A stretch of 64,000 nt of DNA, taken from assembly GCA_001899635.1 (NCBI GenBank), contig MKVQ01000023.1, forward strand, positions 99,815 through 163,814, written 5' to 3'. Shown here one piece after another: positions 1 through 64,000 of the stretch. Made by a program: the position numbers and the translations under genes. Position 1 is the first letter of the stretch; the number at the start of each line of letters is the position of its first letter. Origin of the DNA: Myxococcales bacterium 68-20. GTDB taxonomy: Bacteria; Myxococcota_A; Polyangia; Polyangiales; Polyangiaceae. Under the pieces are notes generated by a model. That model did not search any database. It worked only from the letters and a program-made list of their open reading frames with translations, and was not told the DNA's origin.

Positions 1-490
1 TGTCGATGCCGTTCAAGTAGACGCGATGCATCTTCGCGCCGAAGACGAGCTCTCCGGAGTCGAAGAGCCGAAGACCTTGCAGGCTCTCGGTCGTGTCCGG
101 CCCCGACCGCTTCCACGATGTCCCGTCGAAGTGAGCCAGCGTCCCCACCGTCCCGGCAGCCCATACGTCGGTCATCCCGCGGCCGACGATGACGTTGATC
201 TGCGTGCGAAGGTCGAAGGTGTCGACGTCGTCCGGGGAGCGGCTTGGTTTGAAGGGCCCGTTCTGGCAAAGAACGTCCGGCGAACAGGTCTCCGGAAAGT
301 ACTCGCAGTCCGCGCAGGGACCGGCTTCGACCTCCGGATTGGCGCCTGGTTCAGGAGCAGAGGGGATCGGCGCATCTTCGGGCATACTGGATTCAGCCGT
401 CGGCGCACCATCCTCCGCGCAAGCGCTGAGAAGCGCGAGTACGCAGGCTCCCGTTGCGCCGACCATGGCAACCACGAGAGAACGCTTCAT
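1..490 (-). CDS. Beta-propeller lipoprotein, partial (cassette A, gene 5)
   Basis: Only the first 163 or so residues are visible because the gene runs off the left edge. It opens with a lipoprotein signal ending ALLSAC (Cys about residue 24), followed by an acidic Pro/Glu/Asp-rich spacer. Next come the motif CADCEYFPETCSPDVLC and a first propeller-type repeat, TDVWAAGTVGTLAHFDGTSW. The same elements occur in the same order in the genes starting at 17623 and 60302, so this is their paralogue. Its ATG overlaps the stop of the Cys-rich gene by ATGA (487-490), so translation is probably coupled. Expected place: outer membrane, lipid-anchored. The WAxG...HFDG..W repeat is typical of myxobacterial beta-propellers of unknown function. 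Family membership is clear; the role is not. Confidence 0.85.
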   Translation of the reverse strand, partial: MKRSLVVAMVGATGACVLALLSACAEDGAPTAESSMPEDAPIPSAPEPGANPEVEAGPCADCEYFPETCSPDVLCQNGPFKPSRSPDDVDTFDLRTQINVIVGRGMTDVWAAGTVGTLAHFDGTSWKRSGPDTTESLQGLRLFDSGELVFGAKMHRVYLNGID

Positions 491-1731
491 CGCAGGAGTC
501 CTCCATCCTCTTGCGCGCACGGCTCCACGACGCAGCGCCCCTGAACACACGCCTGACCGGCAACGGCATCGCAGACCGCTCCACAGCTCCCGCAATTGTT
601 GGGATCGCTGTCGGTGTGCGTCTCGCACTCGTCGGCCGCATTGCCGTTGCAGTCCCCCCATCCAGACATGCACGTCATCTTGCATGCTCCGAACTCACAG
701 CTCGGCGTCGCATGGACCCACCAGCCGGATTTGGGACATGCGACGTCGCAAGCGCCGCAATGATCCGGATCCGACGTGAGGTCGTAGCATCTCCCGAGTG
801 ACGTATCGTTGGGTCCTGCTCCACGCGTTCCGCAGAAGGTCAGGCCCGGATCGCACACACATCCGATTACGAATGAAAGAGCAATCGGCTGGAGCGCGCA
901 GAACTGATCCGCAGAGCAGGCCTTCCCGCATGCTCCGCAGTTCTCGTTCGTCCACAGCGGCGTCTCGCATCCGTTGGCGGCCAGGTTGCGATCGCAATCG
1001 CCCAAGTACTTCTGGCACTTCAGTGCGCCGCACTTCCCTTCACTGCAGCCGTAGTACGTGTTGTCGTAGAGAACGCCGCCGTCGTTGGTGGGATCGCAGG
1101 CGTTGCCACACGCTCCACAGTTCACGTCGTCGTAAGCGACGTCCCGGCACCTGCGACTTGGACCATTGCCGACCAAGCAGGGCTCTTGACCGGCTTGACA
1201 GCCGCACGCGAAGGCTATGTTGTTCCCGGTCTGATCGGCACACGGTTTGTCAGGGTCGGAACACTTGTTCCCGCAGGCTCCGCACGAGTCGTCGCTTTTG
1301 GAGGAGCTCTCGCAACCGTCGTCTACGATGCCATTGCAATCCAACTTCTGCGCGTAGGGGTCGCATGCGAGCACGCAGCGACCTTCGATGCATGTGTACA
1401 CTTCGGCGGCGCCCCGAGAAGGGCAAGCGACGCCGCAGGCGCCGCAGTTCTGCGTATCGGTCAACAGGTTCACATCACATCGAAAGGCGGACGTCGGGCA
1501 GGTCGTGTAGCCCATAGGGCACTGGCTCGATGGGCAGTACTCCGTGAAGTCGGCGGCGCCGTCGAGCAGTGCCGAGCCCGCGTCGACGGTAGTGAACCCT
1601 TGACCAGGCGCGCCGACCCCGTCCACATATCCAACGTTTCCTTGGACCGTGCAGCTCTCAACCGCGAACGCGACAGCGGCGAGCCAAGCCCCGCCCGCTA
1701 TCAGCCGTGCACCTCTCTCGAACTTCGGCAT
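487..1731 (-). CDS. Cys-rich (Stig1-like) lipoprotein, cassette A gene 4
   Basis: 414 residues. After an N-terminal hydrophobic segment ending AVESC (a weak lipobox, Glu at -2) I count about 50 cysteines. They fall in repeated modules of the form NCGACGxxC, GxCxxxC and DCxxxxxDGCE, the pattern seen in Stig1-like and other EGF-sized disulfide-rich repeats. The first module starts YCPSSQCPMGYTTCPTS and the last ends AGQACVQGRCVVEPC; both are nearly identical in the paralogues at 16406 and 59100. An even Cys number after the lipidated residue fits a fully disulfide-bonded extracellular rod. There is no catalytic motif. It lies 57 bp after the anti-sigma-like gene and overlaps the next gene by ATGA. 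Function unknown; a structural or adhesive surface role is inferred. Confidence 0.88.
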   Translation of the reverse strand: MPKFERGARLIAGGAWLAAVAFAVESCTVQGNVGYVDGVGAPGQGFTTVDAGSALLDGAADFTEYCPSSQCPMGYTTCPTSAFRCDVNLLTDTQNCGACGVACPSRGAAEVYTCIEGRCVLACDPYAQKLDCNGIVDDGCESSSKSDDSCGACGNKCSDPDKPCADQTGNNIAFACGCQAGQEPCLVGNGPSRRCRDVAYDDVNCGACGNACDPTNDGGVLYDNTYYGCSEGKCGALKCQKYLGDCDRNLAANGCETPLWTNENCGACGKACSADQFCALQPIALSFVIGCVCDPGLTFCGTRGAGPNDTSLGRCYDLTSDPDHCGACDVACPKSGWWVHATPSCEFGACKMTCMSGWGDCNGNAADECETHTDSDPNNCGSCGAVCDAVAGQACVQGRCVVEPCAQEDGGLLR

Positions 1732-1788
1732 CGATACTCTCTGTTTCCCGCGTCGATTCGCTTCACGAGAATCGACATCACTCGGACG

Positions 1789-2592
1789 TCAGTGAGGCGC
1801 GACTTCGCCGTCGCCGATATCGTCCACACCGGTCGCCGAAAGACCGGTCGACCGGGAGACCTGGTCCGCGTAAGGGCTCCTTGAGTACGTTCGGAGGAAG
1901 TGTCGAGCGCGGGCCCGAGCTTCGTCGAGCCGGCCTTCCCGCACGAGCGCGTCTATCGCCAGAGCGCCGCGTTCCTCGAGCAGGATCCCTCGCGGATGCG
2001 TGCGATCCAACTCCGTCAGCAGACGCAGTGCCTGGGCCGGATCGGTACGAAGATGGCGCCGCGCTAGCGCAAGTCGGGCGAGCTCGTCCGTTTCGTCTGC
2101 GGGCGGGGCGGGAGCGTCGGCGCCCGCATGGGGCTTCGCCGCTGGGCTCGTGCCTCCGACCGTCACGGGAGCCATTCGAGGTGAGCGCGCCGGGGCCGAC
2201 GGCTCGCGTGCGGGTCGTGCGGGTATCGATGCTGGCGGGGCGACCAGCTCACGCTCTAGTTCGCGGGGCACCGATGCGCTTTCCGCGCTCAGCGCGGGCG
2301 CGGGCTCGACCGCCGTCGGAACAGCGACAGGGCGCGTCGGCGGATCCGACCGCGAGAAGGTCGCAATTCCACCAACGACGAATGCACCGCCGAGAACGAT
2401 CCATCCAGCTTTCGCGCCGAGCGCCCTGCCCTGACGTTCCGTCGACTGCTCGGTCAGCTTCGCTCGAAGCTTGTCGAGAGCGGCCGACATGTCGGAGGGC
2501 GCACGCGATGCCGATACTGCACACGCCATCGCTTTGCGTAGCTCGCTGCTTGCCTTGGGATCTTCGATCCAACGAATGGGGTCATCAGCCAT
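1789..2592 (-). CDS. Anti-sigma-like membrane protein (cassette A, gene 3)
   Basis: 267 residues. A short cytoplasmic N-terminal part (to about residue 75) is followed by one transmembrane helix (AGWIVLGGAFVVGGIATF), then a Pro/Ala-rich periplasmic linker. The helical C-terminal region reads LARRHLRTDPAQALRLL and LAIDALVREGRLDEARARA, which is TPR-like. The start overlaps the upstream sigma-factor stop by 8 bp. This position and topology suggest a transmembrane regulator that sequesters the sigma factor, but no zinc anti-sigma (HxxxCxxC) motif is present, so the assignment rests on context. The tail motif (A)IDALVR.GR.DEA is shared with the paralogues at 15620 and 58325. Here the last 20 or so residues are acidic and unrelated to the others. 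Confidence 0.75.
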   Translation of the reverse strand: MADDPIRWIEDPKASSELRKAMACAVSASRAPSDMSAALDKLRAKLTEQSTERQGRALGAKAGWIVLGGAFVVGGIATFSRSDPPTRPVAVPTAVEPAPALSAESASVPRELERELVAPPASIPARPAREPSAPARSPRMAPVTVGGTSPAAKPHAGADAPAPPADETDELARLALARRHLRTDPAQALRLLTELDRTHPRGILLEERGALAIDALVREGRLDEARARARHFLRTYSRSPYADQVSRSTGLSATGVDDIGDGEVAPH

Positions 2593-3184
2593 GGGAAACC
2601 TCCCGGCGAGCGATCACGCGCCCGATGACGCCGCGAGGCGATTGCTCGAACGCCTTGCGGAAGCGCGCGCGAGCGATGCTGAGGCGGGAGTGGACGGTGC
2701 CGACTGGAATGCCGAACGCCTCGGCGATCGAGCTGCAGGGCTCCCCTTCGAGCTCGAAGAGTACGAACACCGCGCGATGCTCGAGATCCAGCTGATCCAG
2801 AGCTCGCTGCATGCGCACGAGGGTCTCGGCAGCGGCAGCGCGCTCGAATGGTCCTGGGCCGTCGAACGCGGCGGTGGCCAAGGCCCGCTCGTCGTGGATG
2901 CAGCGGCGGCGATGCCAGAAGCGCCGCCGGTTGGCAACGATCCCCAATGCGATCTGAGCGAGCCAAGTGCTTGGCCGTGCCTGCCCCGCCACGTAGCCCC
3001 CCTTTCGGTGCGCCATGATGAAGACTTCCTGGACGATGTCGTCGACGTCGTCCTCCGGGACTCCGCCTACGCGCCTGACGAATCCGCACACGAACGCTCG
3101 TTGCTCACGGTAGAGCTCTTCCGTGTCGGTGTTCCCGGCGGGAGCCATCTCCTCTTCCTGTCCTACGGGCGCGGCGCGCTTCAC
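2585..3184 (-). CDS. ECF-family RNA polymerase sigma factor (cassette A, gene 2)
   Basis: 199 residues. The sigma-2 region includes EDDVDDIVQEVFIMAHRK, the core-binding and -10 recognition helix. The sigma-4 region includes LEHRAVFVLFELEGEPCSS followed by a helix-turn-helix (IAEAFGIPVGTVHSRLSIAR). Length and two-domain layout fit extracytoplasmic-function sigma factors. An alternative start is the Met at residue 13 (about 3148). It lies 39 bp downstream of the secreted first gene and overlaps the anti-sigma-like gene, so the operon probably carries its own sigma/anti-sigma switch and may be autoregulated. This copy is the most diverged of the three sigma factors in the window. Confidence 0.9.
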   Translation of the reverse strand: MKRAAPVGQEEEMAPAGNTDTEELYREQRAFVCGFVRRVGGVPEDDVDDIVQEVFIMAHRKGGYVAGQARPSTWLAQIALGIVANRRRFWHRRRCIHDERALATAAFDGPGPFERAAAAETLVRMQRALDQLDLEHRAVFVLFELEGEPCSSIAEAFGIPVGTVHSRLSIARARFRKAFEQSPRGVIGRVIARREVSHG

Positions 3185-3223
3185 ACTATTTTCGGGAAAC
3201 GCACACCGTGGCGCCCGGACAGG

Positions 3224-4276
3224 TCAAAGAGCGTAGTGCAAGCCGATCCCGAAGCTTGCCCCAAGCTCGGGCATGACGGTGGTTTGCTCGAGCCGTCCAC
3301 CGGCTTTGCCCACAGTGAGAGCAGGGCGAATGATTGCTCGTAGGAGCCCGGCGTGCCCGACAAGCTCCCAGCGTGCCGCCAGCTGCCAGGCCGCCATCAA
3401 TGCACCACCGACGAACACCCACGGTACGGTCGTCGACTCTGCGCGCGCGAGGCCGCGACCGATGCCGGTCCACCCCCCCGCACCCATGCGTGCGCACGGC
3501 CCCATCGAGATCGTTCTCGCGCGCGCCAACGCGCAAGCGTCGGCTTCTCCCGCGACGGCAAAGACGCGTGCCCCTGCGCCGGCGGGGTCCGTGAACGGAA
3601 TGTCCACCGGTAACGTGAACGAAGCCGCCAGGCGGGCGCGCAGCGCACCTCTTTCGATCGAGAGGTATGGCCCCGACCCCACGGCCGCTCGTGGCAGTGC
3701 CGCGAGCCAGACGCGCTCCTCTAAGCCCAGCCCGACTCGTACGGAGCTGCTCGGCGCCTGCTTCGACCGCTGCTTCGGGACGCCTCGCGCCGCCACACGG
3801 TTCATCCCGTGCGGCGATGAGTCGGTCGCGGTTGGGTCGGCCGGGACGGCAGGCGGAGTAACAGGGCCTTCGGGAGCGTCCGTGGAGCGGAGCTTCAGCA
3901 AGGTCGCATCGATCGCCATGGCGACAGCCAAGCTCACCGTCTCCCTCGCCCGATCGCACGAGAGCGCGCTCGTTTGCAGTCGCCGTTCACCGACGATCAC
4001 GCCGTCCCGACGGATCACGACGACGACCTCCTCCCCCGCTCGCCCCTCGACCACGACGGCGATGCGTGCATCCACCCGGTCGCGTTCGAGCCATTTCCGG
4101 ACGCTCGCTTCGATTCCGTCGAAGCATGGGTCCGCGGTGCGGCGAATCGTGTCCTCGAGCGACTTCGTCGGCGCGGATGGCGCCGGCGGCTCTGCTCGAG
4201 CCGAGCTGCTCGTCAGCCACGTCGCCACAGCCAGCGCCATTCCGACCGCTCGACCGATCGTCATCGAGCCACGCAT
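3224..4276 (-). CDS. Secreted two-Cys domain plus barrel-like protein (cassette A, gene 1)
   Basis: About 350 residues from the chosen start. That start gives a standard signal peptide (MTIGRAVGMALAVATW... ending SSARA). An upstream ATG at 4327 would add 17 polar residues and is less likely. The mature part has a domain of about 100 residues with one Cys near each end (DPCFDG and ALSCDRA), a low-complexity Pro/Thr linker, and a C-terminal region of alternating hydrophobic stretches ending GASFGIGLHYAL. This resembles a small outer-membrane barrel or lipocalin-like fold. Genes at 13962 and 56648 share this plan and position. I do not recognise a named family. Its place directly before the sigma factor suggests it could sense or transmit an envelope signal (inference). 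Confidence 0.7.
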   Translation of the reverse strand: MRGSMTIGRAVGMALAVATWLTSSSARAEPPAPSAPTKSLEDTIRRTADPCFDGIEASVRKWLERDRVDARIAVVVEGRAGEEVVVVIRRDGVIVGERRLQTSALSCDRARETVSLAVAMAIDATLLKLRSTDAPEGPVTPPAVPADPTATDSSPHGMNRVAARGVPKQRSKQAPSSSVRVGLGLEERVWLAALPRAAVGSGPYLSIERGALRARLAASFTLPVDIPFTDPAGAGARVFAVAGEADACALARARTISMGPCARMGAGGWTGIGRGLARAESTTVPWVFVGGALMAAWQLAARWELVGHAGLLRAIIRPALTVGKAGGRLEQTTVMPELGASFGIGLHYAL

Positions 4277-4613
4277 GACGACGAGCTGGCGACCTTCCGA
4301 TGCTGGCGGAGCGGCACCGGTCTTCATGGAGCGAACGGCTCTAGCGGCGACGCAACATCAACAGCACCGTTGAGTCGTTCCTTCCTGCAGAACTCGCGGC
4401 GAAGTCTCACTCCCAACCGACGGACTAGCATACGTGGGATCGAGCTTCCGCCGCGTGTGTCGTGAACCGAGCGTGGCGGCCTCGAGCTCAGCACTGGACG
4501 ACCCGGCGGACTTGCCGGACGAAGCGCTGCGCTCCCGTATCTTCGAACGCGACCACGGACAATCCGTCCCCGTTGCGATGCTCGCCTTGCATCGCCTCTC
4601 CATGCCTACAAGG
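4277..4613. other. Gene-free leader of cassette A
   Basis: About 340 bp between RidA and the first cassette A gene, both read leftward. Several short open frames occur on both strands but none has a believable start, signal or family motif. It probably carries the cassette A promoter. I could not find a convincing sigma-70 or ECF (GGAAC/GTC) pair, nor a motif shared with the leaders of cassettes B and C. Confidence 0.4.
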
Positions 4614-5021
4614 TCACGATGCTGCGGCGACGCGAGCGACCGCTTCGATCTCGACGAGCGTATCGGGCGTAGCGAGTGAGGCGACGCCGATCCCGGTGAG
4701 TGCGGGACGCGTAGGGCCGAAGAACGATGCCAGCGCGGGTAGACACTCCTGGATGTGATCCGCCATCTCGCCGCGCATGTAGACCCGCACCGAGAGGACG
4801 TCAGCGGCGCCACACCCCGCAGAGGCGAGGACCGCGGAGAGATTCTTCAACGCGAGCGTGGTCTGCTCGCCATACGTTTGGCCGCTGACTCGACCGTTCA
4901 CATCCCAAGCGACCTGTCCTGACACGAACACGTGACCACTGCGTTCGTCGACGACTCCCTGGGAGATGCCATAGGCCGCACCATCGTAGACGTCGCGCGG
5001 GTTCAGCTGCCGAATCGTCAT
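4614..5021 (-). CDS. RidA/YjgF-family protein
   Basis: 135 residues, the usual RidA size. Family-type segments are GHVFVSGQVAWD, TTLALKNLSAVLASAGCG, VLSVRVYMRG (the conserved Arg region) and a C-terminal VEIEAVARVAAA. Canonical RidA deaminates reactive enamine/imine intermediates from PLP enzymes, but many subfamily members have other roles. Its leader holds a strong ribosome binding site (AAGGAG, 7 nt from the ATG), a candidate promoter at 5054-5082 and two MarR-type palindromes, so control by the neighbouring MarR gene is likely. Exact subfamily and substrate cannot be told from the sequence. Confidence 0.88.
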   Translation of the reverse strand: MTIRQLNPRDVYDGAAYGISQGVVDERSGHVFVSGQVAWDVNGRVSGQTYGEQTTLALKNLSAVLASAGCGAADVLSVRVYMRGEMADHIQECLPALASFFGPTRPALTGIGVASLATPDTLVEIEAVARVAAAS

Positions 5022-5032
5022 GCCCAGCTCCT

Positions 5033-5053
5033 TTGGTTCAACACTTGAACCAA
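5033..5053. promoter_or_regulatory. Palindromic operator 1 (MarR-type)
   Basis: Perfect inverted repeat: arms TTGGTTCAA and TTGAACCAA around a 3-nt CAC spacer. It lies between the candidate -10 of the RidA promoter and the RidA start, overlapping the expected transcription start, where a bound repressor would block transcription. Size and symmetry suit a MarR dimer. Confidence 0.75.
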
Positions 5054-5082
5054 TTGCTAACCTCTGACCTCGGCCTGGTCAA
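5054..5082 (-). promoter_or_regulatory. Candidate sigma-70-type promoter of ridA-like gene
   Basis: Read on the minus strand: -35 TTGACC (5077-5082), a 17-nt spacer, -10 TAGCAA (5054-5059). The -35 is a good match and the -10 is weak. It is framed by the two palindromes at 5033-5053 and 5088-5108, which raises confidence. Confidence 0.5.
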
Positions 5083-5087
5083 TCGAT

Positions 5088-5108
5088 TTAGTTCAACACT
5101 TGAACCAA
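5088..5108. promoter_or_regulatory. Palindromic operator 2 (MarR-type)
   Basis: Inverted repeat with arms TTAGTTCAA and TTGAACCAA around the same CAC spacer; 8 of 9 arm positions pair. Centred 55 bp from operator 1 (about five helical turns) and just upstream of the candidate -35. The two sites differ at one base, so they are clearly copies of one binding site. Confidence 0.72.
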
Positions 5109-5146
5109 GTCATGACCTCCGGCCTCGCCTGGCTCGATCGGGCCGC

Positions 5147-5572
5147 TCACAGCGAGTCGAGAGCTGCGGCCGCTTCGAGGCATGCCCGTGCGAGATTGTC
5201 GGTCGCTTCCGCCCCGAGCGCTCGTCGCAATGCCTGCTCGATCTTTTGAGCCGCGGCTTTGGCGACGCCATAGCGTTGCCGCCCAAGCTTGCTGGCGGAA
5301 ATCACGCGCGCTCGCTGATCGTCCTCGCTCGAAGAGAGCTCCACGAGCCCTTCGCGCTGCATCTGGCGCGTGATGTACGAGACGTTCGACTTAACGCATC
5401 GCTGATGCTCCGCGAGCGCACTGAGCCTCATCGGCCCGTCTTCGATCAACATGTAGAGCACGTTGAACTGCGTGGCCGTCAGCTCCGCGGCGGCGAGAAC
5501 CGGCGCCAAACGTTCGGAGAGCGCGTCAGCAAGCTCTTCAGCGGCGTACATGAAGGGTAGCGATCGAGCCAT
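5147..5572 (-). CDS. MarR-family transcriptional regulator
   Basis: 141 residues from the start MARSLPF; a longer upstream frame lacks family character. Winged-helix features: LTATQFNVLYMLIEDGPMRL (helices 1-2), LAEHQRCVKSNVSYITRQM (recognition helix), then the wing region LVELSSSEDDQRARVI, which carries the DxR motif of the family. MarR proteins are dimeric repressors that release DNA on binding phenolic or other small ligands. It is transcribed toward RidA, and the two palindromes in the gap are its obvious candidate targets. That pairing is inferred from position and symmetry. The last 45 residues form the dimerisation helices. Confidence 0.9.
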   Translation of the reverse strand: MARSLPFMYAAEELADALSERLAPVLAAAELTATQFNVLYMLIEDGPMRLSALAEHQRCVKSNVSYITRQMQREGLVELSSSEDDQRARVISASKLGRQRYGVAKAAAQKIEQALRRALGAEATDNLARACLEAAAALDSL

Positions 5573-5704
5573 CCCTTCGATGTACACGACTCGCGCCCGG
5601 ACTACGCAGGTCGAACGTCGGGTGCCGTGAACACCGCACGTCGATCGCAAGCGTCCTCATCAGCTCGGCCCACGCGCGATGGCGACGGCATCGCGCCTTC
5701 GCGG

Positions 5705-6985
5705 TCAGTCGCCGCGATCGAAGCGCTCGTGATAGGCGCGCTCGAGGGCCTCGCGGTGCTCGGGCGCGGCGATGCCGATGAGCAGGCGCGCGCGCTCCTG
5801 GAGGCCGCGCCCGTAGAGGTTCACGACGCCGTGCTCCGTCGCGACATACTGGACATGCCCGCGGGTCGTGACGACGCCGGCGCCGGGGTTGAGCAGCGGG
5901 ACGATCCGCGAGATGCCCTTCTTCGTGGTCGACGGCAGCGCGATGATCGGCTTTCCGCCCGGCGAGAGCGAAGCGCCGCGCATGAAGTCCATCTGCCCGC
6001 CGATGCCGGAGTACTGGAGGGTGCCGATCGAGTCCGCGCAGACCTGACCGGTGAGATCGATCTGGATGGCGCTGTTGATGGCGGCGACCTTCGGGTTCTT
6101 CCGGATCACCAACGTGTCGTTGACCCAAGAGACGTCGCGGAAGGAGACGACCGGGTTGTCGTCGACGAAGTCGTAGAGGGTACGGGTACCGAGCACGAAG
6201 GCCGTCACGATCTTTCCGCGCTCGATCGCCTTGTGCTCGTTCGTGATGACGCCCTTCTCGACGAGCGGGACGACGCCGTCGCTGAACATCTCGGTATGGA
6301 TGCCGAGCCCCTTGTGGTTGCCGAGAAAGCGCAGCACCGCATCGGGGATCGCGCCGATCCCCATCTGCAGCGTCGAGCCGTCGTCGACGAGGTCGGCGAC
6401 GAATCGCCCGATCTTCTCCGTCGCCGCGTCGCTATCGGCGCCGTAGCGCACCTCGGGGAGCTCACGCTCCTCCTCGATCGCCACGGTGATACGGGACTTG
6501 TGGAGGTGACTGTCGCCGAGCGTCCGCGGCATGCGCGGGTTGATCTGCGCGATGATCGTCTTCGCCTGTACGGCGGCTGCGAGCGCGGCGTCGACCGAGG
6601 TCCCGAGCGAGCAGTAGCCATGTGCATCCGGCGGCGAGACCTGGAGGATGGCGACGTCGACCGGGAGGTGTCCCTTGCGGAACAGCGCCGGGATCTCGCT
6701 GAGGAAGACCGGGACGTAGTCGCCGCCGTGCCCGTCCACCCACTGGCGCACGTTGGCGGAGACGAACAAGGAGTTGAGGAAGATATGCTTCCTGACCGAC
6801 GGACGGTTCCAGTCGATCGCGCCGAGCGTGCTGATCGCGACGAGCTCGACTCCGGTCACCTCGCCGGCGCGGTCGAGCAGGGCGGCGAGGAGCGACGACG
6901 GCGTCGCCGCGCTCCCGTGGACGAAGACGCGCTGGCCGCTCTTCACATGCTGGACCGCTTCCGCCGGGCTCTTGCAGAGAATCAT
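5705..6985 (-). CDS. Acetyl-CoA hydrolase/transferase family protein (4-hydroxybutyrate CoA-transferase type)
   Basis: 426 residues from MILCKSPAEAV; the frame upstream of this Met has no family character. Segments typical of family I CoA-transferases of the cat1/AbfT type are VFVHGSAATPSSLLAALLDR near the N-terminus, the catalytic Glu motif GLGIHTEMFSDG, and GGQMDFMRGASLSPGGK toward the C-terminus. The reaction moves CoA between acyl-CoA and a carboxylate such as acetate, through a glutamyl-CoA intermediate. The substrate cannot be fixed from sequence. It is divergent from the truncated haemoglobin gene and 132 bp ahead of the MarR gene on the same strand, so co-transcription is possible but unproven. 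Confidence 0.92.
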   Translation of the reverse strand: MILCKSPAEAVQHVKSGQRVFVHGSAATPSSLLAALLDRAGEVTGVELVAISTLGAIDWNRPSVRKHIFLNSLFVSANVRQWVDGHGGDYVPVFLSEIPALFRKGHLPVDVAILQVSPPDAHGYCSLGTSVDAALAAAVQAKTIIAQINPRMPRTLGDSHLHKSRITVAIEEERELPEVRYGADSDAATEKIGRFVADLVDDGSTLQMGIGAIPDAVLRFLGNHKGLGIHTEMFSDGVVPLVEKGVITNEHKAIERGKIVTAFVLGTRTLYDFVDDNPVVSFRDVSWVNDTLVIRKNPKVAAINSAIQIDLTGQVCADSIGTLQYSGIGGQMDFMRGASLSPGGKPIIALPSTTKKGISRIVPLLNPGAGVVTTRGHVQYVATEHGVVNLYGRGLQERARLLIGIAAPEHREALERAYHERFDRGD

Positions 6986-7136
6986 CGAGCGCGAGGGTAG
7001 CCGCCTCGACGCTGCCTTCGGAGCGCATTCGACCACCGAACGAAGGCCGAGCTTGCTCGAGCGCGTGCCTCGGCCGCCCGCGTCGGCGGACCAAGCTCGC
7101 GCCAACGGACGACATGCGAGCTAGACTGGCGCGCCC

Positions 7137-7556
7137 ATGACCTCGCGTGCGCCGATCGGCCCCGGCAACACCCCCTTCGACATGATCGGCCAGGAGGCGG
7201 CGGTCGCGCTCGCGGAGCGCTTCTACGATCACATGGACGCGCACGAGCCCGCGCTCGTCGCGGTGCACCGCACGAACGAAGCCGGCGACAAGGTGGCGCC
7301 GGTCGTGCGCGAGCGCTTCGGCGCGTTCCTCGTCGAGTGGCTCGGCGGGCCGAACATCTACTCGAGCGTGAACGGACATCCGCGCCTGCGCATGCGGCAC
7401 ATGCACGTCGCGATCGGCATCGAGATGCGGGATGCCTGGCTCCGTTGCATGAACGCCGCGCTCGAGCATCCGTCGATCGACGACGACGTCCGCAGCTACC
7501 TCCGCCGGCGCTTCGCCGAGGTCGCCGACTTCTTGCGCAACCGCGCCGAGCCCTGA
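7137..7556 (+). CDS. Group II truncated haemoglobin (TrHbO-like)
   Basis: 139 residues. The start of the globin core reads TPFDMIGQEAAVALAERFYDHMD; then FLVEWLGGPNIYSSVNGHPR and LRMRHMHVAIG, which holds the proximal His, followed by EMRDAWLRCMNAAL. The WLGG...GHPRLRMRH block is diagnostic of the group II (O-type) family. Such proteins bind haem and oxygen and are linked to oxygen delivery or to detoxifying nitric oxide and peroxide. No redox partner gene is adjacent. Its 3' end overlaps the convergent peptidase gene by about 60 bp. Confidence 0.92.
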   Translation: MTSRAPIGPGNTPFDMIGQEAAVALAERFYDHMDAHEPALVAVHRTNEAGDKVAPVVRERFGAFLVEWLGGPNIYSSVNGHPRLRMRHMHVAIGIEMRDAWLRCMNAALEHPSIDDDVRSYLRRRFAEVADFLRNRAEP

Positions 7557-8506
7557 GCGGCGCGCCGGCTCCACGCGAGCGCGGCGACGCCAGCGAGCGC
7601 GAGCCACGTCGACGGCGAGCCGCTCTGCGTGACAGGCCCGGGGGAGGCCGCGCAGCCCTGCCCTTCTCCGTCGACACGCTCGCCCGACGACCCGAGAAAG
7701 CCGCTGCTCCCGCCGCCCCCGCCGCTGCTCGTCGCGGGAGGGTTGGTCGGCTTCGGTTGGCTGCAGTCGGCGCCCTTGGCGAAGCCGCCGACCGGCGCCT
7801 TCGCGAGACGCTCCTCGGTCGCGGGGCCGTATTCGCTGTCCTCCTCGATTCGATCCTCGGGGTGGTTCCTGTTCCAGAGCCTCTGGAACGCGAGGACCGA
7901 GAGCCCGCCGATGTCGGTCACCCCTCCGCCCTTGAAGTCGAAGTGCACCGGATCGCTCGCGCCGAGCCAGACGAAGTCGTGCGCGCTCATCGCATCGCGC
8001 CAGGCCGCGTTGTCCTCGATGTCGACGGCGAGCCCCGACTCGTGGTTGCTCTGCCCCGGCTCCGCCGCGAGCGAGATCCCGCAGCGTCCCGCCTTGTACC
8101 AGCGGTAGAGGAGGAACTGCGCCGGGAGCGTTCGCAGCGCGGAGTTGATCGTCATCGTGACGCCGCGCTGCTTCTGCGCATCGCGGAGCGCCTCCCACGC
8201 CGGCGTCTGCAGCCAGGGGGAGACCGCGCCGCCGAGCGTGAAGCCGTCCGCGCCCGCCATCGAGGCGAACGTTCCGGGCCGCAAGCACTGGATCTCCTCG
8301 AGGAGCTGACTCGAGAGCCCGGCCACCGCGCTCGTCGTGCAACTCTCGGCGACGGCGAGTGACACCGGATCGGTGCCTTCCAGCGCCGAGCGCGTCGTCT
8401 CGAGCGGCTCGTCGCCTCGCTCGTGATGATCGGGCTCGGCAGAACCGCCGGCGACTCCGCACGCCGACAAGACCGTCATCACGACCGGTGCAACGCGCCG
8501 AAGCAT
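7496..8506 (-). CDS. M15-type D-Ala-D-Ala carboxypeptidase-like lipoprotein with MYXO-CTERM-like tail
   Basis: 336 residues from MLRRVAPVV (Met at 8524 is an alternative). A lipoprotein-like signal ends VLSACG. The catalytic domain shows NHESGLAVDIE (zinc ligands His155 and Asp162) and SDPVHFDF (His188), the SxHxxGxAxD/HxD pattern of VanY-type peptidases. A region FQRLWNRNHPEDRIEEDSEY resembles a peptidoglycan-binding repeat. The end has a Gly/Ser linker, a Gly-Cys pair (GEGQGCAAS), a hydrophobic helix (WLALAGVAALAW) and an Arg/Lys cluster, the layout of the MYXO-CTERM sorting signal. Likely acts on peptidoglycan peptides at the cell surface. Carrying both an N-terminal lipobox and a C-terminal anchor signal is unusual. 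Confidence 0.85.
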   Translation of the reverse strand: MLRRVAPVVMTVLSACGVAGGSAEPDHHERGDEPLETTRSALEGTDPVSLAVAESCTTSAVAGLSSQLLEEIQCLRPGTFASMAGADGFTLGGAVSPWLQTPAWEALRDAQKQRGVTMTINSALRTLPAQFLLYRWYKAGRCGISLAAEPGQSNHESGLAVDIEDNAAWRDAMSAHDFVWLGASDPVHFDFKGGGVTDIGGLSVLAFQRLWNRNHPEDRIEEDSEYGPATEERLAKAPVGGFAKGADCSQPKPTNPPATSSGGGGGSSGFLGSSGERVDGEGQGCAASPGPVTQSGSPSTWLALAGVAALAWSRRAAQGSARLRKKSATSAKRRRR

Positions 8507-8675
8507 CACGCTCGAGGATACCATCGCGAGCTCATCCTGGCCCGCTCCGATCGACCGCGCAGGATCCCCCCTCCACCGAGAACGGGCAGGCCGTGAATCA
8601 CGCCTCGAGCATCGACCTGGACTCCACGCCGCGCCGTGGCACGCGCGCTGCACGCGATCCCAGCAAAGGTCCATC

Positions 8676-11522
8676 ATGTACAGCATCGCGCTGCTCGGGC
8701 TCCTCGCGCTCGCGACGGCCGCTCTCATGCGCGGCATCCGTCGGAAGAGCTGGGCGGCGATGGTCGTCGGGCTGGGGATCGCCACGGCGACGCTCGTAGT
8801 GTTCGGCTTCTTCAGCTTCTGGGGTGAGATGCTCTGGTTCGAGGAGCTCGGCTTCCTCGAGCGCTTCTGGACCGTCGTCGGCGCGACCGCCGGCATCGCC
8901 GCGGCCGCCGCGCTGCTCGCGGCGGCGCTCGTCGGGCTGATCACGCTCCCCACGAGACGCTACGCGCGCCGCCCGAGGCAGATCGGGATGGCGGTAGCGG
9001 CCGGCGCGGGCGCCGCGTGGGGAGCAGCGAGCTGGAGCCTCGTCCTTCGCTGGGCGATGGGCGAGTCCACCGGACAGCGCGAGCCCATCCTCGGACGCGA
9101 CACAGGCTTCTACCTCTTCACGCTGCCGTTCTACGACGCGCTCTTCTCGCTGTTGCTCCTCATCGTGCTCATAAGCGCGATCGTGGCGGCTTGGTCGACC
9201 CACGGCGCACGCCCGCCCGTCGATCTCCGCCTCCTCAAGCCGGGCGACGCCGCTCTCCCGCTCCCACGACCACGACTGCGCCGCGGCAGCGCTCAGCCGA
9301 TCCATGTCGTCGCCGGCGCGGTCGCGCTCGTTCTCGCGACGTGGTGCCTACTCGCTCCGTATCACCTCCTCTATTCCACCGTCGGCACCGTCCACGGCGT
9401 CGGCTGGACGGATCAGCACGTCCGGCTACCAGCGTACTGGGTGCTGGCGGTGCTCCTCGCCGTGTCCGGCCTCGTGCTGCTCGTTCCGCGGACCAGGCGA
9501 GCGCTCGAGAGCCGCGTCCGCCGTCGTCTTCCGCGCGGCTACCGTTCGTCGCTCGCCGTCATCGCAGTGCCGGCGGCGATCGTCGTCACGGCCGGCGTCG
9601 TCGGGCTCGGGGCCCTCCCTGCCCTCGCGCAGTGGCTCGAGGTCCGACCGAACGAGCTGGCTCTCGAGCGCCCGTACATCGCAAACTCGATCGCCTTCAC
9701 GCGAAAGGGGTTCGGTCTCGATCACGTCGAGGAGCGCGAGATCGACCTCCAGACCGACTCGCTGTCCCCGGAGCTGCTCGAGGCGAACGAGAAGCTCCTC
9801 TCGGAGGTGCGGCTCTGGGATCCTCGCGCGCTCCACCAGGTGCTTCAGCAGTTCCAGTCGATCCGGCTCTACTACGAGCTCACGAACGTCGACATCGACC
9901 GTTACACCGTCGACGGGCGCTACCGGCAGATGATGATCGCGCCGCGGGAGATGCAGACCGCGAACCTCCCGGAGGGCAGCCGCACGTTCGTGAACCAGCA
10001 CTTCCAGTACACGCACGGCTACGGCCTCACGATGGCCCCGGTGAGTGACTTCACCAAGGACGGCCTCCCCGAGCTCGTGGTCCGCGATCTCCCTCCGGTC
10101 TCGGACTACCCGTCACTCCGCGTCGAGCGCCCCGAGATCTACTACGGAGAGCTCACGAACGACTTCGTCGTCGTGAACACGCGCGCGCCCGAGTTCGACT
10201 ACCCGTCGGGCGCAGCGAACGTCTACACGCGCTACGAGGGACGCGGCGGCGTCGAGCTGCGCGGGCTCCTCCGCCGGCTCGCCTTCGGCTGGAAGCTCGG
10301 CGGCACTCCGCTCCTCGTCTCCGACTATCCGAAGGACGACAGTCGGATCATGTTCTATCGGAACATCCACGAGCGCGTGGCGAAGGTCGCTCCGTTCCTG
10401 CTCCTCGATCACGACCCGTACATCGTGCTCGTCGACGGCCGGCAGAAGTGGATCGTCGATGCCTACACGACCTCGACGTACTTCCCGTACAGCGAGACCC
10501 TCTCCGACGCGACCTCGGGACGAGGGTTCGCCGAGCCCGAGCAGTGGGTCGGCAAGGAGATGTCGAGCCCGCTCTCGGGCGTGAACTACGTCCGCAACTC
10601 CGTCAAGGCGGTCGTCGACGCCTACGACGGCACGGTCACCCTCTACGTGTTCGACCCCGAGGACCCAATCATCCGCGTCTGGCAGCGCATCTTTCCGAGC
10701 CTCTTCCAACCGGCGAGCGAGATGCCTGCAGGGCTCCGCGCGCACGTGCGCTACCCCGAGGAGCTGCTGAACGCGCAGGGCCTCGTCTACGCCAAGTTCC
10801 ACATGACGAACCCCGAGGTCTTCTACAACCAGGAAGACCTCTGGGTCCGTGCCCGCGAGCAGCGGCGCAGCGGCCTCGGCGTGGTCGATCCGTATTACGT
10901 GATGTGGCAGGCGCCGGGCTCGGACCGCGCCGAGCTGATCCTGATGCAGCCGTTCACGCCGCGAAACCGGCAAGTGCTCATCGGCTGGATCGCCGGGATG
11001 TGCGACGGCGACGACTACGGCCGCCTCCTCGCCTATCGCTTCTCGAAGGACAAACGGATCATCGGACCGCAACAGGTCGACACCAAAATCGATCAGTCGC
11101 CCGAGCTGTCCGCGCAGCTCACGCTCTGGGACCAGCACGGCAAGCAGGTCATTCGCGGCAACATCCTCGCGATCCCGATCGAACAGTCGCTCCTCTATGT
11201 GGAGCCGATCTACCTCCAGGCCGAGGCCGCCGCGTATCCGGAGCTGAGGATCGTGGTCACGATGCACGGCGACCACATGAGCTATGCCCCGACGTTCAAA
11301 GACGCGCTCGCCGGGCTCGTCTCCGGCGGCGGCGGCGCGCTCGCCCAGGCGTCGCTTCCGGCAGCCACCTCGGAGGCGCTCGAACACGCGCGGCGCGCCT
11401 TCGAGGAGTACCGGAAGCTCACCGCCGAAGGCCGCTTCGAAGAGGCGGGCGCGCGACTCCGCGCCGTCGGCGAGGCGCTCGCGCCTGCGCTGCCTGCAGA
11501 CCGCGCGCTGCCGATGCGATGA
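8676..11522 (+). CDS. UPF0182 family integral membrane protein
   Basis: 948 residues, within the usual range for this family. The N-terminal 320 residues carry about seven transmembrane segments (for example ALLGLLALATAALM, GLGIATATLVVFGFFSF, ALFSLLLLIVLISAIVAAW). They are followed by a large extracytoplasmic domain with family-type stretches such as WLEVRPNELALERPYIANSI and LILMQPFTPRNRQVLIGWIA. Start chosen at the ATG preceded by AAAGG. The family (COG1615) is widespread in high-GC bacteria and uncharacterised, so no function is claimed. It is divergent from the M15 peptidase and appears to be a single-gene unit. Confidence 0.92.
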   Translation: MYSIALLGLLALATAALMRGIRRKSWAAMVVGLGIATATLVVFGFFSFWGEMLWFEELGFLERFWTVVGATAGIAAAAALLAAALVGLITLPTRRYARRPRQIGMAVAAGAGAAWGAASWSLVLRWAMGESTGQREPILGRDTGFYLFTLPFYDALFSLLLLIVLISAIVAAWSTHGARPPVDLRLLKPGDAALPLPRPRLRRGSAQPIHVVAGAVALVLATWCLLAPYHLLYSTVGTVHGVGWTDQHVRLPAYWVLAVLLAVSGLVLLVPRTRRALESRVRRRLPRGYRSSLAVIAVPAAIVVTAGVVGLGALPALAQWLEVRPNELALERPYIANSIAFTRKGFGLDHVEEREIDLQTDSLSPELLEANEKLLSEVRLWDPRALHQVLQQFQSIRLYYELTNVDIDRYTVDGRYRQMMIAPREMQTANLPEGSRTFVNQHFQYTHGYGLTMAPVSDFTKDGLPELVVRDLPPVSDYPSLRVERPEIYYGELTNDFVVVNTRAPEFDYPSGAANVYTRYEGRGGVELRGLLRRLAFGWKLGGTPLLVSDYPKDDSRIMFYRNIHERVAKVAPFLLLDHDPYIVLVDGRQKWIVDAYTTSTYFPYSETLSDATSGRGFAEPEQWVGKEMSSPLSGVNYVRNSVKAVVDAYDGTVTLYVFDPEDPIIRVWQRIFPSLFQPASEMPAGLRAHVRYPEELLNAQGLVYAKFHMTNPEVFYNQEDLWVRAREQRRSGLGVVDPYYVMWQAPGSDRAELILMQPFTPRNRQVLIGWIAGMCDGDDYGRLLAYRFSKDKRIIGPQQVDTKIDQSPELSAQLTLWDQHGKQVIRGNILAIPIEQSLLYVEPIYLQAEAAAYPELRIVVTMHGDHMSYAPTFKDALAGLVSGGGGALAQASLPAATSEALEHARRAFEEYRKLTAEGRFEEAGARLRAVGEALAPALPADRALPMR

Positions 11523-12182
11523 GCCGACGTCTCCGGCCCGAGAAGAGCTCTGTTGCACCGAACCGTATGCGGAGCGTGTACTTCCACCGAGCTTCGAGAG
11601 GCACGAGGGCGCCGTCTTCTTGACGGAACGATGCCAGCCGCGACGTGACGCTGGACTGGGTCTGGGGGCTTGGCCCCACTTGCCGCAATCTTTCAGCCAC
11701 TTCAGGCACGAGTTGGGGACACCGACGAGGACGACGGATACTGAGGCTGTCCATCACGAGCCCGAGGCCAAGCGGCTGCCACCGACACACGGCGCGACGC
11801 GAAGCGCGTCATCATGAGATCAGGCCCACCCGAAATGCGTGGATGGCTGGCGCATGCATCTCCATGGCTGGCCTCCTCGCTTGAACCTTCGGGCGCGTCT
11901 ACGGCTGAGCACGGTTTGCCGTGACTCGTTGCGATCGAGGCAGCCGCATCATCGAATCTGCATCGGCGCCAGCCACTCATTCCATATCCGACCACGATTT
12001 CCAATTTCGCACTTGACGACATTCGGGTCGACTGCCGACGCAAAAGCGCCGGCGAGCGCTTCGACCAGACCGTGCTGGCACAGAGTTGCGTCCTGTTCAG
12101 CGATCGCGCGCAAAAGGCTTCGCAACGTGATCGGAACGTTGCTCGCCTGCGGACGGGGTCTTCCCGTGAGGCGCGAAAGTGC
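11523..12182. other. 660-bp gene-poor spacer
   Basis: No complete gene is supported. A minus-strand stretch (11949-12185) stays open for 78 codons in a protein-like way (for example VPITLRSLLRAIAEQDATLC and GRIWNEWLAPMQIR). It has no start codon upstream of its stop-bounded edge and lower third-position GC than neighbours. It may be a decayed gene end or chance. Confidence 0.3.
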
Positions 12183-13679
12183 ATGTTAGAAGCGGTCATG
12201 GACAAGCTGGGGGACGTATCCGACGAGGAGCTGCTCGCGCGCCTGTGTGGGCATGTCGGCAAGGGCAACGTCTGGTGCGCGGAGCTCATCGCGTACCTCG
12301 TCGAGGTCGACGAGCGAAGGCTCGATCGCATTCACGCATGCTCGTCGATGTGGGACTTCTGCACGCGCAAGCTCGGGATGAGCGAGGGCGAGGCACACCG
12401 CCGGATCGCGGCGGCTCGCACCGTCCGACGCTTCCCCCAGGTGCTCGGGGCCATCGAGCGAGGCGAGGTCCACCTCTGTGCGCTCTACGTGTTGCGGAAA
12501 CACCTCACGAGTGACAACGTCGACGAGCTGCTCCACGAGGCGTCCGGCAAGAGCACGCGGGAGGTCGAGAAGATGGTGGCCGCACGCTTTCCGCGTCCGG
12601 ACGTACCGGCGTGCGTCGAGCCCGTCGCGCCGCAGGCGCTGTTGTCGCCGGTATCGCCGGTCTCCGTCGCGACGCCGTCGCCGGTGTCCATCGCGATGCG
12701 TTCCGATGCAGGGTCCGCGTGGTCTCTGTCGCTGGCGGCGTCGCCCGGACCTCGACCGAGGGTCGAGCCGCTCTCGGCGACGAGGTACCGAGTCGAGCTC
12801 ACCGTGAGCGCCACGACGAAGGAGACGGTCGACCGCATCAAGGACCTGATGCGCCATCGCAACCCGACTGGCGATTTGGAGGCCATCCTCGACGCGTCGC
12901 TCGCGCTGCTGCTCGCCCAGCTGGAGAAGGAGCGGCTGGGCAAGACGCCTCGTCCAGGTGGCAGAAGGCGCAAGCCTGCCGAGGCGACGAATGCATGCGT
13001 TTCGTCCGCCTCGGCGCCTGCGGAGATCGCGACTCGAGCTCCGCCCCCGCCCCTTGGTGTGGAGGCGACGGCGGGCGATCCGGACGTCCCCGTGCGCGCG
13101 GAGACCAGGACGCAGTGGCCATGCGCGCAGGTGCACGCCGACGCGCCCAGCGGCGACCAGGACGCGTCGACGTTTGGGCCCGTGATTGCCAGGCCGAACA
13201 TGGGGGAGCGAGCCACGTCCGCGCCTGCAACGAAGGCGTCGCGACCGGGCTCTCGGTATATCCCAGCAGAGCTACGGCGGGAGGTCTTCGCGCGAGATGG
13301 CACGCAGTGCACCTACGTCGGGCCTGACGGAGGTCGCTGCCCCGCGCGCGGATACCTCGAGCTGGATCACATCCACCCGAAGGCACGTGGAGGGACGCAG
13401 ACGGCAGCCAACCTGCGCGTGAGGTGCAGAGCGCATAACGCGCTCTACGCCGAACAGGTCTTCGGCCGCGCGCACGTCGCAGGCCGCATGGACTTGCGAC
13501 GCCACAAGTGCGCGCCCTCTACAGCGGCCTCCTTCGAGATCGCCGCACGAGGTCTGCGGTCCATGGGCTTTCGCGAGCCCGAAGCGCGTCGAGCGCTCGA
13601 GACGCTAGCGACGAAGCCCGATATCGACGGCGCTCCCGTCGAAACGATCCTCCGCGAGGCGCTGCTCGTTCTCACGTAG
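12183..13679 (+). CDS. HNH endonuclease domain protein
   Basis: 498 residues from MLEAVMDKLG (ATG at 12198 is an alternative). The N-terminal 190 residues are helical, with motifs SDEELLARLCGHVGKG and LHLCALYVL-type repeats common to myxobacterial HNH proteins. A variable, Ala/Pro/Ser-rich and probably disordered middle of about 170 residues follows. The C-terminal nuclease domain has SRYIPAELRREVFARDGTQC, LELDHIHPKARGGTQT and LRVRCRAHN, the DH...N...H metal-binding core. Metal-dependent DNA cleavage is expected; the biological target is unknown. Proteins of this kind often occur in many copies per genome and may be associated with mobility, which fits its position next to a duplication scar. 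Confidence 0.88.
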   Translation: MLEAVMDKLGDVSDEELLARLCGHVGKGNVWCAELIAYLVEVDERRLDRIHACSSMWDFCTRKLGMSEGEAHRRIAAARTVRRFPQVLGAIERGEVHLCALYVLRKHLTSDNVDELLHEASGKSTREVEKMVAARFPRPDVPACVEPVAPQALLSPVSPVSVATPSPVSIAMRSDAGSAWSLSLAASPGPRPRVEPLSATRYRVELTVSATTKETVDRIKDLMRHRNPTGDLEAILDASLALLLAQLEKERLGKTPRPGGRRRKPAEATNACVSSASAPAEIATRAPPPPLGVEATAGDPDVPVRAETRTQWPCAQVHADAPSGDQDASTFGPVIARPNMGERATSAPATKASRPGSRYIPAELRREVFARDGTQCTYVGPDGGRCPARGYLELDHIHPKARGGTQTAANLRVRCRAHNALYAEQVFGRAHVAGRMDLRRHKCAPSTAASFEIAARGLRSMGFREPEARRALETLATKPDIDGAPVETILREALLVLT

Positions 13680-13782
13680 CCCTCACGCAGCAACGCCGAC
13701 CCGCTCGAACCGGGTGACACCAGCGTACCCGTGCTCCGCTCGCCGCGCGCTGGCCCCCGCTCGCTCATCGTCGATGCCCAGA

Positions 13783-13810
13783 CACTTGCGACATCGCGAC
13801 ATCGCAAGTG
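13783..13810. repeat. Short perfect hairpin beside the duplicated fragment
   Basis: Arms CACTTGCGA and TCGCAAGTG (9 bp, perfect) around a 10-nt loop. It ends 2 bp before the left copy of the 48-bp direct repeat. No T-run follows, so it is not a typical intrinsic terminator. It could be part of the rearrangement junction. Confidence 0.45.
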
Positions 13811-13812
13811 CG

Positions 13813-13860
13813 TGCCTCCGACGACGAGCGTGTAGTCCTCGACCGCCTGCAAGGCCTCGG
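13813..13860 (+). repeat. 48-bp direct repeat, left copy (fragment of TPR gene)
   Basis: Identical over 48 bp to 23543-23590, in the same orientation. On the minus strand it encodes EALQAVEDYTLVVGG, part of the C-terminus of the TPR lipoprotein gene at 23490-24368; here it is an orphan scrap. The two copies flank cassette B. Spacing between copies is 9,730 bp. Confidence 0.9.
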
Positions 13861-13961
13861 GGCCGGGTGCTCGCGCACCATTTCGGTTGGCGCGCTAGTA
13901 AAGCCGGGGCAAGCTCTCCGATGGAGTCGTGATCGTGTGCGGCCGGCGCGAGCGCGTTCGA

Positions 13962-15008
13962 ATGAAGGGACGCTCCGGCGCGCTCGCCTCGATGGTGCGA
14001 CGGATCGCGACCGCGGCCACGCTCGCCGGGCTCGTCTTGTCCGCTCGACCCGTGCTCGCTGCGTCCGGCTCCTTCGCCATCGTATGGCCGGCGTCGACCG
14101 ACGAAGCCTGCGTCGAGCCGGCGGCGCTGAAGGCCGCCGTCGTCGCGCGCCTCGGACACGATCCCTTCGTCGACGCGGAGCTCGCCGAGGTAGTGCTCGA
14201 GGGCCAGGAGCTCGCGCCGTCGAGCACGGGCCGCCGCCGGGCGCGGCTCGAGCAGCGCGACCACGAAGGGCACGTCCTCGGCACGCGCGACCTCGATGCG
14301 GCCAGCTGCGGCGAGCTCATGCGCTCCGCCGCGTTCGTGATCGTGCTCATCGTCGATCCCGACGCGCTCCTCCGGGAACCGGCTCCGGCACCGACGACGC
14401 AGCCCGAAGCCCCGCCGCACGCAGAGCAGCCCGAAGCTCCGGCGCTCCGCCGCGTCGTCGAGCCGCCTCGGCCGCCGCCACCTTCCCCGCCCCGACCGCC
14501 GCTCTTGGATGCTGGAGCAGGGATCTCGTACGGGCGCGGCCTCCTGCCGGGCGACGACATCGGCGGCGCGGTCACCGTCGGCCTCTCTCCCTGGAACGCT
14601 CCGCTGCGCTTCGACTGGCGCGGCAGCTATCGTGCTTCGCTCGGGACGCCCCGCCGCCAGCAGTTCTCTGCGCTCATGCAGGAGTGGCGCGCCTGCGCCG
14701 TCGTCGGTCGGCATGGCCTGCTCGGCGGGGCCGCATGCGCCGGCGGCGCATGGAGCGCGGTCCTTCCCGAGGCTCGAGGACTGGCCGACGGGGACCGAGC
14801 TGGGAAGGCGGTCTTCGGTCCGCTCGTGGCGCTCGGGCCGACGTTGAGGGCGGGCGGCCTCACGGTGGCCGCCGACGTGACGCTCTTCTTTCCACGGCCG
14901 CGCTGGGCGTTCTCATACGAGGACGAGGCCGGTCGCGTACGCACGCTGCACGAGCTCGACCGTATCGTCATCACCACGACGATTTCCGTGACGCGTACGT
15001 TTCGGTGA
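13962..15008 (+). CDS. Secreted two-Cys domain plus barrel-like protein (cassette B, gene 1)
   Basis: 348 residues from MKGRSGALAS; a GTG frame at 13929 adds 11 residues. The signal peptide ends RPVLAASG. The mature domain of about 100 residues has ACVEPAALKAAVVARLGHDP, a GRRRARLEQRDHEGHVLG strand pair and a second Cys (AASCGELM). A long Pro-rich linker (PPRPPPPSPPRPPL) leads to a C-terminal region of amphipathic strands ending RIVITTTISVTRTF, as in outer-membrane barrels, which usually end in Phe or another aromatic near the C-terminus. Same layout as the genes at 3224 and 56648. No named family recognised. It lies 33 bp before the sigma gene; an envelope sensor role is inferred. Confidence 0.75.
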   Translation: MKGRSGALASMVRRIATAATLAGLVLSARPVLAASGSFAIVWPASTDEACVEPAALKAAVVARLGHDPFVDAELAEVVLEGQELAPSSTGRRRARLEQRDHEGHVLGTRDLDAASCGELMRSAAFVIVLIVDPDALLREPAPAPTTQPEAPPHAEQPEAPALRRVVEPPRPPPPSPPRPPLLDAGAGISYGRGLLPGDDIGGAVTVGLSPWNAPLRFDWRGSYRASLGTPRRQQFSALMQEWRACAVVGRHGLLGGAACAGGAWSAVLPEARGLADGDRAGKAVFGPLVALGPTLRAGGLTVAADVTLFFPRPRWAFSYEDEAGRVRTLHELDRIVITTTISVTRTFR

Positions 15009-15041
15009 AAATCGGGACGGACTGCAGGCCATCTACCTGTA

Positions 15042-15623
15042 GTGACCGAGGCCGTGTCCGGAAGAGCGCTTCTACCCTCGTCGACGGTGGCATCGACACC
15101 CGCCGTCGAAACGCGGGTCGCGTCCATCTTCCGCGAGCATGGTCGCTACGTCGTCCGCCTCTTGAGGCGGCTCGGAGTGGCCGATGCCGACATCGACGAC
15201 GTCTTCCAGGAAGTCTTCGTCATCGTCCATCGCAAGCTCCCAGAGCTCGACGCGAACGTCGTGCTCCGAGCGTGGGTGTACGGGATCTGTCTTCGCAGGG
15301 CGGCGAACTACCGAAAGCGAAATCGAGCACGAAAGGAGATCCCGACCGAGGAGGCGATCGAACACGTCGAGGTCGATCCGAAGTCGCCGGCCGAGGCGAT
15401 CGACGCGAGGAAGGCTCGCGCGATCCTCGAGGACATCCTGCGCGGTCTCCCGGACGAGAAGCGCGAGGTCTTCGTGCTCTACGAGATCGAAGAGCTGCCC
15501 ATGCAAGAGGTCGCCGATGCCGTCGGCTGCCCGCTCCACACCGCGTACTCGAGGCTCTACGCCGCGCGAAAGCTCATTCACGAAGGCATCCGGCGCGCAC
15601 GCGCACAAATGGGCAACCGATGA
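15042..15623 (+). CDS. ECF-family RNA polymerase sigma factor (cassette B, gene 2)
   Basis: 193 residues, GTG start. Region 2: ADIDDVFQEVFVIVHRKL with RAWVYGICLRRAANYRKR. Region 4: EKREVFVLYEIEELPMQEV followed by the helix-turn-helix ADAVGCPLHTAYSRLYAARK. It is closer to the cassette C sigma (shared ELPMQEVA/GLPMQEVA and TAYSRL) than to the cassette A one. Its stop overlaps the next ATG (ATGA at 15620-15623), indicating coupled production of sigma factor and anti-sigma-like protein. The target promoter could not be identified from the sequence. Confidence 0.93.
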   Translation: MTEAVSGRALLPSSTVASTPAVETRVASIFREHGRYVVRLLRRLGVADADIDDVFQEVFVIVHRKLPELDANVVLRAWVYGICLRRAANYRKRNRARKEIPTEEAIEHVEVDPKSPAEAIDARKARAILEDILRGLPDEKREVFVLYEIEELPMQEVADAVGCPLHTAYSRLYAARKLIHEGIRRARAQMGNR

Positions 15624-16387
15624 ACGAACCTCCCTTCGACCCGACTGACGAGGCGCTGCTCGAACAAGCGGTGCGGAGCATGCGCGACGAACTGCCGAGC
15701 GACGCGCGGATGGATCGACTCGAGCGCCGCCTCGCGCCGGTCCTCGCCACCGGTGCGCCATCGGACCGATCGTGGCACGGCCGATACTTGCCGCTCGTCG
15801 CGGGTGCCGCGATCGTGATGGCCGGTGTCATCGCGGGCACGAGTCATCAAAACGACGTGGCGCCAGGTGCCTCCGCTTCCGTCCCCGTCGAGGCTGTGCC
15901 GCCTCCGACCGCTGCGTCGCCGACCGTCACGACCGAGCCTCGCGACGAGTCTCCGCCGGTGATGCCCGTCGTCACCGTCGACTCGCTCCCCTCCCTCCCC
16001 TCGCCCCCGTCCGCTGCATCCCAGCGGAGCCGGACCGCGCCGGAGCGGAGCACGAAGGGCTTGGCGGAAGGCCGGCCGGACAGCCCGACGTCACCGGACA
16101 GGCCGGCGGCCGATCCGGGTGACGAGCTCGCGCTCCTCGAGGAGGCGCGGGCAGCGCTCGCGACCGCGCCGACGCGGACGCTCACGCTCGCCGACGAGCA
16201 CATGAAGCGCTTCTCGAGCCCGGCCTTCGCGCAGGAGAGAGAGAGACTCGCGATCGATGCGCTGGTGCGCGGCGGTCGCCGCGACGAGGCGGCGGAGCGC
16301 GCCAGGCGCTTCGAGTCGACGTATCCGAGCTCCCCGCATCTCGCGCGCGTTCGGGCGCTCGTCGCCCCTCCGCCAGCAGCCCCCTGA
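15620..16387 (+). CDS. Anti-sigma-like membrane protein (cassette B, gene 3)
   Basis: 255 residues. The cytoplasmic N-terminus, about 55 residues, includes LLEQAVRSMRDELPSDARMD. One transmembrane helix follows (YLPLVAGAAIVMAGVIAG), then a long Pro/Ser/Thr-rich periplasmic linker. The C-terminal TPR-like helices read LALLEEARAALATAP and RLAIDALVRGGRRDEAAERA and end YPSSPHLARVRALV. No zinc-binding anti-sigma motif. Placement after the sigma gene with an ATGA overlap supports a role in holding the sigma factor at the membrane until a periplasmic signal arrives (inference). The linker is compositionally biased and differs between copies while both ends are conserved. Confidence 0.78.
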   Translation: MNEPPFDPTDEALLEQAVRSMRDELPSDARMDRLERRLAPVLATGAPSDRSWHGRYLPLVAGAAIVMAGVIAGTSHQNDVAPGASASVPVEAVPPPTAASPTVTTEPRDESPPVMPVVTVDSLPSLPSPPSAASQRSRTAPERSTKGLAEGRPDSPTSPDRPAADPGDELALLEEARAALATAPTRTLTLADEHMKRFSSPAFAQERERLAIDALVRGGRRDEAAERARRFESTYPSSPHLARVRALVAPPPAAP

Positions 16388-16405
16388 TCGTCGAGGAGAC
16401 ATCAC

Positions 16406-17626
16406 GTGAGAAAGAACATGACCGCGTCGAGGACACTCTCGGCGTCGCTTCTGCTCGCGACCGCCACGGCGCTCGCGTCGGCCTGCAGCACGGAGACGAG
16501 AGCCGTGTATCTGGGCCGCGAGGACCCAGTGCCGACCTTTACGTCACCCGACGCAGGTGACGACGCCGAAGCATCGAGCTCGGACACAACGACGAGCTAC
16601 TGCCCCTCGAACATGTGTCCCCCGAGCCACACGACCTGTCCATCATCGCAATTCCTCTGCGACGTCGATCTACTCACGAATCTGGACAACTGCGGAGAAT
16701 GCGGAAACGAGTGCCCGGACAATGGCAAGTTCGTCTGCGCCGAAGGCCGCTGCCTGTTGAGCTGCAACCCGCTTCAAGAGCTCGACTGCGACGGCATTCC
16801 GGATAACGGATGTGAGGCGAGTCCCTTTTCCAATGACAACTGCGGATATTGCGGAAACAAGTGTCCCGCGGACAAGCCGTGCATCCAACGCAAACTGGGT
16901 GCTTATGGATGCGGTTGCAATCCGGGCGAGATTCTCTGCGGAGGCTCGTTCCTTCCATGCGTCAATCCGTCTGACGATGACGGCAACTGCGGCGCCTGCG
17001 GCAACGCCTGTCCGCCCGGAGGTGACGGGATCTTCGAGGCGCCGCCGAACATGTACTTCGGCTGCTTCGCCGGCGCGTGCGGGACGTTGAAGTGCGCCGG
17101 GCTCTCCGGCAACTGTGACGGCAACGCCGACAACGGCTGCGAGACCTCCCTTCTGGACGACGACAACTGCGGTGCCTGCGGAAAACGATGCGAAGACGGC
17201 ACGACGTGCGGTCTGAAGCCTTCGCTCGCCGGGTTCACACCGATGTGCATGTGCCCCAAGGGATCGACGTTCTGCGGGAGTTTCGTCACCCAAGGAGGCT
17301 CCGAGGTCGTCCAGATGGGCGACTGCCGCGATCTCTCTTCGGACGACCGCAACTGCGGAGGATGCGGGACCGTTTGCTCCACGTCGCAGCCGAACTCCAC
17401 CATGGCTTGCGTCTACGGAAAGTGCGAATCGTCGTGCCGCGCCGGCTGGGGCGACTGCAACGGCAGCCCCACTGACGGTTGCGAGACCAACATCTCGTCC
17501 GACCCGAAGAACTGCGGCGGCTGCGGGATCGTCTGCGACGGCATCGCCGGTCAGGCGTGCGTCGACGGTCGATGCATGGTCGAGCCGTGCGACGAGCCTC
17601 AGGATGCTGGAGGACCACCGCGATGA
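16406..17626 (+). CDS. Cys-rich (Stig1-like) lipoprotein, cassette B gene 4
   Basis: 406 residues from a GTG preceded by GAGGAG. Signal ends ATALASACS, a good lipobox. The mature protein has an Asp/Ser-rich spacer, then YCPSNMCPPSHTTCPSSQF and repeated NCGxCGxxC modules (NCGECGNEC, NCGYCGNKC, NCGACGNAC, NCGGCGTVC), ending AGQACVDGRCMVEPC. Cysteine spacing closely follows the genes at 487 and 59100. Expected to be lipid-anchored and rigidified by disulfides. ATGA overlap with the next gene. Function unknown. Third-position GC is visibly lower than in the flanking sigma and propeller genes because of many AAC, TGC and GAT codons in the modules. Confidence 0.9.
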   Translation: MRKNMTASRTLSASLLLATATALASACSTETRAVYLGREDPVPTFTSPDAGDDAEASSSDTTTSYCPSNMCPPSHTTCPSSQFLCDVDLLTNLDNCGECGNECPDNGKFVCAEGRCLLSCNPLQELDCDGIPDNGCEASPFSNDNCGYCGNKCPADKPCIQRKLGAYGCGCNPGEILCGGSFLPCVNPSDDDGNCGACGNACPPGGDGIFEAPPNMYFGCFAGACGTLKCAGLSGNCDGNADNGCETSLLDDDNCGACGKRCEDGTTCGLKPSLAGFTPMCMCPKGSTFCGSFVTQGGSEVVQMGDCRDLSSDDRNCGGCGTVCSTSQPNSTMACVYGKCESSCRAGWGDCNGSPTDGCETNISSDPKNCGGCGIVCDGIAGQACVDGRCMVEPCDEPQDAGGPPR

Positions 17627-18843
17627 AGACGACTTGGCTCGTCACCGTCACCGGGACGGCGTGCGCACTCGCCATACTCGCAGCATGCGCGACCGACGGC
17701 GAGACGCCCACGGCGCTCTCGGACGACGCGAGCACGCCTTTGCCGCCACCTGCCTCCGACGCAGGCGGCGACGCGGAGACCGGCGAAGACGCCTCGGTCT
17801 GCGCCGACGACTGCGAGTACTACCCGAACGAGTGCACCGACGACGCGCTCTGCGAAAGTGCGCTCTTCGGCGGCGCAGTCGCGACGCCGGAGACGCTGGA
17901 CGTGCGCACTCATGTCCAAGCGATCGCCGCCCGGTCGCCGACCGATGCATGGCTGGTCGGAACCGTCGGCGCAGCCGCGCACTTCGACGGCACGTCGTGG
18001 AAGCGGTCCGCAACGGACACGCAGTATTCCTACCGCGCGCTCTGGCTCCGCGGCGACGCCGAGATCACCTTCCATGATCTGAAGCAGCTCTTCACGCGCG
18101 GCCTCGATACCGACGCGGGAGCTCCGTCCGCCGGGGGTTGGTCCCTCTTCGGCTCGGCGACGATCCATCCGGTCTGGACAAGCTCCAATCCGAGTCTTCG
18201 GACGTCGTGGGCTCACGCGGAGTCGACGTCGCTCTGGCTCGGCGTGACGGCTGGGTTGGGCACGAGCCGTGGCGGGCTCTGGCGATTGCGACAGGCCGCC
18301 AACGGAAGCTTCGCTGTCACGCCGGCGACGCTCGACAAGTGCGGGGTGAACGGGACGATCCCGTGCGCGGAGGTCTATGGAATCAGCGGTCGCTCCGCCG
18401 ACGAGATCTGGGCCGTCGGGCCGCGAGGTGCCGCGTTCCGCGTCACGAACGCCGAGGCCGACGAGCCGACGCTGACCGGCTTCGAGACCGACACGCTCAC
18501 GGCGCTCCAAGCCGTCTGGGTCGCCGGGACGAACGACGTCTGGGCCGTCGGGGCGTCCGGCACGGTGCGTCGCTGGCGCGGAGATCCACGCTTGTTCGAG
18601 ACGTACAACGAAGTGCCGACGCAGCAGCACCTCCGCGCGATCGCCGGCTCGTCGCCGAGCGACATCTGGATCGCCGGAGACGAGGGCACCGTCTTTCACT
18701 ACGACGGCACCGCCTGGAGCCGCGTGAAGGTCGCCGGCCTCGACGGACGACGCCCGCACCTCGAGCACATCTGGGTCCCCTCGCCGGGAAACGTCTGGAT
18801 CGCCGGACGAGGAGCGCTCCTGTCGCTCGGAGGAAAACCATGA
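17623..18843 (+). CDS. WAVG-repeat beta-propeller lipoprotein (cassette B, gene 5)
   Basis: 406 residues. Lipoprotein signal ends AILAAC (Cys22). After an acidic spacer comes a Cys cluster (CADDCEYYPNECTDDALC), then about five propeller-type repeats, including SPTDAWLVGTVGAAAHFDG, RSADEIWAVGPRGAAFRV, GTNDVWAVGASGTVRRW and SPSDIWIAGDEGTVFHYDG. It ends PSPGNVWIAGRGALLSLGGK. The repeats resemble BNR/kelch-like blades seen in many myxobacterial surface proteins; no sialidase catalytic residues are evident. Overlaps both neighbours by ATGA. Paralogues: the partial gene at 1-490 and the gene at 60302. A binding or scaffold role at the cell surface is inferred. Confidence 0.87.
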   Translation: MKTTWLVTVTGTACALAILAACATDGETPTALSDDASTPLPPPASDAGGDAETGEDASVCADDCEYYPNECTDDALCESALFGGAVATPETLDVRTHVQAIAARSPTDAWLVGTVGAAAHFDGTSWKRSATDTQYSYRALWLRGDAEITFHDLKQLFTRGLDTDAGAPSAGGWSLFGSATIHPVWTSSNPSLRTSWAHAESTSLWLGVTAGLGTSRGGLWRLRQAANGSFAVTPATLDKCGVNGTIPCAEVYGISGRSADEIWAVGPRGAAFRVTNAEADEPTLTGFETDTLTALQAVWVAGTNDVWAVGASGTVRRWRGDPRLFETYNEVPTQQHLRAIAGSSPSDIWIAGDEGTVFHYDGTAWSRVKVAGLDGRRPHLEHIWVPSPGNVWIAGRGALLSLGGKP

Positions 18844-20153
18844 GAACGATCATCGTCCTCGCGTCCGCCGTCGCATCGGTCGCGATCGCGTCTGCCTGCG
18901 CGCGCTCCGAAGAGGAGCCTTCGGCCGGCGCCGATCCGCACTCGCCGACCGCGGTCCCCGACGGCGGCGCTGGCGATGACGCCGACGGCTCCGTCGCCGA
19001 CGTCGACGTCCCCGATACTCGTCTTCCCGACTGCAGCCCTGCAGGGTGGTGCATCACCGGTTTCCCGGACGAAGACCTCGTCTTCCGTGACATCGCGCCT
19101 CTCGATGGGGTCGCCTTCGCTATCGCCGACAGCCCGACCGAGGGCATCAAAGTCCTCGAGTGGACCAAGTCGACGAACACCTGGAAGTACATCGACGACG
19201 GCACGCAGAACCAGCCGCCCATCGGCACGTTCGCCGGTCGCATCTATGCCCCGAACGTCGACGACGTGTACTTCACGGTTGGGCCGTCGTCCGTCTTTCA
19301 CGGCGAACGCTTCGGTGGCACCTGGACGTGGACGAAGCAGGCTCTCCCGGACAGCATCGCCGGCCACACGGATAGTCACGGGAATCCGACCCAGCGCGCC
19401 AGCGGGCAGCCGATCACGACGCTCGGCATCTGGGGAACGGGCGCAGGCGACGTCTATGCGTATTACAGCAACACGATCTTCCACCGTGATCCGGCTAGCG
19501 GAACCTTCGCCACGGTGTACGTCGCCGGCGATCTCGGGACCGCCGACGAACACATCTTCTTCACGTCCGTCCACGGAAGCGGTCCGAACGACGTCTGGTT
19601 CGTCGGCGCTCGTGCTCGGACGAATACCAACTGCCCCCTCATCGTCCGGAAGTCCGCTGCCGATTGGGAGCGCGTCGCCGATAGCGTAGTCTCGACCAAC
19701 ACCAACGCGCCGTGTGCCCAGCGTCCGGGGACGCTGTTCATCGGCGGCGGCAAGGGCGGGTGGCTCGTCGACATCGCTCCGGTGTCGACGACCGAGTACG
19801 TCGCGCTCCACAACAGAGTTAGCGGGTTCACTTTTGAGGACGCCTACGCCACGACGATTCGCGTCACGGACGATGGATACTCGTTCGAGCAGTCGCTCGT
19901 CCCAGTGACGATCGCCCCCGCTGCCACCAACAGTCCCAGGAGCGCGACCGCGCTCTGGCGAGGTGACGGCGAGACGTGGTTCACGTCGTGGGGACTCGTC
20001 CTCCGCGGGAGCGATGACGGCACGTTCTCCGTCTCGACGCTCTCCCGCAGCGGCGGGCCGGTCATTGCTCCGTTCTACAGGATCCGCGGCACCTCGAACC
20101 AAAACCTCTGGGCAATCGGAGCGCGCCATGCGTACCACAAGACGACTCCTTGA
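18840..20153 (+). CDS. Second beta-propeller lipoprotein (cassette B, gene 6)
   Basis: 437 residues. Signal ends SVAIASAC followed by an Asp/Glu-rich spacer (DGGAGDDADGSVADVDV). The body has PAGWCITGFPDEDLVFRDIA, blade-like repeats (VYAYYSNTIFHRDPA, GPNDVWFVGARARTNT) and a terminal blade IRGTSNQNLWAIGARHAYHK. The paralogue at 61480 shares SDAGWC, EDVYAWYANTIFHW and the same final blade. Its last 26 nt overlap the start of the RCC1-like gene in a different frame, an arrangement also found in cassette C. No enzymatic motif seen. Surface lipoprotein of unknown function. Confidence 0.85.
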   Translation: MRTIIVLASAVASVAIASACARSEEEPSAGADPHSPTAVPDGGAGDDADGSVADVDVPDTRLPDCSPAGWCITGFPDEDLVFRDIAPLDGVAFAIADSPTEGIKVLEWTKSTNTWKYIDDGTQNQPPIGTFAGRIYAPNVDDVYFTVGPSSVFHGERFGGTWTWTKQALPDSIAGHTDSHGNPTQRASGQPITTLGIWGTGAGDVYAYYSNTIFHRDPASGTFATVYVAGDLGTADEHIFFTSVHGSGPNDVWFVGARARTNTNCPLIVRKSAADWERVADSVVSTNTNAPCAQRPGTLFIGGGKGGWLVDIAPVSTTEYVALHNRVSGFTFEDAYATTIRVTDDGYSFEQSLVPVTIAPAATNSPRSATALWRGDGETWFTSWGLVLRGSDDGTFSVSTLSRSGGPVIAPFYRIRGTSNQNLWAIGARHAYHKTTP

Positions 20154-21591
20154 AGCGGAGGCTCGCTCCAGCGTCGCTGAACCGAGTCCACGCGATACCG
20201 ATACTGCCCGGCGAACGCGTCGCCCGATCGCCGCGCGCGTACCCGCGCTGCTCGCGCTCGTCACGAGCCTCGCGACCGTGGCCGGCATGACCACGAGCTG
20301 CTCGAGCAGCGACGACGACGCCCGAGAGCCCCTACCGGGGGACGCGGACGGCGGGGCGGATTCCGCTCCCGAGGCCGAGCGAGAAGACGTCATCGATGCC
20401 GGCATCGCGGATGTCGTGGTCGTCGACAGCGCACCGCTGCGGATCGAGTGCAAGGAGCCCCCCTGCGCGATTGCGCTCTCGACGACCACCACGACGTTCT
20501 CGTCCCCGGCAACGAACGACGAGGGCTATTGCGCGCTCCTCGACGACGGCACGGTGGCATGCTGGGGAGCGAACGCAGATGGCCAACTGGGGAACCCGGA
20601 GGCGATCGGTGCCAGTCCGGTTCCAATGCGTGTGTCGGGCCTCTCGAAGGTCACGGCGCTCGACCACACGTGCGCGGTCGACAGCGATGGCTCGGTCTTC
20701 TGCTGGGGACGAGGCCCCTTCCTCCAGAGCGAGGCGTCGGTGCAGACGGTGGAGACCAGCCCCGTTCGCCTGCCATTGCCTGGTCCCGCGACGAAGGTCG
20801 CCTTCAACACCTTCAGCAACTCCTACGGCGTTGGCTGCGCCATTCTTCGCGATGGGAGCGTGGTCTGCTGGGGCTCGAATGCATACTGGCAGCTCGGCGA
20901 AGGCGTCTCGCAGTCGGTGCGCAACGCCCAGCCCCTGGCGATCGAGCGCGCCTTCGGGGCCAAAGACATCGCCGTCGGGAATGCCACGTTCGCGATCGAC
21001 GGCGACGGTGCGATGAAGAGCTGGGGTTCGGCCATCGGCATCGGACGTCCGATCGCCCTCGACTACAGCGGGTGGCCCACGAACGTGGCGCTCGACCACG
21101 TCTCGATGCTCGATACCATCGGAGGAGAGGCGTGCGCCGTCGCGAACGGCATCGGCTGGTGCTGGGGCCCGAATGACGAGCGGAAGGCCGCCTTCGGAAC
21201 CACCTACGCACGCGCGCTGCCATCCGCGGTCGACACTCCCGAGCCGATCACGCGCATCGCAACGTCGCGAACGGTGAGGGGGAGTGTGGACTCCGTTCTG
21301 TACTTCCACAGGCGTCGCTGGTGCGCAACGTCGGTCACCGGCGCGGTGTACTGCTGGGGACTCAACAATGCCGGTCAGGCGGGGGACGGCACGAAGGAGT
21401 TCGCGCTCGAACCCGTCCAGGTCGCGGGGCTGCCGGCGCCGGCAGCCGAGGTGAAGGTCATGCCTTATTCGACGTGTGCAATCCTGACGAATGGCAAAGT
21501 GTATTGCTGGGGAAGCAACTTCTACGGCCAGCTCGGCGCCGGACTTCCGAGAGGAAGCGTGCTCCAGCCGGTGGAGGTGAAGCTTCCATGA
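20128..21591 (+). CDS. RCC1-repeat lipoprotein (cassette B, gene 7)
   Basis: 487 residues from the ATG inside the previous gene (MRTTRRLLEAEARSS). The signal ends GMTTSCSSSDD after a hydrophobic ALLALVTSLATVAG. The body is a seven-bladed-type propeller of RCC1 repeats: DGTVACWGANADGQLG, DGSVFCWGRG, DGSVVCWGSNAYWQLG, GAVYCWGLNNAGQAG and GKVYCWGSNFYGQLG. Bacterial RCC1-type proteins are mostly secreted and of unknown ligand. The odd long N-terminal region (about 30 polar residues before the hydrophobic core) is forced by the overlap and also occurs, shorter, in cassette C. Overlaps the next gene by ATGA. Confidence 0.88.
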   Translation: MRTTRRLLEAEARSSVAEPSPRDTDTARRTRRPIAARVPALLALVTSLATVAGMTTSCSSSDDDAREPLPGDADGGADSAPEAEREDVIDAGIADVVVVDSAPLRIECKEPPCAIALSTTTTTFSSPATNDEGYCALLDDGTVACWGANADGQLGNPEAIGASPVPMRVSGLSKVTALDHTCAVDSDGSVFCWGRGPFLQSEASVQTVETSPVRLPLPGPATKVAFNTFSNSYGVGCAILRDGSVVCWGSNAYWQLGEGVSQSVRNAQPLAIERAFGAKDIAVGNATFAIDGDGAMKSWGSAIGIGRPIALDYSGWPTNVALDHVSMLDTIGGEACAVANGIGWCWGPNDERKAAFGTTYARALPSAVDTPEPITRIATSRTVRGSVDSVLYFHRRRWCATSVTGAVYCWGLNNAGQAGDGTKEFALEPVQVAGLPAPAAEVKVMPYSTCAILTNGKVYCWGSNFYGQLGAGLPRGSVLQPVEVKLP

Positions 21592-23390
21592 GGCGCGCGC
21601 GGTTCTCCTTCGGCGCGTTCGGCGCCGTGACTTCGCTCGGCGTCGTCTTCGCGCTGATCGCTGCCTGCGGCGACGATCGCGGCGGCTTCATCCAGAACGA
21701 TCGTACATTCGAAGCGCAGCCCGAGGCAGGAGCTCCGGACGCCGAGACCTGTTTCCGCCAGTGCTCGCTCGACGGTCGGTCGATCATCGACTCGTGTACG
21801 GGCGGCGTGGTCGAGACGTGCGCCGACGATCTCGCCTGCGGCGCCGCCAAGTGTCAGGAGCCGTGCGCAGCGGCGGAGGCCGACCGAAGCTCGAACGGTT
21901 GCGACTTCTACTTCACGACGCCCAAGACGACTTTCGCGAACGTCTCGTGCTTCGCGACGTTCGTCGTCAACGCGTCGAACAAGCCGGCCACGGTGTCTCT
22001 CGAGCTGCGAGGTGAAGAGCTCGACCTGTCGGGTGCGCTCTTCCGAACCGTGGCGAACAGCACCGACCTCGAGCCGCTCAACGGTCCCATCCCCCCAGGA
22101 GAGAGCGCGATCCTCTTCGTCGCCGACTGGGACCCCGACAAACCGCGCTCGATCTACGAGAAGGGGCTCCATTCCTCTTGCCCAGAGCAGGCAAAACCCG
22201 CGCTCGAGGCGGACTTCGGGTTCTTCGAGGCCGGCATCGGCGACGCGTTCCGCCTGAAGAGCAATGTCCCGGTCGGCGCCACGTGGATGTATCCGTACGG
22301 TGGCGCCGACACGATGTACCCGACGGCCACGCTCCTGATGCCGGTGAGCGCATGGGCGAAAGAGCACGTCGTCGTCAACGGATGGGAGGCACAAGGTTCC
22401 GACACGAGGCCGGTGACGCAGATCTTCGCGGCCGAGGACGAGACGGAGGTCACGATCCTCGGGACCAAGGACGTCAGGAACGGAGACGGCTTCACGGGCG
22501 CTCCGGCCGGGATGCCGGTGAAGATCATGCTGTCGAAGGGCCAGTTCGTGCAGATCGCACAGAGCGAGGAGCTCACCGGCAGCTTCGTCTTCTCCAACAA
22601 GCCGACCGTGACCGTCGGTGGAACCGAGTGCACGTACTTGCCGTGGGAGGCGGAGGCTTGCGATACGCTCGCGCAGCAGATCCCAGCCTTCGAACAATGG
22701 GGGTCGGAGTACGTCGGCGTCGGTTACCGACCGCGCGCCGTGAGCACCGACGAGATCGTGTGGTACCGCATGGTCGGCAGTCGCGACGGCACGGAGCTCG
22801 AATACGATCCCGTGAAGCCGCCCGGTGCTCCGCTCACGCTCGACGCGGGCGAGCTCGTCGTCTTCCGTGCGCGCTCGAACGACGCGTTCGTCGTCCGCGC
22901 CCGCGGCACCGAACATCCGTTCTACCTCGCCATGCTCATGACGGGAGGCAAGGGCCATCCCCCTGACGTGCCGGGTTACGGAGGCATGGGCGATCCGGAG
23001 TTCGTCAACGTCGTCCCGTCGGGCCAGTACATGAGCTCCTACAGCTTCTACGCGGACCCCTCGTACCCCGAGCACTCTCTCGTGCTCGTCCGAAAGAAGA
23101 CGCACGGCGACTTCAAGGACGTATGGCTCGAGTGCGCCGGCAACCTCCCCGAGTGGACGCCGATCGACAACGCGGGGGAGTACGAATACAGGCGCGTCGA
23201 TCTGTCGCGCAAGTTCGGTCCCGGTGACTCGTTCGGCGACAAGCGGTGCACGACGGGGCTCCAGCGCATGCGGAGCGAGGGTGCATTCTCCGCGACGCTC
23301 TGGGGCTGGGGCCCGTACGCCAGCTACGCGTATCCGGGCGGCATGGCGAACCGCAAGCTCGTCGACACGCCGCTCTCGTTGGTGAAGTGA
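21588..23390 (+). CDS. IgGFc-binding-domain-like lipoprotein (cassette B, gene 8)
   Basis: 600 residues. Signal ends FALIAAC (lipobox). A Cys-rich segment (ETCFRQCSLDGRS to CGAAKCQEPC) is followed by a large beta-rich domain. Its sequence (LLMPVSAWAKEHVVVNGW, VTQIFAAEDETEVTILG, LSKGQFVQIAQSEELTGSF, FSNKPTVTVGGTECTYLP, MGDPEFVNVVPSGQYMSSY) resembles the N-terminal domain of IgGFc-binding proteins (PF17517-type), found in many myxobacterial surface proteins. It closes cassette B, and a hairpin lies 15 bp downstream. Cassette A and C copies, if present, are outside the window. A role in adhesion is inferred from the domain. Confidence 0.8.
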   Translation: MRRARFSFGAFGAVTSLGVVFALIAACGDDRGGFIQNDRTFEAQPEAGAPDAETCFRQCSLDGRSIIDSCTGGVVETCADDLACGAAKCQEPCAAAEADRSSNGCDFYFTTPKTTFANVSCFATFVVNASNKPATVSLELRGEELDLSGALFRTVANSTDLEPLNGPIPPGESAILFVADWDPDKPRSIYEKGLHSSCPEQAKPALEADFGFFEAGIGDAFRLKSNVPVGATWMYPYGGADTMYPTATLLMPVSAWAKEHVVVNGWEAQGSDTRPVTQIFAAEDETEVTILGTKDVRNGDGFTGAPAGMPVKIMLSKGQFVQIAQSEELTGSFVFSNKPTVTVGGTECTYLPWEAEACDTLAQQIPAFEQWGSEYVGVGYRPRAVSTDEIVWYRMVGSRDGTELEYDPVKPPGAPLTLDAGELVVFRARSNDAFVVRARGTEHPFYLAMLMTGGKGHPPDVPGYGGMGDPEFVNVVPSGQYMSSYSFYADPSYPEHSLVLVRKKTHGDFKDVWLECAGNLPEWTPIDNAGEYEYRRVDLSRKFGPGDSFGDKRCTTGLQRMRSEGAFSATLWGWGPYASYAYPGGMANRKLVDTPLSLVK

Positions 23391-23405
23391 TGGCTGCCCG
23401 CGCCG

Positions 23406-23436
23406 CTGCGCGTTAGCGAGGATCGCCGACGCGCAG
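23406..23436 (+). terminator. Candidate terminator of cassette B
   Basis: Inverted repeat CTGCGCGT / ACGCGCAG with a 15-nt loop, starting 15 bp after the last cassette B stop codon. No T-run, so only a weak candidate; high-GC myxobacterial terminators often lack one. Confidence 0.35.
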
Positions 23437-23489
23437 GGCCCGTCGCGAGACCGGCCTCCTTCGAGGCTGCGACCCGAGCCCGGAGCGCG

Positions 23490-24368
23490 TCAGCGGCAGC
23501 TGCTCGAATACGAAGTCGCGAGTCGGACCGAGCGAGGATCGCTGCCTCCGACGACGAGCGTGTAGTCCTCGACCGCCTGCAAGGCCTCGGCGCAGCGGCC
23601 GGCGCTCTCGAGCGCTCGCGCGCGCCCCCAGACCGCGACCGAGCGTCCCCAGCGATCGGTCTCGCCGAACTGCCGCTCAGCGCGCGCGAACGCGGCCACG
23701 GCCTCGTCGGTTCGACCGAGAGCGGCGAACGCCGCGCCGACGTTGTAGTCGATCCACGGGTTCGGCGCCGCCTCGGGCGGGACCTTGTCCTTCAGCGCCA
23801 GCACCTGCGAGTAGTTCCCGGAGCCGAGCGCGCTCGTCATCTCCGAGAGGAGCGCGGCCTCGGGCGATGGCGGGGCCTGCGCCGCACGGCATTGCGTTGC
23901 GTAGGTCATGGCCATGTCGGCGGCGGGAGCGTCCTTCGAGCGCACGAGCGCCGCGAACTGCTCGTAGGCGCGCTTCGCCTCGTCACATTGCCCGACATCG
24001 TCGAGCGCGCGAGCGCGCCCGTAGATCGCGAGCGACCGGCCCCAGCGATCTTCGCCGAACTGGACCTCCGCGTTCTGGTAGGCGGCGACAGCGTCTCCGG
24101 AGCGACCCAGATGGTGCAGCGCGGCGGCCCGGTTGTAGAGCGCCCACGGATTGTTGGGCGCCAGGCGAACGGCGTTGTCGGCACGAGCGAGCGCATCGGT
24201 GTACTTGCCGAGCGTCACGTCTCCGGCCGCCGCCTCCGCCTCTCGGTAGCCGGTCTGCATCTGCGCGCTCGTGATCTCGGTCCGCTGCGAAACCTTGGGC
24301 CGCGCTGCGCATCCACCGAGCAGCAGGGCGGTGGTGACTGCGAACGCGATCGTCGTGGCTCGGATCAT
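23490..24368 (-). CDS. TPR lipoprotein
   Basis: 292 residues from MIRATTIAFAV. Lipobox ALLLGGC. Helical repeats: YREAEAAAGDVTLGKYTDAL, PWALYNRAAALHHLGRSGDA and RWGRSLAIYGRARALDDVGQ, then the second half repeats the plan (NPWIDYNVGAAFAALGRTDE, RWGRSVAVWGRARALESAGR). It is thus an internally duplicated array of TPR units carrying the RWGRS..WGRARAL signature twice. A scaffold or interaction role at the outer membrane is typical. A 48-bp piece of its 3' end is copied at 13813-13860 on the other side of cassette B. Divergent from the PhoX-like gene. Confidence 0.88.
   Translation of the reverse strand: MIRATTIAFAVTTALLLGGCAARPKVSQRTEITSAQMQTGYREAEAAAGDVTLGKYTDALARADNAVRLAPNNPWALYNRAAALHHLGRSGDAVAAYQNAEVQFGEDRWGRSLAIYGRARALDDVGQCDEAKRAYEQFAALVRSKDAPAADMAMTYATQCRAAQAPPSPEAALLSEMTSALGSGNYSQVLALKDKVPPEAAPNPWIDYNVGAAFAALGRTDEAVAAFARAERQFGETDRWGRSVAVWGRARALESAGRCAEALQAVEDYTLVVGGSDPRSVRLATSYSSSCR
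23543..23590 (+). repeat. 48-bp direct repeat, right copy (inside TPR gene)
   Basis: Identical to 13813-13860 in the same orientation. It lies within the 3' part of the intact TPR gene, so this copy is the likely source. Confidence 0.9.
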
Positions 24369-24504
24369 CTCGGTGCTCCTCGGCAACCTCGACTGCATCG
24401 GCGGTGCCATGCGAGCTCGACGGATGTGCCGGCCGGCACGCGCCGGAGAACCGCACGGCGGACGCGAATCTCCCGGGCTCGGAATCGAGACTCGACGGGG
24501 CTTT

Positions 24505-24518
24505 TGACGTATCCGTCA
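24505..24518. promoter_or_regulatory. Small palindrome before the PhoX-like start
   Basis: TGACG, 4-nt TATC, CGTCA: a perfect 5-bp inverted repeat 8 nt before the first candidate ATG. It could be an operator, but the short arms make chance possible. Confidence 0.3.
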
Positions 24519-24526
24519 TCTGTGGC

Positions 24527-25810
24527 ATGAGAAATCGCATGAGCTCCCCTCCCCCGCGCGCACTGCCGCGCCGCGCGATTCTCCAGAGCGGTCTCGCCGG
24601 CCTCGCGACGTTGCTGAGCGGGTCGGTCTTCGGCTGCTCGAAGGACAACGTCATCGGCGCGATCGACACGGGCGAGGGGGACGGCGGCGCGGATGCAGGC
24701 GATCCGGAGCTCCCGTACAGGCCGATCGCGCGGCCGCGGCTCGTCTCGACGATCGCGGCGATCGGTCCGCTCGGGGATCCCGACGCGAACGGCGTGCGCG
24801 TCGCCGCGGGCTTCACCGCTCGGGTCGTCGCCAAGACGAACACGCTGCCGGTCCCGGGCAAGAGCTACAAGTGGCACGCGATCCCCGACGGCGGCGGGAC
24901 GTTCCCCACCGAGGACGGCGGCTGGATCTACGTCTCGAACTCGGAGATTCCGTTCGCCGGCGGCGTGGGCGCGCTCCGCTTCGACGCCGCCGGCAACATC
25001 GTCGACGCGTATCGCGTCCTCGACGGCACGAACGTGAACTGCGCCGGAGGTCCGACCCCGTGGAACACGTGGCTCTCCTGCGAAGAGGTCTACCGCGGAC
25101 AGGTCTACGAGTGCGATCCGTGGGGTGAGCACCCGGCGATCGTTCGACCGGCGCTCGGGACGTTCATGCACGAAGCGGCGACCTTCGATACGGTCGCGCA
25201 TCGCGTCTACCTCACCGAAGACGAGAAGGACGGCTGCCTCTACCGCTTCGTCCCCGACAAGCTGGGCTCGCACGGGTTCCCGAACCTCTCGGCCGGCACG
25301 CTCGAGGTGGCCGAGGTGAAAGCCGACGGCAGCGTCGTCTGGCACGCTCTCCCCGATCCCCGCTTCGAAGGCGACGTGCCCACGCGCTACCAGATCGCCG
25401 CCGCAACGCACTTCGACGGCGGCGAGGGCATCTGGTGGCACGATGGCGTCGTCTACTTCACGACCAAGGGCGACGACCGCGTCTGGGCGCACGACACGCG
25501 AGGCGAGCGCATGTCGGTCCTCTACGACGCCGCCACGGCGCCGGATCCGATCCTCACCGGCGTCGACAACGTCACGGTCTCAGCCTCGGGCGACGTGCTC
25601 GTGGCCGAGGACGGCGGAGACATGCAGGTCGTCGCGATCCTACCGTCGGGCGAGCTCAAGCCGCTCGTGCAGGTCGTCGACTATCCCGACAGCGAGATCA
25701 CCGGCCTCGCCTTCGATCCGTCGGGCACCCGCCTCTACTTCAACTCGCAGCGTGGACCGCGAGGCGGGACGACGTTCGAGATCACGGGGCCGTTCCACGC
25801 TCCGGCGTGA
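24527..25810 (+). CDS. PhoX-family (DUF839) protein
   Basis: 427 residues (423 if ATG 24539 is used). The N-terminus has a twin-arginine-type signal (LPRRAILQSGLAGLATLLSG) ending in a lipobox-like VFGCS, then an Asp/Gly spacer. Family signatures: NCAGGPTPWNTWLSCEEV, HEAATFDTVAHRVYLTED, LYRFVPDKLG, and a C-terminal propeller part with LTGVDNVTVSASGDVLVAED and GLAFDPSGTRLYFNSQ. PhoX enzymes are Tat-exported, calcium/iron-dependent alkaline phosphatases; members of the wider DUF839 family are not all phosphatases. Convergent with the O-antigen-ligase-like gene, with only 11 bp between stops. Confidence 0.88.
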   Translation: MRNRMSSPPPRALPRRAILQSGLAGLATLLSGSVFGCSKDNVIGAIDTGEGDGGADAGDPELPYRPIARPRLVSTIAAIGPLGDPDANGVRVAAGFTARVVAKTNTLPVPGKSYKWHAIPDGGGTFPTEDGGWIYVSNSEIPFAGGVGALRFDAAGNIVDAYRVLDGTNVNCAGGPTPWNTWLSCEEVYRGQVYECDPWGEHPAIVRPALGTFMHEAATFDTVAHRVYLTEDEKDGCLYRFVPDKLGSHGFPNLSAGTLEVAEVKADGSVVWHALPDPRFEGDVPTRYQIAAATHFDGGEGIWWHDGVVYFTTKGDDRVWAHDTRGERMSVLYDAATAPDPILTGVDNVTVSASGDVLVAEDGGDMQVVAILPSGELKPLVQVVDYPDSEITGLAFDPSGTRLYFNSQRGPRGGTTFEITGPFHAPA

Positions 25811-25821
25811 CGTCGGGCGCG

Positions 25822-27417
25822 CTACCGAGCAGTGAGGCTCGTGCAGCGGGCCTCGAGCTCGGCGCGGGCCGGCGACGCCGGCGAGGACCTCGTGACGGCA
25901 TCGAGGTGAGCCCTGGCGCGATCGCAACGGCCCTCGGCGATCCAGCCCTCCGCCGCGACGAGGCGAAGGGCGACGTCTCCCGGATCGAGACGAGCGGCAC
26001 GATCGAAGTCGCCGGTGTCGCGCGCCCGTGAAGCGACCTGGAGCGAGGCCACGCGGCGCGCCGCCGGCACCGCGGCGGCCACGAGCGCGACTGCCGCGAA
26101 CGCATACACGCGGTCGCGATCCGACGAACGTTCGCCGTAGCGCGACGACTCGACCTCCGCACGCGCCGCGGTCGACGACAGCCCGACGACCCACGCGACC
26201 AGGAAGAGCGCCGCCGGGGTCTGGAGCACGGCGTCGAGCGACGCCATCACAAGGGCCGCGAGCAGCGTCGCCCGCCGGATGGCCCGATGCGCGCGCGAGG
26301 GCCCGCCCTGGCGAACGAGCAGCGCCCCGAGCGCCGCGAGCACGAAGGTCGCGACGAGCCCGCGCTCGGCCGCGAAGCCGAGAAGGTCGCTGTTCGGGAG
26401 GCGGTTCACCGGCGAGAGCCCTTCGTGCACGGTGGGGTCGCCGCGGCGAGCGAACGAGAGGTAGTGCCCGGCCCAGTTCCCCGGCCCGACGCCAAGCCCG
26501 GGATGCGCCACAACCATACGCCAGGTCGTTGCATACTGCACGAGACGCCCGCCACCGCTCGCCGTCGATGGATCGACGAGGTGCGCGAGCGAGTCGCGGT
26601 ACGGGTGCGCGCTCCTCCACCTGAGCGTCGTCGGGAGGACGAGCGCGAGGGACAAGCCGAGCGCGACCGCGATCCCCACACGTCGAGCACGCCGGCCGGT
26701 CTCGTTCGCTCCGTCGCGAGCGCGGAAGAGGACGAGTGCGAGCACGACGAGGAGCACGAGCCCCGCGAGCCATGCGCTCCGCGTCCGCGTGAGCACGACC
26801 GCGGTCGTCGAGATCGCGGCCACGACGAGCGCCGCGCGACGCCGCCACGCGGCTCCATCGGCGAGGCCTGCATAGGCGACCACCGGCGCGCCGGCGACGA
26901 GCAGCTCCGCAGCGACGTTTCGCTCACCGAGCAGCCCACCCGGCGCATGGCGGAGCGCGGAGAGTCGGACGACACCGAGCGCTTCGACGAGCACCGAGCC
27001 TGCCGCGACGCCGAGCGGCAGCAGCAGGGCGACGAGCCCGAGATCGCGCGCATCGCGACCGATCGCGCGCGCCACGAGAAAGACGACGAGCCCCGAGATC
27101 CACAGCGTCGCCGAACGCACCGCGAGCCAGGGAGCGGGCGCGCCCGCCGCCGATGCGAGCTCCAATGCGACGAGCACGCCGGTGACCAGCGCCACGGCGT
27201 CGCGACCGACACGAAGGCTCGACCACGCCGCCGCCGCGGCGAGCGCCGCAGCGCCGAGCACGAGCACGAGCTCCTGCGCGAGGAACACGTGCGCATGCGC
27301 CGACGTCGACGAGCGCGCATCGACGCGCGCGCAGAGGACCACGAGCAGGATCAGCGGTCCCGCGAGCGCGAGCGCGGTGAGCGCTGGCCGGCGCTCACCT
27401 GCGCGCTCGCCGGTCAT
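25822..27417 (-). CDS. O-antigen ligase / Wzy-like polymerase family membrane protein
   Basis: 531 residues from MTGERAGERRP, the ATG that overlaps the preceding stop (ATGA at 27414-27417). It has roughly a dozen hydrophobic helices (ALTALALAGPLILLVVL, LVLVLGAAALAAAAAW and so on). The family-type periplasmic loop reads HPGLGVGPGNWAGHYLSFA with Arg/His-rich surroundings (NRLPNSDLLGFAAERGLVA), as in WaaL/Wzy_C proteins. A C-terminal soluble part (FDRAARLDPGDVALRLVAAE) is TPR-like. Expected to ligate or polymerise surface polysaccharide in the inner membrane. No other polysaccharide genes are nearby, so the substrate is open. Confidence 0.82.
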   Translation of the reverse strand: MTGERAGERRPALTALALAGPLILLVVLCARVDARSSTSAHAHVFLAQELVLVLGAAALAAAAAWSSLRVGRDAVALVTGVLVALELASAAGAPAPWLAVRSATLWISGLVVFLVARAIGRDARDLGLVALLLPLGVAAGSVLVEALGVVRLSALRHAPGGLLGERNVAAELLVAGAPVVAYAGLADGAAWRRRAALVVAAISTTAVVLTRTRSAWLAGLVLLVVLALVLFRARDGANETGRRARRVGIAVALGLSLALVLPTTLRWRSAHPYRDSLAHLVDPSTASGGGRLVQYATTWRMVVAHPGLGVGPGNWAGHYLSFARRGDPTVHEGLSPVNRLPNSDLLGFAAERGLVATFVLAALGALLVRQGGPSRAHRAIRRATLLAALVMASLDAVLQTPAALFLVAWVVGLSSTAARAEVESSRYGERSSDRDRVYAFAAVALVAAAVPAARRVASLQVASRARDTGDFDRAARLDPGDVALRLVAAEGWIAEGRCDRARAHLDAVTRSSPASPARAELEARCTSLTAR

Positions 27418-28817
27418 CGGCAGCTGTCGTTGCACGAGATCGACTTGCTCTCGCACTCCTGCCCGCCGCACGCGGCGTCGCACTCGGCCTTCGTCGTGCA
27501 CCACTTCCGCTCGCCCGGCTTCTTGCGGCAGAGCGCGCCGACCTGATGCCCCGACCAGCAGCTCTCGATCTCCTTGCCGAGCTTCCTCTCGAACTCGTAC
27601 TTGTCGACGTCGCAGATCTTCTTCTTCGTGCACGCAGCGAGGTGGCACCTGTTGGCCTTCGGGGCGAAGCAGAGCTGCTCGCACGCGTAGACGCGATCGG
27701 CATACGCCAGGTTCGTCGACAGGTCGGCGAGCGCCTCGACCTGGTGATCGTGGACGAAGGAGAAGTGCATCAGCTCGTGATAGAGCGTCGAGGCCTGCTC
27801 CCAGTCCGCGGCGGTGAAGAGGAGCGGGTTGATCCAGAGGAGCGCGCGGGCGGGGAACACGTCGCCGTAGCCCCCGTCATTCGCGGCGACGAACGTCTTG
27901 TCGTCGGTACACTTGAAGTCGAAGCTCGTAGTCGCGACCTGGCGGAGCATCCGGAAGCGGATGTCCGGCATCCCGGCCGCCGCCATGCACGACGCACCGC
28001 CGCTCGTCGCCCGCTCGAGGAGCGACTCGAGCTTCATGAGCTGCTCCGGCGTGCACGCAACCTCATGCGGCGACGGCGGGAACGGAGACGCCGGACGGGG
28101 CGGCGTGCTCGGCGGCGGAGTCTGCCCCGGCTCGGGATCGCCGGTGCATTTGCGGGCGACGCGAGCCCCCTGGTACGTGGCGGTCGTCGCGAGCCGCCCG
28201 TCGTCGTCTTCGGCCTCCTCCGTGACGTCGACGCTGAGCCCGCCTTCGAGGACCTTCACCGTGGTGCGCGCCTTGATTTGACCGCTCGGCGTGACGCGCT
28301 CGGAGATCATCGAGACGTTCGGCACCGCGGTCTCCCTCAGCTCCGCGAAGCCGTCGGCGTCGAGGTCGCCTCGGACCTCCTTCTTGCCGTCGGCGGCGGT
28401 CGACCACGACATGATCGCCGCCGTCCGCTTCACCTCGAACGTCTCCTGGTCGACCGTGATGCCGAAGGGTGGTGACAAGACGGCGGAGAACGTCTCCCGG
28501 TCTCCGCTCTTCTTCACGAACAGGCGCGTGCAGCCCTTGACCGAGAGGGGGATGTCCGTGTCGCCACGTTTGTACGCCGCGCGCGCCTCGTGGATGCCCG
28601 CCTCGGTCGTCTCGTCGTCGGTGATGCTCTCGCATCGGGAGACGAGCTCCTGGACGTAACCGTCGAGCTCAGGCGGTTCCTCGACGCCGCCGTCGGTCGT
28701 GATGGGCGGCGAGTCGTGGCTCGAGCCGCTGTTCGAGTCGCGCTCGCACGCGATGACGGCCAAAAGACCGGCCGCTAGCGCAAGAAAGCCAAGTCGTCCG
28801 GTAAGCGATCCTTTCAT
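27414..28817 (-). CDS. HExxH-containing (putative zinc metallopeptidase) lipoprotein
   Basis: 467 residues. Lipoprotein signal GLLAVIACERD. Residues 50-230 form a beta-rich region with a calcium-like acidic motif (RGDLDADGFAELRE). A Pro-rich linker (PPPSTPPRPASPFPPSP) leads to a C-terminal domain with LYHELMHFSFVHDHQVEAL, an HExxH zinc motif with further His residues. The Cys-rich tail (CEQLCFAPKANRCHLAACTK to CGGQECESKSISCNDSC) suggests disulfide stabilisation outside the cell. It is translationally coupled to the O-antigen-ligase-like gene. Proteolytic activity is inferred from the motif; the family is not recognised. Related Cys-rich ends occur in other myxobacterial secreted proteases. 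Confidence 0.8.
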   Translation of the reverse strand: MKGSLTGRLGFLALAAGLLAVIACERDSNSGSSHDSPPITTDGGVEEPPELDGYVQELVSRCESITDDETTEAGIHEARAAYKRGDTDIPLSVKGCTRLFVKKSGDRETFSAVLSPPFGITVDQETFEVKRTAAIMSWSTAADGKKEVRGDLDADGFAELRETAVPNVSMISERVTPSGQIKARTTVKVLEGGLSVDVTEEAEDDDGRLATTATYQGARVARKCTGDPEPGQTPPPSTPPRPASPFPPSPHEVACTPEQLMKLESLLERATSGGASCMAAAGMPDIRFRMLRQVATTSFDFKCTDDKTFVAANDGGYGDVFPARALLWINPLLFTAADWEQASTLYHELMHFSFVHDHQVEALADLSTNLAYADRVYACEQLCFAPKANRCHLAACTKKKICDVDKYEFERKLGKEIESCWSGHQVGALCRKKPGERKWCTTKAECDAACGGQECESKSISCNDSCR

Positions 28818-28874
28818 CTCCCCCCTAATCAGCGCGGGGCGGGGTTTTCATCACTTAATCGACATCGAGGCCGT

Positions 28875-28892
28875 GTCACCCGGTCGGGTGAC
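28875..28892. promoter_or_regulatory. Palindrome between divergent genes
   Basis: GTCACCC, 4-nt GGTC, GGGTGAC: perfect 7-bp arms midway between the metallopeptidase lipoprotein and gnd starts. It could serve as an operator or a leader hairpin. No regulator gene is adjacent. Confidence 0.35.
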
Positions 28893-29029
28893 GCTGGCGC
28901 CGACCCCGAGCAACTGCGGCCGCCGCGCCACGTTCGCTGCTTCCCAAGGCGTCAGCGGTCGTCGTGCCTCACGGCTCCCGCCGGTCTGGACTATGCTGCC
29001 GGCCTCACGCGAAGGAGAGGTTGGTCGAC

Positions 29030-30499
29030 ATGAATACGCAAGGCGACATCGCGCTCATCGGGCTGGCGGTCATGGGGCAGAACCTCATCCTCAACATGAA
29101 CGACCACGGCTTCACGGTCGTCGCCTACAACCGGACCGTCTCGAAGGTCGACGAGTTCCTGGCCAAGGAGGCGAAGGGCACGAAGGTGATCGGCGCCAGC
29201 TCGATCCCGGACATGGTCGCGAAGCTGAAGAAGCCGCGCCGCGTGATGATGCTGGTCAAGGCCGGGCCTGCCGTCGATGACCTCATCCAGCAGCTCGTCC
29301 CCCACCTCGAGCCGGGCGACATCATCATCGACGGCGGCAACTCGCTCGCTCAGGACACCGCGCGTCGGGTCCGCGAGGTCGAGGCGAAGGGCCTCCTCTA
29401 CGTCGGCACCGGCGTCTCCGGCGGCGAAGAGGGCGCGCGGCGCGGGCCGAGCATCATGCCGGGCGGCTCGCCGGCGGCGTGGCCGCACCTCCGCCCGATC
29501 TTCCAGGGCGTCGCCGCGAAGGTCGAAGGCGGTGCCCCGTGTTGCGACTGGGTCGGCGAAGGCGGCGCCGGCCACTACGTCAAGATGGTCCACAACGGGA
29601 TCGAGTACGGCGACATGCAGCTCATCGGCGAGGCCTACCACCTGATGAAGGAGGGCCTCGGCATGTCGTACGACGAGATGCACGAGGTCTTCGCCGAGTG
29701 GAACCAGGGCGTGCTCGACAGCTACCTCATCGAGATCACCCGTGACATCCTCGCGTTCAAGGAGCCCGACGGCACGCCGCTCGTCGAACGCATCCTCGAC
29801 ACCGCCGGACAGAAGGGCACCGGCAAGTGGACGGTCCAAGACTCGATGGAGCACGGGATCCCGATCACGCTGATCTCGGAGGCCGTGTACGCGCGCTTCG
29901 TCTCGGCGCTCAAGGACGAGCGCGTCGCCGCCTCGAAGGTACTCGAAGGACCGACGATCCCGCGCATCGAGGTCGCCGGCGACGCGGGCAAGCGGGCGAT
30001 GATCGACGCCATCCGCGATGCCCTCTACGCGTCGAAGATGATCAGCTACGCCCAGGGCTACATGCTGATGCGCGCCGCCGCAAAGGCCAACGGGTGGAAC
30101 CTCAACTACGGCGGAATCGCGCTCATGTGGCGGGGCGGGTGCATCATCCGCAGCCGCTTCCTCGGCAAGATCAAGGACGCCTTCGACCGCGACGCCTCGC
30201 TCGTGAACCTGCTCCTCGATCCGTACTTCAAGGGCGAGATCGAGCGCGCGCAGCCCGGATGGCGGAAAGCGATCGCCGGCGCGGTGACGGCGGGGATCCC
30301 CGTGCCCGCGTTCTCGACGGCGCTGGCCTTCTACGACTCGTATCGCTCCGCGCGGCTTCCCGCGAACCTGCTCCAGGCCCAGCGCGACTACTTCGGCGCC
30401 CACACGTACGAGCGCACCGACGGACCGCGCGGTGAGTTCCACCACACCAACTGGACCGGACGCGGCGGAGAGACCTCGAGCTCCACGTACAACGCCTGA
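29030..30499 (+). CDS. gnd: 6-phosphogluconate dehydrogenase, decarboxylating
   Basis: 489 residues from MNTQGDIALIG, with the ribosome binding site GAAGGAGAG upstream. NADP-binding GLAVMGQNLILNMNDHG motif at the N-terminus, DGGNSLAQDTARR, GVSGGEEGARRGPSIMPGG (substrate loop), GGAGHYVKMVHNGIEYGDMQ (catalytic Lys and Asn) and a full C-terminal domain ending SARLPANLLQAQRDYFGAHT. Oxidises 6-phosphogluconate to ribulose 5-phosphate and CO2 with NADPH formation in the cytoplasmic pentose phosphate pathway. Length matches the long (about 470-490 residue) dimeric type. Stands alone; no zwf or pgl next to it. Confidence 0.97.
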   Translation: MNTQGDIALIGLAVMGQNLILNMNDHGFTVVAYNRTVSKVDEFLAKEAKGTKVIGASSIPDMVAKLKKPRRVMMLVKAGPAVDDLIQQLVPHLEPGDIIIDGGNSLAQDTARRVREVEAKGLLYVGTGVSGGEEGARRGPSIMPGGSPAAWPHLRPIFQGVAAKVEGGAPCCDWVGEGGAGHYVKMVHNGIEYGDMQLIGEAYHLMKEGLGMSYDEMHEVFAEWNQGVLDSYLIEITRDILAFKEPDGTPLVERILDTAGQKGTGKWTVQDSMEHGIPITLISEAVYARFVSALKDERVAASKVLEGPTIPRIEVAGDAGKRAMIDAIRDALYASKMISYAQGYMLMRAAAKANGWNLNYGGIALMWRGGCIIRSRFLGKIKDAFDRDASLVNLLLDPYFKGEIERAQPGWRKAIAGAVTAGIPVPAFSTALAFYDSYRSARLPANLLQAQRDYFGAHTYERTDGPRGEFHHTNWTGRGGETSSSTYNA

Positions 30500-30727
30500 C
30501 GGCGAGACGCGGGCGCCGCGCGGAGCCTACGAAACCGCCAATCTCCCCGCTCCTCATCCCGGCCCGACCACGAGACGCCCCGCCGCGCTGAGCGCGAGCG
30601 GTACTCGTTTCGCGCGATTGGGAGCGCGGAGCACTTCCGAGCTGCGTCTTCAACGGCTGCTAAGCGTGGAATCGCCACCCAGAGTTGCGTGTCGAGTCAG
30701 TTCGAATCACCGCCGCCGGATCCGGTG

Positions 30728-31309
30728 TCAACGGCCATTGGCAGGGCCGCCACACGCAGAGACATCGAACGGCATTGGACACCCACATCGCGCTTCACTC
30801 GAGCCCGCTAGATCACCGAAACTGCAGTCCTTGGCGTCGTACTTCTTCCAACTTTCCAAGTGTTCTTGCAGGGAGATCGGCTGCCCCCGCAATTGCTGCC
30901 AAAGCGCCAGAAGAACAAGTGCAGACATGTTGTCCGGATGGCAGACGCCGTGGTCAACAAAGTACTGCGCGAGCCGCGTCATTCCGCCTTCGTTTGCCGG
31001 CAACGCCCTCACCCAGTTGGCTCGAATACCTACTCCCAGACCGAAGTGTTCAAGAGCGGGACCGTCCGGGTGTCTGGCGAAGGCTTCGAGTTCTCGCGCT
31101 GGGACCGTGCTGCGCATCTCCCGCACGGCATCACAGATGTCCGTAGGAATGTAGAAGCCCGTAGCGCTTGAAGGATCCCTCCTCAAATTCGAAGCTCGCC
31201 CCAGACAGCAAAGCCCAGCAGCTCCCAACCCAAATGCAACAACCGTGGCGCGCACAATGGTTCGAAATCGCGATCCATGACGGTCTAGTTTCATTTTCGG
31301 GACGGGCAT
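30728..31309 (-). CDS. DUF6794-like domain protein
   Basis: 193 residues from MPVPKMKLDRHG (ATG 31294 is also possible). One N-terminal hydrophobic segment (TIVRATVVAFGLGAAGLCCL) suggests a signal or anchor. The rest (YIPTDICDAVREMRSTVPA, HFGLGVGIRANWVRALPANE, MSALVLLALWQQLRGQPISL) matches the pattern of the small DUF6794 family, whose function is unknown. Base composition is lower in GC than the surroundings, and the gene sits beside a decayed IS4-type transposase, which suggests horizontal arrival. Confidence 0.75.
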   Translation of the reverse strand: MPVPKMKLDRHGSRFRTIVRATVVAFGLGAAGLCCLGRASNLRRDPSSATGFYIPTDICDAVREMRSTVPARELEAFARHPDGPALEHFGLGVGIRANWVRALPANEGGMTRLAQYFVDHGVCHPDNMSALVLLALWQQLRGQPISLQEHLESWKKYDAKDCSFGDLAGSSEARCGCPMPFDVSACGGPANGR

Positions 31310-31379
31310 CACTCTGTCGCTCTCCACGCTACCGGTCGAAGCCTGAAGAGTCCCCGCATTTCGCATCATAGAAGTCCGA

Positions 31380-31826
31380 AGAGTTCCCTCCCTCTCATCG
31401 GCGTTTCGCGGCCTGCGAGCGTCGCCTTCTCGACCGTCCTCAAAACGAGCGGCGTCGCACGGTCGTGCGGCGTGATCAGATCGGGGAGATCGTCGCGTGA
31501 CTGTCCTTGTCGAGCTCAGTCCAAGTCGAGAGCGACCACGAGCGGCTTCCGATCCCCCACAACGAACCGCCCCCCACGGCTCGAACAGTCGTCAGAGCGT
31601 TAGCCCGTCGTTGCTCGAGAGCCGACCGACCTGCTTGGTCACGTGCTTCGGGTCGCGTCCGCGGGCCGCTGCCGATCCCCCGGCCGATGGCGTGGGTCGC
31701 AAGGTTCGCTGCCGGCAGCACGCCCGTCACCGCAAACGCGACGGAAGGCACGCGCTTCGCGTGCAAGTCCTCGCCGAGAAGTCCGTCCACGAACCGCTCA
31801 GCACTCTGACCTACAACGCTTGACGA
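31380..31826 (-). pseudogene. Decayed IS4-family transposase (N-terminal fragment with frameshifts)
   Basis: Read leftward, protein-like IS4 transposase segments appear in successive frames. First ERFVDGLLGEDLHAKRV and LPAANLATHAIGRGI; then, after a frameshift, ARGRDPKHVTKQVGRLSSN followed by a stop; then STWTELDKDSHATI back in the first frame; then, after a further shift, DLITPHDRATPLVLRTVEKA. This order matches the N-terminal third of IS4-type transposases. The rest, including most of the DDE core, is missing, and no terminal inverted repeats were found. It is therefore a non-functional relic. Confidence 0.75.
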
Positions 31827-31900
31827 GCAGGCCCGGTCGCCGCGAAGACGACGAAGCCGCGCAGTCTCCCCTCCTTCCCGCTTCTACGGGCGCGGGACGT

Positions 31901-31938
31901 CTTGCTCATCGTGTCTTGCTCACGTGTCTTGCTCACGT
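31901..31938 (+). repeat. Three tandem copies of a 13-14-nt unit before the histidine kinase gene
   Basis: CTTGCTCATCGTGT (31901), CTTGCTCACGTGT (31915) and CTTGCTCACGT (31928) run head to tail and stop 12 bp before the kinase ATG at 31951. They could be protein-binding sites, or a product of slippage. Confidence 0.6.
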
Positions 31939-31950
31939 ACACTGAGGCCC

Positions 31951-33828
31951 ATGCCCCAACACACGGGCGCAGCCGCGGCGCGCCCCGCCATCGGCATCCT
32001 CGTGTGGTCGAACGGGGACGAGCCGGACGTGCCCTTGCTCGGGGCAATCGGCGAAGCAGGGTTCGCCCCTCGAATCGTCACCGGATCGGAAGACCTCGTC
32101 CTGCTCGTAAGTGACGATCCGGACGCCGTCGTGCTGCTCGATGCGACCACGTCACTCGACGAAGCGCTCGCCGCATGCCGGCGCATCCGACAGCTCCCGG
32201 AAGGCGCGCGGACCACGATCTGCCTCGCCTCTTCGAAGCGCGGAGCGGACGACGAGGTCGACGCAATCGAGGCCGGAGCCGACGCTTTCTGGAACGCGTC
32301 GGTCCGCGCCAACGTCGTGCGTGCCTTCGTCGCCCGCGCCAAGCAGCGCGCGAAGCGCGCGGCGCCAGCCAGCGGCGAGGTGCGGCGGACGACCAAGCGA
32401 AGCAGCCGCGTGCAGGTCACGGACCAAGCCGAGCGACAGTTCCGTGCGCTGTTCGACAACGCGCTCGACCTCGTCGCGATCATCGACGAGTCGGGCGTGG
32501 TCCAGGTAGCGAACGCGGCTGTGCGCACCGTCCTCGGACGCGTCCCAGAGGATCTCGCGGGGTCGAGCGTGTGGGACCTGATGCATCCCGAGGACGTCGC
32601 GCTCGCGCGTCAGGCGCACGCCGAGGCGCTCGCTGCGAGCGGCGTGGGCGCTCCGACGACGATCCGTGCGCGACATGGCGACGGAAGCTGGGTCACGCTG
32701 GAGATCACCGAGCGGAACCTCCTCGCCGATCCGGCTGTCGGCGGCATCCTCTTCTACGGACGGGACGTGACCGAGCGCATCTGGGTCGGCGCAGCGCTCC
32801 AGGAATCCGAGCTCCGATTCCGGGAGATCTTCGAGAACATGCTCGACGGCGTCGTGCAGATCGACGAGGAGACGCGCTCGCTCGTGCAGGCGAATCCCGC
32901 CTTCTGCCAGATCGTCGGTCGCACGCGTCACGAGGTCTTCGGCCTCTCGCTCCTCGACCTGTTCGCAAGCGACGACCGCGATGCGCTCGAGCGCGTTCTC
33001 GACGAGCACTTCACAGGCAGGCGACGTGTCTCCGACACGCTCCGGGTCCGGCACAAGGACGGCACACTCCGCTATGTCGACTTCGGAACGTCGCGCATCG
33101 AGCTCTCCGGCGCACGGCCGATCATCGCGGTCGTGCGCGACGTGACGGCACGCCGCGAGACCGAGCGTACGCGGGAGATGTTCCTTGCCGTGGTCGCCCA
33201 CGAGCTCCGCACGCCGGTCGCCGTGCTCAGGAACGGCATCGAGATCCTCCGGTCCAAGATCGGGAGCCTGCCGGTCGGCGATCGCGACACGCTCATGGGC
33301 GTGCTCACCGAGGAGGTGGAGCGGCTCACGCGCCTGGTCGGAGATGCGCTCGACGTCGGGGCGATCCAATCGGGGAGCTTGGCGCTCCGCCCGCATCGCG
33401 TCGCCCTCGCACCGATCGTCGCCTCGGTCGCCGCGCGCGTCGGCCCTCAGTTCCGGACGTCGGCGACGCTCGACCTCGAGGCGACGGACGCGTGGGTCGA
33501 TCCTCTACGCTTCGAGCAGGTGCTCACGAACCTCCTCGACAACGCGTGGCGGCACTGCGGCTCGTCCACGAGCGTGAACGTGACGCTCGCGATCGAGGAC
33601 GCCTTCGCGCGCATATCGGTGATCGACGACGGGCCCGGCTTCCCGCCCGAGCTCCAGAGCGGCCTGTTCGAACGGGTGTTCGTCCCGAACGGCAGCCCCA
33701 CCTGCGGGATCGGCATCGGCCTCTGGCTCTCGAAGCGGCTCGTCGAGTCGATGGGAGGCGAGATCGCCGCGCACGCGGGCAACGGCGGCCGCGGCGCGTG
33801 CGTGACGTTCACCGTGCCGCGCTCGTGA
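31951..33828 (+). CDS. Hybrid sensor histidine kinase: receiver-like, two PAS domains, HisKA, HATPase
   Basis: 625 residues from MPQHTGAAAARP. Residues 10-125 look like a response-regulator receiver (DAVVLLDATTS holds an Asp in the phospho-acceptor position), but the conserved Lys near the C-terminal end is replaced (DAFWNASVRANVV), so it may not be phosphorylated. Two PAS domains follow (FRALFDNALDLVAIIDESGV and FREIFENMLDGVVQIDEETR). The kinase core has FLAVVAHELRTPVAVL with His417, the N-box VLTNLLDNAWRH, and the G-boxes DDGPGFPPEL and GIGIGLWLSKRLVESMGGEI. No transmembrane helix, so a cytoplasmic sensor. No partner response regulator is adjacent. A strong hairpin follows the gene. Confidence 0.92.
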   Translation: MPQHTGAAAARPAIGILVWSNGDEPDVPLLGAIGEAGFAPRIVTGSEDLVLLVSDDPDAVVLLDATTSLDEALAACRRIRQLPEGARTTICLASSKRGADDEVDAIEAGADAFWNASVRANVVRAFVARAKQRAKRAAPASGEVRRTTKRSSRVQVTDQAERQFRALFDNALDLVAIIDESGVVQVANAAVRTVLGRVPEDLAGSSVWDLMHPEDVALARQAHAEALAASGVGAPTTIRARHGDGSWVTLEITERNLLADPAVGGILFYGRDVTERIWVGAALQESELRFREIFENMLDGVVQIDEETRSLVQANPAFCQIVGRTRHEVFGLSLLDLFASDDRDALERVLDEHFTGRRRVSDTLRVRHKDGTLRYVDFGTSRIELSGARPIIAVVRDVTARRETERTREMFLAVVAHELRTPVAVLRNGIEILRSKIGSLPVGDRDTLMGVLTEEVERLTRLVGDALDVGAIQSGSLALRPHRVALAPIVASVAARVGPQFRTSATLDLEATDAWVDPLRFEQVLTNLLDNAWRHCGSSTSVNVTLAIEDAFARISVIDDGPGFPPELQSGLFERVFVPNGSPTCGIGIGLWLSKRLVESMGGEIAAHAGNGGRGACVTFTVPRS

Positions 33829-33905
33829 GCGCGACGCGCCGCGAAGGCGCAACTCAGTTGCGCCGATCCTGGAAGCTCGTAGCGGTCGGCTCACACGAAC
33901 ACGCT

Positions 33906-33960
33906 TTGACCGGAGATTCACGCCCGCTCGCCCAACGGGCGGGCGTGAATCGGAGGTCAA
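33906..33960. terminator. Long near-perfect hairpin between convergent genes
   Basis: Outer arms TTGACC/GGTCAA, a 3-nt mismatched bulge on each side, then 13-bp perfect arms (GATTCACGCCCGC / GCGGGCGTGAATC), and an inner GCCC-AAC-GGGC. It lies between the kinase stop (33828) and the convergent stop at 33984. Probably a two-way terminator, though no T-run is present. Confidence 0.6.
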
Positions 33961-33983
33961 TGCAAAGTGAGCACCGCAATAGC

Positions 33984-34601
33984 TCAGCGTGACGACCAGC
34001 GCACGGTCATCTCGCACGATCGCGCGCCGCCGCTGCAAGTGTGGCGGTCGATACGAACGTCCTCGAGACCGGTGAGCTCGAGCACTCGAACCGAGCATGC
34101 CCCGACGACGGCGCACCACTTCTCGCCGTGCGCGCCCCAGATGCCGACGGCATGCATCGCGGAGCCCGCGACCGACGCCGAGATCCAACCGGTCGAGTGA
34201 AAGAGCCGCCAGGAGAGTTGCGCGCTGATGGCGGCGGTATCCGGCGACGCGAACCACTCCACCACGGCACGCGAGATGCGCCCGAGACTACGGTCGACCG
34301 TGACCGTGCCGATGGCATGGAGCGCTTCCGCCTCCGTCATGCGCGTCGAAGCGATGGCGATGATGCGGGCGGCGATCTCGCTCGCAAGCCTCTCGTCGTA
34401 CCAGCCGCCGGGAGCGATCCCGAGGGCGGGCCCGTCGAGGACGAGCTCGGTGGCCCATCGAGGATCGATCGCCGCCGCGAGCTCCTCGAGCCCGCGCTGG
34501 CCGAACGTGCTCGTGAACCAGTCGATCATCGGACGCACGATGACGCCCTTCGCCTTTCCCAGGCGCGCTGGGCGGGCGTTTGGTGGCCTCTCCTCGGACA
34601 T
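33984..34601 (-). CDS. Conserved hypothetical protein, V4R/TIGR02265-like
   Basis: 205 residues. N-terminal KGVIVRPMIDWFTSTFGQRG, middle ISRAVVEWFASPDTAAISAQ, and a C-terminal strand pair LEDVRIDRHTCSGGARSCEM followed by TVRW. The last part resembles the Cys-containing end of V4R and heme-NO-binding-like domains and of the myxobacterial TIGR02265 family, which bind small hydrophobic ligands or act as regulators. The match is by eye only. It is the last gene after the oxidoreductase and decarboxylase-like genes on the same strand (36 bp gap), so it may sense or carry a product of that pathway. Confidence 0.55.
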   Translation of the reverse strand: MSEERPPNARPARLGKAKGVIVRPMIDWFTSTFGQRGLEELAAAIDPRWATELVLDGPALGIAPGGWYDERLASEIAARIIAIASTRMTEAEALHAIGTVTVDRSLGRISRAVVEWFASPDTAAISAQLSWRLFHSTGWISASVAGSAMHAVGIWGAHGEKWCAVVGACSVRVLELTGLEDVRIDRHTCSGGARSCEMTVRWSSR

Positions 34602-34637
34602 CTGCGGAGCCTCTCGATCCGCCCCCGTGAAGAACCC

Positions 34638-35501
34638 TCACCACGAATCGAGCACCTCGCCCGTCGTGACCTTCATCGTGACCGACCAGTCGAACGCGGC
34701 CAGCGTTTTCGGGCTCTCCCCGCGGAAGAAGCGCCGCCCGAGCGACCAGACCGGCTCCTCCGGCAGCTCGAGGGTGTACCCCGAGACGAGCGCGGCCACG
34801 CTGGGGTCGAGCAGGCGGGGCGAGAAGCGCGTGAGCTGAGAGAGCTCGGCTCGGCGCGGGTTCCTGAGATCCGGGAGCTGCCGCACGTTGAGGATCTGCC
34901 CGGCCGGCGCGAGGACCAGGCCGGACAGGAGGTCGATCGTATCGTCATCGACCCCTGCCGCCCGAACGGCGCTCGAGACGAGGTCCACCGCGCTCGAGAG
35001 CGCGCGAGAGAGGATCCCCGGCTCCGGATCCCACGACGAGCGCAGGACCTCGGTCACCCTCCTCTCGCCGCGTGGGAACGACGTGTACCGCACGTGCGCG
35101 CGATTGCGCTCGAGCGCGACGTCGGCGGGGACCTTCGGGAAGCCATAGAACTCGCGCCCGGAGAGCATCGCGGTCGGCTCGTCGACGAAGAGGACGAGCG
35201 GGAAGAGCGCGGGGACGGGCGTGCCGACCCCCGCGACGATCACCGCGAGCATGATCTCGTGGTAGCGGTACTCGTTTTCGTCCGGGTCGCCGTTGTCGGT
35301 GGCGCTGGTGAAGTCGGACTGCATCACGACGAGCGGTGCACGCGCGATCGGCTGGAGCATGCGGTGAGGCGGCACCGCACCGGCGACCGCGCGGGCGTCG
35401 GCGCCACCGATGAACGCCACGAGACTCTTGGTCCGCAGCGTGGCGGTGTCGCCGAAGCCGTACATCCTCTTGAATGCGGGCAAGCCGTAGAAGTCCGTCA
35501 T
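34638..35501 (-). CDS. Acetoacetate decarboxylase family protein
   Basis: 287 residues from MTDFYGLPAFKRMYG, 14 bp after the oxidoreductase gene. Family landmarks: YRYHEIMLAVIVAGVG (substrate-cavity region) and LSGREFYGFPKVPADVALER, where Lys123 aligns with the Schiff-base lysine of acetoacetate decarboxylase. C-terminal LAAFDWSVTMKVTTGEVLDSW is also family-like. Family members decarboxylate beta-keto acids, but many act in cyclisation or condensation in natural-product pathways. Tight spacing with a flavin/Rieske oxidoreductase suggests they act in sequence on one substrate. The substrate is unknown. Confidence 0.88.
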   Translation of the reverse strand: MTDFYGLPAFKRMYGFGDTATLRTKSLVAFIGGADARAVAGAVPPHRMLQPIARAPLVVMQSDFTSATDNGDPDENEYRYHEIMLAVIVAGVGTPVPALFPLVLFVDEPTAMLSGREFYGFPKVPADVALERNRAHVRYTSFPRGERRVTEVLRSSWDPEPGILSRALSSAVDLVSSAVRAAGVDDDTIDLLSGLVLAPAGQILNVRQLPDLRNPRRAELSQLTRFSPRLLDPSVAALVSGYTLELPEEPVWSLGRRFFRGESPKTLAAFDWSVTMKVTTGEVLDSW

Positions 35502-35515
35502 GTCATCTGGGCTCC

Positions 35516-37795
35516 TCAGAGCGTTTTTCGATTCACGCCGAACAGCTCGTCGATGATCCGCGAGAGCATCTCGACGCCGCGCTGGCCGATGCGCGCCAGA
35601 TCGCGAAGGTTCCACGGCGAGCGCACGGGCGGCACGAGCGGGATGCGCTCGGGATCCATGCCGCTCCTCCGCGCGATCGCGCGCGCCGCGAGACGGCCGG
35701 AGCGCACCGCCCGCTCCATGTACCAGGCGCCCTCGTCGCTCTGCACCCAGTCGCCGGCGAACACGAGGCCGGGAGGGCCAGCCTCCGTCGTCGGCCGGAC
35801 GCTCTCGCTCTCGACGTCGAAGCCGGTGTAGACGTCGCGATGGAGCGCAACGTGGACCGGCTCGAGGATCTCGGGCTCCTCGGTCCAGCCGTACGCCTCC
35901 TTGAGCTCGGCGCGGATGGTCCGGAGGAGCTCGTCGCGCGAGAGCGTCCCGGCGGTTCGATCGCGCAGGATCTGGAGCTCGATCACCTCGTGGACGCGAT
36001 CGCGATAGGCCTCCAGTTGGATGCCTTGCAGCTTCGTCACGTTGAAGAGCGCATCGAGCGTCTTGAACCCCATGAACATCGCGAGCACGTCGTCGATGCG
36101 CCGGCCGAGGACGAAGCGGACGACCGTGAGCGAGGTCGTACGCATCCGGAACAGCTCCCGGATCACCGGATGGCCCTGGAGCGCCGGGCTCGCCTGGAGG
36201 ATGTGCTGCATCGGGCGGACGTCGGTGGCGAGGACGACGTGATCGGCACGGATCTTCGGCGGCCGGCGGATCCGGACGTCCACGTGACCGTCACCGCGAT
36301 CGACGACACGGAACGCGAGAAGGCTCGCCTCCGCTGGTCCGCACGAGCGCGTGCCGTCGCCGTCGAAGCGGCTGCCGTGGAGCGGACAGGCGAACCCGCG
36401 CAGGCCCCGGTCGTACCGCACCCGGCCGCCAAAATGCGTGCAGATTCCCACGAACGCCCTGAGCTTGCCGTCCGAGCGACCGACGTAGAGAGGGAGGTGC
36501 GACGGCGTCGTGATGTTGGCAGCGTGCATCGCCAGCATCGGCGTCGCGCGTGCGAGGTTCGTCCGGAGCCGCTCGAGCTCCTCGGGCGGCGTGTGGTTCG
36601 GCGTCCGCTCCCAGAGGACCTCGCGGAAGCCCTTCTCCGGAACGTCGCGGATGTCGAGCGTGCCGAGCGTGACGAATCGATTCTCGAGGACGCGGATGCG
36701 CTCGCCCTCGCCGTCGGCGCTCTCCACGTCGAGCCAGCGCGGGTCGGACGACGACGCGGGTGGCTCCCGATCGCCATGCCACGCCTCGACGACCGGATGC
36801 CCGTGCCCCGAGTCTCCGCCGTGAGCGAGTGCGAGCCAGACGCTCCCGAGGTGCTTCAGCGTCGCGCGCGCCAGGGCAAGCTCGCGCGGCTCCGACTCCG
36901 GCCACGCCGTGCCCGGGTCGAGCAGGTCGCGCGGCTCATCGGCGACGTCCCGTACCGAGAGCACGCCGCGGTGAGCGCGATCGACATAGACGGTGTCGAC
37001 CTTTCCGTCGTGCGCCCCGAGACCGAGGACGCGCGCATAGGCGATGCAGTCCCCCTTCTCTTCGATCGCCTTCCGGAGCGGGCGGAAGACGAGCTTCTCC
37101 GGATGGCTCCGCAGCCACCGTGCCGCGAGCGACGCCTGCGCGTCGAAGATGTAGAAGTTCGCGGTCGAGAAGAACGCCGACGCGCTGATCCGATCGAGCG
37201 GCGCGAACGCGCTCCCGAGCGAGAAGTTCGCCAGCATCAGCTCCTTCGCGTTCTTCGACACTCCGAGCTCGTCGGCGACGCCGCTCGCGGTCTTGTCGTG
37301 CCACGCCGCGTAGTCCTTGGCGTGGTCGAACGCGATCATGGTGACGATGAAGCGCGTGAGGCTCGCGACGTCGCCCATCGACATCGCCCGCTGCTTCACC
37401 ATGTCGATCGCTGCGTTCACGATCGGGAGGATCCGCGGCTCGTCCTCCACCGGCGGCGGACGCGCCATCGACACGACCCGCCCGTCGGCGAGCTTCGCGG
37501 TGAAGCGCGAGAAGTACGGCCCCGAGAACACCTCGTTCTCCCAATCGTCGCGGCCGTAGAGCCCGCGCAGGAGATCGAGGAAGTTGCCGTATCCCTTCCA
37601 CCAGCCGTGGACGCCGTGCTCGATCGGGAGGCCGCCATACCCCTCCGACGACATCACCTTGCCGCCGAAGTGCCCGCCACGCTCGAGCAGGATCGGCGAG
37701 AGCCCGAGCTTCCCGAGCTCGTACGCACAGGTCAACCCTGCTAGGCCCCCGCCAACGACGACGACGACTGGCTCTCGCTCCCCTTCCGGCATCAT
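35516..37795 (-). CDS. FAD-dependent oxidoreductase (amine oxidase/desaturase type) with internal Rieske domain
   Basis: 759 residues. The N-terminal dinucleotide motif VVVVGGGLAGLTCAYELGKL continues to a family-type EHGVHGWWKGYGNF. In the middle lies a complete Rieske [2Fe-2S] cluster motif: ICTHFGGRVRYD (Cys452, His454) and FACPLHGSRFDGDG (Cys470, His473). The flavin fold resumes with DHVVLATDVRPMQHIL and ends GLVFAGDWVQSDEGAWYMER with AVRSGRLAARAI, the C-terminal FAD motif. So the Rieske unit is inserted inside a phytoene-desaturase-like flavoprotein, which could feed electrons internally. Likely substrate: a hydrophobic or isoprenoid compound (inference). First gene of an operon with the ADC-like gene. 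Confidence 0.88.
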   Translation of the reverse strand: MMPEGEREPVVVVVGGGLAGLTCAYELGKLGLSPILLERGGHFGGKVMSSEGYGGLPIEHGVHGWWKGYGNFLDLLRGLYGRDDWENEVFSGPYFSRFTAKLADGRVVSMARPPPVEDEPRILPIVNAAIDMVKQRAMSMGDVASLTRFIVTMIAFDHAKDYAAWHDKTASGVADELGVSKNAKELMLANFSLGSAFAPLDRISASAFFSTANFYIFDAQASLAARWLRSHPEKLVFRPLRKAIEEKGDCIAYARVLGLGAHDGKVDTVYVDRAHRGVLSVRDVADEPRDLLDPGTAWPESEPRELALARATLKHLGSVWLALAHGGDSGHGHPVVEAWHGDREPPASSSDPRWLDVESADGEGERIRVLENRFVTLGTLDIRDVPEKGFREVLWERTPNHTPPEELERLRTNLARATPMLAMHAANITTPSHLPLYVGRSDGKLRAFVGICTHFGGRVRYDRGLRGFACPLHGSRFDGDGTRSCGPAEASLLAFRVVDRGDGHVDVRIRRPPKIRADHVVLATDVRPMQHILQASPALQGHPVIRELFRMRTTSLTVVRFVLGRRIDDVLAMFMGFKTLDALFNVTKLQGIQLEAYRDRVHEVIELQILRDRTAGTLSRDELLRTIRAELKEAYGWTEEPEILEPVHVALHRDVYTGFDVESESVRPTTEAGPPGLVFAGDWVQSDEGAWYMERAVRSGRLAARAIARRSGMDPERIPLVPPVRSPWNLRDLARIGQRGVEMLSRIIDELFGVNRKTL

Positions 37796-37852
37796 CCTCG
37801 GCGCGTGCCTGAGTCAGCGCAGATCGAAGGCATAGCAGCTCGTCGGAAGTAA

Positions 37853-37877
37853 GCAATACGTGCAATACGCAATCACG
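37853..37877. repeat. Direct repeats upstream of the oxidoreductase operon
   Basis: GCAATACG at 37853 and again at 37862, then a partial third unit (CAATCACG) at 37870. They lie 58-82 bp before the operon start and just upstream of a weak minus-strand promoter-like pair. Possible activator site. Confidence 0.35.
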
Positions 37878-37964
37878 TCGGCAGTCTGTTCGCGCGCTCG
37901 TCGTTCTCGCCTTTCTCGCCTTCGGCAAACGCTGCTCCGCAGACGGCGTCGCTGCGACGCGAGG

Positions 37965-38219
37965 TCAGCGCTCGTGGGCGAGGAGCCCGGCGACCACCGT
38001 GCCGGCTGACGCGACGAGTCGACCAGCGTCCGGGGTGAGCACGCCCATCGATGTCAGGAAGACGACAGTCGCCACGACCGCGCCGACAAGAGCAGCCGCG
38101 AGGCGGAAGCGGACGGTCCCGCGCCGCTTCTGCTCCACGCACTCGAGGAAGCTCTCGACCCGCTCGGAAGCGGGTAACTCGCTCGGATCGTCCGGGTCGT
38201 TCGTCGTGAGTGCCGGCAT
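37965..38219 (-). CDS. Small membrane protein, hypothetical
   Basis: 84 residues from MPALTTNDPDDPSELP. An acidic N-terminal half (SERVESFLECVEQKRRG) is followed by two hydrophobic helices (FRLAAALVGAVVATVVFLTS and GRLVASAGTVVAGLLA) ending in HER. No family recognised. The codon pattern (high third-position GC) and clean start support a real gene. Divergent from the CAP-domain lipoprotein, with about 110 bp between them. Confidence 0.6.
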   Translation of the reverse strand: MPALTTNDPDDPSELPASERVESFLECVEQKRRGTVRFRLAAALVGAVVATVVFLTSMGVLTPDAGRLVASAGTVVAGLLAHER

Positions 38220-38329
38220 GTCGCCCCGCCTTCCTGCTCCCCTCTCTTCTCCGCATCGGTAGAGATGCACTCGCCGTGCCGCGGGCGTCGAGCCGATGAA
38301 CCCCCGCCGGAACGAGTACACTCCGCCCC

Positions 38330-39265
38330 ATGCGTCGAACGCCCCTGCTCGTACTTGCCCTCGCTCTCGGCATCGGGTGCCGTCGTGAAGCGCCGCGCGC
38401 GACCACGCAGCCACCGAACCCGTACGCGGGCTACCAGGGACAGGGCTCACCCCAGCCCGGCTACTACCCGCCGCAACAGCAGCCTGGCTACTATCCGCCG
38501 CAACAGCCCGGCTACTACCCGCCGCAACAGCAGCCCGGCTACTACCCGCCGCAACAGCAACCGAGCTATCCGCAGCCGGCACCGACCTACGCGCCGCCGG
38601 CTCCGCAGCCGACCAACAGCCCGCCGCAACCGCAGCCCGCACCGTCGCAGCCCTCCTACAATCCGTGGCTGACGATGCTGGGGAACCTCCTCCAGGGCGG
38701 CGCGCCGCCGGCTCCGCAGCCGCCGAGCCCGCAGCCCGCGCCCCAGCCCACGACGCCGCCCGCGCCCGCGCCTCCGGCGATCGGCTCGCGCGCGCTCGAG
38801 CTCGCGAATGCGATCAACGACTACCGGGCGCAGCACGGGCTGCCTCCGATCCCGATCTCGAAGTCTCTCTCGCACGTCGCCGAGACCCACGTGCGCGATC
38901 TCCGCGACTCGCCCAAGGTGGCCGTGACCTGCAACGGGCACAGCTGGTCGTCGAACGGCCCGTGGACGCCGTGCTGTTACACGGCGGACCACGCGCAGGC
39001 GAAGTGCATGTGGGAAAAGCCGTCGGAGCTGACGCAGCTCAAGGCGACCGGCTTCGAGATCACGATCGGACAGCCCGGCGAGGTCACCGGGGTCGCCCTC
39101 GACTCCAAGAAGGCGCTCGCGGCGTGGCAGGGCAGCTCGCTCCACAACGACGTGATCCTCAATCGCGGGACCTGGCAGAACATGACCTGGCGCTCCATTG
39201 GAGCGGGAATCATCGACAGTCACGCGTGCGCGTGGTTCTCGGACCAGCCCGACCCGGCTCGATGA
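38330..39265 (+). CDS. CAP/SCP-domain lipoprotein with PGYYPPQQ repeats
   Basis: 311 residues. The signal ends LALGIGCRR (lipobox). Residues 35-165 are low-complexity: four to five copies of PGYYPPQQ(Q), then Pro/Gln/Ala tracts with one hydrophobic island (YNPWLTMLGNLLQGG). The C-terminal 150 residues form a CAP domain: LANAINDYRAQHGLPPI, LSHVAETHVRDL, NGHSWSSNGPWTPCCYT, ALAAWQGSSLHNDVIL and a final SIGAGIIDSHACAWFSD. The CAP cavity His residues are present. Four Cys could form disulfides. CAP proteins are secreted and bind lipids or act as toxins or proteases in some cases; no activity can be assigned. The Tyr/Pro repeat probably spaces the domain from the membrane. Confidence 0.88.
   Translation: MRRTPLLVLALALGIGCRREAPRATTQPPNPYAGYQGQGSPQPGYYPPQQQPGYYPPQQPGYYPPQQQPGYYPPQQQPSYPQPAPTYAPPAPQPTNSPPQPQPAPSQPSYNPWLTMLGNLLQGGAPPAPQPPSPQPAPQPTTPPAPAPPAIGSRALELANAINDYRAQHGLPPIPISKSLSHVAETHVRDLRDSPKVAVTCNGHSWSSNGPWTPCCYTADHAQAKCMWEKPSELTQLKATGFEITIGQPGEVTGVALDSKKALAAWQGSSLHNDVILNRGTWQNMTWRSIGAGIIDSHACAWFSDQPDPAR
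38455..38565 (+). repeat. In-gene tandem repeat coding PGYYPPQQ
   Basis: Four full copies of a 24-27-nt unit (CCCGGCTACTACCCGCCGC followed by two or three CAG/CAA codons), plus a fifth degenerate copy. Copies are nearly identical at DNA level, so the number is likely to vary between strains. Confidence 0.75.
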
Positions 39266-39304
39266 GATCGGGCGCGGCCGCTCCAGGCCCTGGCCTCTTC
39301 GACC

Positions 39305-40270
39305 TCAAGGCTCGTGGTGACCGAGGGTCGCCACGAGCCGCTCCTCTTTCGCCGCGACCCATCCTCCGACGCCCTCCATGGGCGCCTCCGTCTCGAGCGC
39401 ACGCCTCGCCGCCTCGCGGACAGACAGCCGCGGCGGATGTCCGGTGAGGCCCCAGTAGAGATCGTCGTGAGGGAGGAGATGTCCGCGGAGGCCGAGCACG
39501 AGCTCGCGCGCGACGTTGTAGTCCGCGCCGCTCACGAGCTTCAGCCAACCGGCGGAGAGGCGGGGCGTGAGAAACGGCACCCGCAAGGCCGGGATATGGC
39601 GTCCGCGGAGAGAGCCGACGAGCATGAGCAGATCGCGCGCCTTGAACACCTCCGGTCCCGGGATGTCGAACCATCTGCTCCGATCGAGGGGAACGCGTCG
39701 CGCATCGACCAGAGCGGTGACGACGTCCTCGAGCGCGATGGGGCAGCTCTCCGACTCGAGCCAGCGCGGAAGCAGCATCAGCGGCAGGCGCAAGGCGAGA
39801 TCGCGGAGGATGCGCCATGAGGCGCTTCCATTCCCGAGGATCATCGCGGAGCGGAGCTCGATGGTCGGGACCGCACCGGCGCGAAGGATGGATCCGACCT
39901 CGAGGCGGCTCGCGAGGTGCTCGGAAGGTCGACCGTTCGGCTCCACGCCGCCGAGGTAGACGACGCGCCGGCAGCGGCTCGCCGCGGCCACCCGGGCGAC
40001 GTTGGTAGCGCTCTGGCGCTCCACCCGTCGAAAATCGCGACGAGACGCCTCGCCCATGCTGTGGACGAGGTAGTAGACGCAATCGACGCCCTCCATCGCT
40101 CGCTGCAGCGTCGCGGGCGCACGCACGTCACACTGAACCCACTCCACCCCGGCGGGGCCGCCTCGCCGCTCGCTCCGCGAGGCTGCGCGCACACTCACTC
40201 CCTCCGCGAGGAGGGCCGGAACGAGCGCTCTTCCCACGAATCCGGTCGCGCCAAGGACGAGGACGGTCAC
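39305..40270 (-). CDS. NAD(P)-binding (atypical SDR / NmrA-like) protein
   Basis: 321 residues. The N-terminal Rossmann motif VLVLGATGFVGRALVPALL (GxxGxxG), VEWVQCDVRAPATLQRAM and VDCVYYLVHSMGEASRRDFR are typical of the atypical short-chain dehydrogenase/epimerase group with a YLVHSM stretch. Further matches: VVYLGGVEPNGRPSEHLASR, LRSAMILGNGSASW and FDIPGPEVFKARDLLMLVGS. Proteins of this type bind NAD(P) and may reduce quinones or act as regulators or assembly factors. Substrate unknown. Convergent with the CAP-domain gene (39 bp gap), divergent from sdaA. Confidence 0.85.
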   Translation of the reverse strand: MTVLVLGATGFVGRALVPALLAEGVSVRAASRSERRGGPAGVEWVQCDVRAPATLQRAMEGVDCVYYLVHSMGEASRRDFRRVERQSATNVARVAAASRCRRVVYLGGVEPNGRPSEHLASRLEVGSILRAGAVPTIELRSAMILGNGSASWRILRDLALRLPLMLLPRWLESESCPIALEDVVTALVDARRVPLDRSRWFDIPGPEVFKARDLLMLVGSLRGRHIPALRVPFLTPRLSAGWLKLVSGADYNVARELVLGLRGHLLPHDDLYWGLTGHPPRLSVREAARRALETEAPMEGVGGWVAAKEERLVATLGHHEP

Positions 40271-40452
40271 GAGTGCCTCCGGTCGACTCCGTTTGACACA
40301 GTGCAGAGCAACGACCGAACCAGCCGCGCCCGGGCGCCCGACCTCGTTGGCGGGCCCGGGGCGGCGAGGCCCGCACGAGGCGCACGAGTCCTGACAAGCT
40401 CGACCAAAGATCGCGCTTTCTCCCCCTAGGAATCCGTAGCGCTCCGAGTAGC

Positions 40453-41829
40453 GTGCAACGCGTGCGCCTCAGCGTATTCGACATCTTCAAGATCGGGATT
40501 GGCCCTTCGAGCTCTCATACCGTCGGGCCGATGAAGGCCGCGCGCCGGTTCGCCGAAGCGCTCGAGCACCAGGGTTCGTTCGGGCGGGTCGCCCGTGTGA
40601 CGGTGGAGCTGTACGGCTCGCTCGGCCACACCGGTAAGGGCCACGGGACGGACGTCGCCGTCCTGCTCGGCCTCGAAGGTGAGCTGCCGGACGAGACCGA
40701 TGTCGATGCCGTCCCCGCGCGCCTTGCGCGCATCAGTGCCTCCAACGAGGTCCGCCTTCTCGGGCGTCAGCCGGTGGCCTTTCGCGTCGCCGACCAGCTC
40801 GTCTTCCACCGCCGCAAGTCGCTCCCGCTCCACTCGAACGGGATGCGCTTCGTGGCGGCTGACGCTTCGGGCGAGACGCTCCTCGATCGCGTCTACTACT
40901 CGGTGGGCGGCGGCTTCGTCGTCGATCAGTCCGATCCGGAGAAGGCGAGCGCGGACGAGAAGGCTCTCCCCTACCCCTTCAAGACCGGAGCCCAGCTCCT
41001 CGAGCTGTGCAAGAGCAACGGGCTCTCGCTGAGCACGCTCGTGCTCGAGAACGAGAAGGCGCTCCGCCCCGAGGCCGAGGTGCGTGCGGGCGTGATGCTG
41101 CTCGTCGAAGCGATGCGCGCCTGCGTCCGCCGCGGCTGCGAGCGTGAGGGCATCCTCCCCGGCGGCCTCAAGGTGAAGCGCCGTGCCGCGTCCCTCCATC
41201 GCAAGCTGCGCGCGGACCCGACGTCGGACGACCCGCTCCACGCGATGGACTGGGTCAACCTCTGGGCGCTCGCGGTCAACGAGGAAAACGCCGCCGGCGG
41301 GCGCGTCGTCACCGCGCCGACGAACGGCGCCGCCGGGATCGTGCCGGCGGTCCTGCACTACTACGCGCGCTGGGTCCCGGGCGCCAACGACGACGGCGCG
41401 GTCCGCTTCCTCCTCGCGGCGGCGGCGATCGGGATGCTCTACAAGATGAACGCCTCGATCTCCGGAGCCGAGGTCGGCTGCCAGGGCGAGGTCGGCGTGG
41501 CGTGCAGCATGGCCGCCGGCGCGCTCGCCGAGGTGATGGGCGGCTCGCCCGCGCAGGTCGAGAACGCCGCCGAGATCGCGATGGAGCACAACCTCGGGCT
41601 CACCTGCGATCCGATCGGCGGGCTCGTGCAGGTCCCGTGCATCGAGCGGAACGCGATGGGCGCCGTGAAGGCGATCAACGCAGCTCGCCTCGCGCTCCGC
41701 GGCGACGGCTCGCACCTCGTCTCGCTCGACAAGGTGATCGCGACCATGCGCCAGACCGGCGCCGACATGCTCACGAAGTACAAGGAGACCGCGCGCGGCG
41801 GTCTCGCAGTGAACATCGTCGAGTGCTGA
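40453..41829 (+). CDS. sdaA: L-serine dehydratase (single-chain, Fe-S)
   Basis: 458 residues; GTG start at 40453, with a second GTG at 40462 giving [12 protein letters not shown]. The N-terminal beta domain begins [19 protein letters not shown], the signature of the family. The alpha domain has [39 protein letters not shown] and [19 protein letters not shown], which carry the Cys ligands for the catalytic [4Fe-4S] cluster. It converts L-serine to pyruvate and ammonia in the cytoplasm. Both domains are fused, as in the E. coli type. Ends at a strong hairpin shared with the convergent asnS. Confidence 0.96.
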
Positions 41830-41853
41830 GCGTCGTCGTCGCGCGGCTACGCG

Positions 41854-41900
41854 CGCCCGAGTCGAAGACGCGCCCCTGAAGGGTGCGCCCGACTCGGGCG
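41854..41900. terminator. Bidirectional terminator between sdaA and asnS
   Basis: Arms CGCCCGAGTC and GACTCGGGCG (10 bp, perfect) enclosing a second smaller stem (GCGCCCCT against AGGGTGCGC). It sits in the 78-bp gap between two convergent stop codons. Confidence 0.65.
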
Positions 41901-41907
41901 GCGGCCG

Positions 41908-43326
<1,419 letters not shown>

Positions 43327-43622
43327 GGGTGGCACTCCAGTAATCCCGCTGGCTCCCGGCGCCAAGACGCTCGACGCGCCTACGGCCCCGTCCGCTTCGA
43401 ATCCGCTCCGCGGGCGCTCGGGCCCCTCGCCCCGCCCACCGGAAGCCCGACGGCCCGCCTCGGCGCCGGCGCTGCCCGCATCCCCGGCGCCAAACCTCGT
43501 CGCTTCCCCGCCCGGCCACCGGTAGCGTCCTTCGCCTCGGGGCTCGACCTCGTGACCGCCCGCGGTCAACCCCACCGCCCGCCTGCCGCTCGGCTCGCTC
43601 CGGAGATGCCGAACGTCCTCGT
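43327..43622. other. GC-rich spacer
   Basis: Nearly 300 bp of very GC-rich sequence between asnS and the SDR remnant. It contains runs such as GGGCGCTCGGGCCC but no gene, clear promoter or hairpin of note. The asnS promoter should lie here. Confidence 0.4.
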
Positions 43623-43955
43623 TCAGCTCCAGATGATCTTCACCCAGGTCGCAACCGCGACGAGCCAGACGAGGGCCGCCATCGAGAGCGGATGGGTCAG
43701 GCGCACCGGTCGACGCTCGAGCGCCCGCATCACGAGCTTCGCGGCAGCATCGGCCGTGATCATGAACGGCTTCGCGCTGGCCTTCGCCATCTTCGTGTCC
43801 ACGAAGCCGAGACGCACGTTGGTGAGCGCAACGCCGGTTCCGCGAAGCGCGAGGGAGAGCCCCTCGACGTAGGACGAGAGGGCCGCCTTCGAAGCGTTGT
43901 ACGCGGGCGCCTCGCTCGACACGAGGATGTCGGCCTGCCCCCAAGTCGCCGACCG
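43623..43955 (-). pseudogene. Short-chain dehydrogenase remnant (C-terminal part only)
   Basis: An open reading frame of 99 codons from a GTG (43922), continuing a little upstream without a start. It encodes [20 protein letters not shown] (the YxxxK active-site motif), [20 protein letters not shown] and [20 protein letters not shown], then a hydrophobic end ([20 protein letters not shown]). The N-terminal half with the NAD-binding fold and catalytic Ser is missing, and the break is next to the start of the SGNH gene. Best read as a truncated, inactive gene. Confidence 0.7.
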
Positions 43956-44020
43956 ACTCCGGCAACTCGCAAAGGCTGGAAAAAGCTCCTAGCCTGCGGC
44001 CCCGCGTTCGACGGAGCTTC

Positions 44021-44764
44021 ATGATGAACCGCCACACTCTCGCCGCCTTCTCGATCCTCGCGCTCTTCGCTTGCTCGAAGCCCCAGCCTGGCGGCGCCGG
44101 GGCCGACGCCTCCCCGCCCACGCACGAGACCGCGGCATCGGCCACCCCATCGAGCGCGCCCCCTCCCACGCCGGCTCCCGCTCCTGCGCCCGCGCCGGCT
44201 CCGGTGCCGAAGAAGTACACGAGGGTCCTCCACACCGGAGACTCGATGGTCGGCGGCGGGCTCGCACGCGCGCTCGGACCGAAGTTCGAGGCCGACGGGA
44301 CGAAGTATCACCGCGACGTCATCGAGAGCGGGACGATCCACGAGTTCTCGCAGAACGATCACCTGCCGAAGCTGATCGCGCGCACCAAGCCGGACCTGAT
44401 CCTGCTCACGCTCGGCGCGAACCACGTTCCGCACAGCATCGATCCGGAGAAGGAGATCGGCCCGTACCTGCCGAAGCTCCTCAAGCGCGTCGAGGGGATC
44501 GACTGCTACTGGATCGCTCCGCCGATCTGGAAGCCCTCGCAGGCGAAGTTCAACAAGTGGCTGAGCGAGCACGTCGCGCCGTGCCGCTTCTACGACGGCT
44601 CGCACCTCGAGATCGCGCGCCGCGCGGACAAGATCCATCCGAACGAGAAGGGCGGCGAGGTCTGGGCCGACGACTTCTGGACGTTCTTCAAGGGAGAGGG
44701 CGCGTTCGTCGAGAGCGGCTCGGACCCGTCCGCCGGCCTGCTTCCGGACGCGGGCGCGCGCTGA
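44021..44764 (+). CDS. SGNH/GDSL-hydrolase-like lipoprotein
   Basis: 247 residues. Signal ends [10 protein letters not shown] (lipobox), then an Ala/Pro/Thr-rich tether ([20 protein letters not shown]). The catalytic-like domain has [17 protein letters not shown] (GDS block with the nucleophile Ser), [13 protein letters not shown] (block III GxN type) and [20 protein letters not shown] (block V DxxH). These four residues form the SGNH set, so an esterase or acyl-hydrolase acting at the cell surface is likely. A related O-acetyl-sugar esterase role is possible but not shown. Ends at a GC hairpin. Confidence 0.85.
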
Positions 44765-44774
44765 TTTCGCGCGC
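44754..44774. terminator. GC hairpin at the end of the SGNH gene
   Basis: Arms GCGCGCG and CGCGCGC around CTGATTT, overlapping the stop codon. Short but perfect; a possible terminator between two convergent genes. Confidence 0.35.
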
Positions 44775-44867
44775 ACCGGCTCGCTCGGGGTCTGCAGCCG
44801 TTCCACTCGTTCCGGTTCGTCGCGTGCTCGCTGGTTGCTCACTCCGCCTCGGCGCGAGCTCCGGCGA

Positions 44868-45323
44868 TCAGAGCAGGTAGACCTCGGCCGAACGTGCTTC
44901 GAGCGTCTCGATCGTGCAGTAGGCACCGAGATCGGCAAGCGCGTGGACGAAACGCGCGACGAGGCCGCCGGGAGCAGGCGCATTCTCCGGCGCAGCCGTG
45001 GCCGCCCGAACGCCGTCGGCAGGCGCATGCGCCGGGATCACCTTCGGGAGAAGCACCTGCACCTCGTAACCGGGAAGGTCGTCGGTGGAGGTTGGCGGCG
45101 CGCCGCGCTTCGCGAAGCGCGCCTCGATGCGCGCGATGCGGCCGTCGTCTTCGTCGAACGCGAACTCGAACGACCAGAGCATGAGCTCGCACGGGAGCGA
45201 CGAGACCTCGAGGAAGACGCGCATCACGTCCGCCACGATCAGAGGATGGAGCTCGGCGATCTTCTCGCATAGGCGCACGTGAAGCGCTTCGACGTCGAAT
45301 CGCTGAGCCGGAACCCGGTCCAT
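44868..45323 (-). CDS. Hypothetical protein
   Basis: 151 residues. No family recognised. The first half (VDVEALHVRLCEKIAELHPL-type helices, then VSSLPCELMLWSFEFAFDED) looks globular. A Pro/Ala segment separates it from a C-terminal stretch ALADLGAYCTIETLEARSAE. No signal peptide or transmembrane helix, so probably cytoplasmic. Codon use fits the neighbours, which supports a real gene. Convergent with the SGNH gene. Confidence 0.6.
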   Translation of the reverse strand: MDRVPAQRFDVEALHVRLCEKIAELHPLIVADVMRVFLEVSSLPCELMLWSFEFAFDEDDGRIARIEARFAKRGAPPTSTDDLPGYEVQVLLPKVIPAHAPADGVRAATAAPENAPAPGGLVARFVHALADLGAYCTIETLEARSAEVYLL

Positions 45324-45558
45324 CCCGGGCCCTCAGTAGCAGGCCCGGCGGCCGGTCGACGAGAGGATCGCTTCCGGCGAATCGGCCGGCCCCGCCCGGG
45401 GTGGCTTGACAACCAGGCTCACTGCTCGGCACCGCTGATTTCACCGTCGACGGCGCCGGGGCGCGCGCGGATCCACGCGGCTCGACGCTGGCACGTCGCC
45501 TGCTGTGCGCCCGCCGACGGCGCCACGATGGGCAGTTGGTCGCGGAGCGGTCGCCGGC

Positions 45559-46608
45559 TCAGCGCGTGAGGGTCGCGACGTCGACGACGGCGCGGTAGCG
45601 CACGTCTCCGCGGAGGACGCGCTCGTAGGCGGCGTTGATCTCCTGGACGCCGATCACCTCGACGTCCGACACGATCCCGTGCTTGCCGCAGTAGTCGAGC
45701 ATCGCCTGGGTCTCGGCGATGCCGCCGATGTTCGAGCCGACGAGGCGCCGGTTGCCGAGGATGAGCGCGGCCGCATCGAGCGGGATCGGCGCCGGCGGGA
45801 TGCCGAGCAGGACCATCGTCCCGAGCGGGCGGAGCGTCCGGAGGTACTCGTTGTAGTCGTGCACCGCCGAGACGGTGTCGAGGATCAGATCGAACCGCCC
45901 GCGCAGCCGCTCGAAGGTCCCCTTCTCCTTCGTGACCTCGAACTCGGTCGCGCCGAGACGACGCGCGTCGGCCTCCTTCGCACGGGAGGTGCTGAGGACC
46001 GTGACCTCGGCTCCCAGCGACCGCGCGAGCTTCACCGCCATGTGCCCGAGGCCGCCGAGCCCGACGACGGCGACGCGATCCCCCTTCTTCGTCTTCCACT
46101 CATGGAGCGGAGAGAACGTCGTGATCCCCGCACACATGAGCGGCGCCGCGCCGGCGGGATCGAGAGTCTCGGGAACGCGAAGCACGAAGTGGTCTCGAAC
46201 CACGATGCGGGTCGAGTAGCCGCCGAACGTCGGCGTCTTTCGATCCATCTCGGTGCCGTTGTACGTGAACGCCGCGCCCTTCTCGCAGAACTGCTCGAGG
46301 TTGTCTCGGCAATGCCCGCACGCGAGGCAGGAGTCGACGTAGCAACCGACACCAGCGAGGGCGCCCGGCTGGACCTTCACGACATCACGGCCGACCTCGA
46401 CGACGCGGCCGACGATCTCGTGCCCCGGCACCATCGGGTACATCGAGCTCTGCCACTCGTTCCTGACCTGATGGATGTCGGAGTGACAGATGCCGCAGAA
46501 GAGGATGTCGATCACGACGTCGTTCGGTCCCGGATCCCTGCGATCGATCGTGAACGGACTCAGCGGCTCGGTGGGGCCGGCAGCAGCGTACGCGGGTACC
46601 TTCGTCAT
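45559..46608 (-). CDS. Zinc-dependent alcohol dehydrogenase (YahK/CAD-like)
   Basis: 349 residues from MTKVPAYAAAGPTEPL. Catalytic zinc motif CGICHSDIHQVRNEW and MVPGHEIVGRVVEVG; structural zinc site with four Cys in SCLACGHCRDNLEQFC. The NAD(P)-binding motif is VAVVGLGGLGHMAVKLARSL, followed by LSTSRAKEADARRLGA, where the Ser/Thr-Arg pair favours NADPH. Matches the cinnamyl-alcohol-dehydrogenase-like group of bacterial aldehyde reductases. Probably reduces a broad range of aldehydes in the cytoplasm. Lies downstream of the kinase-like gene on the same strand with a 136-bp gap. Confidence 0.93.
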   Translation of the reverse strand: MTKVPAYAAAGPTEPLSPFTIDRRDPGPNDVVIDILFCGICHSDIHQVRNEWQSSMYPMVPGHEIVGRVVEVGRDVVKVQPGALAGVGCYVDSCLACGHCRDNLEQFCEKGAAFTYNGTEMDRKTPTFGGYSTRIVVRDHFVLRVPETLDPAGAAPLMCAGITTFSPLHEWKTKKGDRVAVVGLGGLGHMAVKLARSLGAEVTVLSTSRAKEADARRLGATEFEVTKEKGTFERLRGRFDLILDTVSAVHDYNEYLRTLRPLGTMVLLGIPPAPIPLDAAALILGNRRLVGSNIGGIAETQAMLDYCGKHGIVSDVEVIGVQEINAAYERVLRGDVRYRAVVDVATLTR

Positions 46609-46744
46609 GGCGCGGTCTCCTCCGCTCCTTCGCTTCGCAAGCGACATACCGAACGCACGACGTCGACAGGTCGCCGCGCCGTTCGGTCGAGCCCCTCGCG
46701 ACGCTGCAAGAGCTCGTACGGCGCGGCGGCTCGGTCGTGCGCAG

Positions 46745-47704
46745 CTACGCGAGCGTGCGGAGGACCGTGCGCACGAGTCGCTGGCCGTAGCCGTCGCTCC
46801 GCCACTGCGACTTCGCCCAGCCCGCGAGGAAGCGGTAGAAGTCGGCGCACGCGATCGGGTAGAGCGCGCGCCACTCGGCCTCGAGCGCCTCGACGTCGAC
46901 GGCGTCCCCGTGTCTCCGCGCGACGGCCGCGCGGAGCTTCTGGAAGTAGAAGTCGAGGTGCCGCCGCTCGCGAGCCTCGTCGCCGAAGTGCCCGCACAGG
47001 AGATAGGCGACGTCCTTCATCCCGCAACCACCACCCACGTACTGGAAGTCCACCGCGGCGACCGCGCCGCCGCCACGCGCGAAGCAGAAGTTCGCGAGCT
47101 TCGCGTCGCCGTGGACGATCGTCGCGAAGGCACACGTTCGGAGCTTCCGGTCGAGCACCGGTGCGGCCTCACGAAGCGCGCCGTCGTCGGTCGCGGCGAG
47201 CTCGTCGGGGCGCGTCGCGAGATGCCAGTACGTGCCGTCCTTCCAGAGCCCGGCGGGCGCCACTCCGAGAAAGCGTGCATGGAACGCAGCGAGCCACGCG
47301 AGGCAGGCATCGAGCTCGCTCGGCGTCGCGCCTCGCCGGCGCTCCGGGAAGCCGGCCGCATCGAGGTCTTCGAGCGCGAGGATCCACTGGCCGTCGACCA
47401 CGCGCGCGCCGATCAACGACGGCACGCGGCATTCGTGCTCGCACCGCGAGGCGAAGGTGCGGTACCAGGCGGTCTCGACGTCGTACGAGCGGCATTTGCG
47501 CGCGTGCGAGACATCCGGCTTCGCACCGCGGGTCCGAGCCGGTGGCTTCACCCATTTCACGATCGCCGTCGTCGCCGTGGCGCCGTCGAGGTGAACGCGA
47601 AAGAGCTCGCCGTAACCGCTCCACAACGACTGGATCCGCTCGCCGCGACGGACGTCGCGGGCGCCCGTGGCCTCGGCGATCCACTGAAGGTCGGGCTCCC
47701 GCAT
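46745..47704 (-). CDS. CHK/EcKinase-type phosphotransferase-like protein
   Basis: 319 residues from MREPDLQWIAEATGA. Kinase-fold landmarks: TAIVKWVKPP (ATP-binding Lys), VETAWYRTFASRCEHECRVP, the Brenner motif FATIVHGDAKLANFCF (HGDxxxxN) and AVDFQYVGGGCGMKDVAYLL (metal-binding Asp). The FQYVG.G..KDVAYLL block is typical of the ecdysteroid-kinase-like/DUF1679 group rather than antibiotic kinases. A small-molecule phosphotransferase is expected; the substrate is unknown. The gene starts only 14 bp after the hrpA stop, so the two are likely co-transcribed. Confidence 0.85.
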   Translation of the reverse strand: MREPDLQWIAEATGARDVRRGERIQSLWSGYGELFRVHLDGATATTAIVKWVKPPARTRGAKPDVSHARKCRSYDVETAWYRTFASRCEHECRVPSLIGARVVDGQWILALEDLDAAGFPERRRGATPSELDACLAWLAAFHARFLGVAPAGLWKDGTYWHLATRPDELAATDDGALREAAPVLDRKLRTCAFATIVHGDAKLANFCFARGGGAVAAVDFQYVGGGCGMKDVAYLLCGHFGDEARERRHLDFYFQKLRAAVARRHGDAVDVEALEAEWRALYPIACADFYRFLAGWAKSQWRSDGYGQRLVRTVLRTLA

Positions 47705-47718
47705 CGACGCGCCCCTCG

Positions 47719-50700
47719 TCAGCGGAGCGCGCCGAGCGCGGCGGCTACCTTGGCGACGGACATGGGCACCGGCGTCTTGAGCTCGGGGGCGAAGATCGCG
47801 ACCCGCAGCTCCTCGAAGGCCCATCGGAGCTCACGCGCCAAGTCCTGATCGCGAGCGGCGCTGCGCTTGGTGAGGAACGAGCTCCAGAGCGGCGCGAACG
47901 GCGCGTGCTTGTCGCTGTCCTTGCGCGGATCGGCGACCGCGCGCTGGAGGCGGGCCTGCGCAGCGCGGAGGTAGCGCGGGTATTGCTCGAGACGAGACAG
48001 CGGTACCCACCCGATGAGATCGACCGGGAAGAGGTGCTCGAGCTGCGCGTACATGTCGACGATCGCGTTCCGTCCGCTCGGGTGCTTCGAGGCGTTCCGG
48101 AGCGCCACGAGCGTCCGATCGAGCTCGGACGCGATCGGCTTGATTGCGTCGGTGAAGACCCGCGCAGCCGGATCGATGCGCGGCTTGCCGGCCGAGGCGA
48201 TCTGCTCGAAGGCGGCCTTCGTGCGCGGCAGGGGCGCGTCGCCGTCGAGCCGGAAGGCGACGTCGACGATGCGCGCGAGCAGCGACGTTCGGAACGTCTC
48301 GGTCTCGACGCGTGACGGCATCGCTCCGTTCGGACGAGCGAACGCCGCGGGGAACCGCGGGGTGATCGCGGAGAGGGTCTGCCGCGCGGCGATCATCAGG
48401 AGCCGACGAACGCCGGCACGCGACGCCGTCTCCGCGGTGCCGGACGACTCGAGGAGCACGAGCTCGACGTCCTTGCCGCTATCGACGAGCGCCGGGTAGC
48501 TCCGCACCTGTTGGCCCGCGACGCTGCGCATCACGTGCTCGGGGAGCTCGCCGAAGTCCCAAGTGGTGAGCCCTTTCCGCTCCCATCGCGGTGCTGGCGC
48601 GCTGCTCTTCCAGACGGCCCGCGCCCGTGCACCGTGGCGCTTCAACAGATCGTCGACGTCACGGCTCTGCTCGACGACCTTGCCGTGCTCGTCCACGACG
48701 CGGCACGTGAGGCGGAGATACGCCCCGACGGCATCCGGCCGGAATGCGTCCTCGGGGACGTTTGCGCCGGTCACCTCCGCGAGCGCCCGAGCGAGCGCCG
48801 GGATCATCGACCCCTTGAACGGCTCGAGCCGCGACGCGATCGCGCGCGCGACCTCCGGGATCTCGCCGACCTCGCGCCGGTGCGCGCGCGGCAGCTCGTA
48901 GAGGAGCGCCGCGATCTTTTCTTCGTGCCACCCCGGGATCGTCCAGTCGAGCTGGCCCTGCTCGAGCTGCGGGAGCAAGACGAGCGGCACCGTGAGCGTG
49001 ACGCCGTCGTCGTCGGCCGAAGGATCGAAGCGGTACGTCACCGCCACGCGCGCCCCGTGGAGCACGAGCGTGTCGGGATAGTCCGCCGGCGCGAGGTTCC
49101 GCTCGCCGGTGAGGACGTCCTCCATCGAGAGCCAGAGGATGCGCGGGTCGTCCTTCTCGGCCCGCTCGCGCCACGTCTCGAACATCTTTCCGTTCACCAC
49201 GTCGTCGGGGACGCGGCGTTCGAAGAACGCGAGCAGTGCGTCGTCGTCGGCGAGCATGTCGCTCCGCCGCGCCTTGTCGCGCAGCCGCGCGACCTCCGCG
49301 AGGAGCTCCTGGTTCTTCTGCTGGAAGGCGCCTCGCGTCGTGTACTCGCCGCGCACGAGCGCGTGGTCGAGGAACATCCGCCGCGCCTCGGCCGGGGCCA
49401 CGCTGGCGTAGTCGACGCTCCGATCGCGGGCGATGGAGAGGCCGAAGAGCGTCGCGTGCTCGCGCACCGACGCCCGCGCAGAGCGCTCCGACCAGTGCGG
49501 ATCCGAGTAGCTCTTCTTGAGCAGGTGCGGAGCGGCGTCGAGAAGCCACTCGGGCTCGATCTTGGCGACCATCCGGGCGAAGAGCTGCGACGTCTCGACG
49601 AGCTCGAACGCCATCACCCACGCCGGCGGCTTCTTCGCGAGCGCCGACGACGGGTGGATCGCGAAGCGAGTCTGCTTTGCGCCGATGTAGACGCGCTGCT
49701 CGGGGTTCCACTTCCCCACCTTCGACAGGAGCCCGGTCACGAGCGCGCGATGAAGCGCGTCGCTGCCGTCGGCGCTCGGCTGCGGCGGCGGAGCGGCGGA
49801 GCGGTCACGTCGAGGGCCGTTCGTCTTCGGGCCGATCCCGAGCTCGCGCACGACCTCCTCGAGCTGGCGGTGGATCTCACCCCACTCGCGGATCCGCATG
49901 AAGGAGAGGAAGCTGTCCCGGCACGTGCGCCTCAGGTTCGAGGTCCCCTTCCGCTCCGCCTCCTTCACGAAGTCCCACAGGCGAAGGAGCCCGACGAAGT
50001 CGGAGCGTTCGTCGCGGAACCTCCTGTGGAGCTCGTCGGCCTTCTGCTGCGCCTCGCGAGGTCGCTCGCGCGGGTCCTGGATGTTGAGCGCCGCCGCGAT
50101 CACGAGGATCTCGCGGAGGCAGCCGTGATCGGCCCCCGCGAGGATCATCCGTCCGATGCGCGGATCGACGGGGAAGCGCGCGAGGCGCTCGCCGAGCGGC
50201 GTGAGCTCGCGCCGCCCATCGAGCGCGCCGAGCTCTTCGAGGACGCGGTAGCCCTCGGCGATCGCCTTCGGGTGCGGCGGATCGAGGAACGGGAAGTCCT
50301 CGACGTCGCCGAGCCCGAGCGACTTCATCCGTAGGATGACACCGGCGAGCCCGGTCCGCTTGATCTCGGGATCGGTGAACCCAGGACGCGCAGCGAAGCT
50401 CTGCTCGTCGTACAGGCGCACGCAGATCCCTTCGCGGACGCGACCGCAGCGGCCCTTGCGCTGATCCGCGCTCGCCTGGGAGATGCCTTCGATCTGAAGG
50501 CGCGTGGTGCCCGAACGCGGGTCGTATCGCGAGAGCCGCGCGATGCCGGTGTCGACGACGTAGACGATCCCCGGGATCGTGACCGACGTCTCGGCGACGT
50601 TGGTGGCGAGGATCACGCGGCGCTGCGGGATGCTCGTGAAGACCTTGCTCTGCTCGGCGGCGGAGAGACGCGCATAGAGCGGCTGGACGACGGTGTGCCG

Positions 50701-51489
50701 GAGGTTCCGCGCGAGGAGCGCATTCTCGGTCTCGCGGATCTCGCGCTCTCCGGGGAGGAAGACGAGGATGTCGCCGCGGGGGTCGAGCGAGGTCACGTTC
50801 TCGACCGCAGCGGCCACCGCCTCCGCGACATCGGCGTCGTCGTTCGGCGGCTCGTAGAGGACGTCGACCGGGAACGTCCGGCCCTCGACCTCCACGACGG
50901 GAGCGCCGCCGAAGAACTCGGAGAAGCGCGCCGTCTCGAGCGTCGCCGAGCTCACGATGACCTTCAGGTCGGGCCGCTGGGGAAGGATGCGCTTCACCCA
51001 CCCGAGCAGGAAGTCGATCGTGAGGCTCCGCTCGTGGGCCTCGTCGATGACGAGCGTGTCGTAGCGACGGAGCAGCGGGTCGCCGTGGATCTCGGCGAGG
51101 AGGATGCCGTCCGTCATGAACTTCACGTAGGTGCCGGGCGAAGTCCGATCGTCGAAGCGGATCTGGTAGCCGACGTCGGTGCCGAGCGGCGATCCGAGCT
51201 CGCTCGCGACGCGCGCGGCCACGCTGGTAGCGGCGATGCGGCGAGGCTGGGTGACGCCGATGACCTTCTCGAGGCCGCGCCCCATCGCGAGCGCGATCTT
51301 CGGGAGCTGGGTCGTCTTCCCGGAGCCGGTCGCGCCCGCGACGATGACGACAGGATGAGCGTCGATCGCCGTCGCGATGTCGGCGACGCGCGCGGAGACG
51401 GGCAGCTCCGGCGGGAACTCGATCGGCGACCGATCGCCGTCGTGCGCGCTCACGGTCGAGCTCGGAGACGCGGGAAGGTCGGCAGACAT
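47719..51489 (-). CDS. hrpA: ATP-dependent RNA helicase HrpA
   Basis: 1,256 residues from MSADLPASPSSTV. DEAH-box helicase core: Walker A AGATGSGKTTQL (about 51-62), VTQPRRIAA, LVIDEAHERS (DEAH), VSSATLETARF, and C-terminal motifs ATNVAETSVTIPGIVYV and QRKGRCGRVREGICVRLY. After the helicase-associated domain comes a long HrpA-specific C-terminal region (for example FRPDAVGAYLRLTCRVVDEH and LLMIAARQTLSAITPRFPAA). Length and this extension separate HrpA from the shorter HrpB. In bacteria it is linked to mRNA handling and rescue of stalled ribosomes. First of two co-oriented genes, divergent from pepO. Confidence 0.96.
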   Translation of the reverse strand: MSADLPASPSSTVSAHDGDRSPIEFPPELPVSARVADIATAIDAHPVVIVAGATGSGKTTQLPKIALAMGRGLEKVIGVTQPRRIAATSVAARVASELGSPLGTDVGYQIRFDDRTSPGTYVKFMTDGILLAEIHGDPLLRRYDTLVIDEAHERSLTIDFLLGWVKRILPQRPDLKVIVSSATLETARFSEFFGGAPVVEVEGRTFPVDVLYEPPNDDADVAEAVAAAVENVTSLDPRGDILVFLPGEREIRETENALLARNLRHTVVQPLYARLSAAEQSKVFTSIPQRRVILATNVAETSVTIPGIVYVVDTGIARLSRYDPRSGTTRLQIEGISQASADQRKGRCGRVREGICVRLYDEQSFAARPGFTDPEIKRTGLAGVILRMKSLGLGDVEDFPFLDPPHPKAIAEGYRVLEELGALDGRRELTPLGERLARFPVDPRIGRMILAGADHGCLREILVIAAALNIQDPRERPREAQQKADELHRRFRDERSDFVGLLRLWDFVKEAERKGTSNLRRTCRDSFLSFMRIREWGEIHRQLEEVVRELGIGPKTNGPRRDRSAAPPPQPSADGSDALHRALVTGLLSKVGKWNPEQRVYIGAKQTRFAIHPSSALAKKPPAWVMAFELVETSQLFARMVAKIEPEWLLDAAPHLLKKSYSDPHWSERSARASVREHATLFGLSIARDRSVDYASVAPAEARRMFLDHALVRGEYTTRGAFQQKNQELLAEVARLRDKARRSDMLADDDALLAFFERRVPDDVVNGKMFETWRERAEKDDPRILWLSMEDVLTGERNLAPADYPDTLVLHGARVAVTYRFDPSADDDGVTLTVPLVLLPQLEQGQLDWTIPGWHEEKIAALLYELPRAHRREVGEIPEVARAIASRLEPFKGSMIPALARALAEVTGANVPEDAFRPDAVGAYLRLTCRVVDEHGKVVEQSRDVDDLLKRHGARARAVWKSSAPAPRWERKGLTTWDFGELPEHVMRSVAGQQVRSYPALVDSGKDVELVLLESSGTAETASRAGVRRLLMIAARQTLSAITPRFPAAFARPNGAMPSRVETETFRTSLLARIVDVAFRLDGDAPLPRTKAAFEQIASAGKPRIDPAARVFTDAIKPIASELDRTLVALRNASKHPSGRNAIVDMYAQLEHLFPVDLIGWVPLSRLEQYPRYLRAAQARLQRAVADPRKDSDKHAPFAPLWSSFLTKRSAARDQDLARELRWAFEELRVAIFAPELKTPVPMSVAKVAAALGALR

Positions 51490-51654
51490 CGCCCCGCGAA
51501 ATAGCACTTCTCCGGCCGAGTCACCCGGAGACCGACCTCGCGACGCGAAAGAGGGCCCGCGGCGAGCGGTCGCCGGAGGCATTGTTCACGGGCGGTCGTG
51601 ACACGGCAGGTGGAGGTTGCATCGCAGCGGAGCACTCGCTACCTCCTGAGGCCC

Positions 51655-53757
51655 ATGTTCCGCCGATGCGTCCCAGCTCTTCCGATCATCGCCATCGCTG
51701 CCCTCTCCGCCTGCTCGCCTGCCGTTGACGGCTCGCGTCCCACCGAGCCCGTCGCCTCGACGCCGTCCGCGCAGTCGACCGCAGGCTCGGCGCGTGGGAA
51801 GGCGAAGCTCGGAAGCTTCGGCGTCGACCTCGCCGGTCTCGATCGCTCCGTGAAGGCGGGGAACGACTTCAACGCCTTCGCCGGCGGCACCTGGATGAAG
51901 GAGCAGAAGATCCCGTCCGACAGGTCGCGCTGGGGCGTGTTCGACATGCTGCGCGAGGAGTCCGACGCGAACGTCCGCACGATCCTCGAGGAGACCGCGA
52001 AGACGAAGGGGGCCAAGGGGACGAACGCGCAGAAGGTCACCGACTTCTACGCCGCCTACCTGGACACGGCCGCGATCGACCAGAAGGGCCTCGCTCCGGC
52101 GAAGCCGGCGCTCGACGCGATCGCCGCAGCGAAGACGCTCGACGACGTCGTGAAGCTGATGGCGCGCCCCGACCTCCCGACCAACGGTCCGATCCACGCC
52201 GACGTCGACCTCGACGAGAAGGATCCGGATCGCTACGTCGTGGTCGTCGGCCACTCCGGCCTCGGCCTCCCCGAGCGCGAGTTCTATCTGAACAAGGACA
52301 AGCAGTTCGAGGAGATCCGCACCAAGTACGTGGCGCACGTCACGAAGCTGCTCACGATGGCCGGCGACAAGAACGCCGCCGCGGACGCGCGCGCGATCCT
52401 CGCTCTCGAGACGAAGATCGCCGAGCAGCACTGGCCGATCGCGGATCGTCGCGAGAGGGACAAGACGTACAACCCGCGCACGCTCGCCGAGCTGCAGAAG
52501 GAGGCGGGCGGGTTCCCGTGGAAGACGTTCCTCGAGGCGCAGGGCTACGCGGGCGAGTCGAAGTTCGTCGTGACCGAGGTCACCGCGATCCCGAAGCTCG
52601 CGAAGCTCTTCGCGGCGACGCCGGTGGCGACCTGGAAGCCGTACCTCACCTACCACTTCCTCCGCGCCTCGTCGGACGTCCTGCCGACGACGTTCGACGC
52701 CGAGGTCTTCGACTTCGCCGGGCGCACGCTCAACGGGCAGCCGGAGCAGCGCGAGCGCTGGAAGCGCGGCGTGGCCGCGGTCAACGGCGCGCTCGGCGAG
52801 GCCGTCGGCGAGCTCTACGTCGCGAAGCACTTCCAGCCGCGCGCCAAGGCCGCGATGGACGTCCTCGTCGAGAACCTCCGCAAGGGCTACGCCGCGCGGA
52901 TCGATGCCGTCGACTGGATGACGCCCGACACGAAGAAGGTCGCGCACGAGAAGCTCGCCTCCTTCCGGCCGAAGATCGGCTACCCGTCGAAGTGGAAGAG
53001 CTACGCGACGCTAGACGTCGTCGCCGGCGACGCCTTCGGCAACGCGCAGCGCGCCGCCGTGTGGGGCCACGAGTACATGCGCGCGAAGCTCGGCACGCCG
53101 ACGGACAAGGACGAGTGGTTCATGTCCCCCCAGACGGTGAACGCCTACTACAACCCCGTCTTCAACGAGATCGTCTTCCCGGCCGCCATCCTCCAGCCGC
53201 CGTTCTTCGATCCCGACGCCGATCCGGCCGTCAACTACGGCGCCATCGGCGGGGTCATCGGCCACGAGATGGGCCACGGCTTCGACGATCAGGGCGCGAA
53301 GTCGGACGCGAAGGGCGTCCTCCGCACGTGGTGGAAGGACGCGGACGTGGAGGCGTTCAAGAAGCGAACGGACGCCCTCGCCGATCAGTACTCGGCGTTC
53401 GAGCCGCTCCCCGGGATCAAGGTCAACGGCCGCCTCACGCTCGGCGAGAACATCGGCGACGTCGGCGGTCTCACCGTCGCGCACCGCGCCTATCAGCTCT
53501 CGCTCGGCGGAAAGCCGGCGGAGTCGATCGACGGGTACACCGGCGACCAGCGCTTCTTCTTCGGATGGGCGCAGGTCTGGCGCACCCTGATCCGCGATCA
53601 GGCGCTCCGCAACCAGGTGATGACCGACCCGCACTCGCCCGCGATGTATCGCGTCAACGGCGTCGTCCGTAACCTCGACGCTTGGTACTCGGCCTTCGAC
53701 GTGAAGGAGGGCGACGCGCTCTACCTCGCGCCCGAGAAGCGCGTCCGCATCTGGTGA
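51655..53757 (+). CDS. pepO: M13-family metallopeptidase (PepO-like), lipoprotein
   Basis: 700 residues from MFRRCVPALPII; the signal ends AALSACSP (lipobox). Full neprilysin-type layout: N-terminal AGNDFNAFAGGTWMKEQKIP-like block, NAYYNPVFNEIVFPAAILQP, the zinc site VIGHEMGHGFDDQGAK (His537, Glu538, His541), LGENIGDVGGLTVAHRAY (third zinc ligand Glu) and a C-terminal MYRVNGVVRNLDAWYSAFDV. Members cleave oligopeptides of up to about 40 residues. The lipid anchor suggests a periplasmic or surface location, fitting predatory or nutritional peptide breakdown (inference). Followed by a clear hairpin. Confidence 0.95.
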   Translation: MFRRCVPALPIIAIAALSACSPAVDGSRPTEPVASTPSAQSTAGSARGKAKLGSFGVDLAGLDRSVKAGNDFNAFAGGTWMKEQKIPSDRSRWGVFDMLREESDANVRTILEETAKTKGAKGTNAQKVTDFYAAYLDTAAIDQKGLAPAKPALDAIAAAKTLDDVVKLMARPDLPTNGPIHADVDLDEKDPDRYVVVVGHSGLGLPEREFYLNKDKQFEEIRTKYVAHVTKLLTMAGDKNAAADARAILALETKIAEQHWPIADRRERDKTYNPRTLAELQKEAGGFPWKTFLEAQGYAGESKFVVTEVTAIPKLAKLFAATPVATWKPYLTYHFLRASSDVLPTTFDAEVFDFAGRTLNGQPEQRERWKRGVAAVNGALGEAVGELYVAKHFQPRAKAAMDVLVENLRKGYAARIDAVDWMTPDTKKVAHEKLASFRPKIGYPSKWKSYATLDVVAGDAFGNAQRAAVWGHEYMRAKLGTPTDKDEWFMSPQTVNAYYNPVFNEIVFPAAILQPPFFDPDADPAVNYGAIGGVIGHEMGHGFDDQGAKSDAKGVLRTWWKDADVEAFKKRTDALADQYSAFEPLPGIKVNGRLTLGENIGDVGGLTVAHRAYQLSLGGKPAESIDGYTGDQRFFFGWAQVWRTLIRDQALRNQVMTDPHSPAMYRVNGVVRNLDAWYSAFDVKEGDALYLAPEKRVRIW

Positions 53758-53771
53758 TCCGACGCGCTTCG

Positions 53772-53808
53772 CCCGCCGTCGCTCGGAAACGGATCGCGCG
53801 ACGGCGGG
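53772..53808. terminator. Terminator hairpin after pepO
   Basis: Arms CCCGCCGTCG and CGACGGCGGG (10 bp, perfect), 17-nt loop, followed by TCTT. Lies between two convergent genes and could serve both. Confidence 0.65.
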
Positions 53809-53845
53809 TCTTCGTCGAGGTCGACGTGGAGCTCGAGCCTCACGG

Positions 53846-54268
53846 TCAGCGGTAGGGACCGAGCTCGGCGCCCGCGGACTGCACAATCGAGAGCAGCTTG
53901 TTCGCGACCTCGCCGACGTCCGCTGGCCGCGAGCCAGGCTCCATCCGGAGCGTGATCATCGCATCGTCGAGGCGAATCGAGAGCACCGGCCTGCCACTTT
54001 TCAGAACGTGCCGCAGCCGCAAGACGAGCGGTGGGTCGTCGGGCCGAGCATCGGCTTCGCGCAGTACTTTCGTGCCGAGGCCACACGCAAAGTAGATCGT
54101 CGTGACGACGACGTAGAGGTTGCTGTCGCGGATGCCGGTCTCGATCCCGACCGGCGTATTGCGGAGGAGGCCGTGGAACTGGGCGTCGTGGAGATGCGTC
54201 GAGAACCTGTTCGCCGTCGCCCATTCGGCGTACTCGCGGAGCAGCAGGCTCGTGTCGCGCTGGCTCAT
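53846..54268 (-). CDS. Hypothetical protein, second gene of a pair
   Basis: 140 residues from MSQRDTSLLLREYAEW. No family recognised. It contains LHDAQFHGLLRNTPVGIETG, LYVVVTTIYFACGLGTKVL (possibly a buried beta/hydrophobic region rather than a membrane helix) and RPVLSIRLDDAMITLRMEP. No signal peptide. The gene begins 5 bp after the stop of the gene at 54274-55050, so the two form one transcription unit. The compact size and pairing with a larger, Gly/Ala-rich protein would be compatible with an effector/partner pair, but nothing shows this directly. Confidence 0.6.
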   Translation of the reverse strand: MSQRDTSLLLREYAEWATANRFSTHLHDAQFHGLLRNTPVGIETGIRDSNLYVVVTTIYFACGLGTKVLREADARPDDPPLVLRLRHVLKSGRPVLSIRLDDAMITLRMEPGSRPADVGEVANKLLSIVQSAGAELGPYR

Positions 54269-54273
54269 GACGC

Positions 54274-55050
54274 TCAACCTCGAACGACGAACGGCGCTGA
54301 CGTCAAACCCGCATGCGGAGCCTCGGGGACCCGGAATGGCGCCTCACCTGGACGATACGGAACGCGGTCCTGCCCGCGAAGCACCGGGGCCTGGCTCTTG
54401 TCGGGGTCGGGAGCGCTCTCGCTCGTCGCCTTCGAGCTCGAACGGCCAGCCGGGCTCGAGGAGCCGGCGGCCGGCGGCAGAGGCGGCCCGTACGGCGTGT
54501 CGGGCTCGCTCTTGCCACCATCTGCCGTCGGAGGCGCGGCCTTGTCGGCCTGGCCCCGAGCCGCGTTATGCCTCTCCGCGATGACGTGCGCGGCGTGCTC
54601 GATGACATCGCCGGCGATGTGCTCGGCCGAGTGCTTGGCGATCGAGCCAACGATCCCAGCCGCGCCGGCCTCCGCCGCCGCGGCTTCGACGCCCGCGACG
54701 ATGCCGCCCGCCAGCAATCCCGGGATCGCGTTGCCGATGGGGTCGCTCTCGATCGGGCGGTCGAGCTTGCGGGTTTCCTCGGCCTTGCGCGCGTTCGCGG
54801 CAAGCCGCTTGTCTGCGTCGGTCGGCACCGAGGCGTTGGGGGCCTGACCGCGGGTCGACATTCCGGACCTCGACATACCCGCGTCGTGGTCGCCGCATGA
54901 GATCCAGGTGTTCTGTCGCGCCTCGGCCTCACGATCACGACGCATCCGGGCGGCCTCGGGCTCCTCCTTCGGCGTCTCACAGGACCGCTCTTCGTCCTTC
55001 GACCACTCGTTGACCTTCGACTGCGAGACCCCCGCGCACCGTTCCGTCAT
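54274..55050 (-). CDS. Hypothetical Gly/Ala- and Pro-rich protein, first gene of a pair
   Basis: 258 residues. Start chosen at MTERCAGVSQSKVNEW because a perfect AGGAGG lies 8 nt upstream. The N-terminal 60 residues are charged with four Cys (for example ERSCETPKEEPEAARMRR and NTWISCGDHDAG). The middle holds a Gly/Ala-rich, weakly hydrophobic stretch (GNAIPGLLAGGIVAGVEAAA to GAAGIVGSIAKHSAEHIAGD). The end is Pro/Ser-rich and probably disordered. No signal peptide and no known domain. The hydrophobic Gly/Ala centre resembles membrane-inserting segments of some secreted effectors; this is speculation. Confidence 0.55.
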   Translation of the reverse strand: MTERCAGVSQSKVNEWSKDEERSCETPKEEPEAARMRRDREAEARQNTWISCGDHDAGMSRSGMSTRGQAPNASVPTDADKRLAANARKAEETRKLDRPIESDPIGNAIPGLLAGGIVAGVEAAAAEAGAAGIVGSIAKHSAEHIAGDVIEHAAHVIAERHNAARGQADKAAPPTADGGKSEPDTPYGPPLPPAAGSSSPAGRSSSKATSESAPDPDKSQAPVLRGQDRVPYRPGEAPFRVPEAPHAGLTSAPFVVRG

Positions 55051-55054
55051 CGTC

Positions 55055-55065
55055 GTTGCCTCCTG
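55055..55065 (-). promoter_or_regulatory. Strong ribosome binding site fixing the start at 55050
   Basis: Minus-strand CAGGAGGCAAC, with AGGAGG ideally placed 8 nt before the ATG. This is the clearest Shine-Dalgarno in the region and decides between the ATGs at 55050 and 55080. Confidence 0.6.
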
Positions 55066-55345
55066 GCACCTGTCGGTCATGACGCCCCGCGGTTGCGCGT
55101 TTTCTCCCCAATCGGCTGCGGCCCAGTGTGCCCGGCCGGGTGACCAACCGCGCCGGACGACGCGTGTGATTCGCCCGGATGCTCTTCTCCCCGCACACGA
55201 GCTCCCGGATCCCGCACTGCCGGCTCGAGCAGACTTCGCCCAGCGAGATCTACGAGGCGCTCCTCGCGCGCTTCGCTCGAGACCACGGCGACGAGCGATC
55301 GGACGCCGGAGGCCTCGTGTTACACTCCCGGCCGTGACCAGCGGG

Positions 55346-56497
55346 ATGATCGCGCTCCCGGCCGCGACCGACACGAGCGCGCACGCCGATCCGTTTCGCT
55401 CTCGCCTCGTCGAGTTCATGCTCGTCGGCGGCGCCACGCTGGTGCTGCTCCCGCTCGCATGGCTGCTTCGCACGGCGATCGGCCTGGACGACTCGGAATT
55501 CGCCGTCTCGTTCACGGCGTTCTACGCCGCCTGGGTCATCAACGACCCGCACTTCGCCGTCACGTACCTCCTTTTCTATAAGGGCGCGCGTCAGCGAGCG
55601 CTCGACCCCGCCATCCCGCGCGCGCAGCGCATTCGCTGGGTGATCGCCGGCGTCGTGGTGCCGCTCGCCCTCGCGGCCTGGGCGATCGGTGCGCTCGCGG
55701 CCCATTCGGCGCAGGCGATCGGGTGGATGGTCCAGCTGATGTACCTGCTCGTCGGCTGGCACTACGCGAAGCAGGGCTTCGGCGTCCTCAGCGTCCTGTC
55801 AGCACGACGCGGCTTCCGCCTGAGCCCACAGGAGCGGACGGCGATCCTGTTCCACTGCTATGCGGGCTGGGCGTTCGCCTGGGCGAACCCGGCCACGCCC
55901 GCAGGCGAATACGAGGAGAAGGGCGTCGTCTACACGGCGCTCGCGCATCCTCGCTGGCTCGAGATCGGCGCGGGCGCCGTGCTCGCCGCGAGCACGATCG
56001 CGGTCGCATGGGTCGTGCTCGCGCGATGGCGCCGGGAACGACGGACGCTGCCGCTCGCGCCGTTGACGGGCCTCCTCGTCACGGTCTGGTCGTGGACGAT
56101 CTTCTCGAGCTTCGACCCGCTCGTCCGCTACGTCATCCCGGCGCTGCACTCGATCCAGTACCTCTATTTCGTCTGGCTGATGAAGCGCAACGAGGCGCGC
56201 GCGGAGGAAGGCCCTCCTGCGTTCGGCCGTCCGGTGGCGGTGCGGCTCGGCCTCCTCGCGGTCTCGGCGCTCGGCCTCGGCGCGATGCTCTTCCACATCG
56301 CGCCGACGTTCCTCGACACCGCGCTCGTCCCGCGCCCGCCGCGCGGCCAGGTGACGACCGACCCGCTGGGCGAGACGCCGTATTTCGCGGCGCTCTTCGT
56401 GTTCGTCAACATCCACCACTACTTCATGGACCACGTGATCTGGCGGCGCGAGAACCCGGACACGCGGTTCCTACGCGATCCCGCCCCCGCCAGCTGA
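55346..56497 (+). CDS. Multispanning membrane protein with conserved-looking His motifs
   Basis: 383 residues from MIALPAATDTSAH (a GTG at 55334 adds four). About eight transmembrane helices. His residues cluster at helix ends: INDPHFAVTYLLFY, LVGWHYAKQGFGVL, ILFHCYAGWAFAWANP, ALHSIQYLYFVW and FVNIHHYFMDHVIWRRENP. This spacing recalls membrane-bound di-iron oxygenase/desaturase or Brp-type proteins, but I cannot match a named family. A lipid- or isoprenoid-modifying role in the inner membrane is possible. It stands immediately upstream of cassette C, with a 150-bp gap on the same strand. Confidence 0.72.
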   Translation: MIALPAATDTSAHADPFRSRLVEFMLVGGATLVLLPLAWLLRTAIGLDDSEFAVSFTAFYAAWVINDPHFAVTYLLFYKGARQRALDPAIPRAQRIRWVIAGVVVPLALAAWAIGALAAHSAQAIGWMVQLMYLLVGWHYAKQGFGVLSVLSARRGFRLSPQERTAILFHCYAGWAFAWANPATPAGEYEEKGVVYTALAHPRWLEIGAGAVLAASTIAVAWVVLARWRRERRTLPLAPLTGLLVTVWSWTIFSSFDPLVRYVIPALHSIQYLYFVWLMKRNEARAEEGPPAFGRPVAVRLGLLAVSALGLGAMLFHIAPTFLDTALVPRPPRGQVTTDPLGETPYFAALFVFVNIHHYFMDHVIWRRENPDTRFLRDPAPAS

Positions 56498-56647
56498 GCG
56501 GTCAGCCAGGCGCCGCTCGGCCGGCCGACTTCCGCCGCGTGCCTGTCGCGCGTAACGGATCCGTCTGCCCGCGAAATGCCCCCACACGCGAAGAGCTCAT
56601 GCGCTCGGAGCGGTATGCCGCGGTCGGGCTGATGTAGAGTCGGCCGA

Positions 56648-57721
56648 ATGCGCCGCGATCGTGCTGCTGCACGGCATCCGAGGACGCGCGTGGCCGCCCT
56701 CGGCGTGGTGCTGGCGGTCGGATTTCGCGCGAGCACCGCGCGTGCGGACCCGTCCTTCGCGCTCGCGTGGCGCGAAGGTCCGGCGCCGACCGCATGCGTG
56801 ACGGAGGCGGCGCTCCGAGAGGTCGTCGCGGAGAAGCTCGGACGCGATCCGTTCACGGCTCGCGAGCGAGCCGACATCGTCATCGAAGGAGAGGAGAGCT
56901 CGGCGGGCGGTCGCCTTCGCGCGCGCATTCGCGAGCGAGGTCGTGACGGCGCCGTCCTCGGGTCGCGCGAGGTCGAAGCGGAGAGCTGTCCTCGCTTGGT
57001 ACGCGCGACGGGGATCGTCGTCGCCCTCTTCGCGAAGGCGCGGGAGGAGGGCGAGCCCGAAGAGCACCGCGGAGGAGCGAGCGAGCGCGCCGTCGAGCGC
57101 GAGGTTGCGGAACCAGAGCGCAACGTGCCGACGGCGTCTCCGCCTGCTCCAAACCCGCCGCTACCTCGCGAGCGTCCGCCACGCAGCGCGCCGCCGCGAC
57201 CGCTCGAGCTGTCGCTCGGGCTCGGCGCATCCGCTGCTCTCGGTCTCCTCCCGTCCGCGAGCGCAGCGCTGCGAGCCATCGCACGGCTCGAGCGTGCGCG
57301 CTCGCGCTGGAGCTTCGAGTGGACCGCGGGCTACAGCGTCCCGCAGTCGTTCCGGAGCCAGACCGTTCGCGGGACGTTGTCGGCGTTCGATCAGCAGGTC
57401 CGGATGTGCCTCGCGTCGGTGCGCCAGCTCCACGTGAGGCTCGATGTGTGCGGGGGCGCGTTCTGGGGAGCGGTGATCCCGTACACGGCGGGGCTCACGG
57501 AGCGTAACGAGACTTGGAGGCCGCTGGCCGGTCCCGTGGGCGCGCTTGCGGTTCAGCTTCGCGCGGAGTCGGGGCGGGCGATGCGCCTGGAGCTCGGAGC
57601 CGCGGTGCCCGTGGTCGGGCGCACCCTCTACTTCCACGGCATCGACGGCGAGCCCGAACGCGTCCACGCGACCGGCACCGTCATCGTCTTCCTCGGCCTG
57701 AACGGCCTTACGAATTTGTAA
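56648..57721 (+). CDS. Secreted two-Cys domain plus barrel-like protein (cassette C, gene 1)
   Basis: 357 residues. Signal peptide with RVAALGVVLAVGFRASTARA. Mature N-terminal domain: FALAWREGPAPTACVTEAAL, EVVAEKLGRDPFTARERADI, LRARIRERGRDGAVLGSREV and the second Cys AESCPRLVRA. A Pro/Arg linker (PPAPNPPLPRERPPRSAPPR) leads to amphipathic strands in the C-terminal half (LSLGLGASAALGLLPSASAA and MRLELGAAVPVVGRTLYFHG). It shares the ACV..AL...V...LG.DPF pattern with the cassette B gene at 13962. Lies 22 bp before the sigma gene. Not a recognised family; an envelope signal input for the sigma switch is inferred. Confidence 0.75.
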   Translation: MRRDRAAARHPRTRVAALGVVLAVGFRASTARADPSFALAWREGPAPTACVTEAALREVVAEKLGRDPFTARERADIVIEGEESSAGGRLRARIRERGRDGAVLGSREVEAESCPRLVRATGIVVALFAKAREEGEPEEHRGGASERAVEREVAEPERNVPTASPPAPNPPLPRERPPRSAPPRPLELSLGLGASAALGLLPSASAALRAIARLERARSRWSFEWTAGYSVPQSFRSQTVRGTLSAFDQQVRMCLASVRQLHVRLDVCGGAFWGAVIPYTAGLTERNETWRPLAGPVGALAVQLRAESGRAMRLELGAAVPVVGRTLYFHGIDGEPERVHATGTVIVFLGLNGLTNL

Positions 57722-57743
57722 TAATGCGACCCCGCGTGGGGCA

Positions 57744-58328
57744 TTGCTACCCGTGCGGGCCGTTTCGTTCCCCAGCTTGGCAAAGGCCGATGCAGCGGCA
57801 GCCGTCCAGATGAACGCGCCGCCCGAGATAGGGGCCATCTTTCGCGACTACGGTCCGTTCGTCTACACGATGCTCCGCAGCCTCGGAGTCCGCAGCTCCG
57901 AAGTGGACGACGCCTTCCAGGAGGTCTTCGTCGTCATCCATCGGAGGCTCGCGACGTACGAGCCTAGGGGCACTCTGCGCTCCTGGGTCTACAGCATCTG
58001 CCTGCGCGTCGCGTTTCGCTTCCGCCGCCGCGCAGGGGCGATGCGCGAGATCGCCACCGAGGAGATTCCGGAGACGGAAGACCCGATGACGCCGGCCGAA
58101 CATCTCCGGCAACGGCAGGCTCACGGGATTTTGTGCGAGATCCTCGACGAGCTCGACGACGACAAGCGTGCCGTCTTCGTGCTCTTCGAGCTCGAAGGTT
58201 TGCCGATGCAGGAGGTGGCTGAGTCGCTCCAGTGCCCGCTCCAGACCGCCTACTCCCGGCTTCGAGCTGCGCGTGAGGCGGTGGACGCCGCGGTGCACCG
58301 TCATCGCGCCCGTAGGGAATTCAAATGA
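57744..58328 (+). CDS. ECF-family RNA polymerase sigma factor (cassette C, gene 2)
   Basis: 194 residues if the TTG at 57744 is used; GTG 57753 or ATG 57810 (MNAPPEIGAIF) are possible and would trim 3 or 22 residues. Sigma-2: EVDDAFQEVFVVIHRRLATY and LRSWVYSICLRVAFRFRRRA. Sigma-4: DKRAVFVLFELEGLPMQEVA with ESLQCPLQTAYSRLRAAREA. Close to the cassette B sigma. ATGA overlap with the anti-sigma-like gene. A short GC hairpin (CCCC-GCGT-GGGG at 57730-57741) precedes the start and could affect translation. Confidence 0.92.
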   Translation: MLPVRAVSFPSLAKADAAAAVQMNAPPEIGAIFRDYGPFVYTMLRSLGVRSSEVDDAFQEVFVVIHRRLATYEPRGTLRSWVYSICLRVAFRFRRRAGAMREIATEEIPETEDPMTPAEHLRQRQAHGILCEILDELDDDKRAVFVLFELEGLPMQEVAESLQCPLQTAYSRLRAAREAVDAAVHRHRARREFK

Positions 58329-59038
58329 GCCGTGATCCGATCCGCCTCGTAGACCTTCACGAACCCCCTTCGCCGGGAGCCGAGTTCGTTCGCGACCTCA
58401 TCCGCGACCAGGAAGGCTTGCAGCCTCCTTGCGGCAAGATGGAGGAGCTCGCCCGCACGCTCGGACCGATCTTGCAGGCGAATCCGCCGACCACGCGTCC
58501 GACGTCCCGGCTCGGCGTGACCGCGGCGGCGGTCGCGACGGCCGTGCTCATCGGGGGCATCCTCTGGACGACGACCAACTCTGCGAAGGACGTGCAGCCG
58601 GTGGACGCGAGCGCTCAGGCGCACCCGATCGACCGCCCCTCGCGACCGGCCGAGCGCCCGTTGGCGATGCCCGCCGAGGTCGATGGTCCGCCCGTCGCCA
58701 CGGTGTCCGTCGACGCTCTGCCGAGCGCGGAGGTGCGCAAAGCGCCGTCGGTCACGCCGACGGCTCTTCGATGCGACGACGTCACGCTCGTCGACGGCGC
58801 CGACACGGCGCTTCGCGCCGGCAATCCCGAGCGTGCGCTCGCCGCGGCCCGCGAGCACGAGCAGCGCTGTCCAACGGGCGCCCTCGTCCAGGAACGAGAG
58901 CGCATCGCGATCGAGGCGCTCGTCCAGCTCGGTCGCATTGACCAGGCGCGCGCCCGTGCGAGCGCGTTCGAAGATCGCTTTCCGTCGTCGCCTCACGTGG
59001 GGCGTATCCGGCAAGCGCTCGAGCGGGTCCCTCGATAG
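58325..59038 (+). CDS. Anti-sigma-like membrane protein (cassette C, gene 3)
   Basis: 237 residues. N-terminal cytoplasmic part with VDLHEPPSPGAEFVRDLIRD. Transmembrane helix LGVTAAAVATAVLIGGILW, linker, and a TPR-like C-terminus (TALRAGNPERALAAAREHEQ, IAIEALVQLGRIDQARARAS, FPSSPHVGRIRQAL). The C-terminal motif IEALVQ.GR.DQA...FPSSPH is shared with cassette B (IDALVR.GR.DEA...YPSSPH). Overlaps the sigma gene by ATGA. Anti-sigma activity is inferred from topology and context; no ZAS motif. Confidence 0.77.
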   Translation: MSRDPIRLVDLHEPPSPGAEFVRDLIRDQEGLQPPCGKMEELARTLGPILQANPPTTRPTSRLGVTAAAVATAVLIGGILWTTTNSAKDVQPVDASAQAHPIDRPSRPAERPLAMPAEVDGPPVATVSVDALPSAEVRKAPSVTPTALRCDDVTLVDGADTALRAGNPERALAAAREHEQRCPTGALVQERERIAIEALVQLGRIDQARARASAFEDRFPSSPHVGRIRQALERVPR

Positions 59039-59099
59039 CGACGCCCGAGATGTCCGATCCGAAGACTCTTTCCAACCCGTTCGTCAGCAGCGAGTGAGC

Positions 59100-60305
59100 A
59101 TGAGACCTTCCAACCTGGTAGTCGCCGTCATGATCGCGACCCTGGCCCTTGCCTGGGGATGCACGCGCAGCGACGAGCGTCTCGGCCTCGAGATCGGACG
59201 GCCTCCGTCGGCGCAGTTCGGCGGGGTGGACGCAGGACCCGATGCCGAGCCCAGCGCCACGCGCGAGCTCGTCTCGTATTGCCCGTCGAACAAGTGCCCG
59301 CCGGGGTTTACGACCTGCCCCACATCGCGCTTCCCGTGCGACGTCAACCTGCGCCTCGACGTGAACAACTGCGGCGCGTGCGGCTCCGCGTGCCCCACAG
59401 GAACCGGCTTCGAGACGTTCACGTGCCTCGACGGGGCCTGTGCGATGCAGTGCAGGTCCACCTCGGACGTGGAGCGCTTCGATTGCGACGGACTCGCTGA
59501 CAACGGCTGCGAGACGAGCAGCTACGACAACAATCACTGCGGTGCCTGTGGAAACAAGTGCACCGACCCGGCGAAGCCGTGCGCGATCCAGGGGCCTGTA
59601 GGAACCAACGCCGGCGTTGCGTGTGGCTGCCCGGACGGCATGCTCTCTTGCGGCACTACGCGCTGCCGTGACCTCCAGAACCGGGACACCGACTGCGGCG
59701 CGTGCGGAAATCGATGCGACCCGACCGGGAACGGCGCTCCGAGCTACCCGAACGCGTACTACGGATGCATGGCTGGTGCTTGCGGAGCGCTGAAGTGCAA
59801 CGCGAATCTCGCCAACTGCGACAACGATCTTTCGAACGGCTGCGAGACGTCGATCCTCACGAACGACAACTGCGGGGCATGCGGCATCGTGTGCCCCGAC
59901 GGGCAGGCGTGCCGCCTCGATTGGGAGCAGAGGCCCACCTGCATGTGTCCCCCGGGCCTGACCTTTTGTCCTCTGAGTTGTGCCGGTGACCTGTGCAAGG
60001 GCGAGTGCATCGACCTCAGGTCGGACGCCGACAACTGCGGCGCGTGCGGCGTCGTGTGCTCGACCAACCTGGCCGGGACGCGAAAGACGTGTGACTACGG
60101 CGCGTGCGCGATGCGGTGCAACGAGGGGCGCGCCGACTGCAACCACAGTCAGGTCGATGGCTGCGAGGTCGATACGGCCAGCGATCCGCGGAACTGCGGG
60201 GCGTGCGGGCACACCTGCGATGCCGTAGCCGGACAGGCCTGTGTCAATGGCCTCTGCGTGGTCGAGCCTTGCGCCCCCCCCGATGCCGAGGAGGCCGCGC
60301 GATGA
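59100..60305 (+). CDS. Cys-rich (Stig1-like) lipoprotein, cassette C gene 4
   Basis: 401 residues. Signal ATLALAWGCTRSD (lipobox). First module YCPSNKCPPGFTTCPTSRFP and CDVNLRLDVNNCGACGSAC. Further NCGACG/DCGACGN modules and a final AVAGQACVNGLCVVEPC mirror the cassette A and B proteins. The Cys spacing is more like A than B in the region ANYYGC/YYGCMAGACGALKC. ATGA overlap with the following propeller gene. Extracellular, disulfide-rich, no enzymatic residues seen. Confidence 0.9.
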   Translation: MRPSNLVVAVMIATLALAWGCTRSDERLGLEIGRPPSAQFGGVDAGPDAEPSATRELVSYCPSNKCPPGFTTCPTSRFPCDVNLRLDVNNCGACGSACPTGTGFETFTCLDGACAMQCRSTSDVERFDCDGLADNGCETSSYDNNHCGACGNKCTDPAKPCAIQGPVGTNAGVACGCPDGMLSCGTTRCRDLQNRDTDCGACGNRCDPTGNGAPSYPNAYYGCMAGACGALKCNANLANCDNDLSNGCETSILTNDNCGACGIVCPDGQACRLDWEQRPTCMCPPGLTFCPLSCAGDLCKGECIDLRSDADNCGACGVVCSTNLAGTRKTCDYGACAMRCNEGRADCNHSQVDGCEVDTASDPRNCGACGHTCDAVAGQACVNGLCVVEPCAPPDAEEAAR

Positions 60306-61483
60306 AGGCGACGCAGCAGATCCTCTTCGTGGTTGGCGCGCTCGGGTGCGCGACCGCGGGTGCGCTCGCCGCGGCGTGCGCCTCCGACGGGAGCGTGCTC
60401 CCCGATACGGAAGACGAGGTGGTTGTCCCCGTGAACGACGCGACGTCGGCCGAGACGGGCAACGCCGAAGCAGGGGCGTGCACGACCGACGACTGTGAGT
60501 TCTTCCCCGCGGTGTGCGGTCCGGACGTCCTTTGCCCGAACGGTCCCTTCGATCCGGTGGACCCCACGGTGGGCATGGACTGGCGCACGCGGGTCACCGT
60601 CATCCGCGGCCGTTCGGCGAGCGACGTCTGGGTCGCCGGTACGGTCGGCACGGTGGCGCACTTCGACGGGACGTCGTGGACGCCGTCCGACGTGGGGACA
60701 CAGGAGGTGCTCAGCGTGCTCTGGCTTGCAGGTGCTGGAGAGATCACGTTCGGAGCGATCAAGAGGATCTACACCCGCGGCCTCGCCGTGGACGCGGGGG
60801 TCTCGGCGGGAGGCTGGTCGCTTCGCGCGGCGCCGGCGGCGCCGGCGGGCTCCGGCAGCGAGCTCACGGCTGCGTGGGCGATGCCTGGCTCGAACGCGCT
60901 CTGGGTCGCGACGGACACCAACCTCTGGCGCCTCCAGCTCACCGCCGGCGGGGCGTTCGAGTCGCGCCCCGGCATCCCGTCGTCCGTGTGCGCGGTCATC
61001 CCGTGCCGTCGCATGCGGAGCATCCACGGGGCCTCCGCCGGGACCGTCTGGGCCGTCGGCGACGTCGGAGCATCGGTGCGCATCACGGGCGCCGACGGCG
61101 ACACGCCCGAGGCGACGCCGCTCGACACGCTGACATGGACTGGCCTCACCGGCGTCTGGGCCGCGGAAGGCACGGACGTCTGGGCGGTCGGCGGGAGCGG
61201 AACGATCCGCCGCTACACGGGGAGTCCGCTCGGCTGGGAGGTCACCTCCGGCGTGCCGACGACCGAGCACCTCAACGCCGTATACGGCACGTCCTCGTCC
61301 GACGTCTGGGTGGTAGGCAACGCGGGCGTCGTCCTCCACTACGACGGCGCGAGCTGGTCGCGCGTGAAGATCGCGGGCCTCGGCGACCGCCGCCCCGACC
61401 TCTATGCCGTTTGGTCGCCGGGCCCCGGCCACATCTTGATCGGCGGGCAAGGAATCGTCCTCGCTCTCGGAGGAAAACCATGA
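60302..61483 (+). CDS. WAVG-repeat beta-propeller lipoprotein (cassette C, gene 5)
   Basis: 393 residues. Signal GALAAACASDG (Cys26). Acidic spacer, then CTTDDCEFFPAVCGPDVLC. Propeller repeats: RSASDVWVAGTVGTVAHFDG, GASAGTVWAVGDVGASVRI, AAEGTDVWAVGGSGTIRRY, TSSSDVWVVGNAGVVLHYDG. Ends SPGPGHILIGGQGIVLALGG. Paralogous along its whole length to the gene at 17623, including the shared SWSRVKIAGL.DRRP stretch before the end. Overlaps both neighbours by ATGA. Surface-exposed lipoprotein; ligand unknown. Confidence 0.88.
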   Translation: MKATQQILFVVGALGCATAGALAAACASDGSVLPDTEDEVVVPVNDATSAETGNAEAGACTTDDCEFFPAVCGPDVLCPNGPFDPVDPTVGMDWRTRVTVIRGRSASDVWVAGTVGTVAHFDGTSWTPSDVGTQEVLSVLWLAGAGEITFGAIKRIYTRGLAVDAGVSAGGWSLRAAPAAPAGSGSELTAAWAMPGSNALWVATDTNLWRLQLTAGGAFESRPGIPSSVCAVIPCRRMRSIHGASAGTVWAVGDVGASVRITGADGDTPEATPLDTLTWTGLTGVWAAEGTDVWAVGGSGTIRRYTGSPLGWEVTSGVPTTEHLNAVYGTSSSDVWVVGNAGVVLHYDGASWSRVKIAGLGDRRPDLYAVWSPGPGHILIGGQGIVLALGGKP

Positions 61484-62937
61484 GACGCATCCTGATGCTC
61501 GCGAGCGGCTCGGTCGCGCTCGCAGCCGCGGTCGCCTGCGCGGCCTCGAACGACGACGACGAGACGCTGCTCGCGCCCGAGAACGATGCGGGGCAGACTA
61601 CGCTTCCGGACGCCGGGTCCCCCGCCGAAGTTGGCTCCAAGGAAGACGTCTCCGTCCCGACGATCTCCTATTGCAGCGACGCGGGCTGGTGCGCGACGAC
61701 GTTGCCCGATCCCGATCTCGACGTGGTCGATATCTGGCCGTTCGAGCACCGCGCGTTCGCGATCGCCGAGAGCGCGACCATCGGCACGAAGGTGCTCGAG
61801 TGGTCCGACGAGAGCGCTTCGTGGTCGTTCATCGACGACAACAGCCAGAACACGTACGGCTCCGGTCACTACGCGGGGAAGATCTGGGCGCCGAACGAGA
61901 ACGAGGTCTACTACGCCGTCGCTCCCTCACTCATCTATCACGGCACGCGCGCGACGCCGACCTCGCCCTGGACGTGGGTGTCGAGCCGGCTCCCGTACAA
62001 TGGCCGCGACTTCGGACCGGAGCACGATCCCGGTCGCCCTTCCTACAGCGACGCCCCCTCGCACGGTCCGTACCCCTACTCCGCGCTCGGCGTCTGGGGC
62101 ACCTCGGCGGAGGACGTCTACGCCTGGTACGCGAACACGATCTTCCACTGGAAGAGCGAAGACGGCGGCGCTCCGGGCTGGGTCGCCGAACATGTCATCG
62201 ACGATCCGAACAACCAGGGCGATGCGTTCTTCGTCTTCGGGGCCAGCGGCTCGAGCAGCGACGACGTCTGGTTCGGCGGCGGGCGCGGCCGCTACGACGC
62301 CACCGGGACGTTCGCGTGTCCGATGGCCGTTCACAAGACGCCCGGCGGGTATCGCAGGCATCTGGACTACACGATCAACCCCTCCGACACGTACTCGCAC
62401 TACAACAACTCGTGCACGCCGAAGGCAGGTGTCCTGAATCTCATATTCAGCGCCCACTTCCCCGGGTTCGGCACGATCACGGCCCCATGGAGGAACGGTG
62501 GATGGCTGACGAACATCGCGTCGGCCCGTCCCGGCGCGGCCGTCGCCATCATGGAACGGGAGTGGGTCGCCTACGTCGGCTCGGAGGGCGCCGGCGTCGC
62601 CATCCTCAACTCCGTCGGCGTCCGCGGCGCGACCTCCGCGTCCAGCGGAGCGCTCCTCAACTCGATCTCGATCCACGGGTCGGATGCGTGGATCAGCGGC
62701 TGGGGGCTGGTCCTCAAGTCGGAGAACAAGCCGGAGGCGTGGGCCGCCGGCAAGGGCATCTTCACTCCGCTGGACATGGAGGAGCAACAGGTCGACGGGG
62801 GGGCGACGTACAGCATCTCCACGACCGTGCTGAACGGAGCGCCTCTCGACAGGCCGCTCTATCAGGTGCGCGGCACCTCCAACGAAAACCTCTGGGCAGT
62901 CGGACTCCGATATGCACTTCACAAGACGACACCTTGA
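61480..62937 (+). CDS. Second beta-propeller lipoprotein (cassette C, gene 6)
   Basis: 485 residues. Signal ALAAAVACAASNDDDE. Domain starts CSDAGWCATTLPDPDLDVVD, then WSFIDDNSQNTYGSGHYAGK, SAEDVYAWYANTIFHWKS, GSSSDDVWFGGGRGRYDA, and a final VRGTSNENLWAVGLRYALHK. It is about 50 residues longer than the cassette B copy because of insertions in the middle. Its last 26 nt overlap the RCC1-like gene exactly as in cassette B. No catalytic motif recognised. Confidence 0.86.
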   Translation: MRRILMLASGSVALAAAVACAASNDDDETLLAPENDAGQTTLPDAGSPAEVGSKEDVSVPTISYCSDAGWCATTLPDPDLDVVDIWPFEHRAFAIAESATIGTKVLEWSDESASWSFIDDNSQNTYGSGHYAGKIWAPNENEVYYAVAPSLIYHGTRATPTSPWTWVSSRLPYNGRDFGPEHDPGRPSYSDAPSHGPYPYSALGVWGTSAEDVYAWYANTIFHWKSEDGGAPGWVAEHVIDDPNNQGDAFFVFGASGSSSDDVWFGGGRGRYDATGTFACPMAVHKTPGGYRRHLDYTINPSDTYSHYNNSCTPKAGVLNLIFSAHFPGFGTITAPWRNGGWLTNIASARPGAAVAIMEREWVAYVGSEGAGVAILNSVGVRGATSASSGALLNSISIHGSDAWISGWGLVLKSENKPEAWAAGKGIFTPLDMEEQQVDGGATYSISTTVLNGAPLDRPLYQVRGTSNENLWAVGLRYALHKTTP

Positions 62938-64000
62938 TCGGCGCGCGCCACGGCTGCTCGTGATCGCTTCGTTCGTTACCGCGGGCGCGGCGGCGGCGAG
63001 CTGCTCGAGAAGCGACGACCCCGACATGGATCCGATCGACGCCGCGGCCCCCGATTCATCGAACACGCCGAGCGATGCAGGCCTCGACGCGACGAGGCCG
63101 ACCGACGCGGGCTTCGTCGACGCCGCGCCGCTTCCGGTCGTCTGTACGTCTCCTCCGTGCGCGATGCAGCTCGTGACGACGCTCGGCGAAGACGAGGACG
63201 ATCGCAGCGAGGGCTTCTGCACGCTTCTCGACGACGGCACCGTCGCCTGCTGGGGCGCGAACGGCGCGGGCCAGCTCGGACGCGGCGACGACGCGGGGAC
63301 GCTCGACAGCGCGAACGCAGCGCGTGTCGTCGGTCTCGCGAATGTCGTCACGCTCGATCACACGTGCGCGGTCGACAAGGAAGGCTCCGTGTGGTGCTGG
63401 GGCACCGGCCCCTTCCTCGGCGCGGACGCGGGGGGACCGATGACGACAGCGCTTGCTCCGGTGAAGATCGATCTGCCTCCGGCATCCAAGGTCGGCCTCG
63501 GCCACGGGACGGCGTGCGCCGCAATCGGCGACGGCGTCCGGTGCTGGGGCAGTAACGCGAACGGCCAGATCGGCCCGCTCACGGCGGACGCGGGCGACCC
63601 CGCGGTGCCGCGGCCGATGCCGATACCGGCAGGCGCACCCGTTCGTGCCCTCTCGGTCGGCAAGGCGACCTTCGTGCTTCGTGAGGACGGCTCGCTCGTG
63701 ACGTGGGGAGGAAATCCACCGCTCGGACGCGTCTCGCCGATGTTCCCCGATCCGAATCCGCGAGACATCGCGCTCCGCGGGATCCTCGTGGCCGATCTGG
63801 CCTACGACAGCGCGTGCGCGACGGCCGGCGGTACCGGCTACTGCTGGGGAGCTCGCGTCCAGCAAAACGTGGCTTCGGAGACGGATCGCGCGCTTCCGGC
63901 GCCGATCCTCGCGCCCGAGCCGCTCGTGCAGATCGCCACGACGCGGACCCACGCGCTCGAGGCCGCCAAGGTGCAGCCTTATCGATGGTGCGCGACCGGC
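62912..64000 (+). CDS. RCC1-repeat lipoprotein, partial (cassette C, gene 7)
   Basis: Runs off the right edge; about 363 residues visible. Starts MHFTRRHLDRRAPRLLVIAS with a signal ending AGAAAASCSRSDD. Asp/Ala spacer, then RCC1 repeats: DDGTVACWGANGAGQLGRGD, KEGSVWCWGTGPFLG, GDGVRCWGSNANGQIG and GTGYCWGARV. Aligns along its visible length with the cassette B gene at 20128 (both have VTLDHTCAVD/TALDHTCAVD and an ALPxP... segment). The start lies inside the previous gene. A downstream IgGFc-binding-like gene is predicted beyond the window. Confidence 0.87.
   Translation, partial: MHFTRRHLDRRAPRLLVIASFVTAGAAAASCSRSDDPDMDPIDAAAPDSSNTPSDAGLDATRPTDAGFVDAAPLPVVCTSPPCAMQLVTTLGEDEDDRSEGFCTLLDDGTVACWGANGAGQLGRGDDAGTLDSANAARVVGLANVVTLDHTCAVDKEGSVWCWGTGPFLGADAGGPMTTALAPVKIDLPPASKVGLGHGTACAAIGDGVRCWGSNANGQIGPLTADAGDPAVPRPMPIPAGAPVRALSVGKATFVLREDGSLVTWGGNPPLGRVSPMFPDPNPRDIALRGILVADLAYDSACATAGGTGYCWGARVQQNVASETDRALPAPILAPEPLVQIATTRTHALEAAKVQPYRWCATG

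Follow-up and report, generated by a model that had tools for sequence, protein, structure and literature searches.

A perfect 48-bp direct repeat in a 64,000-nt stretch of Myxococcales bacterium 68-20 DNA (contig MKVQ01000023.1, 99,815-163,814, forward strand; assembly GCA_001899635.1), hereafter the window, is best explained as a junction scar left by error-prone repair at the tail of an HNH nuclease gene, and not as a functional repeat. We put the probability of this reading, which extends to a second case at locus L066, at about one half. The original prediction had described the repeat and missed that its left copy, a scrap of a TPR protein gene, adjoins a dispersed HNH element.

Identity and uniqueness of the 48-bp pair

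The two copies agreed at 48/48 positions in the same orientation with their starts 9,730 bp apart, just as had been reported, and the identity ended abruptly on both sides without a single base of extension at either end. The pair was the longest exact repeat within the window, and a chance origin of 48 identical bases is excluded. When the GC-rich assembly of the organism itself (11,892,454 bases, 11.9 Mb, in 52 contigs) was searched with 13680-13960 and 40 of the 125 first-look candidates were scored, the high-identity matches were limited to the query itself and 23543-23593, and the next-best place covering the 48-mer stretch, on contig C12, was 76% identical over ∼67 bp. Many unrelated copies elsewhere would have spoken against the original prediction; among the scored candidates no third copy was found. 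A 12-mer near the right edge of cassette B (Table 1), flush with the 48-mer in its TPR-gene version, was set aside as weak (chance of 0.0016 for a single window, and ∼1% by estimate after allowing for choices).

Table 1. Features of the window bearing on the 48-bp repeat.
Feature	Positions	Strand	Basis or remark
Membrane protein gene, 948 aa	8676-11522	+	NCBIfam PRK02509, hypothetical protein; tblastn
Span common to HNH copies (gene plus ∼110 bp per side)	11962-13792	+	blastn, nhmmer; left end fuzzy (nhmmer start 11921)
HNH nuclease gene, member of the dispersed family	12072-13679	+	tblastn against own genome; HNH and RuvA_C profiles slightly under threshold
Hairpin-forming stretch of 28 nt (arms of 9 bp) separating the HNH tail from the scrap	13783-13810		Seen in the sequence
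Left 48-mer copy, a derived scrap of the TPR gene	13813-13860		Exact match without extension; none beside the orthologous cassette of G005
Cassette B: genes for an unknown first protein, an ECF sigma factor, and STIG1-like, RCC1, and IgGFc-binding proteins	13935-23391	+	Pfam, NCBIfam; 82.8% nt identity, colinear with G005 contig C319
12-mer, possible second small scrap	23415-23426		Identical to 23531-23542, the 12 bp adjoining the 48-mer in the TPR gene
TPR protein gene, 306 aa, source of the scrap	23490-24410	-	Pfam TPR_16 and others; orthologues at 78% aa identity in G005 and G006
Right 48-mer copy, native, near the TPR 3' end	23543-23590		Orthologous sequence with 11/48 (G005) and 8/48 (G006) mismatches

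Comparison with relatives supports the right copy as native

The right copy lies inside an intact TPR gene and the left copy is isolated; the ORF and its Pfam matches bore out the earlier observation on this point. The translated TPR protein contains a lipobox-like LLLGGC. Within the gene the 48-mer occupies the stretch 53-100 bp before the end, that is, an internal piece rather than the very end, and the last 53 bp of the gene, stop codon included, are intact and contiguous at the right copy, next to cassette B. At E ≤ 1e-15, TPR matches were present in 4 of the 12 same-genus genomes (the organism's own, G005 and G006 at 78% aa identity, and G004 at 46%), and the same four were recovered at E ≤ 1e-40 among 108 family genomes. 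The stretches orthologous to the 48-mer have diverged in G005 and G006 (Table 1) but the window pair is identical; the copying was therefore recent and occurred in the organism's own lineage. The right copy is the native one, and the left copy is a derived, recent insert.

At the TPR site of G005 and G006, the intact TPR gene directly faces a match to the N-terminal ∼175 aa of the large membrane protein (presumably UPF0182-like), with ∼81 and ∼48 bp, respectively, between the matched parts. Neither cassette B nor the HNH gene is present at either site, and the lack of the cassette is what had been predicted for an empty site. The membrane-protein gene is full-length in the window, and only its first ∼175 aa were matched by tblastn next to the TPR gene in these relatives. 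This gene may have gained DNA on the one side or lost it on the other, so at the window locus the relatives show the absence of the HNH gene and cassette B, and not a perfect pre-insertion site.

A dispersed HNH element adjoins the left copy

Between the stretch shared among the HNH copies and the start of the left copy lie ∼20-30 bp, counted from the 3' end of that stretch; the hairpin at this junction was absent from 15 other HNH loci when up to 7 substitutions were allowed. In the organism's own genome, tblastn located 38 pieces of the HNH gene at 18 places. The gene is mostly complete at 12 of these, and at the 11 besides the window copy the best piece per place was 75-85% identical. Ten aligned copies share a conserved HNH core, with D432, N447, and H455 invariant and H433 nearly so, and these copies are under moderate purifying selection (median dN/dS of 0.40 over 45 pairs). 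For the window protein, the Pfam and NCBIfam matches to HNH, RuvA_C, and IscB-type HNH profiles were all sub-threshold, and DUF222 was not matched by any of the 10 copies at E ≤ 1. PADLOC gave no match. We found no tblastn match to the gene in 359 kb of G004-G006 DNA or in 80 kb of other same-genus loci. Genome-contig searches, with either the HNH protein or alignment A1 as query, likewise returned no relative; the collections searched may omit the organism's own and very close records. Among the papers listed for DUF222/13E12, for HNH repeats of myxobacteria, and for templated insertion in bacteria, none dealt with this HNH family.

Several HNH copies carry degenerate tandem partial duplications of the 5' leader or of the C-terminal/3' part. 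At L069 (∼8512-9288; contig C43), and also at L070 and L067, partial C-terminal copies follow the main gene copy in tandem, and neighboring units at L069 are 95-98% alike. Two candidate signals were rejected. One was a putative HNH remnant, a sequence at 23452-23478 on the right edge of cassette B that resembles the HNH C-terminus (nhmmer E of 0.77); the other was a shared GCGA-N2,3-TCGC motif, which was present at four junction pieces and in none of 12 other HNH tails.

A second scrap at locus L066

The order seen in the window, namely HNH tail, scrap of a convergent neighbor gene, other DNA, and the intact neighbor, recurs at L066 on contig C33. There the scrap begins at the end of the repeated HNH tail copy, with a 4-bp overlap, and its 309 bp are 98% identical (303/309) to the interior of the facing S-formylglutathione hydrolase gene (TIGR02821). 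It is followed by ∼1.2 kb of lower-GC DNA (GC of 0.61 compared with 0.69 for the locus), and the intact gene, convergent to HNH, lies 1.9 kb on. The scrap is closer to this gene (98%) than to the relatives' genes (88%), so it too was copied in the organism's own lineage. In G005 the flanking convergent genes are 71 bp apart and the 4.8-kb block of HNH gene, scrap, and filler is missing, and G006 has 6.7 kb of other DNA at the site. In the window as at L066, the sequence becomes similar to that of the relatives again from the 3' end of the convergent gene onward.

Local copies at HNH loci and in control DNA

We compared stretches with themselves and counted local copies of at least 40 bp with at least 97% identity that lay >500 bp apart. 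There were 2 such copies in 358 kb (15 HNH-bearing loci, some of them fragments only, plus the window), both at an HNH tail, and 0 in a 400-kb control of 20 arbitrary stretches; since the HNH loci were chosen for HNH, this comparison is not a formal test and the excess of scraps at HNH tails is suggestive. Falling below the 97% line, and so uncounted, were a 50-bp repeat of 94% at L068 in a gene that we take to be ABC-type, a 61-bp repeat of 95% inside the HNH copies of L069, and closely spaced tandem repeats. The control stretch L130, which lacks HNH, holds repeat pieces of 238 bp (93%) and 76 bp (96%) between 1242-1564 and 6147-6532, ∼4.9 kb apart.

Genome-wide searches with other HNH 3' flanks covered 10 of 13 (7 whole and 3 shortened, without L071-L073), and 40 of the 408 first-look candidates were scored. 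They gave one more single-partner match of at least 90%, at L060 (57 bp, 91%, contig C20), perhaps an old remnant. A control search with gene flanks (9 of the 14 chosen, with scores for 40 of 886 candidates) returned no single-partner near-identical copy, and the control flanks at L064 and L065 had multi-partner or weaker matches of 75-86%. The control flank at L061 (G000 C24:140306-140605) proved to be a high-copy intergenic repeat that also touches the L064 flank. The window itself contains a 147-bp dispersed repeat at 33844-33990, found at 92-94% identity in L060, L137, and L138 and in part (62 bp) in L074.

Nine HNH sites were compared with G005 and G006. The anchor searches covered 25 of 27 anchors and scored 40 of 1602 candidates in one case and 40 of 1370 in the other; L061, L063, L064, and L070 offered no usable anchor pair, and L073 and L074 were left out. 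Both sides were found at 7 sites, whereas L065 and L068 were one-sided. The 7 two-sided sites lie in blocks of ∼2.6-7.3 kb in the organism's own genome. The corresponding gap in the relatives was ∼42-323 bp at L062, L066, and L072 (in G005) and at L069 (in both), and ∼1.1-2.1 kb at L067, L060, and L071. At three of these sites (L062, L066, and L072) the G006 gap is filled with other DNA (∼3.1, 6.7, and 3.1 kb) that gave no HNH match, so in that genome the spots vary even in the absence of HNH.

Cassette B at another place in G005

Contig C319 of G005 carries an orthologue of cassette B, 83% identical over 9.5 kb, among other neighbors, and the TPR gene of that genome is on contig C75; the cassette has thus changed place relative to G005. 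A protein flanking it in G005, which we take to be metalloprotease-like, had no match in the organism's own genome at E ≤ 1e-20. Within 35 kb around the G005 cassette, no stretch came within 14 substitutions of the 48-mer, so the scrap is not a fixed part of cassette B. The first gene of the cassette had matches of at most 39% identity in 7 other same-genus genomes and none in 3 of the 12, and cassette B was accordingly not seen in those genomes, the G006 genome being only 83% complete. Pfam searches of the 10 main ORFs (small ORFs left out) found no integrase or transposase. A second, diverged cassette lies at ∼56600-63950 of the window, parts of which match the G005 cassette-B contig at ∼67-77% nt identity.

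Discussion

In the reading that we prefer, a double-strand break would have occurred at or just past the HNH tail and been repaired without homology. Through a template switch, the HNH-side end would have copied a short stretch of the facing gene, and the lengthened end would then have been joined to other DNA, in this case cassette B or a segment that carried it; scrap and cassette may have arrived in one event. As a guess, the break was perhaps made by the HNH protein itself. The organism's genome has two Ku genes, which makes end joining plausible. The mark of a templated or capture-type repair junction, a short near-identical copy of nearby DNA at the breakpoint, was found at both places (48/48 in the window and 303/309 at L066). 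Microhomology at the switch points was mixed, with a 4-bp overlap at L066 and hardly any (0-1 bp) at the window junction, and the latter may speak against this reading. Also against it are the small number of HNH tails with a clear scrap (only 2), the pair of local repeats in the control stretch without HNH, and the variability of the L066 spot in G006 without HNH.

The final structure fits both templated filler and a duplication with later deletion and does not tell them apart. In the latter scheme a tandem duplication of ∼13861-23590, comprising cassette B and the 3' part of the TPR gene with a 23590/13861 junction, was followed by an imprecise deletion of the additional copy that left 48 bp, the HNH element being a bystander or the deletion endpoint. 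It predicts the direct orientation, perfect identity, and abrupt ends that were observed, tandem partial duplications do surround several HNH copies, and the same pair of steps would account for L066 as well. It requires, however, two events per locus, with the deletion ending at the HNH tail both times; we regard it as possible but doubtful. The original prediction held that cassette B brought the TPR piece with it while being copied or moved, and that recombination between the repeats could delete the cassette. The presence of the cassette elsewhere in G005 and its absence from the TPR sites of G005 and G006 fit such a move, and on these points, as on the native right copy and the derived left one, the interpretation is partly supported; its claim that the end of the TPR gene was carried along fared poorly, given that the scrap is internal to the gene and lacks the last 53 bp, sits on the cassette's far side from the TPR gene, and has no counterpart beside the G005 cassette. 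A scrap of an unrelated gene also lies at the L066 HNH tail with no cassette B between scrap and gene, and we consider the carried-along origin improbable. Excision of cassette B as a circle by recombination between the repeats is possible in principle.

Genomic islands with att repeats likewise place a gene block between perfect direct repeats, one of them in the 3' part of a gene, and that likeness is what speaks for site-specific integration or for transposition with a 48-bp target-site duplication. The repeat layout is nevertheless unfit: either process, like single-crossover integration, would leave the native TPR 3' end beyond the left copy, yet the HNH tail is there instead, and the native 53-bp end with its stop codon is contiguous with the right copy in the window as in G005 and G006. 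Target-site duplication, att integration, and single-crossover integration were rejected by this layout, and the 10 main ORFs scanned include neither an integrase nor a transposase; we judge this whole class of explanation very improbable. It is also unlikely that the repeat is an unrelated small intragenomic patch, or an assembly error, adjacent to HNH by chance. Short ectopic patches, such as those from short-patch double illegitimate recombination, are known in bacteria, and our literature search found no example of this kind. Against this explanation, both near-identical local scraps adjoin HNH tails and both 48-mers lie inside one 373-kb contig.

The HNH family resembles homing and other HNH endonuclease elements, such as the mycobacterial 13E12 (DUF222-HNH) repeats, in being a multi-copy nuclease gene scattered in one genome. 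It differs from them in that the copies lack a DUF222 match and, where resolved, sit in variable blocks between conserved genes, with no intron, intein, or cognate target shown. For the scrap itself, the closest parallels come from human cells, in which, according to PMC5087911, double-strand-break junctions contain partial duplications of break-adjacent sequence or ectopic pieces, some of at least 45 bp, for which template switching was proposed; those breaks were nuclease-induced, whereas here the setting is a bacterium and a nuclease origin of the break is conjectural. The model of microhomology-mediated break-induced replication, as outlined in PMC2621351, also yields complex junctions with short copied pieces in human copy-number variation; the likeness is in the copied pieces, and the difference is that little microhomology is present here.

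Neither an att site nor a hot spot for deletion should be read into the 48-bp repeat. A broader proposal, which we consider speculative and rather unlikely, is that the HNH elements are break-prone points of DNA capture: the nuclease would cut its own tail, end joining would copy bits of the neighboring gene and pull in cassettes, and the HNH copies would both mark and build variable blocks. If the link to HNH is true, this would be a dispersed nuclease gene whose edges gather copied scraps and captured DNA, and it would give a way to study, at the level of sequence, how large genomes of bacteria acquire blocks of genes when neither transposases nor integrases take part.
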